Assembly (NCBI GenBank): GCA_948470475.1
Contig: OX419347.1
Location: 3,325,572-3,389,571 of the forward strand
Reading direction: 5' to 3'
DNA: 64,000 nucleotides
Source of the DNA: Galaxea fascicularis
Taxonomy: Eukaryota > Cnidaria > Anthozoa > Scleractinia > Euphylliidae
The position numbers were made by a program, and so were the translations under genes. Of this stretch, positions 1 to 64,000 are shown in pieces (within the stretch, counting starts at the first letter, position 1; every line of letters begins with the position of its first letter). The notes below the pieces were generated by a model that saw only the letters and a program-made list of their open reading frames with translations, did no database searches and was not told the DNA's origin.

Positions 1-1589
1 AAATGGAACCCTTCTTGAACTATCGTGTGGACTATGTCAGGCGAAGGCCATTTCCGTTCACGTTTTATCCAATCCAATGCAACCTTGGGCCATCCTGGAG
101 ATCTGAGAGCAGGAACTAAATCAAAACCGCCTGCAATTGCTGCCTTTGTGGAGACGGGTGATTCAGTGGGAGCAGCTTCGGCCTCTTCAGTTACGTTTTT
201 GAAAAGGTATTCAAAGAAACGGTCAGTTTGGGTTAAAAGGGTCTTGAAATCTTCGTATTCATCTTTTGGACTGGGTTGTAGAACAGCCTCCGTTGGTGGA
301 GTGACTACTGAGGGTTGCTGTTCTTTGCTTGAGTCAGTTTGACTCTCCCTTTGGGGGTCTCTATTTTCTTTCACATTTAAATCGCTCCGTGACATCTGAT
401 TTCTCGAGGAAAGTTTAGGAACCTCCGATGTACTGGCCATATTCGCTTGACTTAATGATGAGGGTATCTGATTATCATCAACATTTTTTACCTTGACACG
501 TGATCCATTTTTGGACGGGAAATTCTCTTGTGATACTTCATGTTCACTTGTTCGGCTTCCGATTTCGTCCTCACTTGGCCCGCTTCCGTTTTTGTTTTCA
601 TCTCTTCCGCTTCCGGTTTCGTCATCACTTCTTCCGCTTTCGTTTCCTGGCGTGACATCTTGTTGATTCTTTCGCTCCGTTGCATTCGCCATGCAATCCT
701 CCTGTCTTCTACTTTCGTTGTGTTTTCGGCTTTCGATGTCCTGAATTCTCTCTCTCATGTTTCTGAAGCGATCACTAGAAAATAATTCTTGTAGGAAAAG
801 AAGCGGAACGGCTTGTGGTTTAGAAAGCTCGCCTTTGTCGAAAAAGGACGTTTGTATCTCATTAGCAAACTCGAGGTATTCCTTGAGAACATCAGCGTGT
901 TCTTCTGAATATTTGACTCCCCCTAATTGGCAGATACCATGGACAAGCCATTCCCACTGTGTCAAGTTAACATTGGTCAATGCCTGTGGATTCTTGATCC
1001 TTTCCAACTCACCAGAAATTGGACCAAATGACTGCTTGTAACCAATTTGTAGAGCTGGAGAAGTATCTTCGTTTTTCCATTGCATGGCCACACTAAAAAC
1101 ATTTTCTTTAGACGCGATGTCAACCGCACGAATTAAAAGAGTGATCATGTGCGGCGCGGACTTCCCATAGATAGCAGCATGAAAATTCTTCAAGGCTGAA
1201 GTGGCCACGTACTCCGTACCTTCCAGAACGCAAAAGCTCAAAAAAGGATGCCCGATCCCTTTGATTTTCACGTGCATTGGGTTTGCCGAATCTTCGATCA
1301 TTTCGTCGTGGATCATTAAATCATCTGACTTGGGACAGATCACTATGTCTAAATCACCAATATCATCGGATGCTAGGCACTTTAGATCTTCAACCGCACT
1401 CCCATAGGCTCGAAGTATCATGCAGTTGTCAAACGTTTTGCTACAGAACTCAGAAAGTTTCTGTAGCAGGTCGTTGAAACAAAGCTCTGTGTATTTCTTC
1501 CATATTTCACCTTCCTTCCCTCGTTCTCCCATCGATTTGAAGATGCCATTTAGTTCCTGATTGAATGCGCCTTCCTCTTTCGACGCCAT
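1..1589 (-). CDS. Mab-21/cGAS-like nucleotidyltransferase, copy 1 (3' end outside window)
   Basis: The reading frame is open from ATG at 1589 to base 1 without a stop, about 529 codons, and continues past the left edge. Residues 62-83 hold the nucleotidyltransferase signature: a Gly-Ser pair at 63-64 and a D-L-D acid pair (79, 81) in the stretch GDLDIVICP. The third expected carboxylate is the D of FDLVPA, encoded near base 150 and followed by GWPKVALDWI, typical of the Mab-21 fold. A Glu/Lys/Ser-rich, low-complexity linker encoded at about 350-800 lies between these motifs. Family knowledge: cGAS-like receptors and Mab-21 proteins use these acids to bind metal and make cyclic dinucleotides, but many are inactive or untested. 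The gene is a tandem paralog of the gene at 4554-7064 and shares its start context (a TTGCAA run, then ATGGCGTC). The ligand and product are unknown. Confidence 0.88.
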   Translation of the reverse strand, partial: MASKEEGAFNQELNGIFKSMGERGKEGEIWKKYTELCFNDLLQKLSEFCSKTFDNCMILRAYGSAVEDLKCLASDDIGDLDIVICPKSDDLMIHDEMIEDSANPMHVKIKGIGHPFLSFCVLEGTEYVATSALKNFHAAIYGKSAPHMITLLIRAVDIASKENVFSVAMQWKNEDTSPALQIGYKQSFGPISGELERIKNPQALTNVNLTQWEWLVHGICQLGGVKYSEEHADVLKEYLEFANEIQTSFFDKGELSKPQAVPLLFLQELFSSDRFRNMRERIQDIESRKHNESRRQEDCMANATERKNQQDVTPGNESGRSDDETGSGRDENKNGSGPSEDEIGSRTSEHEVSQENFPSKNGSRVKVKNVDDNQIPSSLSQANMASTSEVPKLSSRNQMSRSDLNVKENRDPQRESQTDSSKEQQPSVVTPPTEAVLQPSPKDEYEDFKTLLTQTDRFFEYLFKNVTEEAEAAPTESPVSTKAAIAGGFDLVPALRSPGWPKVALDWIKRERKWPSPDIVHTIVQEGFH

Positions 1590-2149
1590 CTTGCAAAATG
1601 AAATGTTGTAAACTTTCAATGTGATTAGCGACAGAACATTTCATTGTCCAGAGGGAATGGGTAGAGCATTCTTCGAAAAATCCTGGGAGGCTTTCTCTGA
1701 ACGAAAACGTACACCGAATAACAAAGCAAGAAGAAGATAGCAAGCTAAAGATAGCTGAAACTCGAAAAAGGCTTTCAGTCAAGAAAACAAAATTTACATA
1801 AGAAATTTGTTTTGGAACCCCTCCCCTCCTCCTACCCTCACGGAAGAGACCGAGGGGGTGGGGAGTCGGCGCTATTTCTGGCCAATTATGCAACACTTAC
1901 CGTTCGACGCCCTTGTCGCTTTAGCGAGTTAAAACTGTAATACGCCATACTTAACGCTACAACCATAAATTTAATTGTATTCTATAACGATGAGTGATAA
2001 GCATGAACCTTCATTTACAATAAAAATATGACTGACATTTATCCAGACAAATCAAGTTATATTCCGTAAATAGAAACATTTTGTGAGTAGGTCCAGAAGG
2101 CAGTCGCACGTTATTCTGTTTAGCGACTTACATCCACACACAGTCTTGA

Positions 2150-2330
2150 GCCTGGACCAAGGGCGTAGCAAGGGGGGGTCCTGGTGTGCCCGTTCCTTCC
2201 CCCCTTCGTAAGCCTTTTTTTAAGCAAGCAACCTGCAATATTCAGATGACAATCTGGTGAGTATCCTGTGTTTGACACATTCAGACCCCCCTTTGAAAAA
2301 TCCTGGCTACGCCCATGGCCCGGACAAGGG
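2150..2330. repeat. Short inverted-terminal-repeat element (GGGCGTAGC ends)
   Basis: The left end contains GGGCGTAGC followed by a G run. The right end contains its inverse, CCTGGCTACGCCC, preceded by a C run. The 180-bp size and lack of an ORF fit a nonautonomous DNA transposon (MITE). No clear target-site duplication was found. The rest of 1600-2150 and 2330-2580 shows nothing recognisable. Confidence 0.55.
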
Positions 2331-2583
2331 TAACAAGTCGCTTTCCCTTTCTAATTTATTTTCAGTGCTGAAAGTACGTAGTATTTTGACCCTCACTTGG
2401 TTTTATACAAGCGATTTTGGCGCTTTCTTTATACACATCGCATCACGTTACGTATTTCTTGGCTATCGTAGATACTTGCAAATTTTAAAAAAAGGGTTAT
2501 TAAACATTTTTCGTAAGTTACGATTAGGGTGACAATGAATTGTGAGGATTGATTATTGGGTCGATATAAAACAATATTCTCTA

Positions 2584-2780
2584 TTATTAAATTCTCAACC
2601 TCGGATAATGCAATTCTAGCTTTTTGATTGGTTCACTAGATCTCGGTTACCAGCCATTATACCTGCATTTGACCATATATGGAAATGAATGCGTCAAAGG
2701 TGGCTTTGGCGCCCGAAAGTCACATCACTTTCTGGTCATTTCTTAAAATTTAGCAAAACCGAAAGTTGAGAATTTAATAA
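2584..2780. repeat. MITE-like element with TTATTAAATTCTCAAC ends
   Basis: TTATTAAATTCTCAAC at the left is matched by the inverse GTTGAGAATTTAATAA at the right, giving a 197-bp inverted-repeat unit with no coding potential. It directly abuts the next foldback unit at 2781. Confidence 0.6.
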
Positions 2781-2900
2781 AACAATTATTCCATTCGCGC
2801 TTGTTGGATATGAGATTGGTTATAGCCAACTCGGCCCTACGGGCCTCGTTGCGGGCTATTTACCATCTCATATCCAACGCACGCTCATGGAACAATTGTT
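2781..2900. repeat. 120-bp foldback element
   Basis: The arms AACAATTATTCCAT...TTGGATATGAGAT and ATCTCATATCCAA...ATGGAACAATTGTT are inverse copies around a GC-rich centre (CCTACGGGCC). It looks like a dispersed hairpin repeat. Confidence 0.65.
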
Positions 2901-3109
2901 AATTAGTTTAAACCTCAGTGTCGATATTTCACAGACGCCTGACCAAAAATCAATTGGTGTACTCGAAAAGGAGGTCAGGAAATAAATAGGAATTGGGTTA
3001 AGCTACCGAAAGGTTCAAGAACTGCGTTGAGCTCTTCGTGTTTAACCTTAAGGAACGATCACTGTTTGAAAGATGCTAATTAATTTACCCGACTCGTATG
3101 AAGGTTACT

Positions 3110-3394
3110 TCAGTCTAATGGAATGTCATCCATGCTCTGTTGCCGTGGCGGATCTGGTCCTCTCTCCAAACTGCTGAAGAATCTGTTCATAACCTGTGTT
3201 CCTATACCAGCTGGATACAGGTTGCTTAAGTCCAAAGGATCTTCAGCATTAGGATCGAGCATCCTTGCTACTGCAGCTTCTTCATTTCCCATTACAAGGT
3301 CATCTTGTCTGAGTAGGTACTTCATAGATGCAATTACCCCTTGGAACGCTGAAAGCATACGGCGCCTCAAGTTTGGTTCAGGGTTCATCCAAAC
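3110..3394 (-). CDS. Candidate 3' terminal exon of the copy-2 nucleotidyltransferase gene
   Basis: An open frame ends with TGA at 3112-3110. It begins after a plausible acceptor (pyrimidine-rich stretch, then GAAAG|GTTTGG) in phase 0. The peptide starts VWMNPEPNLRRRML and ends QSMDDIPLD, with a leucine- and charge-rich helix-like middle. It is coding-like and lies on the same strand 1.2 kb downstream of the 836-codon ORF, so it may be that gene's C-terminal exon. The junction is not settled: the best-looking donor near the end of the ORF (GTCG|GTAAAC, about 4645) is phase 1, while this acceptor needs phase 0. Either a weak donor or an intermediate exon is required. The 3400-3900 stretch has nothing else recognisable. 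Confidence 0.45.
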   Translation of the reverse strand, partial: VWMNPEPNLRRRMLSAFQGVIASMKYLLRQDDLVMGNEEAAVARMLDPNAEDPLDLSNLYPAGIGTQVMNRFFSSLERGPDPPRQQSMDDIPLD

Positions 3395-3907
3395 CTTTCA
3401 ACACAGTAAAGAACAATACTCAATTCATGCACGTTACCGTAATTTGAAAATCATGATTACATGGACCGATCCGAATTGCTCCTTAAATCAGCCAAAAAAT
3501 AATGAAAATCTTAATCTGAAACTAATTTAATTTGTTCCCACTAGTTACTAGGGGACATTGGGGTTTGCGGTGTTGCTCATTTTGTTGTGCGGTTAATAAA
3601 ATCCCACCTTGCGGTATTGCTTGGGTCATAAACCCTACGGTATACGATGTCTGTGTTTTCAAACCTACTTTTCTTCCGGTGATGCGATGTTTGCTTATAG
3701 TGTTTCCACTGTGTTGCGGTATTGAGAGCCCTCCAGGAACTAAAAAAACAGAGTCTCTCTGTACTTGTGGCTTGTTTTCGGCTTCTATCAGTTAATCTGT
3801 ATAAATCAGTTTCGCATCTATTTATTGGGCTGTATCCATAGGAACAGTTTTGCAAACTACATTTCAGTGGCAAAATGTTCTTTGGCCCACGGCAAATTTA
3901 AGCAAGG

Positions 3908-4055
3908 TATAGAACGTTTTCACTCACGTGACCAGCAGCCATTTTGGTTTAATGAAACAAAAGAAAGTATTTGCAAAATATGGAGTTCAAATTCCCAGAG
4001 GGTTAGCCTGGTACGCCAATATGGCCGCCTTGACGTCATGTGAAAACTCTCTATA
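3908..4055. repeat. MITE with TATAGAACG/CTCTCTATA ends
   Basis: The 148-bp element begins TATAGAACGTTTTCACTCACGTGACC and ends GACGTCATGTGAAAACTCTCTATA. A second copy is at 14678-14857. TA at both tips suggests a Tc1/mariner-type nonautonomous element, which is an inference. Confidence 0.7.
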
Positions 4056-4428
4056 CGATGACTTATGAGTTCGTAACATACTGTATTTTGAATACACCCT
4101 CTAAACAGCTTATGGCCAAAATGTTAGCACTCAGACGATCGATTATAGACAATTAAAAATGAACACTGCGCTACATACCGGGAGCCACTTCTGCTAAATG
4201 TTGGTTTGGGGACGATCTTGAAGGTGAAAAAGTAATAAATCAAAGGACAGTGGTGTGATCGTAACAGTGCCCTACAATTCTTTATATACCATGCCAATCA
4301 GAATGAGCACAACTGTTGTATATTCGTCGGTTCTTCCACCAAACCTTTCCATCGCGCACCGCTGCATTGGCTATGTAGGGTTATGTATTTTCTATGACAT
4401 AGTATAGTTATGCAAAGCATTCTTGTGA

Positions 4429-4534
4429 TATACCATGGAATATCCGTCTTGTCATTTGTCATTTTCTCTCACCTAAAGGCTGCTGTGTATACGAAGAAAT
4501 TAAAAGTCACTCGTGGGATATTCCATGGTATACC
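4429..4534. repeat. 106-bp inverted-repeat element
   Basis: TATACCATGGAATATCC at the left is mirrored by GGATATTCCATGGTATACC at the right. It is a small hairpin-forming element just downstream of the 836-codon ORF. Confidence 0.6.
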
Positions 4535-4553
4535 AATCGAAAGTCTTGCATAC

Positions 4554-7064
4554 CTAGTATCTATCTAGTATCATGCAAACGCAGATTAGGATTAAACATT
4601 TAACTACAGCGATAAACATGTGATATTCTTCACAAAAATGTTTACCGACCTTCCAATACACTACGTCCCAGAGGCATTCAAACACTTTCAGGCAGTCCTT
4701 AGCGTTCAGGTTATGCTTTGCAATCATCTCTCGGAGATCTTCCACCAAGCACCTCTCCATAGAGTCGGAACCGTTAAGAAAAAAGTCTTCTTTAAAGGCC
4801 TTGTCGATCAGATCCTGGCCAGTAGCAAGATAAACATCTTTGAGGTCGTGGAAACGGTAACCTGTGCTGGAGCCTCGTGCATGAGGCGTGGTGGCCACTT
4901 TAGTGGGAACTGTCTGCACTTCAGGCAGCTTTTTTCCCTCATCATTGCCACTGGCTGACGTTTGATCCGCTTCTCCATCTCTTTGTCCTGGGGCTGTGTT
5001 TTCGGCTGGATCACTTCTAGAGAGCAACTTTTCGGTTTGTACTTGCTTTGCAGCCTCTTCATCCTCGATCAGCTTTGCAAAACGCACTGGATTTTCAAGG
5101 ATCTCTACAGTCTTTTCAGCCAAGGAGTCAAGAATCTCAGGATTTTCAATGTAATCTATGCCGAACAGATTGTATGATCCAACAAAGAAATGTCTCAAGT
5201 CCCGAGTCACGAGTACTTCCAAAAGGCTTCCGAGTAGCTTCATCACGCAATCAGACCTGTTGCTCTCGGTCCACATGTCAGAACCAGTTTCTTCGATCGT
5301 CTTCAGTAAAACGTTTTTGAGATGAAATGTCACCAGACCCTTTGGTTCTTTAAGATACGCACGATGATATTTCTTCAGGCAGCGGTAGCAGTCACGCTGG
5401 ATGTCATTCATTTCTTGGCTCAACAGGTATTCCGCGTTAGAAAAAGAGATTCTGAAGTCGCATTCTGGGTTTCCTCCTTTTTTTGGTGGCTTAACAACCA
5501 AATGAAACCCTTCTTGAACGATCGTGTGGACTATGTCAGGCGAAGGCCATTTCCGTTCACGTTTTATCCAATCCAATGCAACCTTGGGCCATCCTGGTGC
5601 TCTAAAAGCAGGTACTAAATCAAACCCGACCAGAATGGGATTCCTTGAAGTATCAGTTGACTTTCGTTTCTCTTCGGGTGCAGCTTTGGCTTCTTCTGTG
5701 ATTTTCTTAAACAAGTGTTCGAACAGAAGGTGGTTTCGACGTGAAAGAGCCTTGACCTCTACGTATTCATGTTTTGAATTGGGCGGTAGAACAGCCTTAC
5801 TTGGCAGAATGTCTACTGGAGGACGCCCGTCTTTCTCTGATTCTCTTTCACTGTCTGATTTCAGGTCTCTCTCACTCTGATCGCTTTCTTCGTTTCCATT
5901 TTCATCCATCTCAGTTAAATGCGCAGAAGAGCAACAAGGCACCTTTCCTGAAGAGACATTCACTTTCGAGTGGCTTAATGTTGTTCCTAAGTCCTCTCCA
6001 GTGGATCTCTGACTGCCATCAGCTGTTTGTGCCGTTATAGATGGCGCAGCTCTCGACATACAAGTCTCTTGTGTGTTTTCTTCCTCATCTGTGTCACTTT
6101 CCTTTTCGTGACAGTTTTCTGACAGGTCATATTGATATTTTTGCTCTTCTTCATCTTCTTCAGAAAAACAATCTCGACTTTTTCCTCTTTCGTTTAGCAT
6201 TCGTGTTTCAATTTCCAGAACTCGATCTCTGAAATTTTTAGCGCGGTCGCTGAAAACTAAATCTTGTAGCACAAGGGAGAATGTTTGCGGCTGACACAGC
6301 AGGCCTTTTTCAAAATAGGACATTTGCACCTCATTAGCAAACTCAATGTATTCCTTGAGAACATCAGCGTGTTCCCGTGAATATTTCTTTCCCGCTCCCT
6401 TGCAGAAAGCGTGGGCAATCCATTCAAATTCTCCCACGTCTATGTTGGTCAATGTCTGCGGGTTTTTCAGCCTTTCCATTTCTTCAGAAATATGACCAAA
6501 TGACTGGGAACAATCCATTGTCCAAGCTGGACTTGTTTCGTTCGTATTCCACTCGGCGCTGTCAACTTTTACCCACCCTTCTCGATGTAAGATGTCAACC
6601 ATACGAGTTAACAAGTCGACTAGATGCGGTGCAGATCTTCCGTAAATTGCAGAATGGAAATTTTTCAAGGCTGAAGAGGCCACATACTTAGAGTCCTGCA
6701 CGAGGCAGTGTTGCAAAACCGGGTGTTCGATTCCTTTGATTTTCACGTGCATTGGGTTCACCGAATATTCGATCATTTCGTCGTGGATCATCAAATCATC
6801 TGATTTGGGACAGATCACGATATCCAGATCACCAACGTCATTGGGTGCTAGGCACTTTAAATCTTCCACTGCACTCCCATATATTCTCAGTATCATGCAA
6901 TTATCAAACTTCCTGTTTAAGTACTCGGAGACCTGTTGTAGTAGGTAGCCAGTACAATATTCAGTGTACTCCTTAAAAAAATTGCCTTCTTTTCCTCGTT
7001 TTCCCATCGTCTTGAATACGACGTTTAGCTTCTGTGTTACTTCGTCTTCCTGTCTCGACGCCAT
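4554..7064 (-). CDS. Mab-21/cGAS-like nucleotidyltransferase, copy 2
   Basis: A single 836-codon ORF starts at ATG 7064 and ends with a stop at 4554. G63-S64 and the acid pair D79/D81 (in GDLDIVICP) form the catalytic signature. F481-D482-L-V-P-A carries the presumed third carboxylate, followed by GWPKVALDWIKRERKWPSPD and FRISFSNAEYLL, the Mab-21 C-lobe. Between them lie a helical stretch (about 198-290) and an acidic Glu/Asp/Ser-rich disordered linker (about 291-430). Ordinary cGAS-like enzymes have these acids far closer together. Residues after about 660 are a second low-complexity tail and then a predicted helical end. The last 20 or so residues (hydrophobic, ILICVCMILDRY) may be intron read-through after a donor near 4645. 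Role by family: nucleotide second-messenger synthesis or nucleic-acid sensing; no activity is shown here. It is a tandem duplicate of the 1-1589 gene. Confidence 0.88.
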   Translation of the reverse strand: MASRQEDEVTQKLNVVFKTMGKRGKEGNFFKEYTEYCTGYLLQQVSEYLNRKFDNCMILRIYGSAVEDLKCLAPNDVGDLDIVICPKSDDLMIHDEMIEYSVNPMHVKIKGIEHPVLQHCLVQDSKYVASSALKNFHSAIYGRSAPHLVDLLTRMVDILHREGWVKVDSAEWNTNETSPAWTMDCSQSFGHISEEMERLKNPQTLTNIDVGEFEWIAHAFCKGAGKKYSREHADVLKEYIEFANEVQMSYFEKGLLCQPQTFSLVLQDLVFSDRAKNFRDRVLEIETRMLNERGKSRDCFSEEDEEEQKYQYDLSENCHEKESDTDEEENTQETCMSRAAPSITAQTADGSQRSTGEDLGTTLSHSKVNVSSGKVPCCSSAHLTEMDENGNEESDQSERDLKSDSERESEKDGRPPVDILPSKAVLPPNSKHEYVEVKALSRRNHLLFEHLFKKITEEAKAAPEEKRKSTDTSRNPILVGFDLVPAFRAPGWPKVALDWIKRERKWPSPDIVHTIVQEGFHLVVKPPKKGGNPECDFRISFSNAEYLLSQEMNDIQRDCYRCLKKYHRAYLKEPKGLVTFHLKNVLLKTIEETGSDMWTESNRSDCVMKLLGSLLEVLVTRDLRHFFVGSYNLFGIDYIENPEILDSLAEKTVEILENPVRFAKLIEDEEAAKQVQTEKLLSRSDPAENTAPGQRDGEADQTSASGNDEGKKLPEVQTVPTKVATTPHARGSSTGYRFHDLKDVYLATGQDLIDKAFKEDFFLNGSDSMERCLVEDLREMIAKHNLNAKDCLKVFECLWDVVYWKVGKHFCEEYHMFIAVVKCLILICVCMILDRY

Positions 7065-7507
7065 TTTGCAAGATTGAAGTCGCGTACCTTAAGCCGTGCA
7101 GCTTTATTTTTACAGTAAACGATGGAAACGGAAATATTTGTCCAGTGTTCCATGTTACAGAGCTATTTGTGAATAGCAAATAAAAACCGAGCTGTTGACC
7201 ATTAATGGTCATCATGTATAGCCTGCGAATACAGCCGCCTCTCATCGCTCCTGGCCCCCGAGGTGCGTTTCGCGAACAGTTTTGATTTCACACCATTTTG
7301 TGTCAAGTGGTCACAAACATCTTTGAAATGGAAATGAGAGTTTAGGCTGTTTCGCAAGCTCATTAAAAAATATGCAAGTATATCTCTTGCAATAAATCGT
7401 CTCAAAATCGCCACAAGAGTTTGAAAAAATGAAGTAGCTAAGAGGCTAAGACGTGTTTCCTTTATTCTGAGCGGATTTTCCACTATTGCAAAGCGTTTGA
7501 CGCCTTT

Positions 7508-7690
7508 CAGGCGCGGATCCAGGATTTTTTAATAGGGGGTGGCTGATACAGTCGGCCGCCAAACTATACTATATTTTTTGGGACCCATGCATGTGTTTCC
7601 TTTTTTTCACGTTTTAGATTTTTATGGTGGGCTTCTCCGAAGGGGGGTGGCTAACCACCCAATCCACCCCCCCTCCTGTATTCACCCCTG
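7508..7690. mobile_element. MITE with GGATCCAGG-type ends and 5-bp target duplication
   Basis: The 183-bp element starts CAGGCGCGGATCCAGG and ends in an imperfect inverse, CTGTATTCACCCCTG. It is flanked by the 5-bp direct repeat CCTTT at 7503-7507 and 7691-7695. Its interior has a G run and a C run. A related element with the same tip type lies at 62838-63075. The flanking 7065-7507 and 7700-8200 stretches contain no gene I can support. Confidence 0.72.
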
Positions 7691-8230
7691 CCTTTACAAA
7701 GGAAAAAAGAAGTGAATTGTTTGCAGAATGATACTTCAGTAGGTGGTTACTTAACTTCAGAAGCATTTTCTCTCGGTCCAACTAGCATCAGTGTGTGAAT
7801 ATATTTTACCAACGAGTTGAAGTAAAGTTATTTTATATTTATTATTATGTTCTCCCTCAAAATGAACTGTTTAATCCAAAAACCTTAAATGCGTGAAAAA
7901 TAATAGTTTCGGCGTGAGAACGTAAGTTTGCGTTCGTTTGCGTGAGTCTCACGCTCAATGCGTGAGACTTGAGCGCTCTGCATTATGCACCCGGTTGGAA
8001 TAGTGGGTGGGATGGGTTAGTGAAAAATATGCTTCGCAAAGGAGAGGGTTAAGAGAATCTGAACTTGATTGTTTTGCATATGACCCGATATCGAAATTCT
8101 TTAAATCCCACCGAAAAATATTAATTAGCGCTACGAATAGAAGCTCCAAGGGACGGCACGACTGTCCGAGGCCTTTCCAGCGGTCCTCGTGTTCGTACCC
8201 AATCTCTCGGTTATCGGAACATTTTGGAAG

Positions 8231-8353
8231 ATGGCGGCGTGCGTCTGTGAAAGAATGCTACCTGCCTAATGCCAGAGAACTTTTACGGTTTTTAGACCGA
8301 ATTTTCGAGATCTTAAGCAAGCAGAAGAACTAAAAAGGTTTTCCCTTCGATAG
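8231..8353 (+). other. Probable 5' noncoding exon (with short upstream ORF) of the gene at 9047
   Basis: AAGATGGCGGCG at 8228-8239 is followed by a 12-codon ORF ending in TAA. A strong donor, GATAG|GTGAGTG, ends the exon at 8353. No coding frame continues across it, so it is read as 5' UTR spliced to the exon that starts at 9047. The transcript start is not identified; the upstream sequence only suggests a TATA-less promoter. Confidence 0.45.
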
Positions 8354-9046
8354 GTGAGTGTCCATTTCTTTTGGAAGCTTAAAATTAGGGCGTGATTATC
8401 TCAGTTCTTTAGTTGGTTGTTAAGCGATTTCTGCTTCAAATCATTGATTTGGACTAATTTCGGTAGGTACAGGAAGTACTTGTTTGGAAAACTGCACTGT
8501 AATTTGCGAACGTTTGCCGCTCACAAGAATGAATTTGAACAACGTGTACCGCCTGCAAAATACTTTGATTTGACGAGTCAGCTAATTATGATTTTATCGC
8601 GTACTATAAGCTTAGAACATGTCATTAGAAATTCATGTCTCCTAAAACTGACGGAGACAAAGGGTGGTTAGTTCTATTTTTCACACTTACGAAATCTCAT
8701 TGTCTGATTACTCTTGTTCGAAGTGCTATTATCTGATTGTCTCTGTGAATTTTCATTGTTCGCCAAATTATATAAATATTAAAATCAAAACCCAAACTTT
8801 TAAATGCAGGGCCCACAGAGCAATTTTTGAAATGTGATGGCCCCGGCTCTTTCACTGTGGGCATGTTTATATGGTCTCAGGTACCCCGAACCAACCCAAG
8901 AACAATTAATAGAATAATTAGAATAAATTATTGTCAATGTAAAGTCTAAGCACACTCGTCTCCCACAGAGGGTGGAACCAATTTTTTGCCATACACATTG
9001 CGTCACAATAAATATTACATGCTCATGTATGCTTGACACTTTATAG

Positions 9047-9428
9047 ATGATGCAGTCCAGTATCTGTAGTAATAGCCATGCTTACGGAAATCGTGAATTA
9101 TACCAAGAGGTCTTTAAAGTTCTGGATGACCTCAGAATGGCCGACTTAAAAATGACTTTTCAGGAACATTGTATTCAGGTAAGAAGTGAAAAAATAATTA
9201 GTTTTGACTTGGGTGCTTACAGTCTGTAAATCATCCACTATCACAACTTGTTTGATGTATTTGTTGTAAGGACTTCTTTCTGTTAGCAATCCATATAAAT
9301 AATTTATATGGATTGCTAACAGAAAGAAGTCTAACTCACTTGGCTTGGATAGCTCAGTTGTTAGCACCAGACTACCAGGTGGTAGGTCTCGGGTTCAAAC
9401 CCTAGCCAGACCAACACTCAGGGTCTTT

Positions 9429-9461
<33 letters not shown>

Positions 9462-12400
9462 GACATCTGCAAATGGTTTCACTCTATAGTGTTTTTGGAC
9501 AAGGAAGTTAAACCATGGGTCCTGTATTACAACACTTGTTCATTATTAAATTCAGTGGGATGTAAAAGAAGCCACACACTATTCTCAGAAGAGTAAGGGA
9601 CATAGTCTGGTTTATTCTCCTCGACACAGTAGCCTGTTTGGTTTGATATCTTGAACAGGCTTGTGGCGTGTGAGGCCACATAAGGAAAAAGACAGCCGTA
9701 AGTCAAGGAGACTTCGCCAAGTGACTTTATTTCTTCAATTAGTGCATAACTACGTTTTGTTGTACTTTTGAAACATAGAAAAACAACAAATGCACATCTT
9801 GGCTAAACATAAACAAGTAAAAACTAATAAGAAAAACTAATGTTTTGGATATCACTGTGACACCAACGTCAAAGCATCATTGTTTAGCTACTCCTTTAAA
9901 GTGCCTATTGCCTCAAAATATTTTTTTCGCTAACATGCATCTTTGCACCTGTTCGAAACGGATTACGGCACTTTTTGTCCTTTTTTCTCCAAATCTTGAC
10001 TTTTATAGGCTTTGAAACAGAGCATCATTTGATTCACGACCGAGTCTATTCCTGATTTGACGTCACAAACTGATTTGCATGCATGTTTACAAAGAGTTAA
10101 TGTGATGCAAATCAGTTTGTGACGTCAAATCAGGAATACACTGTAGACCCACTCCCCTTCTGACTCAGTCATGAATCAAATGATGCTCTGTTTTAAAGCC
10201 TATAAAAAGTCAAGATTCAGTGAAAAAAGGAAAAAAAATGCCGCAATTTGTTTCAAAACAGGTGCAAAGATGCATTTTAGCGAAAAAAAATATTTTGGGG
10301 TTATAGGCACTTTAATGATCAGAAATTGAAAAGCAATTCTTGGCACAAGAAGGTATGACTGCATTATTACTTGGAACAGCTATATGACTTAAGTTTTTAG
10401 TTTTGGGTATTTGAAAAATTTCTACTGAAAGGTAAAAATAAAATTTATCTCAAACAACACAAATTCGATGTAATTTCACATAGCATAGAATTAAATGTGT
10501 CAGGGAGACATACAACAATAATAATTATTATTGTTGTTGTATAATTATTATTGTGGGCAGTTAACACTTTAGCTAGCATGATATGGCTGCATCTCTTGAA
10601 AACATTTCCAATATTGCACTTAGATATGAAAGTTATAAGTTCAAATTGCTTTTGATTGAATAGAATCCTAAAACCTGTGCTATCAATAATTTATTTATTT
10701 ATTTATTTTGTAGGACCAAACTTTAAGCTTTGTAGATTCAGAGGATGAACTGAAATCACTTCTCAAAGTAAGTGTTATGAATAGTTGATGTTACCTTTAG
10801 CCCTTTAACTTCAAAGATCTGATTAGCAATTCTCCCTTCCAGCTGCCATATATTTCCTTTTAACTTACTTAAGAGAATTTGACATATTTATATTAAGGTA
10901 ACACCCTCTAAGTGATACATTTGTTTTTATCATTATGTGCTTGCTTTATGATGTATCGGAATGTATGACTACTTTGCCCATTGTACATTTACAAGTTTAT
11001 CTTTAAATTCATGCCAATCATAATAAGGCCTTTTTTGTGCTCACAGGAAATAGGCATTCCTATTGGAAAATGCTTTCAGTTTGTGAAGGCTTGGGGTAAA
11101 AGATATACAAGTCAAGGTAAGCGAAGTTTTTCTTCTGTTTAATCTTTGTACTTCAATCATTTCTTCCTCATTTGCATTCAACCCCACAAAATTGCTTCTC
11201 CTCATTAGAACCAATAAAGATGTCAGCAAACGTACCAACAACAGAAAAATACACTCAAGTTTCCATAGAGACAGCCGATGCCTGCATTCAGACCGATGAT
11301 ATTTTCTTAACTGATGCCGATTATAACAAACTTATCAACAACATGACAGATATGAACTTGAGTTCCCAACAAGAGTTAATAAATCAATACACTGCTCAAG
11401 TGGCTGGTACAGATTTTAAACTTAATGAGCATAGAATATCGTTATCTGCTGGCCAAGCTCAAGTTTCCTATGGTACACAACAAGTAGACCCTTATTTAGC
11501 TGCGCATATGTGGTCTAGTATGGGGCAGTACCCCGATTATGCGGCCCACAATATGTATGGGGCCTTTCTTCCTGGACCAGCACCGGTTACTAGTGTTCCT
11601 TCCAGTATGGCTGTTTCTGACGCTGTTGCTAGCCAAGCTGGTGCTATATTTAATCATGAAGGGTCTGACCTGGGTCACGTTGCAAGACCAGCCGTAACTT
11701 CTCGCATACCTGCACAAGAAACACTTCAGCATCAGAGAATGTCTACAAGCCTCCCATCACCAAAGGATATTGTTGATGAAAGAGAGGATTTGGCAATTGA
11801 ACAGTCACTGAAAGATTTTGAACACATGGAAATGGAATCTCATTCTTATGCCTCTGCACTGAATTCTGGTGAGTACAACCTTAACCTTTAACTCCCAGAA
11901 CTGATTGGCATATAACTTCTCCTTACAATATCAACACATTGTCCAACAGACAGGTGATGAGAATAGACACACTTATCAGCCAGAGGGTGTTATGTTGATA
12001 TAACCCCAAATTCTCATAAATGATCTCTTCCATGTTATTTCAGTTGGCTGTAAAATGCTACAAGATGTCTTTAAATCAAGGAAAACCTAAAATTAATTTG
12101 AAGCAGTTGATTTACTTAAGACTGTGTTAATGCAATAAGGACTACATGAAAATGCTACTTCTTCTGTTGCGGATGGAAATGAAGGCGAGGCTAGTAATGT
12201 ACCATGAATGACTTTTCCAGAAAAAAATGCAGATTGATGTCTTTTTCCTACATTTCAAGGGATATTTCAGCCTGAGTAAATTCATTAAATTCATTAAGTA
12301 GTATTTCTATGTCGGTTTCTCTGAAAAACAGTAAATCTCCCATGTCAGAGCCCCTATAACTATGGCAGCTAGAAAGGAGAATTAATAATCAGATCTTGGG

Positions 12401-13551
12401 AGTTAAAAGGTTAAGTGAGAATGGAAGGATGGAAAGGAGAAAGCTCGGTGGAAGTGTGAGGAAACTAAGGCCTTGTTTTGATTAGGGTACTTCAGGGTGA
12501 AATCACTTTGTGGCTGTCCAAATAAGAGATATATATAACTTGTGCTTTCTATTTGCAGAACTTGCTTTGTTTACCTTTGTACAGGGCAGTCGCATTTGAA
12601 GAATTTATTTACAGACTCAAAAATGATAGACACTGCACAGTATCGTAAACAGGTCCATAGGAATGTAATGGTTATTAGCTTTCATTTGCATAGTCGAACA
12701 CTTGAGGATTTCATGCACAGACTCAAAAGTTAGAACCACCTTGTACAGCATAATAAACAGCACCACAGGAAAGTATGGCTCAGTAGCTTTCATTTGAATG
12801 GTCACACTCAAGGAATTCTTCAACATAATAGTCAGAAAGTCGACAGAACTGAAATTATTTTTTCTGCGTCTCGACAGATACAGCAGGCCTCAGCCAGGAC
12901 AGCCTGCATAGCTACAGCTCGAATCCAGAAAATCTTACTAATTATATTTCAATGACCCAAAGAATTCAGTCAAGTTCTGTCAGCCAGCCATCACCTCTAT
13001 CCCGCTCGAGTCAACATTTAAGGACAGTAACATCAGAAAAATCCGAAACCAGTCACTTCTCAAAATGCGATGATATCTCCTTGGAGAGTGGGGTATCTCG
13101 TCTATCCTCAAGCTTGCAAAATGTTGGGCCGCAAACGCTCCAGGGATACCTCGATAGCTTACCGGAAACCCCAGAGTACAAGCAGGCCATGCTGAGTCGG
13201 AACCCGAAGAAAGGTTGGAAACCACTTGACGGAAAGCACATCACTTCCGGTAAAAAAGTAGCTTTCAAGCCAATGTATTGGGATAAAGAGGGTAGAATGC
13301 GGCATGGGGTCCCTGTGCGCGGATCAGATAAGTCCGAAGAGTGTTGGCGGCATGTGGAAGGCAAGGCACCCGCAGGGTGTACTTTTGCACACTCACGCCT
13401 TGGCGACACCTTGCAGTTTATTTGCGTTAAGTGCACTTACGAGAGAAATCGTACAGATTGGTGCTCAGAAAAGACGAAGCATAAACAGTATATTTTTAAC
13501 CTGGGAGCGTATAAGAATTTAGAAGGAGGGACATGGAAGAAATCGTCATGA
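9047..13551 (+). CDS. Uncharacterised 529-aa protein, SAM-like N-terminus and Cys/His-rich C-terminus
   Basis: Five exons join in frame: 9047-9178, 10714-10767, 11047-11116, 11209-11868 and 12878-13551. All have GT-AG sites, phases 0, 0, 1 and 1, and a total of 1590 nt. The start is the first ATG in the first exon (tandem ATGATG right after the acceptor). Residues 15-82 (ending ELKSLLKEIGIPIGKCFQF) resemble a SAM-type helical bundle in pattern only. Residues 86-300 are Ala/Gln/Ser/Thr-rich and likely disordered. The last 160 residues are compact and basic, with WKPLDGKHITSGKKVAFKP and then C461, C473, H477, C488, C491 and C501, including FICVKC. This arrangement could bind zinc. I do not recognise the family. 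The splice chain is strongly supported because every junction preserves the frame. Confidence 0.85.
9271..9331. repeat. 61-bp near-perfect palindrome
   Basis: Two 30-nt arms (GACTTCTTTCTGTTAGCAAT... and ...ATTGCTAACAGAAAGAAGTC) are exact inverses around one A at 9301. It sits in the first coding-region intron of the 9047 gene, eight bases before a SINE head. Confidence 0.95.
9339..9725 (+). mobile_element. tRNA-derived SINE
   Basis: The head contains an A box, TAGCTCAGTTG, and a B box, GGTTCAAACCC, spaced as in a tRNA. It cannot fold as a full tRNA and is followed by a non-tRNA body (CAGGGTCTTTAAATAACTG... CCACACACTATTC...). Degenerate pieces of the same body occur on the opposite strand at 32330-32945. 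The 3' boundary is approximate. Confidence 0.75.
9897..10316. mobile_element. 420-bp foldback MITE
   Basis: The ends are TTAAAGTGCCTAT and ATAGGCACTTTAA. Almost the whole left half (CCAAATCTTGACTTTTATAGGC..., GATTTGACGTCACAAACTGA) is repeated inverted in the right half, leaving a short centre near 10080-10100. It has no ORF. It lies in the intron 9179-10713 of the 529-aa gene. Confidence 0.85.
11881..12414. repeat. TTAACC-ended repeat (copy 1)
   Basis: It begins TTAACCTTTAACTCCCAGAACTGAT and ends GATCTTGGGAGTTAAAAGGTTAA, an inverted terminal pair. It contains the stretch AGAGGGTGTTATGTTGATAT that is also found in the copy at 15423-15696. The middle holds extra unrelated sequence. It is intronic, between 11868 and 12878. 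Confidence 0.6.
12600..12830 (+). repeat. 106-bp tandem repeat family, block 1
   Basis: About two monomers, diagnosed by CAGACTCAAAAGTTAGAACC and CATAATAAACAGCACCACAG. The same monomer recurs at 14250-14535, 28361-28475 (inverted) and 61500-61830. Here it is intronic, ending about 50 bp before the last coding exon of the 529-aa gene. Confidence 0.8.
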
Positions 13552-14249
13552 TATGATGTAGTTCCACTAATCTACATTGATTTAAATATGGCTCTTATTG
13601 GTGAAGAAAACTCACAATGTCATTTTCAGTCACTTAGCAACACTACACTGTAAGAATCCTTTTAATCTGAGTTACCTGTTTGAGAACTGTCCAGGCCTGT
13701 AGTTTTAACTTTTAAAACCTAAGATCAACATTTAAATTCTAATTTGTTGCCTCAACACATTACCTATAAAAGTAGTGGGGAGAAATTGTTAACATATCAA
13801 GCGAATTCATTCTGTTTGATCATGTCCTCAATTCTCATGACCACTCTGTTTTATAAAGCGTTGATATTACAAGGAGAAATTTGATGCTGATCACTTTTAG
13901 GGTTTGAAGGGTTAATAATAGCAGCTGTCTGGGTGACATAATAATTGAGGATGATTTAGCGAGCATTTGTGTTCATGAGAAACGTATGTGTGCTTGCTGT
14001 TAGTATTTAACAACACAACATGCATTTTTTGTCTCAGATTTTATACACTTTACTTTTTAATAATGTTAAAGTTCACTCAGTAATATTGACTAGCAAACAG
14101 TGTGATAATTGCGCTCTGCTTAACGACGCCCGAGCAAACAATTCAGAAGCTAAACCTCTGTTTAATTAAAACATAAAAGCAATACCACAGGACTTCTTTA
14201 CTGCCCTTAACGTTAGAGACACCTTTTATATTAAACAGCCGAATAACAA

Positions 14250-14535
14250 AAGAGTACTCAAAAGTTAGAACCACTTTGTATCGCATAATAAACAGCACCT
14301 CAGGAAAGTACTGCTCAGAAGCTTTCAATTGAATGGTCACTCTTTAGGATTGGATCCACAGACTTAAAAATTAGAACAGCCTTGAACAGCAGCACAAACA
14401 GTACTGCTTAGAAGCTTTCATTTGATTGCTCATACTTAAGGATTTCATCCACAAACTCAAAAATAAGAACCACTTTGTACAGCACAATAAACAGCACTAC
14501 AGGAGATTACTGCTCAGTAGCTTTGATTCGCATTG
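14250..14535 (+). repeat. 106-bp tandem repeat family, block 2
   Basis: About three diverged monomers with the same AACAGCAC and CTGCTCAGAAGCTTTCA cores. It lies roughly 700 bp downstream of the 529-aa gene stop. The region 13552-14250 otherwise shows only unassigned AT-rich sequence, likely 3' UTR and spacer. Confidence 0.8.
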
Positions 14536-14677
14536 GTTAAAGTTCACTCCCCAGGTTAGCTGGTTAAACTAACTTCAAATCCAAAGGCTTCTTCGAATGA
14601 GAGGTAAACATCTTTTTGTAAAACTCACCTTATGATCGACGAGAGGCTCGCGAAACAGGAAAGCAAAAGGTTCTGAA

Positions 14678-14857
14678 TATAGAGCGTTTTCACTCACGTG
14701 ACCAGCGGCCATATTGGTTTAATGAAACAAAAGAAAGTATTTGCATACAAATAGAGTTCAATTCCCAGAGGGTTAGCTTGGTACACCAATATGGCCGCCG
14801 TTCCTTATTTTTGGAACACCAACATGGCCGCCGTGACGTCATGTGAAAACGCTCTAT
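14678..14857. repeat. MITE with TATAGAGCG ends (second copy)
   Basis: It starts TATAGAGCGTTTTCACTCACGTGACC and ends TGACGTCATGTGAAAACGCTCTA. It matches the 3908-4055 copy apart from a short internal duplication around CCAATATGGCCGCCG. Confidence 0.75.
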
Positions 14858-15422
14858 TGGGTAGCGCTCATAATGTAAATTCTGTACAATACACGTACTT
14901 CGCAATTTTTTTATTGTGGTACTTGTTGCAAAGTGATAGGATTGTGTCGCTCTCTGCGAGGAACGGGTGGGAATTAAAGTGCGTGTAATTGTGAATTTCG
15001 CGCTATTGTGTAGGGTAAAACTATACTGGTGATTAATTCAATGGAAAAATGGTTACTGGGTAAGAAAAAAAACCATAGCTTTGGACAGTATGGCCCCATG
15101 AACTTGGATTGGGGAAGGTTCACTTACATCGATTATGATTAAGGTCATTACGTTACGAACAGGCATTCTCAACTGATGACCCGAACATTTTCAGGCAGTT
15201 AGAGTTAAACACAATTCAATACTTATGCTATCATTCCAAAATTGTGTGTCTTAACTCTAAAAGTGCTGGTCAGGTTATTTTCCTGACAAGCAAAATGCTC
15301 CTGTAGCACCAAGTGGAAGATCTCAAGCCATTTTCTCAGAGGGAGGGCAAACAATCTGATTCGGTTTGTAACTATTTTGACCGATTTTCAATTTTTTTTT
15401 ATCAATTTCAATCATTATCATC

Positions 15423-15696
15423 TTAACGCTTTAGCTCCCAGGGGTGATTAACATGTAATTTCTCATAATTCCAATTCGTCACAAAGCCCCCAGGTGACTA
15501 GTCTGAAATGTCAGCCGTCTCCTCCCCCTAACCCAAAGGGGCCGCGCCAGACTACCAGGTGTCGAGAAAAGACAAGCTTACCAGTTGGAGGGTGTTATGT
15601 TAATATAACCCCAAATTCTCTTAACTAATGTACGAGGAATTGTATGGCAGCTAGAAAGGAGAATTAATAAGCAGATCTTGGGAGTTAAAAGGTTAA
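15423..15696. repeat. TTAACC-ended repeat (copy 2)
   Basis: TTAACGCTTTAGCTCCCAGG at the left and CTTGGGAGTTAAAAGGTTAA at the right form the inverted ends. The interior shares AGAGGGTGTTATGTTAATAT with copy 1. Confidence 0.6.
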
Positions 15697-15699
15697 GCC

Positions 15700-17900
15700 A
15701 AAGAGGCACATTTACGGTTTTGGTAAACTGGTGAAATTATTTGAAACAAAAGTGGACCAACCGGTCACATCGTAATTTATTATGCTTGGTCAGGATTTAA
15801 CGTGTAGCGTAATTTGCAAGAAGGAACAATTCGTCTTCAAACTTTTGAATTTCAATTTGTAGTTAGTTGCTACCATGAATCTTATACAGGAAAATTAAGT
15901 TTTCTGATACCGCTCTGTTTCGGGAAATAAGCGTTAGCTCTGAAATGTGGGGAATAAATTTTGTTCTCTAACGTTTCCTACGGTGTGACCTGAATATGCT
16001 GGATTAGTAAATAAACTCAAAAGTTCCTTTGAGCAATTCGTGAATGGAGAGGATATAGCGCTGACACGTTTGTACGTAAATCTTCAAGTTTCGTTCGAAT
16101 TTCGGGTTTGTAGTACGTACCTTCTATTCACAATCCGGCGAAAGACGAAAAAATGTTCCGCGTTACGCAATAGGTTATCGATCAAATTGAATCGAACGAC
16201 GAGAAAGTCACTGACATCATCGTTTTCGAGATTCGCAGACCTGTTTTTTTCGGCGCTGTTGAGTAATATCAGGGTTACTTTTTACCTTTTAGAGCCCTGG
16301 ATCTCTATTGAAGAGAAGTAAAAATTATGCGACGGTGAAAATCCATCCTTAATTTCTCTTATGTATGTTCTTGTTATTGTGTGCAGAACATCGTTTACAG
16401 TTAAATTATAACGCGGTTTTAATATGTACTTCGTTTAAATATGTGGTCCGACGGGATAGGGCTGCACCTCTTTGAAACCTATAATTTTATTCGATCCTCG
16501 TAGGATGCAGCTCTATTGTTTTTTAGGGCTAGGTGCCATTGTTTTGATTGCCGGTCAATTTTTTTTTTCAACCAATCTTGTGAGGTCTGGCAAATGGTGC
16601 AAGGCTGCCGTGACGGAGTGCCACATAAGGGCAAACCCCTTACGTGTCTGAAAGGGAAATTGAGTGAAACGTTTTTTGGAGTATTTTCTTTGGTTACTGA
16701 ATGTAGACCTAAAAACGGGTATCAAACATTTAACAGCCTTTTATAACCGATTAGGTGGTTGGTCTGAAAGGCAAACCTCCGAGGTGTGAGAACGTGAAAC
16801 TACGTGAAAATTTTTGGCGAATATATATTATGGTTCCTGAACGCATCCTTGTAAGAAGAACGAAAGTAAAAATATTCTGCTCTGAGAACTGACGAGCATC
16901 AGTTAGCTTTAGACACTACAATCGACATAAAGCCCCATGTGTCTTCACGCTATTCCATCACGTTTTGTGTCTCATGATGTCCTGGTCTCCCTCGAAGTCT
17001 ATTTTTGAGAGATTTTAATGCCTAATTACAACTGTAGGGAAACTGGTGATTCTCATGCGTTGTCTCGCAGACAGCAACTATTTCGGTCCCCGCGCATCGG
17101 TGAGGGCCAGTTGGACGAAGTGCCTCGATTTCAGGTTACTGCAGTCAGTAAGATACGCTTACATAACAATTTATTATTTTTTATTGAGTAACTTAACAAT
17201 TTGTAATCCTTGCTCGCAAAAAAGGCATCCATAAAGACGATAGTGATTCGTGTGAGGCAAGTAAAGTGGTGGATAAACGAAACCGTGCTGTCTTTTTGCC
17301 CACGTTTCGTCCACAACGTTTCCTCATCCAAAGCCGGATGTCTGGTGATTTTAAGGCTGTCAAGAGGTTTCGGCAAGTGGGGCGTTTTTCAAGTAGGTGA
17401 TGATCGATGGATCAAAGTGTTGAGCATGGACGATGGCAGTTGATTGGCAGTGGAACGCAGAGAAAAGATGCCTGCTAATCTAACCCATAACCTGCTCTAG
17501 GCCTGTGAAAGAGTACGGCCGTTTGCTAGCCACATCCATCAGAATTCGAAGAAAATAGATATAACCGGCACCAGGCAGATCAAACCGGGTGCCGCAAGTG
17601 GTCTGGTTTCCTTCTCATTGGTTAAAAATAGGTCCGTAATGCGTACATGTGTGGCTTTCTAGACAACATGACAGGCGCTCGACTGTCGTGCCGTAAATAA
17701 ATCTAATCGTGCCATAATGTGGCTACGCACTTCGTGTAAGCCATACAAAAAGGAGGCGCAAGTTTTGGAACCAATCAAAGAGCGAGATCAAGCGAAACGA
17801 GAAAGTTGCATTATTCATTGCATTGATTCATCAAGGAACAATGCAATTCATTAATGTTCTTCATCTCATTGGTACGGGAACATTGGCGATCGGAAGTCAC
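15700..17900. other. Gene-poor spacer
   Basis: Only short random-looking frames occur here, none with coding character, splice context or recognised motif. The right part holds the likely 3' UTR and polyadenylation signal of the BH3 gene copy A (AATAAAGATT, read on the minus strand at 17930-17921). Confidence 0.5.
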
Positions 17901-18116
17901 GATAAAACAATACAATACATAATCTTTATTACCGTGTAATAAATCGTTTCACATTGGTTTTCATTAACAAAACAAGGGAGTTTACTTCATTTTCTTGTTT
18001 GAATCTTGATTTCAGGTACAATTTACTATTTTTCGTCAAACACCATCACGTGTTTTTGATCATCAATCACATACTCAATCACGTGTAACGTTACTGTTGG
18101 TTCCAGTCTTCACAGG

Positions 18117-18353
18117 TCACAAGAAGAACAGCAGCAATGAAGATCCCTTGATAATTTTCAAGCATGTGATATACTGCAAAGACATTAGCTCGTTATTATC
18201 TTGAGGATCTCCTTCTAACTGCAGTGGTCGAGTTTCCAGAGCGTCTCCAATAACACGCAATTCTCTTGCAATTTGTTCACACCGTTTCCTCCTGTCTTGG
18301 GTAAACTGGTCTTGTGGTCTTGATTTGTTTACTGTTTGAAGTGTGTCGTCCAT
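18117..18353 (-). CDS. BH3-only-like protein, copy A (78 aa, hydrophobic C-terminal tail)
   Basis: The coding exon starts at 18377 after the acceptor TTTTGCAG, with ATG at 18353 and stop at 18117. Residues 28-39 read IARELRVIGDAL: hydrophobic positions h1-h4 are I28, L32, I35 and L39 with the invariant G36-D37, the exact spacing of BIM/BID-type BH3 helices. BH3-only proteins bind the groove of Bcl-2 proteins or activate Bax/Bak at mitochondria to start apoptosis. The last residues (CLKIIKGSSLLLFFL) are hydrophobic and could act as a tail anchor. No other Bcl-2 homology region is seen. The size is typical of short BH3-only proteins. A 5' noncoding exon ends at 20095 with a GTGAG donor. The function is inferred from the motif, from conservation in three copies and from gene structure. 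Confidence 0.75.
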   Translation of the reverse strand: MDDTLQTVNKSRPQDQFTQDRRKRCEQIARELRVIGDALETRPLQLEGDPQDNNELMSLQYITCLKIIKGSSLLLFFL

Positions 18354-18889
18354 ATTGAAGATGGCTTCTTTGTGTTTCTGCAAAAGATAAGGCTCGCACA
18401 TAAAGTTGAAGAAGAATGATCTTTTGGTAGTTATTTGAAATGAGTGGATTCCGTTTCTCTGGATTTGACCTGGCTGTCTTAGAGCTCAGACCTTCATCAC
18501 GAGACATCCATGAGCTTTCAAAAGCTTCGTCTCGTCAGGTCAGATCTTACCACTGAAGTCAAACCGCAACGGCTCCAAACAAGAAGAAAGCGAAATAAAG
18601 TACGAAAGAAATAGGGAAGCTTAGTTTGCAGTTCGTAATGGGCAATAAATGTTTTGCGACTCTGGCTTTCAGTATTCACTGCCACAAAATCAAATTTACA
18701 GCTATTTAAGTTCCTGGGCACAATGAAGGCACAGTTTTCCCTTTGCTTAGAGACGTTAATTAACCATTTAATCCCCAACATCAACATTTGTGTGTTCCAT
18801 GTAGAGAGAATTTGTATTAATGTCAACTCATCTGATCCTTCTTGATAATTTCCTGTATTCTCATGCCCTGTATGGTTGACGAACCATTT

Positions 18890-19230
18890 TGTTTATTTGT
18901 TTATTTTGCCTTTTTTCTTAATATATTTACAAGTTAAAAAAAGTAGAATGTGTGGCAAGGTGACCTCTAGAAACCACCAGGCTTTTAGTTGAGGCCACCT
19001 TGTACATACTGACAATATGTTTGCATAAATGGTACTGCAAGTGAGCGGCCTAGTCAATTCAGTAATTATTTTATTAAAAACTCTAGTAGTTTTTTCTTAA
19101 AGTTAGGAAAACTTGATAGGGAAGTAATCGTAACAGGGAGGGAATTCCATATCTTTGGACCTTGGTAAAGAATTGTAAATTTCTTCATTGATATGGTAAG
19201 GAGAAGTTATAGATGGTAGTCACTAACTGC
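18890..19230 (-). mobile_element. 3' end of a CR1/L2-like LINE
   Basis: On the minus strand the sequence at about 19180-19066 encodes QGPKIWNSLPVTITSL and then FPNFKKKLLEFLIK and a stop. This is the characteristic C-terminal ending of non-LTR retrotransposon reverse-transcriptase ORFs, and it is followed by an AT-rich 3' UTR. The element is 5'-truncated and lies in the intron of BH3 copy A. Confidence 0.65.
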
Positions 19231-20094
19231 TTATTGCCGGTTTTCACTGTCACGCCATCATCAAAACCATTCAACAAATAACGTCAAGAATCAAAGAGAT
19301 AAAAGAAGATGAATATTCAAACAGTCTCGCAAAGATTCAGGTCTGTCTGATGTTTCGTGCGGGAGATATTCAAAGAAATGTCCTACTCAAATTTTAAAGC
19401 TTTTGTATTGAGACGCCATGTTTGTGTCCCTCTGAGGGGCACAAATATTGCGGCCGGGAGCTAACAAAGAGATATGTCACCGAGTTTTGCTATAAAAAGC
19501 CCATAGTCGTCTTCTAAGGGCTCATAAACATCTACATGAGTACTATTCTCATTCAAGGACTGATCAGATTACGAAATCTCGGCGGCTAAGTCACTTTTTT
19601 TAACCTACGCGACAGCATTCTCCGCCGGCGGTTTAATATCGTATCACACAAAGCATAGAAATTCAACCTTCACAAGACGAAAAAACCAATCAAACTGAAA
19701 ATTTGTGAAAGGATAAGTCTTCAGCTGTTCTAATTACTAGCTAAACTAAAATCTCAATAGGATTGATAATTCCTTATTTTTTAATTTTGATGACGTCATG
19801 TGAAAACTGAAAATTAAGAAGACCAAGAAGGGTTTCATAAATATGATCTGAAGTTCCTTAATAGGGTTGTTTCATACACCGTAATATTCCCTTTATCGTA
19901 CTAAAAACTCTCAGTGATTCTTAGACATCACTTTACACGGCGTTTGTTTCCAAGCCATCGACTCCTTAATCTTTGAAACCTCCTTTTTAGACTACTCTTG
20001 AACGTCTAGTCGCTTTCAAGAGTAGGTGGTGCTCAGTTGGCCGGTCAAGTCAAAAGATGAAATACTTGTTTTTAGTTTAGCATCACTATCTCAC

Positions 20095-20214
20095 CTTGCT
20101 TTGGTCGTTTTCTCGTTTTTCCAGTTTTCTTTTTTCTGTTTTTGGTTCTCACACAAAAGTCATTAGCTTGTTTTAATTATGTGGTTTCCTACAGGACAAG
20201 TGCTGTATTTTATA
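20095..20214 (-). promoter_or_regulatory. Promoter and 5' noncoding exon of BH3 copy A
   Basis: On the minus strand a TATA-type box (TATAAAATA, 20214-20206) is followed about 110 bp later by an A-rich exon end and the donor GCAAG|GTGAGA at 20095/20094. The segment GGTCATGTCTTGGCCT just upstream of the box is matched at copy B by GGTCATGTATTGGCCT. The transcription start inside the interval is not resolved. Confidence 0.5.
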
Positions 20215-21350
20215 ATAGCAAAACAGGCCAAGACATGACCGTGAAAAAACATCATTTGCTTTATCAGTGAACGTGACACTCCGAAATGCTGTCTGCTACA
20301 GGTTGCGTCTGTCTACAACCGAACCCTACTGCCCTTAACAGCCGAGCGCCGGAAGTTTCCAATTTCAGTGAAGTGATGTTCGGACGATTCTCGGCTATTC
20401 CGACGATTACTTCCCGGCTCTCATTCGTTTTGGATATCACTGAAGTTTGCGGCACATGGCAAACTCAAGCTTCGGTTATGAACCCTTCTTCAGCTTTGAA
20501 TCGTTTGCAACTCACATTAAATCATTATTCATTGTGAATTACCGTGTATGTATGTTAACTTTTGTTTTGGCACGTTAAATTCATATTACGAAAATTAAAC
20601 CAAATGACATCGTATCTTGATTATATCAAACAGCTTAAGTGGTCCGTTTAACGGTACTGCAAATTCTTCATCCTCGTAAAAATGCCATTGCGGGCACGAT
20701 CTTGTCCCAAAAAGCTGATTAAAGGCTAATCCGGCTTATTTATCGCCAGTTGAGCCGGATAAAAAGTTATTTGTGGGTTATGAAGTCGATCCTCGTTTTG
20801 CGATCATCTCTCCAAAGAGATATTTTTCTAACTGAAGTAAAATCACAGTAATAACTGGAACCTCTCACAAGCGACCGTGACCACTACCAGCCGGAGCTGG
20901 TAGTTTGAATTTATGGCATATTTCTATCTCTGCACGAGCGTACATTTCAGTGTTTTTGCAGTCTTGACCCAGCACAGTAGTCGGAAATGTCCCACGCGGA
21001 GATTCTGACTGTGTTTCCCCAAAAAAGACGAATTAACCACAAACCTCTTCTATACATTGAAATTACAGGTATATTAAATGATTGTAATAAAAAAAATACA
21101 TGATTCTATCAACTGAATTTGTGGGCTAACAACAGACAACTTAAAGTATATTTTAATTTTAATTTTTTATTTTCAAGTGTCCACAATTAGAACTGCTTTA
21201 TTTGGTTTACTGAATAGCAAGATGAACAAAAATTGTTTCTCAAAACATTAATTTGGTTTGACAGGTCCAGTGTGGTATCATTCGCAAAATAGAATGATTG
21301 TTACTCGCAAAGGAGCAATGCAAGTCCCTACAGGTGTTTTCAGTTTTAGC

Positions 21351-21376
21351 AGGAGCCCATAAATTTATGGGCTCCT
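21351..21376. repeat. 26-bp perfect palindrome
   Basis: AGGAGCCCATAAA and TTTATGGGCTCCT are exact inverses with no spacer. No gene or element is recognised around it. Confidence 0.9.
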
Positions 21377-21691
21377 GGTTTTAGATAGAAACATTTTCAT
21401 GCACGAGAAAATTATTTTTACATCAGATGTTCATTTATTTACCAGATAGGGAAAAACCTAAAATGAAAAAAAAAAGTGAGCTACAATATTCTTTTATAAA
21501 AACGTCTAATTTTGGAGGTTGAACGTTCTTTTTTTTGTTTTGTTTTGCGATTTGAACAAAGTGTTCTTACGTTCATCTTACATGGTATAGTATTTCAGTA
21601 AATCAAAGCGAACCTGACCAGAAAACCGATCAAAGTGCATTGTTTGATGCAATATGTTATTAAGTTGCTTGTCACATGCTTGTGTAACTTA

Positions 21692-22103
21692 GGGCCCGCA
21701 CGCACTAGGATGAAAAGACTTGTCTGGCTGTGACAAAAATCTCGATAAATGTCTCCACCAAATTTTGAATGTGCTAATCACTTACGCACTTAAAAACACC
21801 AAAACACTTGATAACCACAAGTGCAGGCTTCTGCTGAATGTATAGACTCTAAAAAGCGAGATCAAATTTCCTTGATTGACACTGATTTTCAGCCATTTTA
21901 ATGCCTGCAAATTGTAAAATCTCACAGTTTTTACGCTTGACAAAAATTTGTCCTGCTCTGAGGCAGGACGACGGCGCTTCTGAAGTTTGGTACGGCTTGA
22001 CAAAATTTTGGTAGGACGAAAAACGCCGTTCGCACTTGCAGAACGAAACCGATAACAGATATTTTTGCAAATAAACAAAAATTCGCCTATTGCGTACGGG
22101 CCC
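21692..22103. mobile_element. Harbinger-like MITE with TTA target duplication
   Basis: The ends are GGGCCCGCACGCA and TGCGTACGGGCCC, flanked on both sides by TTA (21689-21691 and 22104-22106), the 3-bp duplication typical of PIF/Harbinger elements. The 412-bp interior has no credible transposase. Confidence 0.7.
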
Positions 22104-22856
22104 TTACTCTGATGTCACGAACAAGATCATGTCGTGACAACCAACTCTTGGTAAATATGGCTTTGTAACTCTCAGGCTGGGTATGTTACTATGTTCTTAA
22201 AATTTGGGTTAATCTCAGCCTCTACGTTCTTATAAAAAAATTAAGGTTCTAAAAAAGAGAGTGTACTTTCGGCGCGAAAAAATTATCCACCACTCGATGG
22301 AAATAGAAGTTGAAAAAAAAAGTGTTCCTCGCAGTGGGAATACTTCTCAGTTGAATTTGCTAAGATGCGATAACAACCCGAACTCATCTCGAACATAGTT
22401 CGACTCCGAGACTCATACTTAGTTCTCCTCGGTTGTCTTTTTGATCAATGGGATCAAGGTACAGTCAGACCAAGGACATTATTCTTTGGTGATTATTTCC
22501 TCTATTTTCAGCCCTGTGTGCGCGATCGTGTACTCACATTCGGGTCACATTGTAAGGAGAAATTATATGCTGGTCACTGTTAGGGTTGAAAGGGTCAAAC
22601 AGACGAGTTTTGCCGAGTCAGGATAGTCTTATCGCACAACGGAGGACAGATGAGGCTTCAGTATTATCGTGTCCTTTATTAAAGCATCATGCTACACTCA
22701 GCTAGAAAAATTATTTTGATTATAGCAATAATAACAATCGTCGTTTGATTATCTAAAGTTGGAACTCCTTTTAGGTTAAACTGTGGCATTCAATGACGCA
22801 TGTTTTAGAAACAAACGTTTAAATACGCAGTCATCGGATCAATGTCGGTCTAGTAT

Positions 22857-22960
22857 CAGAGCAACTACACACCCCTAACCCAACATTAACACTAACTTAT
22901 TAACTTATTATAACTTGTTGGGTTAGGGGAAGGGTGGGTGCGCAGTTGCCCAGATACAGG
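22857..22960. repeat. Small inverted repeat (ACCCCTAACCCAAC / TTGGGTTAGGGG)
   Basis: The C-rich left end and G-rich right end are inverse copies about 60 bp apart, with a TTAACTTATTA direct repeat between them. It is a probable MITE remnant in the 3' flank of BH3 copy B. Confidence 0.5.
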
Positions 22961-23224
22961 AGCCCTTGAACTGCATCAATGCTGTCCGAGTTGACGGTGA
23001 CACCATGCTTTCTTCACGTGTTCACGTACGCAATCACATCTCCAATACTACGCTTAGCGGCAAAGTTGAAGGTCACGAGAAGACACAAATCACGTATAAT
23101 CATCTATATCAGGTGTTCAGAATTTAACCTCTTTTTGAACAAACGTTTAATGAATGGTAGATTGTTGATTCCAGTCATTTTTCACGAGTTCCCCACATGT
23201 CCAACGTTACTCTCAGTTCCATCA

Positions 23225-23437
23225 TTACAGGCATATGACATATTGCAGATAAATGCGCTTGTTATTGTATTCATGGACGGTTTCCAAATGAAGCCTGCTG
23301 TTTAAACGTGTATCGAGAGCGTCTCCAATGACACGCAGCTCTCTTGCAACCTGTTCACACCTTTTGCGCATGTCTTGGGTAAACTGGTCTTGTTGCCTTG
23401 CTGTGTTTACTATTCCACGAGTATCCTTGGCAGACAT
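23225..23437 (-). CDS. BH3-only-like protein, copy B (70 aa, tail lost)
   Basis: The acceptor CAACAG puts the exon start at 23461, with ATG at 23437 and TAA at 23225. The BH3 core VARELRVIGDAL has h1-h4 at V30, L34, I37 and L41, with G38-D39. It is identical to copy A across residues ARELRVIGDAL and across the preceding RKRCEQ. Where copy A continues CLKIIKG, copy B has CL and then a stop, so the hydrophobic tail is missing. It may be soluble or decaying. The exon context (CTTCAATATG) and the 5' noncoding exon ending at 24496 match copies A and C. A minus-strand AATAAA at 22681-22676 is a possible polyadenylation signal. Confidence 0.7.
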   Translation of the reverse strand: MSAKDTRGIVNTARQQDQFTQDMRKRCEQVARELRVIGDALDTRLNSRLHLETVHEYNNKRIYLQYVICL

Positions 23438-24495
23438 ATTGAAGTTGGTTCTTTTTCGTTTCTGTTGAAGAAAGACTTACACGTCAGTGCACATTCAAGA
23501 AAGAGTTTTCTTTTAATATTCACCCTTAAAAATGGTGGATTCCACTTCTCCCGTTTATCAGCATGCGAGTTAATGTAGTTAGAACTGGACGTGGCTGAAA
23601 CTAAATGGATTGCTTTGAGCTCACACCTGCGGGCTCTCACTGGTTCACTTTATCACGAGACTCCCATGACTCAGTGAAAGAGCCTAAAATTTTCTTAGTT
23701 AGCTCAGATTTATTCTCGGCTTACCAAGCAAACAAAAAACGGCTCGAAAACAACAGTACGATTTAGGAAGGCATATACCTTTGGAATTTAGCTCTTGAGC
23801 GCTGTTTGACATTAGAACAAATGGCTACGAAAAGCATAAGGAGCTAGTGCGACCAAACAGTGTTTCCTTCTCAGTTACCTTCACAAAACAAATTAAACCA
23901 GATGAGAAAAGATAACATAAGAAAAAGAGAGGATTTAAGTTTAAGACTGGGTTGTTTTGACTCTTAATAAATATTGAGGCTCAATTTAAAATAGTGGTCT
24001 ACTTTGATTTCCGATTCATCAGGAAGTAGAAGAAGGCTCGACTGTCTTCGCTAATTAGCTCAACTTTCGTTAGTTCTTGGCTTATGGGTAAAATTCCGTT
24101 TAGTCGTACAAAGTTAGCCATATGTCGTCAACGTTGTAAAGACATCTCTTGAGACGCGAAGAGGATGCGTACGCGTACGCCGCGGATGTTTTTCCGTCAA
24201 CAATAACTGTAAATAAAGTGCCTAAGTGCTTTTTACAATAGTTCCTCTCGACCTATTAAGTGTTCAGTCAAGAAGAACCAGTAAGGAGGTGAATGGCAAA
24301 AGTCGGAGCCACGTTTAGAAGTTCTTGGCTCTGATGAAATCCAGTCTTGGGCGGTGAAGTTTGATTAGATTCAATTAGTGATAACTTAATATTATATCGG
24401 TATTCTAGAGGAAATCCCTCGATGAGCAAAGTATTCGTATAAACATTTGCACAGTTTGAAATTAATTAAGTGGTTTTTAGTAAAAACAATCTCAC

Positions 24496-24589
24496 CTTTT
24501 TTTTCCTGCTTTTTGTTTCAACACAGCTCGAACGTCTGTCTGGTGTGTGGTTTTCTTTCAGTCAAAAGATCAAGTCACGTTATTTTATA
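24496..24589 (-). promoter_or_regulatory. Promoter and 5' noncoding exon of BH3 copy B
   Basis: The minus-strand box TATAAAATA (24589-24581) is preceded by GGTCATGTATTGGCCT and followed by an exon end AAAAG|GTGAGATT at 24496/24495. The layout is the same as at copy A. Confidence 0.5.
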
Positions 24590-24749
24590 AAAACAAAGAG
24601 GCCAATACATGACCTTGATAATCAACGCGTGCCAAGGTCACTGGCGTCATTAAGAAACAATTAATACAAACGAAGTACCCTAAGTTCTGACTGCAGCCAC
24701 TTGCTTACTCAAGCTTCCTTGTTTACTGAAATAGAAACACTTTAGGTTG

Positions 24750-27200
24750 GGACCAAACCCTTAAGGTTACGTAGAATGACATTGGGGGAGAGTATTAAAG
24801 AGGAAATTCCGAGTAGAGGAAAGTTCGGAAAATTCTCGGTAATTCCAACGATTAGTTCCTGTCACACAAATCGAGAACCAATTTCAACTTTGTTTTAAAT
24901 TAATTTAAGTGCCACGTACTACATAATGATTTATAATGTATGAAGTAAATCACGCTGAAAACTTCGATACTGTCATAAAAGTTTGTAAACTTCTCTCCAC
25001 TTTTTGCACTTGCTTACCATTACTATAGCTGTTTACACTAAGTATGATTTGTTTATTTATTCCCTTGAGTTCTACTGTACTTGATCCACAATCCCAAATG
25101 GATGAAGAGTCCAAAAGGTATTTTGTTCCTCAATCCATGTAGGCAGTTTGTTGTTTTGACTTTCCGCAGCCATTACGTTTTGAAAAAAATACTAATATAA
25201 GCCGTTATTACTCTAATAAAAGCCGAGATTGTATATTCTTAAAAGAACCGAAGACCCGGTCTATTTGCCAAAGAGTTCTTTCGACGACATTTAGTTGAAA
25301 TCAGTTCTTACAAGTTTACTGCAAGTTTCTCAAGTTGTTAATACTTCCAGTAGAATCTTAATTACGTCTTTGGTAAGTTAATCAGGATGGGACCAATTAC
25401 ATTCATCCCCCGTATCTTTCCAAAAATTTCTCCTTTCGCAATTTCCGTTAACACTGGTTAATTGGCTATAAAAAGATTGACCTCTTTTTTTCTGCGTATA
25501 CCAGCAGTTTTCGTATGCTATTAATACAGCAGACATGGACCTTAAATCATACTCGTTCCACGTGAGAAGTGCTATTCAGACACCCAAATAATCCCCTGCC
25601 GTAAATAACAGTCAAGTTGGTCCGCAATTTATCCCTTACTGCAAATTAACTTCAAGTTGGACGGCAGGATGAACCAACGGGTCGCAGTGATGATAACTCA
25701 AAAATCATCGCCTCCACAAACACGAGAGAAGGGAAGTAGAAATGAGTCTGAAACCTGAACAGCGCACTTAAAGTTGTTATGAAGTTTTTATTTATCTCAA
25801 TAGCGGAAGAAATTTTAAGATGACTTTTAAGTGCATGCTAAATAAACAACACATATTTTTACCTAATACATAATCACTGGGGATCTTCCTTGAAAAGGTC
25901 AGTAGAGCCTACCACAGGAACCCAGGGTTGAATTTAGTAATTGCAATTACAGTGATGGATGAATAAGTCTAATTAAATGATTGCTTTAAAATCATTGTTA
26001 AGCCTAATGTCTCACCAATTAATTTCGTGATACGTTTTACCAACAGTGCTAAAAGGCCTATAAAAAGTTAATGGTCCAATCAAGAAAAATTTACCAGAAA
26101 ATATATTTCTAAAAGGGAAACAAATTCAACCTCAACCCAATCATGTCATGGCATAACATAAAATAACCAATTTGACCCAAATCGAAAATCTTGTCTGAAA
26201 ATGAAAACTAGTATCACAAGTACACTGACAAACATGAAGCAGTATCAAGCTGGTATACTGACACAAGCAAATGTAAACTAATTAAATATTTCTCGAAAGG
26301 TTTCATAACACTGAAATCTAGAATACCTCAACACCTTTTTAAAAGAGATATACTTAATATATACTGTCATTGACCCTCGCACGCAGCGTTTGACTCATAA
26401 TACCCCGCTCCACGCGCTAAAAATGATTGTGGGCACCCTGTGATTTCCACGAGTTGTCTGCTATCTAGCGAAGCTGTTATTTCTGTCCGCACTCAATTGT
26501 CTTGATCACCCCTATTTTAGGACTAGATTGTATAGGCTTTCAGCACAATACAAAATGCTACAGTCAGATACGCATGAGTTGAATGCTTTGCAAGTTTGCT
26601 CTTCGACAGTACAAGGCTACCGTTAAGATAGTTGCGCTTTGTTTAAAAATGTAGACACTATTTCCGGCTTCCTCGTGTTTTGTATGAATTCAAAAACCGG
26701 ATAGCCGCAGTGATGTCATGGCTATCAGGAGTGTTGGTCAAGTGCAGCGTTTTTCGAATACGTGACTCGTACCTGGCAAACGGCCACGTGTGAAGACGGT
26801 GACCTATCGATCAACAGTCTAATAGACATGCGTAGTATCCTAGCAACGACAATTCCATTGGTTGCCATTAGAAACAGTACAAATCTTTTGTAACTGAGGC
26901 GTGATGAAATAAGAAATTTCAGTTCACATTTTATGCGAACTTAATATATTAATTTAACTCATCGTTCTTAACAATATTATATTCCGTTGTTAATTAGTAT
27001 AACTGTATCTCCTTCAATCGTTTCCTTTTTTCCACACTGAATTTCTTGGACATACAGTTGTGGCAGAGTTTTTCATCTGTTAGATATATACTTGAAAATT
27101 CACATTTAGCTGTTCTAGGTTTAAAAATACTCATGCGTGTTTCGCATATTCTTTGCCATTTTTGAGAGCGTTGTTAATCAACCCATTAGTTTTCAGTTCT
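24750..27200. other. Gene-poor spacer between BH3 copies B and C
   Basis: AT-rich sequence without a credible coding exon, tRNA or intact transposon. It includes upstream flank of copy B and downstream flank of copy C. I see no clear polyadenylation signal close to copy C. Confidence 0.5.
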
Positions 27201-27211
27201 GGTGTTTCAGC

Positions 27212-27496
27212 TCACGAGATCTTGGCGGAGTGCAGAATCAAAATAAACCATTTCTGAAGTAAAAGTTCTTTGATAATAACCCAGCTAGAGACGTTTTCCA
27301 GGTTGACTCTGTGGTTATTTTCGTGCTGAGCTTGTTCCATGCGTAGAGCGCGTTGAGGGTGGAAGCGAGATTCGAGAGCGTCACCAACAGTACGCAACTG
27401 TATTGCAACGTGTCCACATTGCAAACTCATGTCTTGGGGAGGCTGGTTCTGTTGTTTTGATTTGCTTGTCCTGTCAGATGCGTCTTTGGACATCAT
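27212..27496 (-). CDS. BH3-only-like protein, copy C (94 aa, long hydrophobic tail)
   Basis: The acceptor ATTTACAG puts the exon start at 27520, tandem ATGs are at 27496 and 27493, and the stop is at 27212. The BH3 core VAIQLRTVGDAL keeps h1-h4 (V30, L34, V37, L41) and G38-D39. It has lost the R-E pair of copies A and B, so it is the most diverged copy. Residues 70-88 (SWVIIKELLLQKWFILILH) form a hydrophobic C-terminal stretch consistent with a tail anchor, as in many BH3-only proteins. The 5' noncoding exon ends at 28129 (AAAAAG|GTGAGTTT), only 0.6 kb upstream. The noncoding leader just before the ATG aligns with copies A and B, supporting tandem duplication rather than chance. Confidence 0.65.
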   Translation of the reverse strand: MMSKDASDRTSKSKQQNQPPQDMSLQCGHVAIQLRTVGDALESRFHPQRALRMEQAQHENNHRVNLENVSSWVIIKELLLQKWFILILHSAKIS

Positions 27497-28360
27497 GTTG
27501 AAGCTCGTTTCTTTGTTTCTCTGTAAATAAATGACTCGCACCTCAGAGTAGTTTCAGCAAGAGTTATTTTCTAGCATATATATATATATTCTGTAACTCT
27601 CGTCTGAACAACGTGCTTGAATTAACGCACCAGCCAAATCACGTCATGTGACTCTCACGCTGACTCAAGACCTTGAACTCTTTGTCATCTGTTCTTTATA
27701 GCGATAACAACCTGCTAAAATCTCTCCTGATTTTGCGACACAAAACAGTTTTTTAGAGCAAAATGGCTAGTGAACCATAACCCAAGACGTGGCATATTAC
27801 TTTATAGCTGCTTCTAGATAGTAAGTGACTACCCGTGAGACTCGCGAAAGTTTTCAAAACATTCGGCGTTTCTTCGGTCGCTTTGCCGAGCGCGGGAAAT
27901 AACTTAAGTGCTTCAAAAATGTCACGAGGTACTAATATGCTTTTGATTGGATACCCAACCCTCGCGAAATAAATGATGTTTCTGATGTTAGAATTTCGAT
28001 TTTACCTGACCTACCGGGTCTTCTTCTCACACAAGCCCAAAGACAGGTTTTCTTTGTCTTAACTCAACTTTTCGCGTTCAACGAAAAACTGAAAAAATAA
28101 CTATCTTTTAGTTGCATACTAAACTCACCTTTTTGTTTTTCAGTTGAAATACAGTTAAAAAGTTTTTCAGGAGAGCAGCTTCTCTGAAGTCGTTGCGTGC
28201 ATTTAGCAAAATGGTGATTGTCTAAGCAAACCGTGGTAATTATTTAACGACACCGACAGGGTGCCAAGGTCGCGACGTCATTCACTAAGAATCATCTCGA
28301 ATCTGAAGCAACTTCCTGTTTGCGGTTGCGGATTACTTGTCTTTGAGGACAAACCCTAAA

Positions 28361-28475
28361 CAATGGAGCTACTGAGCAGTACCTTCCTGTGGTGCTGTTT
28401 ATTATGCTGGTACAAGGGGTGGTTCTACGTTTTGAGTCTGTGGATGAAATCCTAAAGTATGAGCAGTACGTGACT
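28361..28475 (-). repeat. 106-bp tandem repeat family, block 3 (inverted)
   Basis: One good monomer in reverse orientation (GTGGTGCTGTTTATTATGCT, GTTTTGAGTCTGTGGATGAA), followed to about 28600 by a weak second copy. It lies upstream of the 5' exon of BH3 copy C. Confidence 0.75.
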
Positions 28476-29807
28476 TTCTTGTGTCAGTTGTTTCGTACTT
28501 AATTTTGAGTCCAGAAAACGCCGATCCTAACATTTGACAATTCAAATGTGAAATCAACTTAACAGTGACTTTTGAACAGTATTTTCTTGTGATGTTGTTT
28601 ATCAATCCATGTATCGCTGATCTATGTCGCTGAAAATCAGAAGTAAAAATCATTTTGGGCGCACCTCAAAACACACATTGCCTGTTGTGCCATATCGTGC
28701 ATGTTTGTCTGCCGAAGCACAACAAATATTTGTATGCACGTCAAAACAAGTCGACAGACTTGTTTCACGTCATTACAAAGTGCCGCCCATTTAACAACTT
28801 TCAAACCGGAACTCTCAGTCAACGCGAGAAGCTTTTAACTAGGTAGCGAGCCAGCTCAGCCTGTTTAGTTGAGGAGAGTTTTCGTGATGTTTTAGGATAC
28901 TCGATTTTCGCGAGTGGTGTTTGAGGAACCGGCGTTGTCTTAATTAAAAAGCCAAAAATTGAGTAAATAAACTTCAATTCCTTTTCAATCAGGAACGCAC
29001 GAAAGTTCCGGGCTATCTACAAATTTGCAAACGGCAGACATAAAATAATTCATCGGTGGCTAAAATGATGGACACACAAAATATATTGAGGATTTTTGGC
29101 ATAAAATAACATTTCAAACAGATGAATTTGTGTCTGAAATAATGTTTACATCACTAAAATCCGTTAGCAAAGAAGAAATGGGACCCTAAGTAATTTTCAC
29201 CTTCTCTAGTTGAATTGCGTAATTATCTTTACGGATGCCAAACGTTCAGCTAATTTTTCAAGTTGCTCAGTGGACTAAAAAATAAAAATAGCGTGAGAAA
29301 GGCCTTTAAAACGTATGACGAGTTGTGACAAATGTTTTCCTCTGTTTGTCAACAACTAGCAACGAAACAAAAACGCGAAAAAGGCACAAAAAAAAAAAAC
29401 CCGTAGACACTGACTAGAAACGTTTACCAGTTGAATGTTGCTTTGCGTTAGTGTTTTTGCCAAGTTGTTTGCCAAATTAATACTGGAAACTGAAACCTGG
29501 CTTATTTTCCACTTTCTGTTTACCATAGCTCCAAAGTTGCGGTTGACAGCTTAAAAGATGTCTATGAATAATTTCTTTAACTCCCTCTGTCCGCCATTTT
29601 GTGAACGTGATATTATGTATAATTAAAGTTGCGTTTATTTGGTTTACAGTTCAACACCTGCTGGTGTCACATTGTCTTCTTTGTTTCATCTCGACCTTGA
29701 CTTAAAAAATTGGGGTAGCCCCGGGTTAAACCTCCTGTCAAGAATTTAAAACAAGTCGCCGCCACCATGTTCATTTTCATATTGTCATGCAAATTAGCCA
29801 TGTGGGG

Positions 29808-30134
29808 TAAGGCCCGATTCGGACGCCGTACTTTATCCGAGCCGAACTTAATTCGAACTTGGACCAATCCGAAATAAAAAGAGGACGCCTTTCCATTCAA
29901 ACACCGAAATTAATCACCCAAACTTAATTCAGAAAGCTCTGTTATTGAAACTGCTTACAAAATACATTATCATGATTTATGCGTTATGTTAAAAATGGAA
30001 AGTTCAACGTCCGAATCAAATCCGTTCCAAACTCGAAATTCCAGGCCAAGCTAGGTGGAAGAACGCCTGGGCCATTCCTTAATTCAATGCATTAGGTTCG
30101 GCTCTTGAAAAGTACGACGTTTGAATCGGGCTTT
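29808..30134. repeat. MITE with AAGGCCCGATTC / GAATCGGGCTTT ends
   Basis: The left end AAGGCCCGATTCGGACGCCG and the right end ACGACGTTTGAATCGGGCTT are imperfect inverses. Inner parts (GAGCCGAACTTAATTC and AATTCAATGCATTAGGTTCG) also mirror each other. It is 327 bp with no ORF. Confidence 0.6.
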
Positions 30135-30936
30135 GCGCGGTATGAAAAAGACTGAACTACTGCGAACAACAGAACAAATACTGAAGGAAAGAACAAACCC
30201 TGTATAATCAGCTTTCTCAAAGCGGACATCTCCCCAAGACCAACACAGCTGGTCGAAATCCACTTGTTTTCCTGTAACTTAACATTACCCAAGCATTCAA
30301 ACGAGGTTCATGACTAAGTGAGAATACTGAGCAGAGATTAGCACGTGCTATTGAAATCCAGAATAAACTTGGGATCAATCAAGCATTTCTCAGATAAACC
30401 AATTCTTCAATCTTTACAAATAAATGACGGTAATATAAAACCGATCTTTTACGCAGGTTCAGTCTTTATTGTATCACAGAAATAAAGTGAACAGTCACCC
30501 CTAAATTTCTTTTCAGTCCCCAGTTGCTGTTTGCGAGATCTGTTTTTGTATGTAGTCACAAACCGCACAACTATATATTTGAATGTGGGGCTACAGGTCC
30601 TTTAAAACTTAAGGGTGGATATCCCTCTGATGGCCGATACCGACTCTACGACTTTGGCTTTAATGTAACTTCCGCAGCGTGCGAATGCAAACATTGTTTT
30701 TCACTCTCATCATTTCCTCGGTCTGATTGTCGCAGGCTTTTAACAAAAGTTGTTACAAACTCCCACGACATTTTCAGTGTGCGCGTGACCAGTTGTACAG
30801 TTAATCGTCGTCAGCAATTTGCACCACTTGTATTACTGCGTCATTGAATAAGGCAAGCCTTAGAATTTGAACTAAACAAATGCTCACTATTTCTTATCAC
30901 AGGCGTGTCGTCATCTTGTCCAATATTAGACTGCGA

Positions 30937-31017
30937 GCAGTCCCTCTTTCTTACGATCGCGATTTGGCGTTAGCTCACAAGATCTTCGATCGTAGGAAAG
31001 AGGGATTACTAGCAGTC
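30937..31017. repeat. Short inverted repeat
   Basis: GCAGTCCCTCTTTCTTACG is mirrored by CGTAGGAAAGAGGGATTAC across a 27-bp centre. It is a probable small foldback element. Confidence 0.65.
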
Positions 31018-31351
31018 CAGTCACATATAACAAAGGCGTGCCATCAACTCTTATATAAGCAAAATTCCAAACGCCCGGACTCTCGTCTTCTAAGATGACA
31101 CGTTTTACAATTGTCAGGAAATCTTGTTGCTCTTGAGCTCGTAGGCGGTAAGGCACAGTGAAACAACTTCTACCGTTTGCTACGTTCCTCTTTTATTCAC
31201 ATTTTATTGAACACTAACGTATTACAATTTCAACTTGGTTATAAATAAATTCGCTGAGAAATGGTTCCAGCCATCTCAACTTTACTGTGAATGTTGATTT
31301 GAACCTAAAGGGAAAACAATACATCATAACTTTTTTCTGTGAGAAGTATAG

Positions 31352-31522
31352 ACCCTATGCAAAAATGACTGTCTTTAAATTATTCTTTCGTTCATAATAG
31401 CCCAACTAACCTCGCTCGGGATAACAAATTCTTTAGAATTTTTGTCTCAAAAACGAGGTTAGTTGGGCTACTTTGAATATGAACAAAAGAATAATTTAAA
31501 GGCAGCCATTTTTGCATAGGGT
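31352..31522. repeat. 171-bp foldback MITE
   Basis: ACCCTATGCAAAAATG at the left and CATTTTTGCATAGGGT at the right are exact inverses. The inner AGCCCAACTAACCTCG / CGAGGTTAGTTGGGCT pair continues the hairpin. Confidence 0.85.
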
Positions 31523-32074
31523 TTATAACAAGTAGCCCCGTGTTTGTTTTACAGATAATAACCTAACTGAAACACGCGAACGCGCGTGAAATTTACCTTC
31601 GCGTGCCGTGCGTGAAGGCTACACGCAGTCCCAAATGGCAGAGTATTCAACAAATGTTTATGTTACAGTTAAATATATTACCTCCTCTTGATTTGTGACG
31701 TCTGATTACAGATGTCTTGATTGTCTTGGATGCCTGATTTGCTAAGAAATTTCTGAGTCACTGGATGAACTATAATCCAACCGTAAAACACTATGACAAA
31801 TAGAGCAAATACTATATTAGTAATCTTTATTGACCCCCTTTAATCTATGATTTAGAAACTTTAAAAAAATAAATGAATTAACATCAAGTGACATAGAACT
31901 ATAAAAGTATTGATCTCTTTTATAATCTCAGTCATAATAGAAATGTCCAGAAGACCAGTATATTTTGTGAAATATGTCCCTATGCGTCTCTCTACTTGAC
32001 ACCATCCTGTATCTTAATTTACTAGGCATTCAAATGAAGGAGCTCACTTTAAAAAAGGTATCAATGAAGTTTAG

Positions 32075-35000
32075 TCATTGCATCAAAGGGAAGAAGTCAT
32101 GAATAATGTATTTCCCATCAACACCAAACCTTTTTGGTTTGACATCCACATCATGCTGTTGTAATTTCAAGTTGTTAGGAATATCCTGAAATAGAAACGA
32201 TTGAAAGACATTAATTTTAATATTTAATATGGTACAGTCTTCCATGCCAAGAAGCGCATAGGGCCTCCTAAGAGGTTTCAAGCTGTCACCAACAGAGGCT
32301 CTTGGAGACAGCGGTCAGCACATCACCCAGCCTCCACCCAGCCCTGAAGTGAGTGAGGGCAGACCACAACACCAGGAACTATGTTCCTTACTCTTTTTGA
32401 TCAGCTTGTCTGTTCTTTTGTGCCTTCTTTCAGTTTTATGTGTGGAGGAGAAGGAGACAAGGCCAACAGCTTGATGTCACTGCCAAATGACATCATCATC
32501 AATCATTATATTGATGATACTCTTTGTAGATAGATTTAACTTAAAATATTATATTATATTATTGTAGCTGGGCTTAACTTTTCAAGATTATTTTAGACAT
32601 TGTAGATGTTATGTTTGAGTGCATGTTAGTGTTACGTTCATGTGTATGATAGTTAGTGTATGCGTCCTCTCCATATTGTACCTCCACCAGTAACATTTAA
32701 TTTAATTTATTTGATCCAGCGTCCTGTCAATTTTAACTTTTAAGTTATTTCAGGGTGCTGGTACCCTGTAATTTAGTTTATTTGAATCTCTGGGTACAAT
32801 AAACATCTTGTCTTGTCTTGTCTGTTAAGCACACAGCCAGCATGATCTTACCAATTTATTTTAAGAACTTGGCTTTTGGTCCAGTCAAGGTTTGAACCCA
32901 CTAACTTCCACTCAGCAGTCTGGTGGTCTACCAACTGAGCCAACAGTGTGGCTGTTTTTCTAATAATAGATCCCAAGCCATTTTCAAGGGAAAGAATGAA
33001 GCTAAATTGGTATTTCTAGAGGATGGACTTGAGTTGGGTAAGGTGGGTCATGTGCAGACCAAAAGCCTTCTGTGTGGTGGTCATTGATATCTTTAAGAAC
33101 AAGATTTGGGTTACACTTACTGGTACATGTAAATTATCAAGCTTAATAAAAGTTACCTTCATTGTTTTCGCAGTAGCAACTGAACCTCTTTTTTGGGAGC
33201 AATCTGCAAGTTCACTTGATTTCTTATCTTCTTTGTCACTTCTGCTTGGTTCACATATCCTTTTCTGGTAGATGTTCATCAAAGAAAAGTGGGTGAAAAT
33301 ATTGTAAATTCTGATGGTACCCAGACAGGTGGTCCTGTCATTTTGATCTCTTTATTTAAAGAAGAACGGTCAGTGCTTGTTAACAAACCTCTTCATCCAA
33401 AAGTGGAGTGCAAATCTTTTTAGGTAGTGTTTCTGCTGTAGAACTTTCCATATTTTTCCTTTTACTAACATATCCTCTTGGTTGCCATGGTATCCCTGTT
33501 GTACTTGGATCTAACTCATAAACTTTCTTCACAAACCTGGCAATCAAGAGGTGGTGAAGCTCATCAATGCAACACCATGGGGTGACAGGCAAAACTATGA
33601 TTACAGTAGTAAGATCCATAGGAAATCAAATAGGGTTATTTGAAGCAAGTATGCCCTAACAGTGACCAGTATCTAATTTCTCCCTACAGTATCATGCTTT
33701 GATCAAACATACACTGTAAAGGTTTGGAGAATAAATGGAATGATCAATAAAACTTTAAGGTTGTTGTGATGTGTAAACAAGCCATATATTACATGGAGAT
33801 GGAATTGCATGACTTTTTGCCATAAACAAGTGGCTTAGATGAAAAATTGGTAACACCAGGGACATGATAATATGGGAGAACGGATTCCTTTGTAAGGTTT
33901 TCCGTACCTTTTATATTCTTTTTCAAGCTCTTCAACTTTCCTTTCAAATTCTTTTATTTTCGTGTCAGGATAACGATGCTGTCTGGCTCCAGAGATTTGC
34001 TACGAAGTGTATTAGAGACAAAACAATCCATAGAGTTCAGTAAAAATATCAGTGATTGACTGATCTTTTATACGTTTTACAGGAAACATCGATGCAAAAA
34101 TATAAAAAAATATAATTTTTAATTACGGTTACTTACATCTAAACAATAATCGATTTCTCTTTTGATGCCAGGGATCCACTTCTTCACTTCTGATGCACTG
34201 TTTAATGAGCGCTATAAACAAGTATTATAAAATTCATCACTAAACAGTCAAAAAATAAATCAATAAAACCATGTGTACAGATAAATTACCCGGCGTTGTC
34301 AATCAATGGTTTCCGATAATCGATAAAATCAATAATAATCAATAATAATCAATAACAATTAATTGATTGGTATTGGAAATCGATAAAAATCAATGCCTAT
34401 AAGTTGTGTGACTATCAATTTCTATTGATTTTCATCGATTGTTATTGATTATTATTGATTTTTATTGATTATGAAATTTGTCGTTTTCTTAAATAAAACG
34501 CACCATATGAATGAACAAACCATTCAGTTATCTTTATTTGTTGTGTTTTATGTTAAATTTGTAGCATTTTTACCCCTTATTACTATTAAAAGCTCACCGT
34601 AAATTACTAGACTCTGATCGTCTCGAAACAAGAACAAAATTGTCTTTAATTCTAATCATATAATCTGCAAAGGGCGGTATATCCCAAACTGAATGGTTTG
34701 TTCTTTAAGTCTCTTCAGTGTCACTCTCTTCCAGCTTGTTAATTAGTTGAGGAAATTGTTTTTGTCTGCGCTCACTGTCTTGCTGCCTGAATATACACAT
34801 GCAGGCCAAGAACATACATCTTGAACATTCACCCGTGCAACCGAAAGGGAAGATAGCAGAATAATTGAACATTCACCCGTGCAACCGAAAGGCAAGATAG
34901 CAGAATAATTGTTAAAAGGAAAATGCGCTTCCCTTGTAATGTATTGTGGCGTTTTTAAACTTACACAGTAATCTCTTTGTGTAAGGGCCAAAGAGGACCA

Positions 35001-35726
35001 AAGAGCTGCCCCCGATCATTCGTAACTCTGAACGCATTCCCACGTTCTCCTCTCTTCTAGAATATTTCTCAGATATTCACTTCAAAAGGGCATTCGTGAT
35101 AGCTCTTGACTACACAGCGCACTGACAATTCAACTTGCTTCGCCATCTCTGGAACAAGCAAACTCCGTAACAAGTGTGTTCTTGGAATCCCGGTTGAAGT
35201 GCAAGGATAAAAGTGCGCAATCGAATTACCCAATTACCCTGGATGTGTAAATATGCCCGGGACCAATGAAGCACGCCCACGCTAACACGCGCCAGAAAGT
35301 ATGCATAATGAATTATTAATCAATGATTTTCTATAGAAATCAATGGTAATCAATAGCAATTAAGACTCCGAGTGTGATTATCGATTTTTATTGATTGGTT
35401 GCACCAATCAATAACAATCAATGGATTGTTATTGATTATTATTGATTGTATTGATTGCAATCAATCGATCGGAAACCATTGATTGACAACGCCGGGTAAA
35501 TTAATAGTTAACTGAACAAAAAACACAAAGATTCTTACTAGATGTGGCCTCTTGGGATTTTTTTCCAATTCATCTGCAATCAAATATCAAAGAATAAATT
35601 AATAACAACTAATATTCTCCTCTTTTCAACAAAATATCATCGAGCATTTAAAGTTCAACCTTTCCGTTGTTTTTCCAGCCATAATCTGTTGAGCCCGATA
35701 AGTTTTTTCTCACAGTTCCGCGCCAT
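32075..35726 (-). CDS. ISY1-like 'MARN-x-EK' coiled-coil protein (211 aa)
   Basis: Seven exons join in frame on the minus strand: 35726-35660, 35573-35539, 34211-34137, 33999-33908, 33536-33389, 33264-33157 and 32185-32075. They total 636 nt; one donor (GTTTGT at 33388) is weak. The protein starts MARNCEKKLIGLNRLW, followed by RPHLRSLNSASEVKKWIPGI, a coiled-coil-like charged helix (KIKEFERKVEELEKEYKRF), then ELDPSTTGIPWQPRGY and a disordered Lys/Ser-rich tail. The start pattern, a W-I pair and the helix layout recall the splicing factor ISY1. Identity looks low, however, so this may be a separate conserved family whose name I cannot recall. The start is the AAGATGGCG context at 35726. It shares a divergent promoter with RPL37. 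Confidence 0.8.
32330..32945 (-). mobile_element. Nested SINE and LINE remnants
   Basis: The minus strand has a tRNA-like SINE head at 32945-32880 (A box TGGCTCAGTTGG, B box GGTTCAAACC), with SINE-tail sequence (AGTAAGGAACATAG) at about 32400-32380. Between them lies a plus-strand AT-rich stretch ending CAATAAACA and then (TCTTG)n at 32803-32822, which looks like a LINE 3' tail inserted into the SINE. All lie in an intron of the ISY1-like gene. Confidence 0.5.
34288..35497. mobile_element. 1.2-kb TIR element rich in ATTGATT, 5-bp target duplication
   Basis: The ends ACCCGGCGTTGTCAATCAAT and ATTGATTGACAACGCCGGGT are exact inverses, flanked by AAATT at 34283-34287 and 35498-35502. Each terminal 200 bp is packed with ATTGATT/AATCAAT heptamers. 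The centre has two near-identical 44-bp direct repeats (34822-34908, TTGAACATTCACCCGTGCAA) and no transposase. It is a nonautonomous DNA transposon in the largest intron of the ISY1-like gene. Confidence 0.85.
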
Positions 35727-35813
35727 CTTTGTTTTGTACGCAAAGTACTGCAGGCTCAAGCCGAGTGCCCACAGCGTTGTGGGAATATCTTCGTTGCCTG
35801 GTTCCCCAGCCGT

Positions 35814-35823
35814 CCTCTCTTTT
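35814..35823 (+). promoter_or_regulatory. 5' TOP-like tract of RPL37 in a divergent promoter
   Basis: CCTCTCTTTT lies 17 bases before the RPL37 ATG, the position and composition expected of a terminal oligopyrimidine start in a ribosomal-protein mRNA. The ISY1-like gene starts translation at 35726 on the other strand, so both promoters share about 110 bp. Confidence 0.55.
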
Positions 35824-35839
35824 ACGGCCTTATCAAGAA

Positions 35840-37949
35840 ATGGTAAGTTTTCCGTAAAGCAGACATCGAAATCCGTTTTCATCTCGTACAGGAAATAGTA
35901 AAATTGGAAACTAATATGCTGAGATTAAACGATAGCACCTATTCCTTTGATGTGTGGCGTGATATTTCAATTCAATATTTTTCTGGCTTGTAGTGGGGTA
36001 ATTTCTGAGGGTATACTTGAGAAGTCTTAGCTGTCCTGCATGAGGTTTTGTTTGGAAATTATATTTCTGGTTATACGTTTACGTAATTTTGTATTTTCCT
36101 GTCTTTTGACCGCACCCGTACTTGGCTAATTTCCACAGTTGCGTATTTTGCTTTAGTTGGTACCTCACCAGCGCTAAATTATCGTATTGTCACCATGTAG
36201 GCTCCCACAGGATGTTCGTGATTTATATGATCAGAAATGTTACTCGGCATTGAACTTGATTGCTAAACTGTTCAGGTTTGTTAGGTAAACATAAAACAAA
36301 ATCAAGGGAGCACAGTTTTTTAAACTTGTTTTTTTCCAAACAGACGAAGGGAACATCAAGTTTTGGTAAGCGCCATAACAAATCGCATACCATTTGTGTG
36401 CGTTGTGGGCGATCATCGTACCACATCCAGAAGAAACGATGTGCTTCCTGTGGATTCCCAGCTGCTAAGTGTAGGAAATGTAAGTCTTGTTATTGGGGTT
36501 GAATTCTATGCTTCACAAACTATGAAAACCTTGGCTTACAGTGTAGGTATAGGATAGTATGGTCATTAGCATAGACACGGAACTTATGATATTAGCAGTA
36601 GTAATCTGGGAGAGATATCCACATAACCCCATACATTAATCATAGATCAGGCTGTGCTCCAGCAAAACCTGGAGGCCCCTTGGTTTTTGCATCAAACTTA
36701 CACACTGGGCACTCTGGATCTCAAGGGTTTAGAGGTTATGGGCTACCAGCCAGCTACCAACCAGTCTGCAGAGTATGGCAGAACTTGACGAGATCTTGCG
36801 TGTGCAGATCCATGTTTTGCCGCATGCACCACATGCAATAGTCTGGAACTTGTGCTTACATGGTTGATGGTATATGCCTCTTAACCTCACAGCTACTGCA
36901 TGCAATGCCACGATTCTGGTGTGTGCAGTGAGCGTTTAGAAAAAGACTCGTGTGTGCACTTGTCATACTCTGCAGATTGGGCTCCCAACTACTTCTTGTA
37001 GAGCACAGCCTTGTAGATGAATCCCTGCCATATTAACCATGTTCTAAAAATGGTGAGCATGTGAGACGCTTGTGTCACAAAGTTGATATATGGGGCTGTT
37101 CGGAAATCTTGCTGTAGTATGCCATCAATGAAGTTGTTTTGTTTGAAGCAGATTTAACCAAAGGTACTATGCTTTTCATATCCTATCTATGTATTCCATT
37201 ATCCTCCTGGGCCCGGTTGTTCGAAAGCCGATTAACGCTAATCCAAGATTAAAAATAAATCAAGGAGGTTATTTCTCTGTCCCCAAACGTTGTTCAATGC
37301 TGATACTCTGCAAAAGTTTAGATTAGGGGAAGTCAATCCTGAGAAACAAAAAGCAGCGGAAACAACTTTCATCCAAAAGTTAAAAACTCCAACCAAAGTT
37401 TACACTAATCCTGGATTAGGTTAATCGGCTTTTGAACAACCGGGCCCTGGTGTTTGAAATGGGGGTATGGCCTGTTTTTCACATCTTATATCAGAGTGTA
37501 ACTACACACTGTACCAGTGTGGATGCGAGAGCCTAATTTTGCTGGCTGCTTGTTGCGACTGTTAAAACTTGAGCTTTCAGAATCTTAAGTTTTCCATCAG
37601 TCAATAAAGAGCTTCACATGGATGGTGAAATACTGCTGGGTTCCACAAAGCATGCACTCTGTTAAATGATATTGTCTAAATATACAATCCAACTAATGGT
37701 CTGTTCACTCTAACACTTGGCATGTCTTAGTGCAGATCAGTTCCAAATTGGGTGAACAAATCAGGTTCAAGCCCCGTTGAAGTCCTGAATTTTTCAGGCT
37801 TCTTTACGCAATTGTAGAAATTGCCATCACAGCTGCGACAATCATTCTTCATTAATTTCATATCTACAGTTTACATATGATTTCTTTCATATGCATCATT
37901 CACAAGCTCACATATCTTTCATGGCAACATATGAACCCAAAATTGACCT

Positions 37950-37984
<35 letters not shown>

Positions 37985-38501
37985 AGAGCATCGCACCGGA
38001 ATCGTGAGGTCACGGGTTGAAACCCCATTGAAGTCCTGAAGTTTTCAGGCACTTTACACAATTGTAAAAATTGCGATCACAACTGCGATGGTCTTGTAGT
38101 GTCTACCAAATGTTTGAGTAAAAGGAATGTACTTGATTAAGGTCAGGTTTTGCTGATAAACATTGTAAGGTTTTGTTATGGTTTGTGTTTACAAATTTAT
38201 TGTAATGACATGAAAAATTGTTGTTCTAGGATACCATTCCATTCGAAAATGGGTAGAATTTTTTTTGTTAGAGTTTCAGGTGATTGCAAAGATGAAATTA
38301 GCCATCTAATGTTGTGTACATTTCTTTGCAGTCAACTGGAGTGTCAAGGCAAATCGCAGAAAGACCACAGGAACTGGTCGCATGCGCTACTTAAAGGTGG
38401 TTCACCGCCGCTTCAAGAATGGATTCCGAGAGGGAACTGAAGCAAAATCCCAGAAGAGGAAGGGTGGTGCTGCCCCTGCATCCAGTGCAGCAAGCCAGTG
38501 A
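35840..38501 (+). CDS. RPL37: 60S ribosomal protein L37 (eL37)
   Basis: Exon 1 supplies only the ATG (35840-35842, then GTAAGT). Exon 2 is 36344-36479 and exon 3 is 38332-38501, giving 309 nt and 102 aa. The protein reads [20 protein letters not shown] and then the C4 zinc finger CVRCG...CASCG (C-x2-C-x14-C-x2-C), followed by [20 protein letters not shown] and [13 protein letters not shown], all hallmarks of eL37, a small rRNA-binding protein of the large subunit. The extra five or so residues relative to vertebrate L37 are a Ala/Ser-rich C-terminus. The ATG-only first exon is a known feature of ribosomal-protein genes. A polyadenylation signal AATAAA follows at about 38527. The long second intron is filled with a MITE and SINE copies. 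Confidence 0.97.
37205..37451. mobile_element. MITE with GGGCCCGGTTGTTCG ends (copy 1)
   Basis: The 247-bp element has inverted ends TCCTGGGCCCGGTTGTTCGA and TTGAACAACCGGGCCCTGGT, and an inner GCCGATTAACGCTAATCC matched by GGATTAGGTTAATCGGC. It is in intron 2 of RPL37. Copy 2 is at 39352-39598. Confidence 0.85.
37760..38100 (+). mobile_element. tRNA-derived SINE dimer
   Basis: A tRNA-like head with A box TAGCTCAGTTGGTAGAGC (37972-37989) and B box GGTTGAAACCCC is followed by TGAAGTCCTGAAGTTTTCAG and an ACTGCGAT ending. The same body, preceded only by the end of a head, lies upstream at 37760-37850, so two copies are in tandem. The B box carries G in place of C (GGTTGAAA), so this is a degenerate copy and not a tRNA gene. 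Confidence 0.75.
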
Positions 38502-39351
38502 TGTCTGATACCAAGAATTGTACTTGTAATAAATACGATTTCTGCTGACAGCAAAGTTGGTGTGTTGATGTAATGAATTGCGTGTATAGCGAAACTCCAG
38601 CATATGACCACCCGTTGTTATGACCATTTTTTAGTAGCCTGAACTGCAAAAGCGGACTTATTTTCCCATTTGAAAAACCAATAATGTGACCCAATATTTA
38701 TGACCCAACAGTAACTGTATTAATGGGGTTCCACTGAAATCTGTGATTGGTAGAAATGAAAGTTGCCCAGTTTGCCCAGTGTTTGATGTTAGTAATTTTT
38801 ATTTTAATAACTGTAACATGGTAACTTCGGTATTATAATAACCTAAATGACAGAGCTTTAGCTATAAGTCTAAACCGTATACAAATCCATAACGGTATAA
38901 TCATGGTACATACAATGTGGCGGAAGGGGTATTGGTAGCTCTTATAGCTCAATGTCAACATCCAAGTCCTTGTCGAGCACCATGGTATTTTCATCGCCGG
39001 CCTCTACAATGTCCGAGTTATTACTTGAAATGGGTTTGGAAGAGTTGCCTCATCAAGCACGGAAAGTTGTGCCTTCAACTGCCCTGCCCCCGCTTCGCAT
39101 GGTTGGCCTTTCTTCAAACAATGGATCTCTAAATCTTGAGAGCCATCAACGGCTAGATTTAATGCGCAGGACTTGAATTCAGGGAAGGGGGGTGTTTGCT
39201 AGAGAGGGACGTTCAATAAAACTTGTCAGCTTAGGGGGGCGTTTAAAAAAATCATATGCGCAGTTCATATACGATTTATTTCATTCTCAACTGAAAAATA
39301 CTTCATGTGCTTGATGGGTTCTGGAATAAAACTTCCTGCGGCTTGGAGAAG

Positions 39352-39598
39352 TCCTGGGCCCGGTTGTTCGAAAGCCGATTAACGCTAATCCAAGATTAAA
39401 AGTTAATCAAGGAGGTTATTTCTCTATCCCTAAACGTTGTTCAATGCTGATATTCTGCAAAATTTTAGATTAGGGAAAGTCAATCCTGAAAAACAAAAAG
39501 CAGTGGAAACGACTTTCATCCAAAAGTTAAAAACTGCAACCAAAGTTTACCTTAATCCTGGATTAAGTTAATCGGCTTTCGAACAACCGGGCCCTGGT
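39352..39598. mobile_element. MITE with GGGCCCGGTTGTTCG ends (copy 2)
   Basis: It matches the copy at 37205-37451 almost base for base, including the same outer TCCT and TGGT bases, differing at roughly a dozen sites. The region 38540-39350 between RPL37 and this element shows no supported gene. Confidence 0.85.
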
Positions 39599-39740
39599 AT
39601 TTTGTAGAAATGTATAAATTCTATCTCCTTCTCCTTCTGTCTTGGTATCCCTTCTCTCGCCTACCATGCAAGCTACGAAAAGGTTAGAAAAACCAAATGG
39701 ACACCAGAACGAAAAAAAAAAAGACAACTTTTATTTCAAA

Positions 39741-42700
39741 TCAAAAATCGGAATGTTTCTTCAAGTATAATTGCTGAATGTCCAACTGTAATTCGTGATT
39801 TTGCTGCGCCAAGTCGTCACGAATTTTTTTCCTTAAAGCTACAAGGGCTTGAGCGGGTGGTAAATCTTTGGGTAACTCCAGCGAAGATTTCGACTCAATG
39901 ACAACAGGAGGTGTGGGTTTATATGGCCTCCGATGAAGGGCTGTAGATGACTTAGCCCGTGCAGTTCTCATTTCTTCGTGACGTAAAGCAGTTCTTGAAA
40001 CGGGAGCTGATTTGCAGCCTCCAAAAGTAACACGTTTTGTGGGCGTGCCGCCATCACGAACGACGTCCTTGGAGAAGGGTGAAGCTCCGGGTGTAATTTC
40101 CACGGAAAAAGTGGAGAATTCCTCTTCACTGTCACTTTGTCTCTGATTTTCAGGAGTTGTGGTTTCACTAATTACCTTTTCATTCTCACTTGTGTCATTT
40201 TCTATGTCAAGACAGTTGTTATTTTCTTCGTCTCCTTGCGAAGTAGGGATTCTGATAGGAAAAAAGTTATGAAGTCGTGGCTCATCAAGGCCTCTTGGAC
40301 TGGACGGGGGAGCGAGCGGCGCAGTACGTGGTCTCTGCAATTTCCGAATATCCTTCGTCATTTCTTCGTCATCCGTTCGTGACCTTTCGAGACTTGTCTT
40401 CGGGCGAATTTTCCGATCATTAGCAAAGACAGTTTTATCGCTGTCATCGGTTTCAGGGATTACAAGAGTAACATCTTCCTTATTTGCTTCGGCTTTCTCT
40501 TCTTTCTCCTTTGCAGTGCTAATACCTTTCTCTTTAACAGCGTCTCCATCTTTGAAACTAACTTTTTTCGGACTCTTTCCCTCCTTATTTGAAATTCGCT
40601 GCAGCTCTTCGTCACTATGATTCGCGCAGTTTTCAGTTTGCGGCTTTCTGTAACTTGAAACATTGCCAGCCTCCTCGCACCTCTCATCTTCGAGTTCAAC
40701 AGATGTTATGCACTTATCGTCACTGGAAACTAAGTTTCTTCGATCTGCCAAAACCCAGCGACTTTCTAAACTTAGTTTGTATGTGGGACAATGGTTCTTG
40801 TCCTCGCTCCTTTTCGAGTCTTTTTCAGCCTGGGACGACTTTTTCTCGTGAAAAATCACTGGATGCGATTCGCAAAGAGTCTGCAAGAGAACACAGAGAA
40901 GGAGTTAGGAAAACTTTCTTGTCTAAACGGTTCCATGTTGAAAATAAATTATTTCGAGATGATTCCCCGTTAGCTGTATAGAAGCACAAAAGTGTAAACA
41001 CTTACAGCAAACCTAAAGCCCTGAATGTTTCTTGCCACTTTTTTCGTGAACCTAATGGATCTGTAAGAAATTACCCCGGCTGCAAAGTTTGTCATGGGTT
41101 GTACGAAACGACTACTGATTGCAGCAGTCTATCACGCTCTATGCGCTTAAAAGAAATCACAGTTGTTTTGATGGACTCTTACGTGATCTCGGAGAGTTTG
41201 AAAACTACTACACTCTTTTGCAGCCATGAAACACTTGTTCTGCTACTGTATCCAGCGCTAGGAAGCGCAGAATAACTGACATTTTCCCAAGCCAGATCGA
41301 AATCTTTCGAAAGAAGAGTTAGAAGCCATATCACAGCAAATCGGCTCCATGCGTAACTCCAAAAAGGTTGCTAATAAAATGAGGGACTTGTTCTGTTTAT
41401 TGCCCGTGACTGTTTAATAGGACTGGAAACTGGCTAGGAACCTAGCAACCAGATTGAAAAATACGCATTTGATGACAAGAGTTTCGATAAAAGCACCTTT
41501 TGTAAAGACGTCTGGAAAAAGTATTTCAGTTGACCAAAAAGGGAAGACAAAAAAAGCACTAATAGAAAAACAATCACAAAATGAGAAGTATTCAACACTT
41601 TGGGGTGTATTTCTGGGGTGCGTTTAAACGTTTAAACATTGTTGAACCTACGAAAAACAATGTTGAAACGTTCAGCTGGGGCTTGTTAAAGGCTTTTTAT
41701 AACAAAAAATCCTTGCGCTAATTATTGCCAACTTCAGGTATTTTCTTAGCCTCCCACACAGTCGTTTTTAGTTTGTGGGGTGGAGGTAAAATACGACTCC
41801 CCTAAAAATGACTGCGTGGGAGGCTAGCATTTTCTCAGCCTCGGCCAACTCAGACCACGAATTATAATCGCACGTGCGATTAATTAATCGTGCGGGCAAT
41901 TACTACAATATAATTTATCGGCACGCGCGATTAATTACTAACACGTGCCTCTAACTACACGTTAGAGCGACTGTCCGTTAGAGCTCAAAGAAGGTGAACA
42001 TTCATTTAACGCAAACGTCATCTTTAAATACAACAAACTTGAACTTATTTGATGTTTCGACTGCTATTTCAGTGCATTAAATCGTTCCCGAAAGATTAAC
42101 GCCTTAATGCAAACCTGTTTTACAACACGTAGGGCTTGGTAAATATAGAAGACTGGCGGAGGATTCACTGATCAAACGAAATTTTCGTTTTTGGAAACTT
42201 TACATTGGGTAAACTGATAACTGCAAGGTGTTTCTTTCCACGCCCATTATTCACTAAGTTTAAACGAAGGTGGATGCGAAAGAAATGAGAATTTTGACTG
42301 GTTTGTGGGTTTCTAGGTTTTTTATGATTACAGTTTACTCCACACAATGCAAAGTTGCTTTAATTTCAACAATTTTAAATGATTTTTTTGGCATTAATTA
42401 TGGTTAATTAAGTTCCTTTTTTTTTCATCAAAACGCTGAGCTAAGATCATAGTTTCATTTAACCAAAGTTAATGCTCATCACGGAGATTAAGCTATGAAT
42501 TCTTAAGTTAAACGTTTACCTCTCAAAGTTTAAAAGTGTTGAACCCGATACGTCTATCAAGTTAAGCCCCATCTGAAGACTTTCCATCTTTACCAACCTA
42601 ATTAAGCACGTAGGTCAAAATGCAGATGGTAAAAAAATAACTCCTTTTGATTTTTAAGGTATAAGACACCGATTTAGTGAAATGTTTTATTTCAATGTCA

Positions 42701-45700
42701 TTTAGCTTTCAGTTAACACAAATGTCTTAAAAGACTACAAATTGAAGTTATTCTATCTTTACTACTGACCACAATACCTTACGGATTTATGAGTGTTTTT
42801 AATGTTTTAAACTGTTTTAATCTTTACCACCTAACCTAAATGCAGTTTCTTCAGCTTATGCCTTCTCAGGGACCACGAAAGGGAGGGGCTGGGGAGGAGG
42901 GGTTAGAGGGGAGAGAAGGAGGGGGGCTAAAGGCCCTCTACTTTTTGTGGAATAAAAAATAGATTTAGTAAAATACATTTCCAGAAATGAAGAGTACTTT
43001 TCCGGTTGGCTAAAACTGGTGGACCTAACGGAAAAGCATCCAAGCCTGACGGAATAATTCAGCATTTTTAATTTTTATGCTGAGTCTGCCCCCTCCTGGC
43101 CCCCGCACTTTAAAAATTGCTCCGTGGACCCTGCTTCTTGCAGCCGCTCAAGGTGGATCGAGTACATCAGTTGTGTACGTGAATCAGCCACTAAATAACT
43201 GCATACCATGTGCCTACTCCCGATATTTCCACACGGCTTTCAGTAGTTACCTTGAAGTTCACTTATAATACTTGTGTAGGGAGCATTCAGTTAGAAAAAT
43301 TACTTGACGTGAGAAGTTGTATTGGGAACTACTGTCACGGCCAAAGTTAATGGAACCAATTTCAACAACAGAACCTCCTTCAATTCAAGACAGTCGTTTG
43401 TAACCCCTCGTGGTTCAAGGTCTATGCCCATTTTCTGGCCAAAACAGACCCTTTGGGGCCACAGATGCCTATGTACTGGTACACCTGAATAAGTTTGTGT
43501 TGGTGAGATCCCATCCAGGCCCAAGCTTTCAATTGATAAGGTGGTCGCTAACAAGAAAGTCTATTATTATATCTCTCAGTTAGTACACACGCTGTGATTG
43601 GTCAATTTAGTGGGCCGTACTTCACTGTACGGCCCGCTAAATTTGAAAGTTTACTTTTCCTCGCGCCTGACTAACCTCAGAGATATAATAACTATATTAC
43701 TAACCTCCTTTTCTCTGTCCATACTGTAAGTTACAGATCCTCAATTTTTCCTGTTGATTTATGGCCTGTGCCCTTTGCACTTTGGCCATAAGCGAACAGG
43801 AAAAAACTCAGCTCGCAACTTGCAGTATGGACCTCAAACTTGGTTAGTAAGAGGCATTTGCACAAGACATTACCTGCCCCCTTGAAAATAATAATAATAT
43901 TGATAATAATATTATTGTAAGGAGAAACTGATGTTATAAACTAAAAGGGAAAAAGAATTGACAATTCTCTCCCATAGAGTTTTACCTTACATGAAGAAAT
44001 CCCATCTCTCTGTGGTTCTGATGAAATTATGTATGCCTATGAAAACAGGAAAATAATAATGATCTCTAGACTACATCAAACTGTAATAGATCTTTATGCA
44101 TGATTGAACCCCACAGCCACCACAACTTGGAAATTGCCATCCCATCAAACTGACATTCTTTCCTTTTTTCACAAAGTGGTCCCAGTAATAAACTGCTTAG
44201 ATGAGAAGCCAGCTGATATTAAAACAAAGTAGGTTGGAATTTTCACCTGTGGCTACAGTGTACTTTTCACAAATCTCTTGACTAGTCATCTGTGGAAGTG
44301 CTCTCAAAAAAAGAAAACTTAAATCCTGGATTACTGTTTAAATCATGACAATGAAGAACTGGAAATTTTTGTTATTATACCAGATGCTGGCCACTAGTAT
44401 CGCTATATTAATATTACACGCACTGAATGTGCAGTTCAGGAAATATCATACCTCACCCACAGAGGGTCAATGGAAATTCTGAGGGGGAGGAGGTAGAAAA
44501 AGAAGCTAACTTGGAATTCCAGAGGGGTGGGGTGTGCAAACAAAAACAAAACCCTCTGTGAGCTGGGGGAGGTATGGATATTTTCTGGAACCAAACAATT
44601 TCTAAAAATGCTTACATTTTGCCAATGCAGCTGTTCTTCCCAGGACAATGGAGCTGTCCGCTTTTTCCCCAGCCTGGCATCTTCATTTTCGTCTTCAGAC
44701 ATAACAGTTTCCCTTTTTTTCTCTGTTCTGACAACACCATTTTGCCCCACCCTGACTTCCAAGTTATGGCTCAACAGTTTTGGCTCACTTTCCCTTTTCT
44801 TTGTGTTAACAGAGTAGCACAAAGGCACTTCCCTTTTTTCGCTACATGCAAAACTATCAATAACACCAATGCTTGTTTCTATTGGTAAGTTAAACCAAGC
44901 TGTGGGTTTATACTCAGATCCTTCTCCACCGTATTTGCCAAAAACAGATGCAGCATGTGGAATTTTGACTGGATCATTTTGACTGCTTTGTTTATTGCTG
45001 TTGTTTACCGATGTATGCCTTAGACAAAATTTTGTTTTCCTCTGCTGTTTTTCTTCTCTTTGTCTGTTAATGATTGAGATTGACTTTGTAGGTGACAGCT
45101 TGGAAGTCTTTCCATTGGCTACCCTCTTTTGTTGGCCTGAATTTATTGATCTTGATGTCGTTGAAGCAGATATTGAAAAGCTTCTCGATGAAGGAGTTGC
45201 TGTTGATGAGCTGAAGCAACAAAATATAAGAATTTAATGTTTGTTTTGGCATTGCTGTGATCAACACTTTAGATACTAATATAATAATGAGACAGGCTTG
45301 GGAAAAAATTGACTGTGAGACCCATGTGCTTCAATTTTTTGAAAGACTATTAATTTTGTCATCCCTTGTCTTGGATGCCTTAGTTTCTTTAGATCTTTTG
45401 TACATATCCATGTACCTCAGCGCACACTCAACAACTTACAAACCTATTCATCAGAGAGCAAAAGTTGCCAACCTTTACTTTGGGAATATTTGGATGAAAG
45501 AATGATGTCAGTGGCTGCATGTAAACCTGACTGCGATCGCATTAGACAGCATACATCGTAGTCTCCTTCGCAGCCGTTTTATGGGGGGTGGGGGCATTGC
45601 GTGACATCCAAAAAACGGCTGTGGAGAAGACTACATACACCCTTTATAAGTCAACTAACTACTCTATAGGAAAGATTTCCGTACAGCCCCATATATTAAT

Positions 45701-46253
45701 TGTACATACACCACTGTCGTACTAACCCTGTTCCAAAAACGAATAGAGTTTGAGTCATAAAATGCATATATACCGGTAATTAACGTTTGGGGCTGTACGG
45801 AAATCTCATCTCCTAGGTAGCCGTTACGTAGTTTGAGTCTTGAAACAACGGCTGCGTGAGAGGCTTTTCGTTACCTTGCAGATGGTGTTTTCTCTACTGA
45901 AGCATTGTAGCTACAATTAGGAAATCCTTCATCGATTTCTTTCAAAGATCGCTCTGCTTTCTCGCGTGATGCTTTGAGTTTACCTTCGATACCAGCACGA
46001 AATCTCCCCTGGAAATTTAATAAACACGGTAAACAGAATGTGTGAAAAAGACAACAGTGAATAATTAGCTCAATTAAGGAAACAGATCGTTGATTCAGTA
46101 GTCAGTTAATCAACATCCTACCTTTGAATGTTTGTGATAAATTCTGTTGGAAATCTTATCCAGATCGTTTAACGTATTTATACACCTTGAAGCCATCGGT
46201 TCTTTGGATAGAAACTCACTCAGATCTTCAGTTGCAAGCTTACCGCTTAAGCT
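39741..46253 (-). CDS. Uncharacterised, largely disordered protein (about 650 aa)
   Basis: Four minus-strand exons join in frame: 46253-46122, 46008-45875, 45210-44616 and 40880-39741 (phases 0, 2, 0). The stop is at 39741. An ATG at 46196 in the first listed exon could start a 647-aa protein. Otherwise a further 5' exon exists that I could not place, since the frame is closed by TAG just upstream of the acceptor. The N-terminus has a short charged helix (GKLKASREKAERSLKEIDEG). Most of the rest is Ser/Lys/Glu-rich and disordered, with RPRTAPLAPPSSP and TPTKRVTFGG patches. The end (ALVALRKKIRDDLAQQNHEL) is a short coiled coil. No domain was recognised. It is divergent from MAP3K1, with about 0.5 kb between the starts. 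Confidence is high for the exons and low for function. Confidence 0.75.
41746..41829. repeat. 84-bp foldback repeat
   Basis: TAGCCTCCCACACAGTCGTTTTTAG and the inverse CTAAAAATGACTGCGTGGGAGGCTA flank a short centre. It is intronic in the minus-strand gene. The remainder of the 40881-44615 intron has no supported coding exon. Confidence 0.75.
43563..43860. repeat. Dispersed repeat with internal hairpins (copy 1)
   Basis: It contains AGTTAGTACACACGCTGTGATTGG, a GGGCCGTACTTCACTGTACGGCCC hairpin and an ACTGTAAGTTAC...CTTGCAGTAT inverted pair, ending near TTGGTTAGTAAGAG. The order matches 50512-50800 throughout. Confidence 0.7.
44446..44600 (-). repeat. Dispersed CCTCCCCCAC repeat (copy 1)
   Basis: GGGAGGTATGGATATTTTCTGG and GAATTCCAGAGGGGTGGGG match, inverted, the copy at 48560-48745. 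The repeat begins only about 16 bp beyond the donor at 44616 of the minus-strand gene. Confidence 0.6.
45548..45640. repeat. Short inverted repeat (GTAGTCTCCTTCGCAGCCG)
   Basis: GTAGTCTCCTTCGCAGCCGTTTT is mirrored by AAAACGGCTGTGGAGAAGACTAC. It is a hairpin element in the intron between 45875 and 45210. Confidence 0.7.
45685..45812. repeat. Short inverted repeat (GATTTCCGTACAGCCCC)
   Basis: AGATTTCCGTACAGCCCC and GGGGCTGTACGGAAATCT are exact inverses about 90 bp apart. A related piece (GGGGCTGTTCGGAAATCTTG) occurs near 37091. Confidence 0.75.
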
Positions 46254-46717
46254 CTACAGGTTACCGGGAGGTTTACAGCTTGAAGGATGTACTCAGCAAG
46301 AATCATCGATTGATCGGAAGGGCTAAAACCATGACAATCCATGTAAAGGGGGAGCATACAACCCAGACATGATTGCCATTAGACCCCGTAATGACGGTAA
46401 ACAAAAAAGCCCATTAAAAATTCCGGACGATGAGTCAATTTTTAAATTCAACACAAACAAAGCCGCGCACAAAACCGATGTTTTCTTCTCAGCCATGACG
46501 ACGGAAAACGGAAATGGTGAATGCATACATTGCCTACGCCAATACCATATTTGGAAAAATATCAAGCGGGAAAACATGCGAATTCAAAAATTCTGTGTGT
46601 TGATTGGTCCAAGATGATGTAATGGAATACCATTGTTCCCCCGCCACGAGCGAATTCCTTCCTGCGGAACGACAAGAACGCGAGCGAGGAAAGTTCGGAA
46701 GTGTGTCTTCCTCTAAA

Positions 46718-49700
46718 ATGGCTTGCCAGAGCCCTACAGATTCAGTTCTTGCACAATGTAAAAAAGCTGGGAAACAAGGAAAAGAGATGTTGAGGCCAGA
46801 AGTTGAAAAGAACCCTGCAGCAGCGAAAATAACAGAATCGGCAAAGCAAGTGATACTCGTGTACAAAATTGATCGCCCTCCCACATTCAACGAACAAGTT
46901 TTCAAACAGGTGATAATGTTTTGTTTTCTTCTTCAGGCCTATTTTGGAGGAACAAGCTCTCCTTAGGGAGAAACTTAAAACTATGCCAACTTGGAAGAAA
47001 GATAAAGACGGAATGCAAAAACGAAAAAATCAACCGATGGTAAGTAAATTGAGAAGGCACATTACAACTTGCAAGCAATATTAGTTCAGTTTTAATGTTT
47101 CATTCATACGTGGCCTTTACTCTGTAGTAAGAAAGATATTGTTCGGTCGAGTATACTTTGGTATTTTGTTTTATTGATCTTTAGTTCTTCATTTCGCAGT
47201 CGTGTCGAGTTTAAGGAAACCGTTTGATTCTGGACAGCTGACTCTACCGGGATCCTCCACATTTTGATCGATGTCATATATTTACGTACAATAGGTGTTG
47301 ATGTTTTGGTTTGTTAATCATGCGATTTTCGACGAGTTTAAATTTATATCTTAACTCAGAAAACAAAAATTTGAAAGCTTCTTCTATATTTAATCTTCAT
47401 AACACTTTAAAAACAGTATTTCGCACCTGTTTTGAAACTCAGTAAGTCTTCTTATGTAAATGTTATAAAATTCATACCGTTCTGCATTTATTTATTTCTG
47501 GCAAGTCATAACTACAAGTTTTAGTGCTTGTCGCTATCGGTTAATGATTAACAGAAAATGATATTTTCGTAATAATGTTTAAAATATTGGCTTTTTTGCT
47601 TGTCTGTGTTGCATTGCCAATTTCATTGTTTCATCCTGGCATTCACTACCAACAGCAATTTCTTGAACAACAAGTAAAATATTAATGAGCCCAGCACATG
47701 CTACAGTATGAGATCTAACTGGTGATCACAGGGCACTCTGTCTGTGCATTGAATTTTAAATTTGTGCGGCTCGTTGATGTTTTAAAAGTTGCTACACTGT
47801 AATTCTTATACAGTGCATACATGTAAATAAGGGATAATATTTATCTGATTACAACATTTTGGTTGTTCTCTGCTGGATGGAAGTGATGTCATGGTGTCTT
47901 TGACAAGACAACACACTGTATCCTCATTAAGTCAGATCATGTAACTCTCATACTCTGGGAAATTGAAACAAGACACCTAGAAGAATGAAAGTGCTTTGCT
48001 CAAACGTGAAAAAGATTTTTTAGTCAGTCAGAGCCAAATTAATTTAAAGTAAGACCTAATTTTAGAACAAGAGGATTTCCCATTATGTCAGTGAAAACTG
48101 CACCAAAAATTTCCATATAATTATGACTAGCAGTCCATGCGTGAGACAGCTGTTTAGCGTGCTTCAATTGTTTTTCTTATTGAACTGTTTTTCTTTAAAA
48201 TCAATTTGCTAATACTGGTTTAACAGTTAAGTGAAGCATGATCTATTGACTTGCAATCAGTTGTGATAATTTTATGTTTTCCAAAAAAAGAAGCTGATCA
48301 GCTGGCCCCGGTTGTTCAAAGGCTGGATAGCGCTATCCACCAGATAAGTCACTATCCAGTGGATAAGTAATGGGAAAGCTAATTGCACTATCCACTGGAT
48401 AGATATTTATCTGATGGATAGTGCTATCTAGCCTTTGAACAACCGGGGCCTGAAGTTTTGTTTTAAATTTACCAGATTGACTTTTTGTAGACTCAGAGAA
48501 GCAAATAAAAGACCATCAACATTCAAAACTTGTTCAAGAAATGTGGTTTGAGAAAATGTCCATACCTCCCCCACAAAAGATTTTTGGTTTGCACTCCCCC
48601 CCCTCCTTTCTCCACCCCTCTGGAATTTCTAGTTTAGCTCCATATGTTTCTGTAAAAACTTTTTTCTTTTGCTGCCCCCCTCCCCCTTGGAATCTTCATT
48701 GACCTTCTGTGGGGGTGGGATAGATATTCCCTGGAACTCCACAATATGTATTGGTGTTCAGTTGGAATTGAGCCAAAAATGGAAACAATGAAAATGGAAG
48801 TCAATCAAAGTACCCTAACTTACAGTCCATTTACTAGCTGACAGTCCTTACCTTATGAGCCCAGATTACATGAAGATTTTAAAAGTTGTTCAAAGCAATA
48901 TTTATTAACACTAAGCTCAAAGGAGGAATGCATTGAAAAAGACAAAAGCATGACGTCAAGGGCTTTAAATGAGCATTTGGCTTATTAACAAATTTATAAT
49001 CATGCAGTTTTGTACTATTACATTTTTCCAGGTAATAACATTATTCACAGGATAAAACAAAGAATTCTTCTTTTCTTTTATTTGTTGCTAGGTAGCCAGG
49101 CCTCCTTCACCAGGGACATCTGCTACGGCTAGTGCCAGGCTCCAATCATCTCAATTTGGGTCAATGGTCAGTTGCTGTTGTTGTTCTTTCTTCACAGTAA
49201 AGTACTGTTTGATGTGTCATAACTGCTGTTTTTTAGTTCAGTAATTTATTATTGCTGAGACATTTGAAATCGGTTTGAATCCAAGCTCAGGGTTTGAAAC
49301 TAAATTTGGAGAGCACTCACCAGTCAGGTGAATGACCTTCGTTAATTTCTTGCGTTGTTGTACCACAACTCTCTCACTTGATCGGACAAGATCCATAGAG
49401 AGAACCATCTTATTCATGTAACAGTAACATTTTTGGAAAGTTTTTTAATTAGTGTTATCATCACAAGTACAGCTTTTCAACTGTGCCTAAACCTTGGTGT
49501 TCCAGATACCTTTCAGAGTCAGTGGGTCATGGAGGATTTTTAAGGGGTCAGTAGACATGGGTCTTCCCTAACTTTCTTTCTCAACAACTTAGTGTGTCAG
49601 CTCAGGGACCCAACCCTGCTCTTATCTGGAACACTGAAACCTTTAAAGAATTTTGTCAATATTTTGATCAATAGTTTTGGTTAATGTCATTCCTGGTTGT

Positions 49701-52700
49701 AGCCTTCAAAAGCACCATCTCCACCTACTCGTCGTCGCACTCCTGGTAGTTCTCCTAACAGTTCTGGATCTTTCATGTTTCCACGGAGTGCATCACCTGT
49801 GTATGAAGTGTGCAATGAATTTAAGCGCAAACTGGAGAAAGCCATGAGAGCTAGACTGTATCTGCTGCAGCAGACTGGGCCAAACTCTTTTCTGATTGGT
49901 GGAGACTCCCCAGATCATAAATTCCGTGTCATGATTGGTCCACAGGTAAACTAGTGTTGTTTATTATGATTTATTCCAGAGCTTCTGTTGCACAATGGAT
50001 ACGAAGAGCTGAGGGCAATAAGTTGAAGCATTGTTACAAATACAAATTATTAACCATTATAAAAGAGTGTTGTAGAGGTGGAAAACTATTAATCGGTACT
50101 TCACATAAAAAATGAATATATTTGGCACCTAACGTTTGCACCAGTATGTAAAATTTAGCACACACATACAGGCATCTCAGGGTTGGGCAGAAACTGTTCA
50201 CTGGATTGACCTCCTTTCCACAAAGCCACTTCTCACGTCATGATCTGAAAGAGGCCTTATGGATCCCATGGCACAAATAAGGACTGATGATGATGATGGT
50301 GATGATGATGATGATGATGATTGTTGTTGTTGTTTTTAGAGTTGTACCTGTACCAGACCACACTGTGTCCATCTCTTGTTTGTGATGCTGAGAGTGTTTA
50401 AACTCAAAGAAAATGATCCACTTTTGTGGAGCCTAAAGTTGAAGAACTTTGAGGTAACTCCAGCTTGACGTAACAAGATGCATGATTGTACCTGTAAATT
50501 TATTATATCTTTCAGTTAGTATGCGCACTATGATTGGTCAATTTTGCAGGCCATATTATTCTTCTGTATGGCCCACTCAATTTGAAAGTTTCCTTTCCTG
50601 CATACTCGATTAACCTCAGAGATAGCATAAAAGTCTTACTAACTTCATTAATTTTTCTCAGTCTGTACTGTAAGTTACATATCCTTGTTTTTTCCCATCA
50701 ATTTATGGCCTGCGCACTTCATGCTTGTGCCATAAGTGAACAGGAAAAAATTTGGTCCATAACTTACGGTATGGACCTTGAACTCAGTTAATAAGAGTTA
50801 TGTACTTGAGTGAGGTAGCTTTTAAGTATCAAAATTTAAGCTAAATGTCATGTAGTCAAGTCCAGCTCCACTTATGTTGAATTTTGGCAACCTATAACTG
50901 GCCATAAATCAACAGAAAATAAGCAGAGGATGGAAATCCCATACTTGTCCAATACACCAACATAATGAGATTCATGGTACCTCACAATAGACATTACAAA
51001 GTGTCACTACGTGTCCCATTCTTCATGTGTCACAAAACTGTTACTGTTTGGTTAAGAATTTGGGTTAGGGGACACTTTGTGACATCCATCACAGAGTGCC
51101 ATGAATCTCATTATGTCAGTGTATTGGACAACCCTTGTGCGCTATGACTAATCATTTGTTGGTTGGATTTTGAAATTCAAAGTTCACATGGTAAGGAAAT
51201 TCAAGTGTCATAAGAGTAACTGTAGTCTATTCTTTTCTTAAGGTGGAGAAATTGCTTTCAAATTTCCATGCTCGGGTAAAGTCCCGCCTTTCACAAGACA
51301 CAACTGACCTGAAGAATTTGCGATCAAAATGCCAAGGAAAGCCTCCATCTCCATCTCCCAGTACATCCAGTCTTGGAGGAGTGTTGCCTCACACACGTGA
51401 TGATGAGGAGGTGTGTCCAATATGCTTGCTGGAAATGGTGGAGGGTGAGAGTTTGATGAACTGCAAAGAAGGATGCAATAACAGACTGCACCAACACTGC
51501 ATGGAAATATGTAAGTCTGTTATATTACTACAGGCTCCTAACCTGTTAAATTTAACTCATCAAAAACTTGTGTTCATGCCTCATTTGACATCATCTGCGA
51601 TGGACTACTTAACAGACACATGGCAACATGGAATCTTATTGTTGAACAGATGTACTGTAGTATTGTTCACACCTCTTCGTCTATGTTTTCATAGGGGCCG
51701 CTGAGTGTAAAAGGCAAAGAGAAGCATTAATTTGCCCATTGTGTCGTAAGATTTGGTCATTAGGGCCATATGGGACTGAGAGGTATTTATTGATATTTAT
51801 ATGGATTGTAAGACATGATTAATATATTATTCCAGTCTGTGTGAAATCAAGAACCTCATGTCAGGAGTGGAAGACACCTTAAGTAACTATATTGTTACAA
51901 GCCAAGTTGCAAATTTCTGAAGATTTCAAAATCTTTCTTCCCTCCAGGCTTTTCTTTTTTTCATTGTAAAATTGGTGGTGTCTGAGTCATTGTGTGCCCT
52001 TCCCAGTTCTACCAGTGAAACATAATACTCTCATACATTCAAGCATCATGTCTATATTTGGTGGCATAAACTTGCAGTGTTAACACAGGCTGTTTTTGTA
52101 CTCTTCCTGTGTCACAGCTGTAGATCACCAGGTTCACAACCTGATTTACCAAGTGTACCAGCTCCCCTTGGTCCAGAAGAGATCACATTACCACATTCCA
52201 ACCCAATTCCAGCATCCCAGGTGGAACTGGCAAAACCTTGGATTGAGGTAAGACAAAGGATCCGCAGACCACCATATAATGACACCTAAGATAGTACTGT
52301 GCACTAGATGTAACAAGTGTGCAGCGACCAACCCGCACGGACCTATGAGAAACACTTGTGTGGAGGGAAGGACTCTCTCTTACCAGTCTCATCTCCAATT
52401 TGAATGTCGTTGCCAGCCATTTGTGCACACAATCAGAGGGTGCTTGTAGTCCAGGTGACACTGTGTGTTTTGTGGGAACTAATGAGAAAATTGGGTGGCA
52501 AATAACCCTTTTTATCACACGTAGAAAATACCAATGGTAGGCTGAAAAGTTTATGAAATCAAGTCACAAGGATGTAACTTTGGTGCTGTAGTCTTTGGTA
52601 CAGTAAATCTCTACACAATAAAACTGAGTCAAGGCGCAGATCTGTCCCCAACAATGTTTAACCCCGCATACCAAAATGTTCACGCACTGAAAACAAGTGC

Positions 52701-53707
52701 AAGTATCTTGAAAATTCAAATGCACCAAAGGTTTAAGCCATATGCATGATTTGCTGAAGTACTATCTAGCAATCCCTTTTTGTTCCTAGTTTAGGACAAC
52801 CAATGTAAACCTTTCTCTTGGAAATTTGCTGTTAAAATATGTAGTCATCAATAAAATGATTGTTTCCTCTTCAGGCTTTTGGTGAGAACCTTGTATGCTG
52901 TTTATTTTCTCGGGAATGGAACGTCAGAGAAACGGCTCTGCGTCGCCTGAGCAAAGATATCACCACAGTATTCATAGAGGGAAGCAATACGCAGAATATG
53001 GCGGCATTTGAAGCGTGCTGTTCGCTGTTGTCTATGATGTGTGGTGACCCTGTCTACAGAGTCTACGTAGCAGCTTTGGTATGGCCTTTAGATAGACAGA
53101 TAGAAGGATAAAGTGACTGACTGGCTAGCTATGGCGCGTTATCGGTGTCAAAATTATGTTTGTCATTTAATTATGTGTTTTGTATTGACTTTAAAATGTT
53201 CATTGTGAACTTAACCTCGGCATCATGATGTTCGTCTTGATGTTATGATATTCGTCATGACATTATGATGTTCGTCTTGACATTAAGATGTTCGTCATGA
53301 CATTATGATGTCCGTCTTGACATTATGATGTTCGTCATGACATTATGATGTTCATCTTTACATTAAGATGTTCGTCTTTACATTAAGATGTTCGTCTTTA
53401 CATTAAGATGTTCGTCTCGACATTATGATGTTCGTCATGGCATTACGATGCTCGTCGTGACATTACGATGTTCGTCCTGATGTTATGATGTTCGTACATT
53501 ATGATGTTCGTCAAGGTTTAGTGTAGTGGCATCACAGACCTGGGAAGCAACACCTACGAAAATTAAGTGTCTCCCCTCGAATGGTTTTAAAAAAGAATAT
53601 AAACTCTTTCTACTTGACAGTCAGGCATCTTGAAAAACTCTAATCTGTTAATTAGTTCTATTTATTAAATTATTTCATCTAAATAGCTTTATTATTATTA
53701 TTATCAT

Positions 53708-53747
<40 letters not shown>

Positions 53748-56700
53748 GGTGGTGGTGGTAGTAGTAGTAGTAGTAGTACTGTATAACCTCCACCCACTTG
53801 TAACCGCTACGTGGTTGTAGCCAACTCGAAAGCTTGGCTCCTTTGGCTGCTACACACTCTTTTCCTTTGTTATGTTTAATTCGATGTATAGTTAGCTCTG
53901 TTTTTTCTTTTTTTTTGCTTTATTATTGTTGTATTGTAGTTGAATAAGTGTGAATAAATGAACTTGAACTTGAACTTGAACTTGAACTTGAACTTGATGA
54001 TGTTGGTCTTGATAGCATGCACTGCGCGCCGAATTCTCGCCAGAGACAGTCACGTAGGAATCCAAACTAAAATAACTGCTACTGTTGAGACTCTGTTGAG
54101 TTACGGCAGGCTGAATTTCGAGCATACCAGGGTGCCTTTTGGTCAAAGTGATATTTGTCTTGCCTTGCCAAGCAATTAAAAGCAAGAAACAAAATAATTG
54201 CGTTTTTGTTACGTTGGCGTAAAGGCCTTTCACCACGCAGAAAATCGGGCCATTTTATTTTTCGAACCGGAACCGACCGGTCCGCTTTTACAGAGACTGC
54301 CTCTTAATATCAAGCTGCCTTTGCACATCTCCAAGCAAGCGTTCTGTTCTTATGATATTAAGGCCTGCCGTAACTCAACAGAGTCTCAACAGTAGCAGTC
54401 ATTTTAGTTTGGATTTCCACGTGACTGTCTCTGGCGAGAATTCGGCGCGCAGTGCATGCTATCAAGACCAACATCATCATGACGAACATCACAATGTACG
54501 AACATCATAACATCAAGACCAACATCGTAATGTCACGACGAGCATCGTAATGCCATGACGAACATCATAATGTCAAGACGAACATCTTAATGTAAAGATG
54601 AACGTCATAATGTCATGACAAACATCATAATGTCATGACGAACATCATAATGTCAAGACGGACATCATAATGTCATGACGAACATCATAATGTCATGATG
54701 AACATCATAATGTCAAGACGGACATCATAATGTCATGACGAACATCATAATGTCATGACGAACATCTTAATGTCAAGACGAACATCATAATGTCATGACG
54801 AATATCATAACATCAAGACGAACATCATGATGCCAAGGTTAAGTTCACAATGAACATTTTAAAGTCAATACAAAACACATAATTAAATGAGAAACATAAT
54901 TTTGACACCGATAACGCGCCATAGCTGGCCGGCTGACTGAGGGGCAGACGGATAGACAGAGAGACAGACAGACAGGGTTAAAGAGAAACTTAGGACACTG
55001 TTAACAAAAAGTGACTGGAGATGTTTTTCCCTTGCTTTGCTTTACTTTGTCAATTGTAATATCATGTCATTCGAAGGATGTCCACCTTTCTTAATCTGTG
55101 GCAAATCAACACTTAATCTGGGACAAATCGGCTCTTTGTAGATGTTGCTGTGTGCATTCCATTTAGACACTGAATGCCACATACAGTTACACCACTGTAC
55201 CGTTTTTGCAGAGTAATTTCCAAATGGCTGCCGCAAAACAAAGTTACTAAATCTGCCAATGACAAGAAACGCAAACAGCACAATTAGAACCAATCAGAAT
55301 TCAGTGCAAATATATGTAACCGGCACAAAGCGCGGGAAATGCGAATGACCAAGTCACGTGTGTTTTTGGTTTTGCTTCTGATTGGTTGAGAAAGTGGGAC
55401 GAGTTTTGTTATCCAGTCATAGAGTGAAGCTAAGAAAAACAGAGTAAAGGAAAATTGCTTACAACACTCCAAAAGTTCACATCCCTAAAATTCACCGATT
55501 TATGTTTTTTGAATATTTTTTACAGAGAACATTGCGCGTCTTAATGATGCACGCGTCATACTCAACGCAGGAGGAGAGAGAACAGCTGCAGAAATGTCTT
55601 TTCGGCGTTGTGGAAGCTGTTTTGGCCAAGTGTGCCGATTCTAACAGGTACTGTTAAAGAAGCTTTTTGATTAAGCGTGCATGAATGAATCAAGAGGTAC
55701 ATTGGCTCTTGGAAAACGGGTTAACCTCTCGTAAGCCGTCTGTGTAACATGTAAATATCTCCTTCATACCCTTGCGGTATTACCTTTTGCATGTTTGTTG
55801 GATAAAATGATAAATCATCTGGAATTTGAGCTTAAAAAAACAATGAATGTTGAATCGCTGTAACATTGTGCACAGAAATAGTATTCGGGTCTAGTAGGTT
55901 ACTTGAGACTACTCTGGTCGTAGAAATAAACGAATAAGTGGAATAATGCTTCCAAAAAACATTTTCTCTCAAAACTAAATACTCTTGGCGGAAGTGACCT
56001 AAGAATAGTCTGGACCGAGTGTTTGAAGCTGACTTCCGGTGTCGCGTCACTGGCTTGGCGGGTCACGCACAATTTTCCCGCCAAAAGAAACGCTTATTCT
56101 GTGTATTCTTTTGATCTGTTTGTTCTGGTTTCTGATGTGGATTGAGCTGAATGTTATTTCGTTTATTCCCAAAACAGAAGAGGTCCCACGAATACCGTCT
56201 ATTGCACGTGTTCCTATTCTGGAATACTTCCAAAACAACGCAACATAAAGTGATCTTCAATTGAGTGTCGTAAAATCAAATCGAAGACAATTTTTACTCT
56301 GACCAATCACAAGAGACAACAACCATTTCGGTGAACCAATCAGACTTTGAAGTAATTACATGCAACCGGCGCCAAGCACGGGAAAATGCGCGCGTGCATC
56401 AAGTGATTGGTTTTGGTTTTGCTTCTCATTGGCTGAGAAAGTGGACGCGAGTTTTGTCAACCAATCACAGAGCGAAGTAAACCAAGACCAAAGCAAACGC
56501 AATAAGACTAACTTTCGACACTCAGTTGAAAACCACTCAAAACTTGGCATTGCAATTTCTCCTTTGTTACAGGCGTTTCAGTGCTCTTTCAGTGAGGGTT
56601 CTTTTAGAACTTTGCAAAGATGAATGTGGAGACCTTGCGCTGGGTAAAATGCTTGGCGATGACCACGAACCGCAGCCATTTGGAGGGCTAAGCTTTATTC

Positions 56701-59700
56701 TATCTTGTATTCTGCGAAATGCAGCTGAGTATGCAACCTGGCCATGGTGGTTGGGCCGTCTTCTGTTTTTGAGGAAATTAATGGATGAATATGTCAGCGA
56801 GTTTCAATTGTCTGAGGACACTCCATCAGTCCAAATGGACACCGCTGGTGTGTTAGTCCATGATCGCCTGCCGAATGCCAGCAGTGACATGGGTGAAATA
56901 TTTCAAAACAAGCTAACTCGTTTGATGTCGGTTTTAAAGTTTGCAATGCAAGCGGTGAACTGTTCTCACAGCAAGGTTAGCAAGCTTGCCATAGCTGTGT
57001 TAATGTACTGTAGCTCTTTGGCTTCGCATTCAGGGCCGGCATCGAAGCACGTCTCGAAGGTTATTTCTAAACTTAAACCGGCCCAACGCAGTGCTCTTCA
57101 GCGCCAAATTCATTCATTGCCTAGATCGAATACAGCACCCGTCGGTAACCAGGAACGACCGGGTATCGAATCGCAAATTAGCCACGATACACCATCGATT
57201 GCCAGTAATCGGGACTCGGCGATCGGCAGTCTATCATCAGTGGCTTCGGACGACGAAACAGACAATATATCGGAGGCAGAACTTCAGGCCATTGTAGATC
57301 CTTTCGAAAGGCGTCACTCCATGTTGCTGTCACCTTGTTTTTCACCCAGCGAGGAGCTCAATCTCGACTGGTCGAGATCAATTGAAGAATCACCGCGAAT
57401 GCCTCCCGTGAGGGTAACTGTAGGAAAGAAATGCCAGGAGATCATCGAGCAGGAAGAAGCTGAAGCTGTTGCCAAGGCAATGGCTGTCTCCTCGTTTCAT
57501 TCTCCCCCTTCCAAGATAGAGAGCTTGGACACTGGGAATGAGATGTTGATTGTTTTTACCCAACCTGAGGTGAGTGTTTTTGCCCAATCACTGATTAGTG
57601 AGTAAGAAAAATTACAGCCTAAGTCAAGGTCTGTAAACCGAGGAAAACATTCTTCTCTCGTCTGCTTTGTAGTCATTAGAAACGGCAGTAAACTCGAAAC
57701 ATCTGTACTTGGAAGGTGTCCATTGGAAGAAAGGAGAGCTCTTGGGGACTGGGGCCTACTCCTCTTGTTACGCAGTGAGAGATCTGCTCAATGGCTCACT
57801 TATGGCAGTCAAACAGGTATTGAAGGACAACTTGTCACTCAATTACACTGAACGTTACTTGATGCAACACTTAGGTAACGCTTGAAAAATTCGTTGTAAC
57901 GTTGCGAGAATCACTGCCAAGTTAGAATGGACTCTTACTTTTGGCAGAGATTGCGACCACAAAAAGTTGCAAGGCGTGTTCTTTGCAGGGTATTTTTCAC
58001 CACGCAGTTTCGCGTGACAAGGAAATTTCAAGACAAGGAATAAGTAATGATCCAGTGAAACAAAGCTTGAACAGTTTTAGTGGTTACTTCACAGGGCGTT
58101 TTCTGTTATTTTAAGGTCGCATTCAGAGGTCGTCATCATCATCATCAACATCACCATCATCATCATCATCATCGTCCTTATCACTTTATTTAAGTCTCAA
58201 ATCAGTGCATGGTGTTGTTTTGAAGGTCTCTTTCTGTCGTAACTCGACCGAGGAACAGGAAAAAGTGACCAAGACCATCGAGGATGAAATCTCGCTGCTT
58301 GGCAGGCTACAGCATCCACATCTCATCACGTGTTTGGGTGCCACAAAACACAACGGACATTTTAATATCTTTTTGGAGTGGATGCCAGGTGAGGGTTTTT
58401 GCTTCTGACAAGTGACTTCTTCTCTAATAGAAAAGGTCAAGCTATCACATTTACTTAAAGTGTATATGACAGACTTTTTTTATTTGCTCGATTAAATCTC
58501 CTCTGAATGTACTGATATGTATAGCAAAGAAAAATTTTCGATAGCGATTTCCCTTCCCCGTGTTTTGATGTACCAAAAACGTCAAATTTCACTTCCGGTG
58601 GGGTACAAAACCGCGAGACCAAAAACAGGAGACTGGGAACGATTGTGACGTCGTTTCAGGACTTCAAGCTTCGCAAAAAATAGATTTCTCAGTCATTTCT
58701 TATTGTGAGCTAATCAATTTGCTAAGAAATGGTACAATAGTGCGTTGTTTATAAGAAAATAAGAAAATGTCGGAGAAATCTGTTTTTCGCAAAGCTTGAA
58801 GGCCTGAAATGACGTCACAATTTTTCCCAGTCTCCTGTTGTCGGTCTCGCGGCTTTGTACCCCACCGGAAGTGAAATTCGACGCTTTTGGTACATCAAAA
58901 CACGGGGAAGGAAAATCGCTATCGAAAATTGTTTTTTGCTATACTTATCAGTACATTGGGGAGATTTAATCGAGCAAATAAAAACAAAAATCTGTCATAT
59001 ACACTTTAAAAGTTAGCCATTTACCGACCTCTTTTGTTGTTGTTGTTACTTTTTTAAACATGTGAATGTAATCAACAAGATTTTTTTTGGTTTCTTTCCC
59101 ATTAAGGTGGTTCCATCACAACATTGCTCGGGAAATATGGAGCTTTTGATGAGAAAATCGTTATTGGTTACACCAGGCAGATTTTTCAAGGCGTGGCGTA
59201 TCTTCATCAGAATCAAGTGATTCACAGAGATATCAAAGGTGATATATAAACACTATTTGCTTTAACTTGCATACGTATTGTTCGTTCTGTCGTTGTGACA
59301 ATGCAATGATGAATTTCCCTGTAGGGTGGGGTGCGTACGTTTAGGACTATACTGTCTCTTTCCTATTCCGGTTTAGGAATTACAGATTGCTTGAAATACG
59401 GTACGTGTACTCACTCCTCTCCCCCGTTAAATAAGATCACATCCTGAGATCGGATTGAAGTAAGACCAGCGCGCAGAATAGTCTGGACCGAGTGTCTGAA
59501 CCTGTACTTTCGGTGCCACGTGATAGGCTTGGCGGAGCGCGCATGATTTTCCCGCCAAAATCAGTCTGTCAGTCATTCATTAATTCGTTCGTTCACTCAT
59601 TCATTCAATCGTTCATTCATTTTATTGTTGTACAGGAGCTAATATCTTGGTGGACTCCACGGGACAGAACATTCGCATCGCGGATTTCGGCGCAGCAGCA

Positions 59701-61480
59701 CGGCTGGCCACACAGATCACTGGTGCGGGTGAATTTCAAGGGCAGTTGCTGGGAACAATTGCCTTCATGGCTCCAGAAGTGAGTGTGATTCAGTGTCGTT
59801 CTAAAAAAAATGGCAGTTAATGTGCGTGATTTCAACTAAATAACGCATGGGAAAAAAGCAAACCGTGAGAAAGTTGTGCATTTCAAGACATTCTTCGTTT
59901 GGAAGAGTCCTAATCGAGAGTGGTTAATTAATCATTATGTTGTGGTTCAACTTTATCCTTAGTTTAAATTTTTTCTCTCTTTGTATCTGGCTATGGTAAT
60001 GTATGATCATATATGATAATTAGTTTAAAACTAAGGGAGAAAAACCAAGGATAAAATTGAACAACAACATATCCACCGCTCACGCCCGAAATAAAAAACG
60101 CGCCATACCTTTTTCACAGGCAGGTTATAGGAAAGGTTACTTGACACTTGTATGTTTTGGTAAATATAATTTACCTGTAACTATGGTCTTAACAACTTTA
60201 AGGAGGCAGGTTGTTTTGAGAGTTGCAACTGTGAATTATCATAGCAACGTATTTCAGCTGAGGTTTCGAACATTAGGAAAGAAATTTACTTTGTGTTGCT
60301 TAACAGGTTTTGCGTGGGGAGAGCTATGGTCGAAGTTGTGATGTCTGGAGTGTGGGGTGTGTTATTATTGAAATGGCCACTGGAAAACCGCCATGGAATG
60401 CTCATGAACACTCCAATCATTTGGCGCTTATCTTCAAGGTCAGTTCTGTTCAGTATTACTAATTACGGAGAGTTCGTTTGACTTTTAAAGAATCACCAAG
60501 AAGTACTGGTGATCCTTCTCGTATTTCTCAGGGGGGGGAGGGGGGGGGGCTAGTGCCTTTTGTAGGTTTGTCTGTTTATTTGTCTAGCTGTTTATCTGTC
60601 TGTCTGTCTGTCTGTGTAGCTTCGCTCTGACGAAGGGCTAAGGTTCGAAAGTTAAGCTTTTTAATCCCTTTCCGGTTTTTGTGGAATTTTCCACAGCGGT
60701 TGGAAAATCGCCGCGTTCGCTGGTTCAACACTCAGGACTGTATTCTTTCTGGTACTTTATTCACACTTCACGGACACATTTGTTCAATCTGGTAACAAGT
60801 TCCATTCACGATCCTTTCAACGTCAAATTTACACGTACAACATTTCTCTACTTATCTACTTTACTGGTAAAAGCGGAAGTTTACACCCTGTTACGTACAT
60901 TCTTAATTTCCCAATTATTTAATTTTGTACATTACAAGTCTATTGTTCATTTAGTTACATTTCCGATTCCTGCAAGACTTTCACTTTAACCTAGATTAAT
61001 CCAATTACATAACTGTCACACGTCGTATTCAGGACACGAAATGTCCCACCATCGTTCACATCACAGGATGTTCCCACCCATTTCGTCCTAAATTAACGTT
61101 TGTTTCAATGTTACAATTAATCTTTAATTAGTTCCATACATTACTTAATTATGCAAGCTAATGTTCCACAACACCGGTGGCCAGTTTTCGTTGTCAACTC
61201 AGTTAATCAAACAAACGGTGTATCACCACCACGGTTTCTTTGGAAACAAACCCCTTTACTCATTCGTCATTTTGTCTGTCTGTCCGTCCGTCTGCCTGTC
61301 TGTTGGTTAATTTTTCGCTGTACTCGTTGTTAGATTGCTTGTGCCGAGTCTCCTCCTGAAATTCCAGAAAATCTGAATCCAGCGCTGCGAGACGTGCTGC
61401 TGAGGTGCCTGGAAGAGAAACAAGAGGAACGACCATCAGCCATGGACTTGCTAAGACACCCATTATTCACACAAATGTAG
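46718..61480 (+). CDS. MAP3K1: MAP3K1 (MEKK1) orthologue: SWIM, RING, TOG-like region and protein kinase
   Basis: Sixteen exons join in frame: 46937-47039, 49092-49166, 49703-49945, 50340-50453, 51243-51510, 51695-51782, 52124-52247, 52875-53078, 55526-55647, 56573-57569, 57673-57816, 58226-58388, 59107-59238, 59636-59778, 60307-60438 and 61334-61480. They encode about 1065 aa. Exon 1 (ATG at 46718) is uncertain, because its donor phase is unresolved. The SWIM finger reads [10 protein letters not shown] after [11 protein letters not shown]. The RING finger has CPICLLEM...C...H-x2-H-C...CPLC. The helical TOG-like region starts at [18 protein letters not shown]. The kinase has [12 protein letters not shown] (Lys), E in [22 protein letters not shown] and HPLFTQM at the end. 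MAP3K1 activates MAP2Ks upstream of JNK/ERK, and its RING has E3 ligase activity. Every catalytic residue is present. It is shorter than the human protein (about 1500 aa), mainly in the linkers. Confidence 0.95.
48304..48450. mobile_element. 147-bp MITE with GGCCCCGGTTGTTCAAAGGC ends
   Basis: The ends GGCCCCGGTTGTTCAAAGGC and GCCTTTGAACAACCGGGGCC are exact inverses. The interior has several ACTATCCACTGGATA-type sub-repeats. The outer tip CCCGGTTGTTC is shared with the elements at 37205 and 39352. Confidence 0.85.
48560..48745 (+). repeat. Dispersed CCTCCCCCAC repeat (copy 2)
   Basis: CATACCTCCCCCACA, then CACCCCTCTGGAATTTC, then TGACCTTCTGTGGGGGTGGG. This is the same order as 44446-44600 but on the opposite strand. 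Confidence 0.6.
50286..50335 (+). repeat. (GAT)n/(TTG)n microsatellite
   Basis: Imperfect GATGATGAT repeats pass into GTTGTTGTTG immediately before the acceptor of the MAP3K1 exon that starts at 50340. Confidence 0.9.
50512..50800. repeat. Dispersed repeat with internal hairpins (copy 2)
   Basis: Collinear with 43563-43860: TCAGTTAGTATGCGCAC, AGGCCATATTATTC...TGTATGGCCC, TGTACTGTAAGTTAC, ATTTATGGCCTGCGC and AACAGGAAAAAA appear in the same order. It is intronic in MAP3K1. Confidence 0.7.
53115..54940. repeat. 1.8-kb inverted repeat carrying a 20-bp minisatellite in both arms
   Basis: The left arm starts GACTGACTGGCTAGCTATGG and runs through flank sequence into about fifteen 20-bp units (GATGTTCGTCATGACATTAT type, 53221-53515). 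The right arm (about 54363-54940) is its inverse, with units AACATCATAATGTCATGACG and the flank ending CCATAGCTGG. A second arm segment (53993-54113, GATAGCATGCACTGCGCGCC) pairs with 54363-54480. The loop is 54114-54362. The left arm is split by a LINE-like insertion. It sits 36 bp beyond a MAP3K1 exon. Confidence 0.9.
53518..53992 (+). mobile_element. LINE 3' tail inserted in the inverted repeat
   Basis: About 475 bp absent from the other arm. It has an end-of-RT-ORF-like start, (TAG)n and (TGG)n tracts at 53708-53778, and a 3' end of repeated TTGAAC hexamers (53958-53992). Terminal short tandem repeats are typical of CR1/L2-type LINE 3' ends. Confidence 0.6.
55310..55425 (-). repeat. Dispersed repeat (ATTGGTTGAGAAAGTG), copy 1
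   Basis: AACCGGCACAAAGCGCGGGAAA...TTTTGGTTTTGCTTCTGATTGG...AGTTTTGTTATCCAGTCATAGAG is collinear with 56355-56480. Confidence 0.6.
56001..56085. repeat. Dispersed repeat (AGAATAGTCTGGACCGAGTG), copy 1
   Basis: It begins AGAATAGTCTGGACCGAGTG and ends TTTTCCCGCCAAAA. A second copy is at 59475-59560, also inside a MAP3K1 intron. Confidence 0.7.
56355..56480 (-). repeat. Dispersed repeat (ATTGGCTGAGAAAGTG), copy 2
   Basis: CAACCGGCGCCAAGCACGGG...TTGGTTTTGCTTCTCATTGG...GTTTTGTCAACCAATCACAGAG. It precedes the large MAP3K1 exon at 56573. Confidence 0.6.
58131..58175 (+). repeat. (CAT)n microsatellite
   Basis: CATCATCATCATCAACATCACCATCATC... in the MAP3K1 intron just before exon 58226-58388. Confidence 0.9.
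58452..59013. mobile_element. 560-bp foldback MITE
   Basis: The ends are ACTTAAAGTGTATATGACAGA and TCTGTCATATACACTTTAAA. The two halves mirror each other through GGTACAAAACCGCGAGACC / GGTCTCGCGGCTTTGTACCC and AGGACTTCAAGCTTCGCAAA / its inverse. The centre is near 58720. It is intronic in MAP3K1. Confidence 0.85.
59475..59560. repeat. Dispersed repeat (AGAATAGTCTGGACCGAGTG), copy 2
   Basis: It shares the first 20 bases, the GGCTTGGCGG core and the final TTTTCCCGCCAAAA with 56001-56085. Confidence 0.7.
60617..60660 (+). ncRNA. Hammerhead-like motif of a possible Penelope-like element remnant
   Basis: CTCTGACGAAGGGCTAAGGTTCGAAAG has the CUGACGA...GAAA arrangement of a hammerhead core, with AGCTT/AAGCT flanks able to pair as an outer stem. 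Penelope-like retroelements are known to carry such ribozymes. Stem II (GGGC/GTTC) is weak and there is an extra A after the core, so activity is doubtful. Confidence 0.25.
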
Positions 61481-61499
61481 CAACAAACCCGAGTCAGAC

Positions 61500-61830
61500 C
61501 CACCTTGTACAGTAGAAAAAAGTTAGAACCATTTGAATGGTCACACTTCAGGTCTTCATCCACAGACTCAAAAGTTAGAACCACCTTGTACGGCATAATA
61601 AACAGCACCACAGGAAAGTACTGCTTAGTAGCTTTCATTCGAATGGTCACACTTTAGGATTTCATCCACAGACTCAAAAGGTAGAACCACATTGTACAGC
61701 ATAATAAACAGCACCACAGGAAAGTACTGCTCAGAAGCATTTTAGGATTTCATACTCAGACTCAAAAGTTACAAACGCCTTGCATAATAACATCAATAAC
61801 CAGCACCATAACGTATTGCTCAAAAGCTTT
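61500..61830 (+). repeat. 106-bp tandem repeat family, block 4 (MAP3K1 3' region)
   Basis: About three monomers begin roughly 20 bp after the MAP3K1 stop. The CACAGACTCAAAAG start recurs at 61561 and 61667, giving a 106-bp period. It probably forms part of the 3' UTR. Confidence 0.85.
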
Positions 61831-62837
61831 CATTATTTTATAATGTATTTTAAGCATTTCTTCCACCGATGGACAAAAACTAGGCGATTTGGACTTTTCA
61901 CCAAGTGTAAATATTTGTAAGAACTGCTGTAGATATAATACGTTTTATCTTAGGTGTAAAACAGTCGTATTGTATAGCTGTATAAAATTTTATTCCACGA
62001 GTATTCATGTTTGTACTACTACAAAGAAGAAATAAGTTCAGTAATAGAGAAATATTTCTCGAATATTTTCCTGGAAATTATTTCCGATTTTACCCGATAT
62101 TTCTACCGAAACACGTAATATCTTGGAACTTGTCTTCCACAACACTACCATATAATCCTTTCTACATGCATTAACGTTTATAAAAGTGGCATTTAACGCA
62201 GTTTCTACACATTCATGTGCAGTTTTATTTCCTTTATAAGGTGTAAAATAAGTGGTTCTTAAGTGTTGTCTGGTTACCTTAGTTTGTATACCATATTACA
62301 GCTTTTTTACGGTAATATTTAGAGAGTTTTCATGGCGAACTAGTTTTGTATAGGTTTTTAACTAATTAAAGAGACTGGACTTTGACTAACTGGTAAATTA
62401 TGGCATCTTTTGTTTTCAACTTTACAATCTTTAAAGTACTGACACAGTCTTGACACAGTTTGCTTACAAAGTTCCAAGCCGTGTAGTTGTACTTTGCACA
62501 ATCTCAAAGACGGGTTTTTTAGTGCCCATTTTTTCATGTATTAGAAATACAAGTGATCAACATAGTTGTGTTCTTATTTATTTATGACAAGTGTTAGTCT
62601 ATATTTGGGTTTTAACTTCTTCATTGTCAGCTTTTGTTCCTTTCTCTCAGGAATGTAACTGGGGGAAACATTTGTTGTTGTTGAATAAATAACTGACTGG
62701 TCATTTCGTGTAGATGATGCCCTCTTCTAAGGGCATTGCCCTTTACATAACTAGTATACCTCATCGCGATTACGAATGTCAGACAAAAACGCGAGAGTTA
62801 GCCGTCAAGGTATTATCTTCAACAAGTTCTATGGTGT
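61831..62837 (+). other. Probable MAP3K1 3' UTR and downstream flank
   Basis: No ORF of substance. ATTAAA occurs near 62365 and AATAAA at 62684-62689, the latter followed by sequence typical of transcript ends. Either could end the MAP3K1 mRNA. Confidence 0.35.
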
Positions 62838-63075
62838 CAGGGGCGGATCCAGGAATTTCTGAAAGGGGGGGTTGTGCACCGAAGTAGCCTTGAACACCAA
62901 TGGTGTGGAAGGCGAGTAACTTGACAAGCAGTCGAATGGTAAAAGTGAAATAACTTCGTAAAAACAATTTTATTCTATTATTATTTTACGAAGAATCAAG
63001 CAAAATAACAACAACAACAAAATTCTCAAAGGGGGGGTTGCAACCCCCTCAACCCCTCCCCTGGATCCGCCTCTG
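62838..63075. mobile_element. MITE with GGATCCAG ends and GGTGT target duplication
   Basis: CAGGGGCGGATCCAGGAATT at the left and CCTGGATCCGCCTCTG at the right are inverse tips of a 238-bp element. It is flanked by GGTGT at 62833-62837 and 63076-63080. An inner TTCGTAAAA...TTTTACGAA pair extends the hairpin. 63081-63930 shows no supported feature. Confidence 0.85.
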
Positions 63076-63933
63076 GGTGTTCAGGTTCCAGCCGAAGACA
63101 GAGACAACAAATCCCGTCAAGCCCCTAAACTCAGCGATTCAAATTCACACCCCAAAATGTAGTGTCAACCTCCCCCCACCCATTTCTTTGCGACCACCTC
63201 TTTCTCACATGCTGTCTTTAAAGGAAGAAGTAAGTGTTAAGGAAATTCACGGCTCTTGATGTTTTATTTCACCTAAGTTATCGACTACGCAAGATTTAAT
63301 TTAATGTAACCAATGCTGTAAAATGAAAAGGTTTCTTGCGACCGCCTTCTTTTCCAACCACGTTGACAGGCCAGTTCTCAACACACTGGGCATATACTAT
63401 CCTTTGCAAGCGATTTTGTTGTGGATCTGATCGCCAACAAATGCAGATGCCTTAAAGAAATGTGACTGAAGTAACTGTATTTATGTGCCGGGAGTAAAAA
63501 TAGCCATGACAACTGCACACTTATTGTTGTCACGCAACACTTGAACACTCTCAACAGCCGGAAGTTTGTGTAAGCAGTCAAAAATACTTCAGGTCCATTT
63601 CGCCTTGCTAGGTTTTTTGGAATCTTAAGTTACAACACCTTCCCTAAAGATTGTAACCGGGACACAAGGGAAAAAGAGTGTTTAATTTCCCTCTGTCCAC
63701 GGATGTGCTAAAAATAGGATCTACGCGATCAACGCTTGACAACCGGAAGTCGGTGTGGCCTGCCACGTCGATAGAATATGCGTATATCTGGGAGCAGCTG
63801 AAACTATTGCAAAACAAAGTCGAACTATGAATATAATCTTGTGTTACAGACAAGATCGTCGTCATTCGTTGTTTGGGCCTGCTGAAAACGTTGATATCCT
63901 ACAGATCGGAGCTTTCAAGACAGAAATATAGTC

Positions 63934-64000
63934 ATGCGAGGTAATCAACGTGAGTCACAGGTGATTTCCGATTTGAGGAGTTCGGAGGAAGACAGCCTTT
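63934..64000 (+). CDS. Possible N-terminus of a gene cut by the right edge
   Basis: The frame from ATG at 63934 (MRGNQRESQVISDLRSSEED) is open to the edge, 22 codons. It follows GC-moderate sequence that could be a 5' UTR. The start context is poor, and the stretch is too short to identify. Confidence 0.25.
   Translation, partial: MRGNQRESQVISDLRSSEEDSL

Follow-up and report, generated by a model that had tools for sequence, protein, structure and literature searches.

A tandem array of three BH3-only-like genes with relatives on other contigs

Three coding exons in a tandem array

The window analyzed here is a single stretch of DNA of 64,000 nucleotides, and all coordinates refer to positions within it. 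On its minus strand are three open reading frames, at 18353-18117, 23437-23225, and 27496-27212, which translate as the first-pass annotation had claimed, into proteins of 78, 70, and 94 amino acids. The common helix that it had read in them, with BH3 spacing, was also recovered (as IARELRVIGDAL, VARELRVIGDAL, and VAIQLRTVGDAL in copies 1, 2, and 3).

18117..18353, minus strand: copy 1 coding exon, 78 aa; BH3 core IARELRVIGDAL at 18237-18272; hydrophobic C-terminal segment
23225..23437, minus strand: copy 2 coding exon, 70 aa; BH3 core VARELRVIGDAL at 23315-23350; without a hydrophobic tail
27212..27496, minus strand: copy 3 coding exon, 94 aa; BH3 core VAIQLRTVGDAL at 27374-27409; hydrophobic C-terminal segment

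Copy 2 is 65% identical to copy 1, and copy 3 is 36% identical to it. When the window was searched by tblastn with 22 family proteins as queries (see below for the relatives), 67 of the 84 matches at E ≤ 1 fell on the three loci. The 17 others look like chance, so the window offers no convincing fourth copy. The best of these off-locus matches (P0022, E = 0.003, 20% identity, at 639-800) lies inside a Mab-21 gene, is without the BH3 Leu and Gly-Asp, and is absent at default tblastn settings.

The most hydrophobic 17-residue window falls in the C-terminal part of copies 1 and 3 (Kyte-Doolittle values of 1.77 and 1.61, respectively), whereas copy 2 has no such C-terminal segment (best value, −0.04); over the family, the 17-residue maximum exceeds 1.2 in 14/22 members. 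Given a 21-sequence alignment, AlphaFold2 placed helices at residues 13-41 and 50-77 in what is a low-confidence model (mean pLDDT 63.6, and <50 for residues 1-8). That copies 1 and 3 are anchored at membranes by their C-terminal helix is a guess, because the hydrophobicity of the segment is only moderate.

Leaders, splice acceptors, and predicted 5′ exons

A common leader, a nearby 3′ splice acceptor, and a 5′ noncoding exon had also been proposed for each copy. The leader is there, as CTTCAATATG (exact in two copies) and CTTCAACATG (one change, in the remaining copy), and so is the acceptor (CAG or ACAG, in all three copies). The 5′ noncoding exon, by contrast, is a prediction made from an upstream AAG/GTGAG donor. 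The corresponding features are as follows.

18354..18377, minus strand: copy 1 5′ leader, 24 nt, after acceptor CTTATCTTTTGCAG
23438..23461, minus strand: copy 2 5′ leader, 24 nt, after acceptor TCTTTCTTCAACAG
27497..27520, minus strand: copy 3 5′ leader, 24 nt, after acceptor TCATTTATTTACAG
18378..20094, minus strand: copy 1 predicted intron, 1717 bp, GTGAG...CAG
23462..24495, minus strand: copy 2 predicted intron, 1034 bp
27521..28128, minus strand: copy 3 predicted intron, 608 bp; donor AAAAAG/GTGAG; the 5′ exon end would be 28129
20095..20214, minus strand: copy 1, predicted 5′ noncoding exon end to TATA-like box; donor GCAAG/GTGAG; TATAAAA at 20214-20208
24496..24589, minus strand: copy 2, predicted 5′ noncoding exon end to TATA-like box; donor AAAAG/GTGAG; box at 24589-24583

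Copies 1 and 2 resemble each other in DNA sequence from the acceptor CAG (18380 and 23464) to the end of the BH3 (18229 and 23307), and in pairs 1-3 and 2-3 the similarity reaches ∼20 to 50 bases further upstream. Beyond this acceptor-to-BH3 stretch, the similarity from copy to copy consists of a few short blocks. An AATAAA/ATTAAA signal occurs 187 bp downstream from copy 1 and 74 bp downstream from copy 2, and there is none in the 800 bp downstream from copy 3.

Relatives on other contigs and conservation of the helix

Three protein searches returned 10, 18, and 19 matches (the second of them scored only the 7,996 candidates with the most words in common), representing 19 different proteins, P0004-P0022. 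Five of these (P0004, P0005, P0006, P0008, and P0014) are close in sequence to the window's copies, at 91-99% identity by tblastn; their source may be the same species or a sister species. Others seem, judging by the length of their longest contig, to lie together: P0007, P0009, and P0011 on one contig of 16,840 bp; P0016, P0017, and P0019 on one of 2.18 Mb; and P0012 and P0013 on one of 1.35 Mb. The tree built from 22 sequences joins P0011 to copy 1 (support 0.94), P0009 to copy 2 (0.986), and P0007 to copy 3 (1.0). If these three relatives do share a contig, the triplication is older than the split of the two lineages. Viral contigs of IMG/VR gave 39 pattern matches, none of which was confirmed as a relative.

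Five residues (A29, L32, G36, D37, and L59 in the numbering of copy 1) are invariant in 22/22 sequences, and Cys25, which is three residues ahead of the BH3, is kept in 21/22. All the elements by which a BH3 is defined, that is, four hydrophobic hotspots plus the Leu and the Asp, are present, with the Leu and Asp in every one of the 22 sequences. The hotspots are I/V28 for HP1 (T in P0005), L32 for HP2, I/V35 for HP3 (A in P0020 and P0021), and L39 for HP4 (M in P0011). The position after the Asp is Ala in 20/22 family sequences and, in many human BH3s, Glu or Asp (PMC9171138), a difference that counts against the BH3-only reading. At the level of the DNA and its translations, then, there are open reading frames, a BH3-type helix that is conserved, a family in other contigs, and a pairing of copies with relatives.

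Selection between the copies

A comparison of dN/dS among the copies, which the first-pass annotation had suggested, came out differently for different pairs. We used a Nei-Gojobori script, and the values are rough because counts are small and synonymous values high. Copies 1 and 2 look to be under constraint, with an overall ratio of 0.22 that drops to 0.11 over the 30 codons leading to the end of the BH3. The pair 2-3 gives 0.46, and the pair 1-3 gives 0.79 overall and 1.14 from the start to the BH3 end. By this measure copy 3 looks relaxed or altered in function, yet its relative P0007 retains the motif.

These values bear on whether every copy is a working gene. One or two of the three copies could be decaying duplicates within a BH3-only family, a situation that we regard as possible, if rather unlikely, and that is compatible with the explanation that we favor below. 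For copy 3, the near-neutral ratio with copy 1 and the missing downstream AATAAA/ATTAAA signal point this way, as does, for copy 2, its end at 70 aa when P0009 (the closest relative of copy 2 outside the near-identical ones) has 81 aa with a hydrophobic tail. However, the three frames are all open, and the L, G, and D are retained in relatives of all three copies. The 70-aa form also recurs in P0006, although P0006 is near-identical to copy 2 and maybe from the same or a sister species.

Statistical strength of the BH3 match

A relaxed BH3 pattern has exactly three matches in the six-frame translation of the window. It should be noted that the same pattern occurs in first-order Markov shuffles of the window (mean of 0.63 and maximum of two matches in 30 shuffles), so the bare pattern is weak evidence. 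For this reason a scoring matrix was made from validated human BH3 cores, using the 29 usable twelve-residue cores in Table 1 of PMC9171138. Compared with known BH3s in this way, the three sites bear out the reading of the first-pass annotation, as they take ranks 1, 2, and 3 among 66,634 12-mers (all stop-free 12-mers of the window, six frames). Copies 1, 2, and 3 score 20.7, 20.5, and 17.5 bits, and the fourth-ranked site of the window 12.3. The best score among 40 shuffled windows is 17.5, and therefore copies 1 and 2 beat all 40 shuffles, whereas copy 3 only equals the best of them. The human BH3s, each scored without itself in the matrix, give a sense of scale: 27.5 for BIM, 20.9 for BMF, 19.2 for BID, 19.0 for BAK1, 16.6 for BAD, 10.7 for NOXA, and −8.1 for the lowest validated protein. 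The core of the relative P0022, VARELRVIGDEL, reaches 26.7 bits and is identical to BIM at 8/12 positions.

It is hardly conceivable that the helices are chance matches in noncoding DNA. The 0.63 matches expected per shuffled window by the bare pattern would fit with chance, but this explanation is contradicted by the nineteen relatives from other contigs, the low dN/dS of copies 1 and 2, and the common splice leader.

Profile, PDB, and Pfam matches

A profile of the BH3 region, built from 16 nonredundant regions (of 21 sequences), was compared with 177,635 PDB sequences at E ≤ 10. It gave 54 matches. Chains named as Bcl-2-family members or as BIM/BID peptides account for 47 of them. We also count as BH3 peptides two Pxt1 chains, a DM2 peptide, a foldamer, and srt.F10, and these five bring the BH3 chains to 52/54. 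The other two, apolipoprotein E and an alphaB-crystallin segment, are unrelated. The best match is BAK (E = 0.0042). A reversed-sequence control profile had two PDB matches, neither of them BH3. With a full-length profile, 36/39 matches are BH3 chains (counting two Pxt1 rows that we presume to be such), and the best is again BAK (E = 0.034). The family profile is needed to see this: copy 1 alone matched no BH3 chain in PDB.

Pfam offers weaker signals. Over 13 members there are 11 weak matches, including BMF (two members), PMAIP1 (two), and Bclx_interact (one). No Pfam match reaches its curated cut-off (best E-values in the BIM and BMF models, 0.025 for Bclx_interact and 0.062 for BMF). Orthology to BIM or BMF, as judged by a Pfam score above the curated cut-off, is thus not indicated. 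Weak matches that span the BH3 are those to BMF for P0001 and P0015 and to PMAIP1 for P0003, and when ten members were scanned singly, only P0015 matched a BH3 family. Unrelated families outscore the BH3 ones, namely ECH_1 (3/13 members, best E = 8.3 × 10⁻⁴) and CHD1-like_C (P0018, E = 9.7 × 10⁻⁴). We rejected an ECH_1 or CHD1-like identity, as these are helix-on-helix matches below the cut-off and the proteins are far shorter than the ECH domain; their better scores nonetheless weigh against the BH3-only reading. NCBIfam gave no match for four family members.

A low-sensitivity scan of the three minus-strand frames of 15001-28500 (it missed a weak match of copy 1 to BMF, which another Pfam search had picked up) returned no Pfam match at E ≤ 1, hence no sign of a Bcl-2 domain. 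A multi-domain Bcl-2 gene with hidden BH1/BH2 exons was rejected on this ground, within the limited sensitivity of that scan. A BH3-only protein has no other Bcl-2 homology region or fold, and the small size of the window proteins (70-94 aa) and the empty minus-strand scan agree with this.

The Pfam results do leave room for a genuine family whose BH3-like helix binds a non-Bcl-2 partner, and which would not be an apoptosis initiator. Members match unrelated Pfam helices with better E-values than BH3 families, and for a short linear motif such as the BH3, permissive patterns produce many false positives (PMC9171138). We nevertheless judge such a family unlikely, given that the hotspot positions rank among its most conserved, that copies 1 and 2 score in the matrix like validated human BH3s (BMF, BID, and BIM, with P0022 close to the last of these), and that the reversed profile finds no BH3 chain.

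Comparison with known BH3 proteins

The core of copy 1 is identical to that of BIM (BCL2L11) at 8/12 positions (IARELRVIGDAL vs. IAQELRRIGDEF), and BIM is the best BLOSUM62 match among the 29 human cores for both copy 1 (35) and copy 2 (34, with BAK1 next at 33). BIM has a hydrophobic C-terminal tail. The window proteins are likewise small, and in copies 1 and 3 the helix is followed by a hydrophobic segment at the C-terminus. However, no significant similarity to BIM is shown beyond the BH3 (Bclx_interact was matched by 1/13 members, at an E-value of 0.025 that is below the cut-off). The dynein light chain motif of BIM and BMF is K-x-T-Q-T. It was sought in the alignments by eye and rejected; most members have TQD, and none has an N-terminal TQT.

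For BAK (BAK1), the family profile QVARELRvvGDALEtR aligns to QVGRQLAIIGDDINRR, and BAK BH3 chains are the best PDB matches. Unlike the window proteins, which have 70-94 aa and no BH1/BH2 or Bcl-2 fold that we could see, BAK is a multi-domain pore former. NOXA (PMAIP1) has the human BH3 closest to that of copy 3 (7/12 identical). The family differs from both BMF and NOXA in that its Pfam matches to them are below the curated cut-offs.

Among cnidarians, BH3-only candidates are published for Acropora, Nematostella, Hydra, and Clytia (PMC8998228), HyBH3-only 1-4 of Hydra are listed in PMC10192318, and a yeast two-hybrid screen yielded potential BH3-only proteins of Hydra, with biochemical verification called for (PMC7022251). 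For Acropora digitifera, PMC4083563 reports that no BH3-only member was identified. Moya et al. (2016) described the coral BH3-only repertoire as uncharacterized, particularly important, and likely to be challenging because the sequence is not conserved (PMC4715348). Given the published candidates of Acropora, Nematostella, and Hydra (PMC8998228), the existence of BH3-only genes in cnidarians is not in itself new, and it is possible that the Acropora candidates of that paper are the same genes as this family. Set beside it by description only, the cnidarian candidates (PMC10192318, PMC8998228) are likewise short proteins with one BH3; the difference is the 5′ untranslated intron predicted here. 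The sections consulted of the literature on cnidarian BH3-only proteins mention no tandem BH3-only array. The string LRVIGDAL is absent from the literature searched, a search that most subscription journals fall outside.

A probable family of apoptosis initiators

We consider it probable, judging from sequence, that the three genes make up a tandem family of BH3-only apoptosis initiators, with a single coding exon per gene and, upstream of it, a predicted 5′ noncoding exon. The tie to stress or bleaching cell death that the first-pass annotation suggested is speculative, but its core, a three-copy BH3-only-like family, holds up on the family profile and its reversed control, the human matrix, the dN/dS of copies 1 and 2, and the relatives elsewhere.

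We infer, with known Bcl-2 biology as the guide, that the genes are spliced and expressed and that their products bind the groove, anchor at membranes, and kill. Each gene would encode a small protein in which a short N-terminus precedes a single amphipathic BH3 helix; many members would have, in addition, a hydrophobic helix at the C-terminus. Once a gene is induced, the BH3 helix would enter the groove of pro-survival Bcl-2 proteins. This binding would free BAK/BAX-like pore formers at the mitochondrion, or the helix would activate them directly. In copies 1 and 3, the C-terminal helix may tether the protein at membranes, and copy 2, which is without it, may work from the cytosol.

If the organism is a coral or a relative, the three helices offer concrete peptides and genes to set against coral Bcl-2 proteins, such as the Acropora millepora set that Moya et al. 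(2016) produced in HeLa cells. They would reveal how intrinsic apoptosis starts in these animals and if its BH3-only initiators come in gene families there.

Upstream regions and neighboring genes

Copies 1 and 2 have two blocks in common upstream of their coding exons.

20206..20247, minus strand: promoter block, copy 1; 83% over 42 columns vs. copy 2; contains the TATA-like box
24581..24621, minus strand: promoter block, copy 2; common to copy 1; contains the TATA-like box
20378..20414, minus strand: second upstream block, copy 1; 84% over 37 bp vs. copy 2; kB-like palindrome nearby at 20351-20360
24823..24859, minus strand: second upstream block, copy 2; common to copy 1; kB-like site nearby at 24802-24810

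The upstream stretch scanned for copy 3 has no TATAAAA box. The kB-like palindromes of copies 1 and 2 follow two different patterns, which have 14 and five matches in the window (both strands counted). Lying upstream of the predicted promoters, these putative sites are a regulatory lead only. No exact three-unit heat-shock element occurs in the window, and heat-shock control was rejected. Control by p53 was rejected too, as none of the window's 32 p53 half-sites falls in the three 641-bp upstream stretches. In these same stretches (copies 1, 2, and 3, respectively, with the expectation for each in parentheses), there are 0, 3, and 2 FOXO-like sites (0.51), 2, 1, and 1 ARE-like sites (0.56), 1, 3, and 0 CCAAT (1.34), and 0, 1, and 0 TCAAGGTCA (0.02). 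Such counts are insufficient for a claim of control through any of the four.

A more elaborate version of the initiator family, which we think quite unlikely, is that it is an old tandem family with divided roles, in which the copies would have their own promoters, copies 1 and 3 would act at membranes and copy 2 in soluble form, and the Cys would confer an oxidant-sensitive helix. If this were true, and in a symbiotic coral, oxidative or immune signals (the latter through the kB-like sites) would be wired to host-cell loss.

Mab-21/cGAS-like and MAP3K1 genes are of a stress or immune type, and their adjacency to the array may be coincidence. Two Mab-21/cGAS-like genes flank it on one side and, on the other, there is a gene, in two pieces, that matches MAP3K1 (MEKK1).

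Genes flanking the array

On one flank of the three tandem BH3-only candidate genes (copies 1 to 3) lies a tandem pair of Mab-21-domain genes, and on the other a MAP3K1 (MEKK1)-like gene, of which two parts were matched.

Features flanking the array (window coordinates)
3-1595, minus strand: Mab-21-domain gene, second of the tandem pair, cut by the window edge
4554-7088, minus strand: Mab-21-domain gene, first of the tandem pair; open frame of 844 codons, stop to stop
51195-51704, plus strand: MAP3K1 (MEKK1)-like gene, RING part; match to MEKK1 SWIM and RING domains (E 3.5e-9)
56481-57605, plus strand: MAP3K1 (MEKK1)-like gene, later frame; match to MAP3K1 structure 6whb (E 3.2e-14)

The second Mab-21-domain gene is 50% identical to the first over 549 aligned residues. 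Because the top PDB match of the first is cGAS-like receptor 1 (E 4.9e-17), the pair are possibly cGAS-like immune sensors.

Variation within the family

Tail length is variable among copy 3 (27212-27496, minus strand) and its relatives P0004, P0014, and P0007. In the close relatives P0004 (137 aa) and P0014 (167 aa), the frame continues beyond the copy 3 stop, and P0014 also starts further upstream; P0007, which groups with copy 3 in the family tree, stops at the same place. Separately, residue 56 of copy 1 (18186-18188, minus strand) is Leu, and Arg in the other 21 members of the 22-sequence alignment.

Finally, a block of ~75 bp occurs both downstream of copy 1 (17327-17400) and between copies 3 and 2 (26690-26765), with 72% identity between the two; it is perhaps a remnant of tandem duplication, or a repeat.
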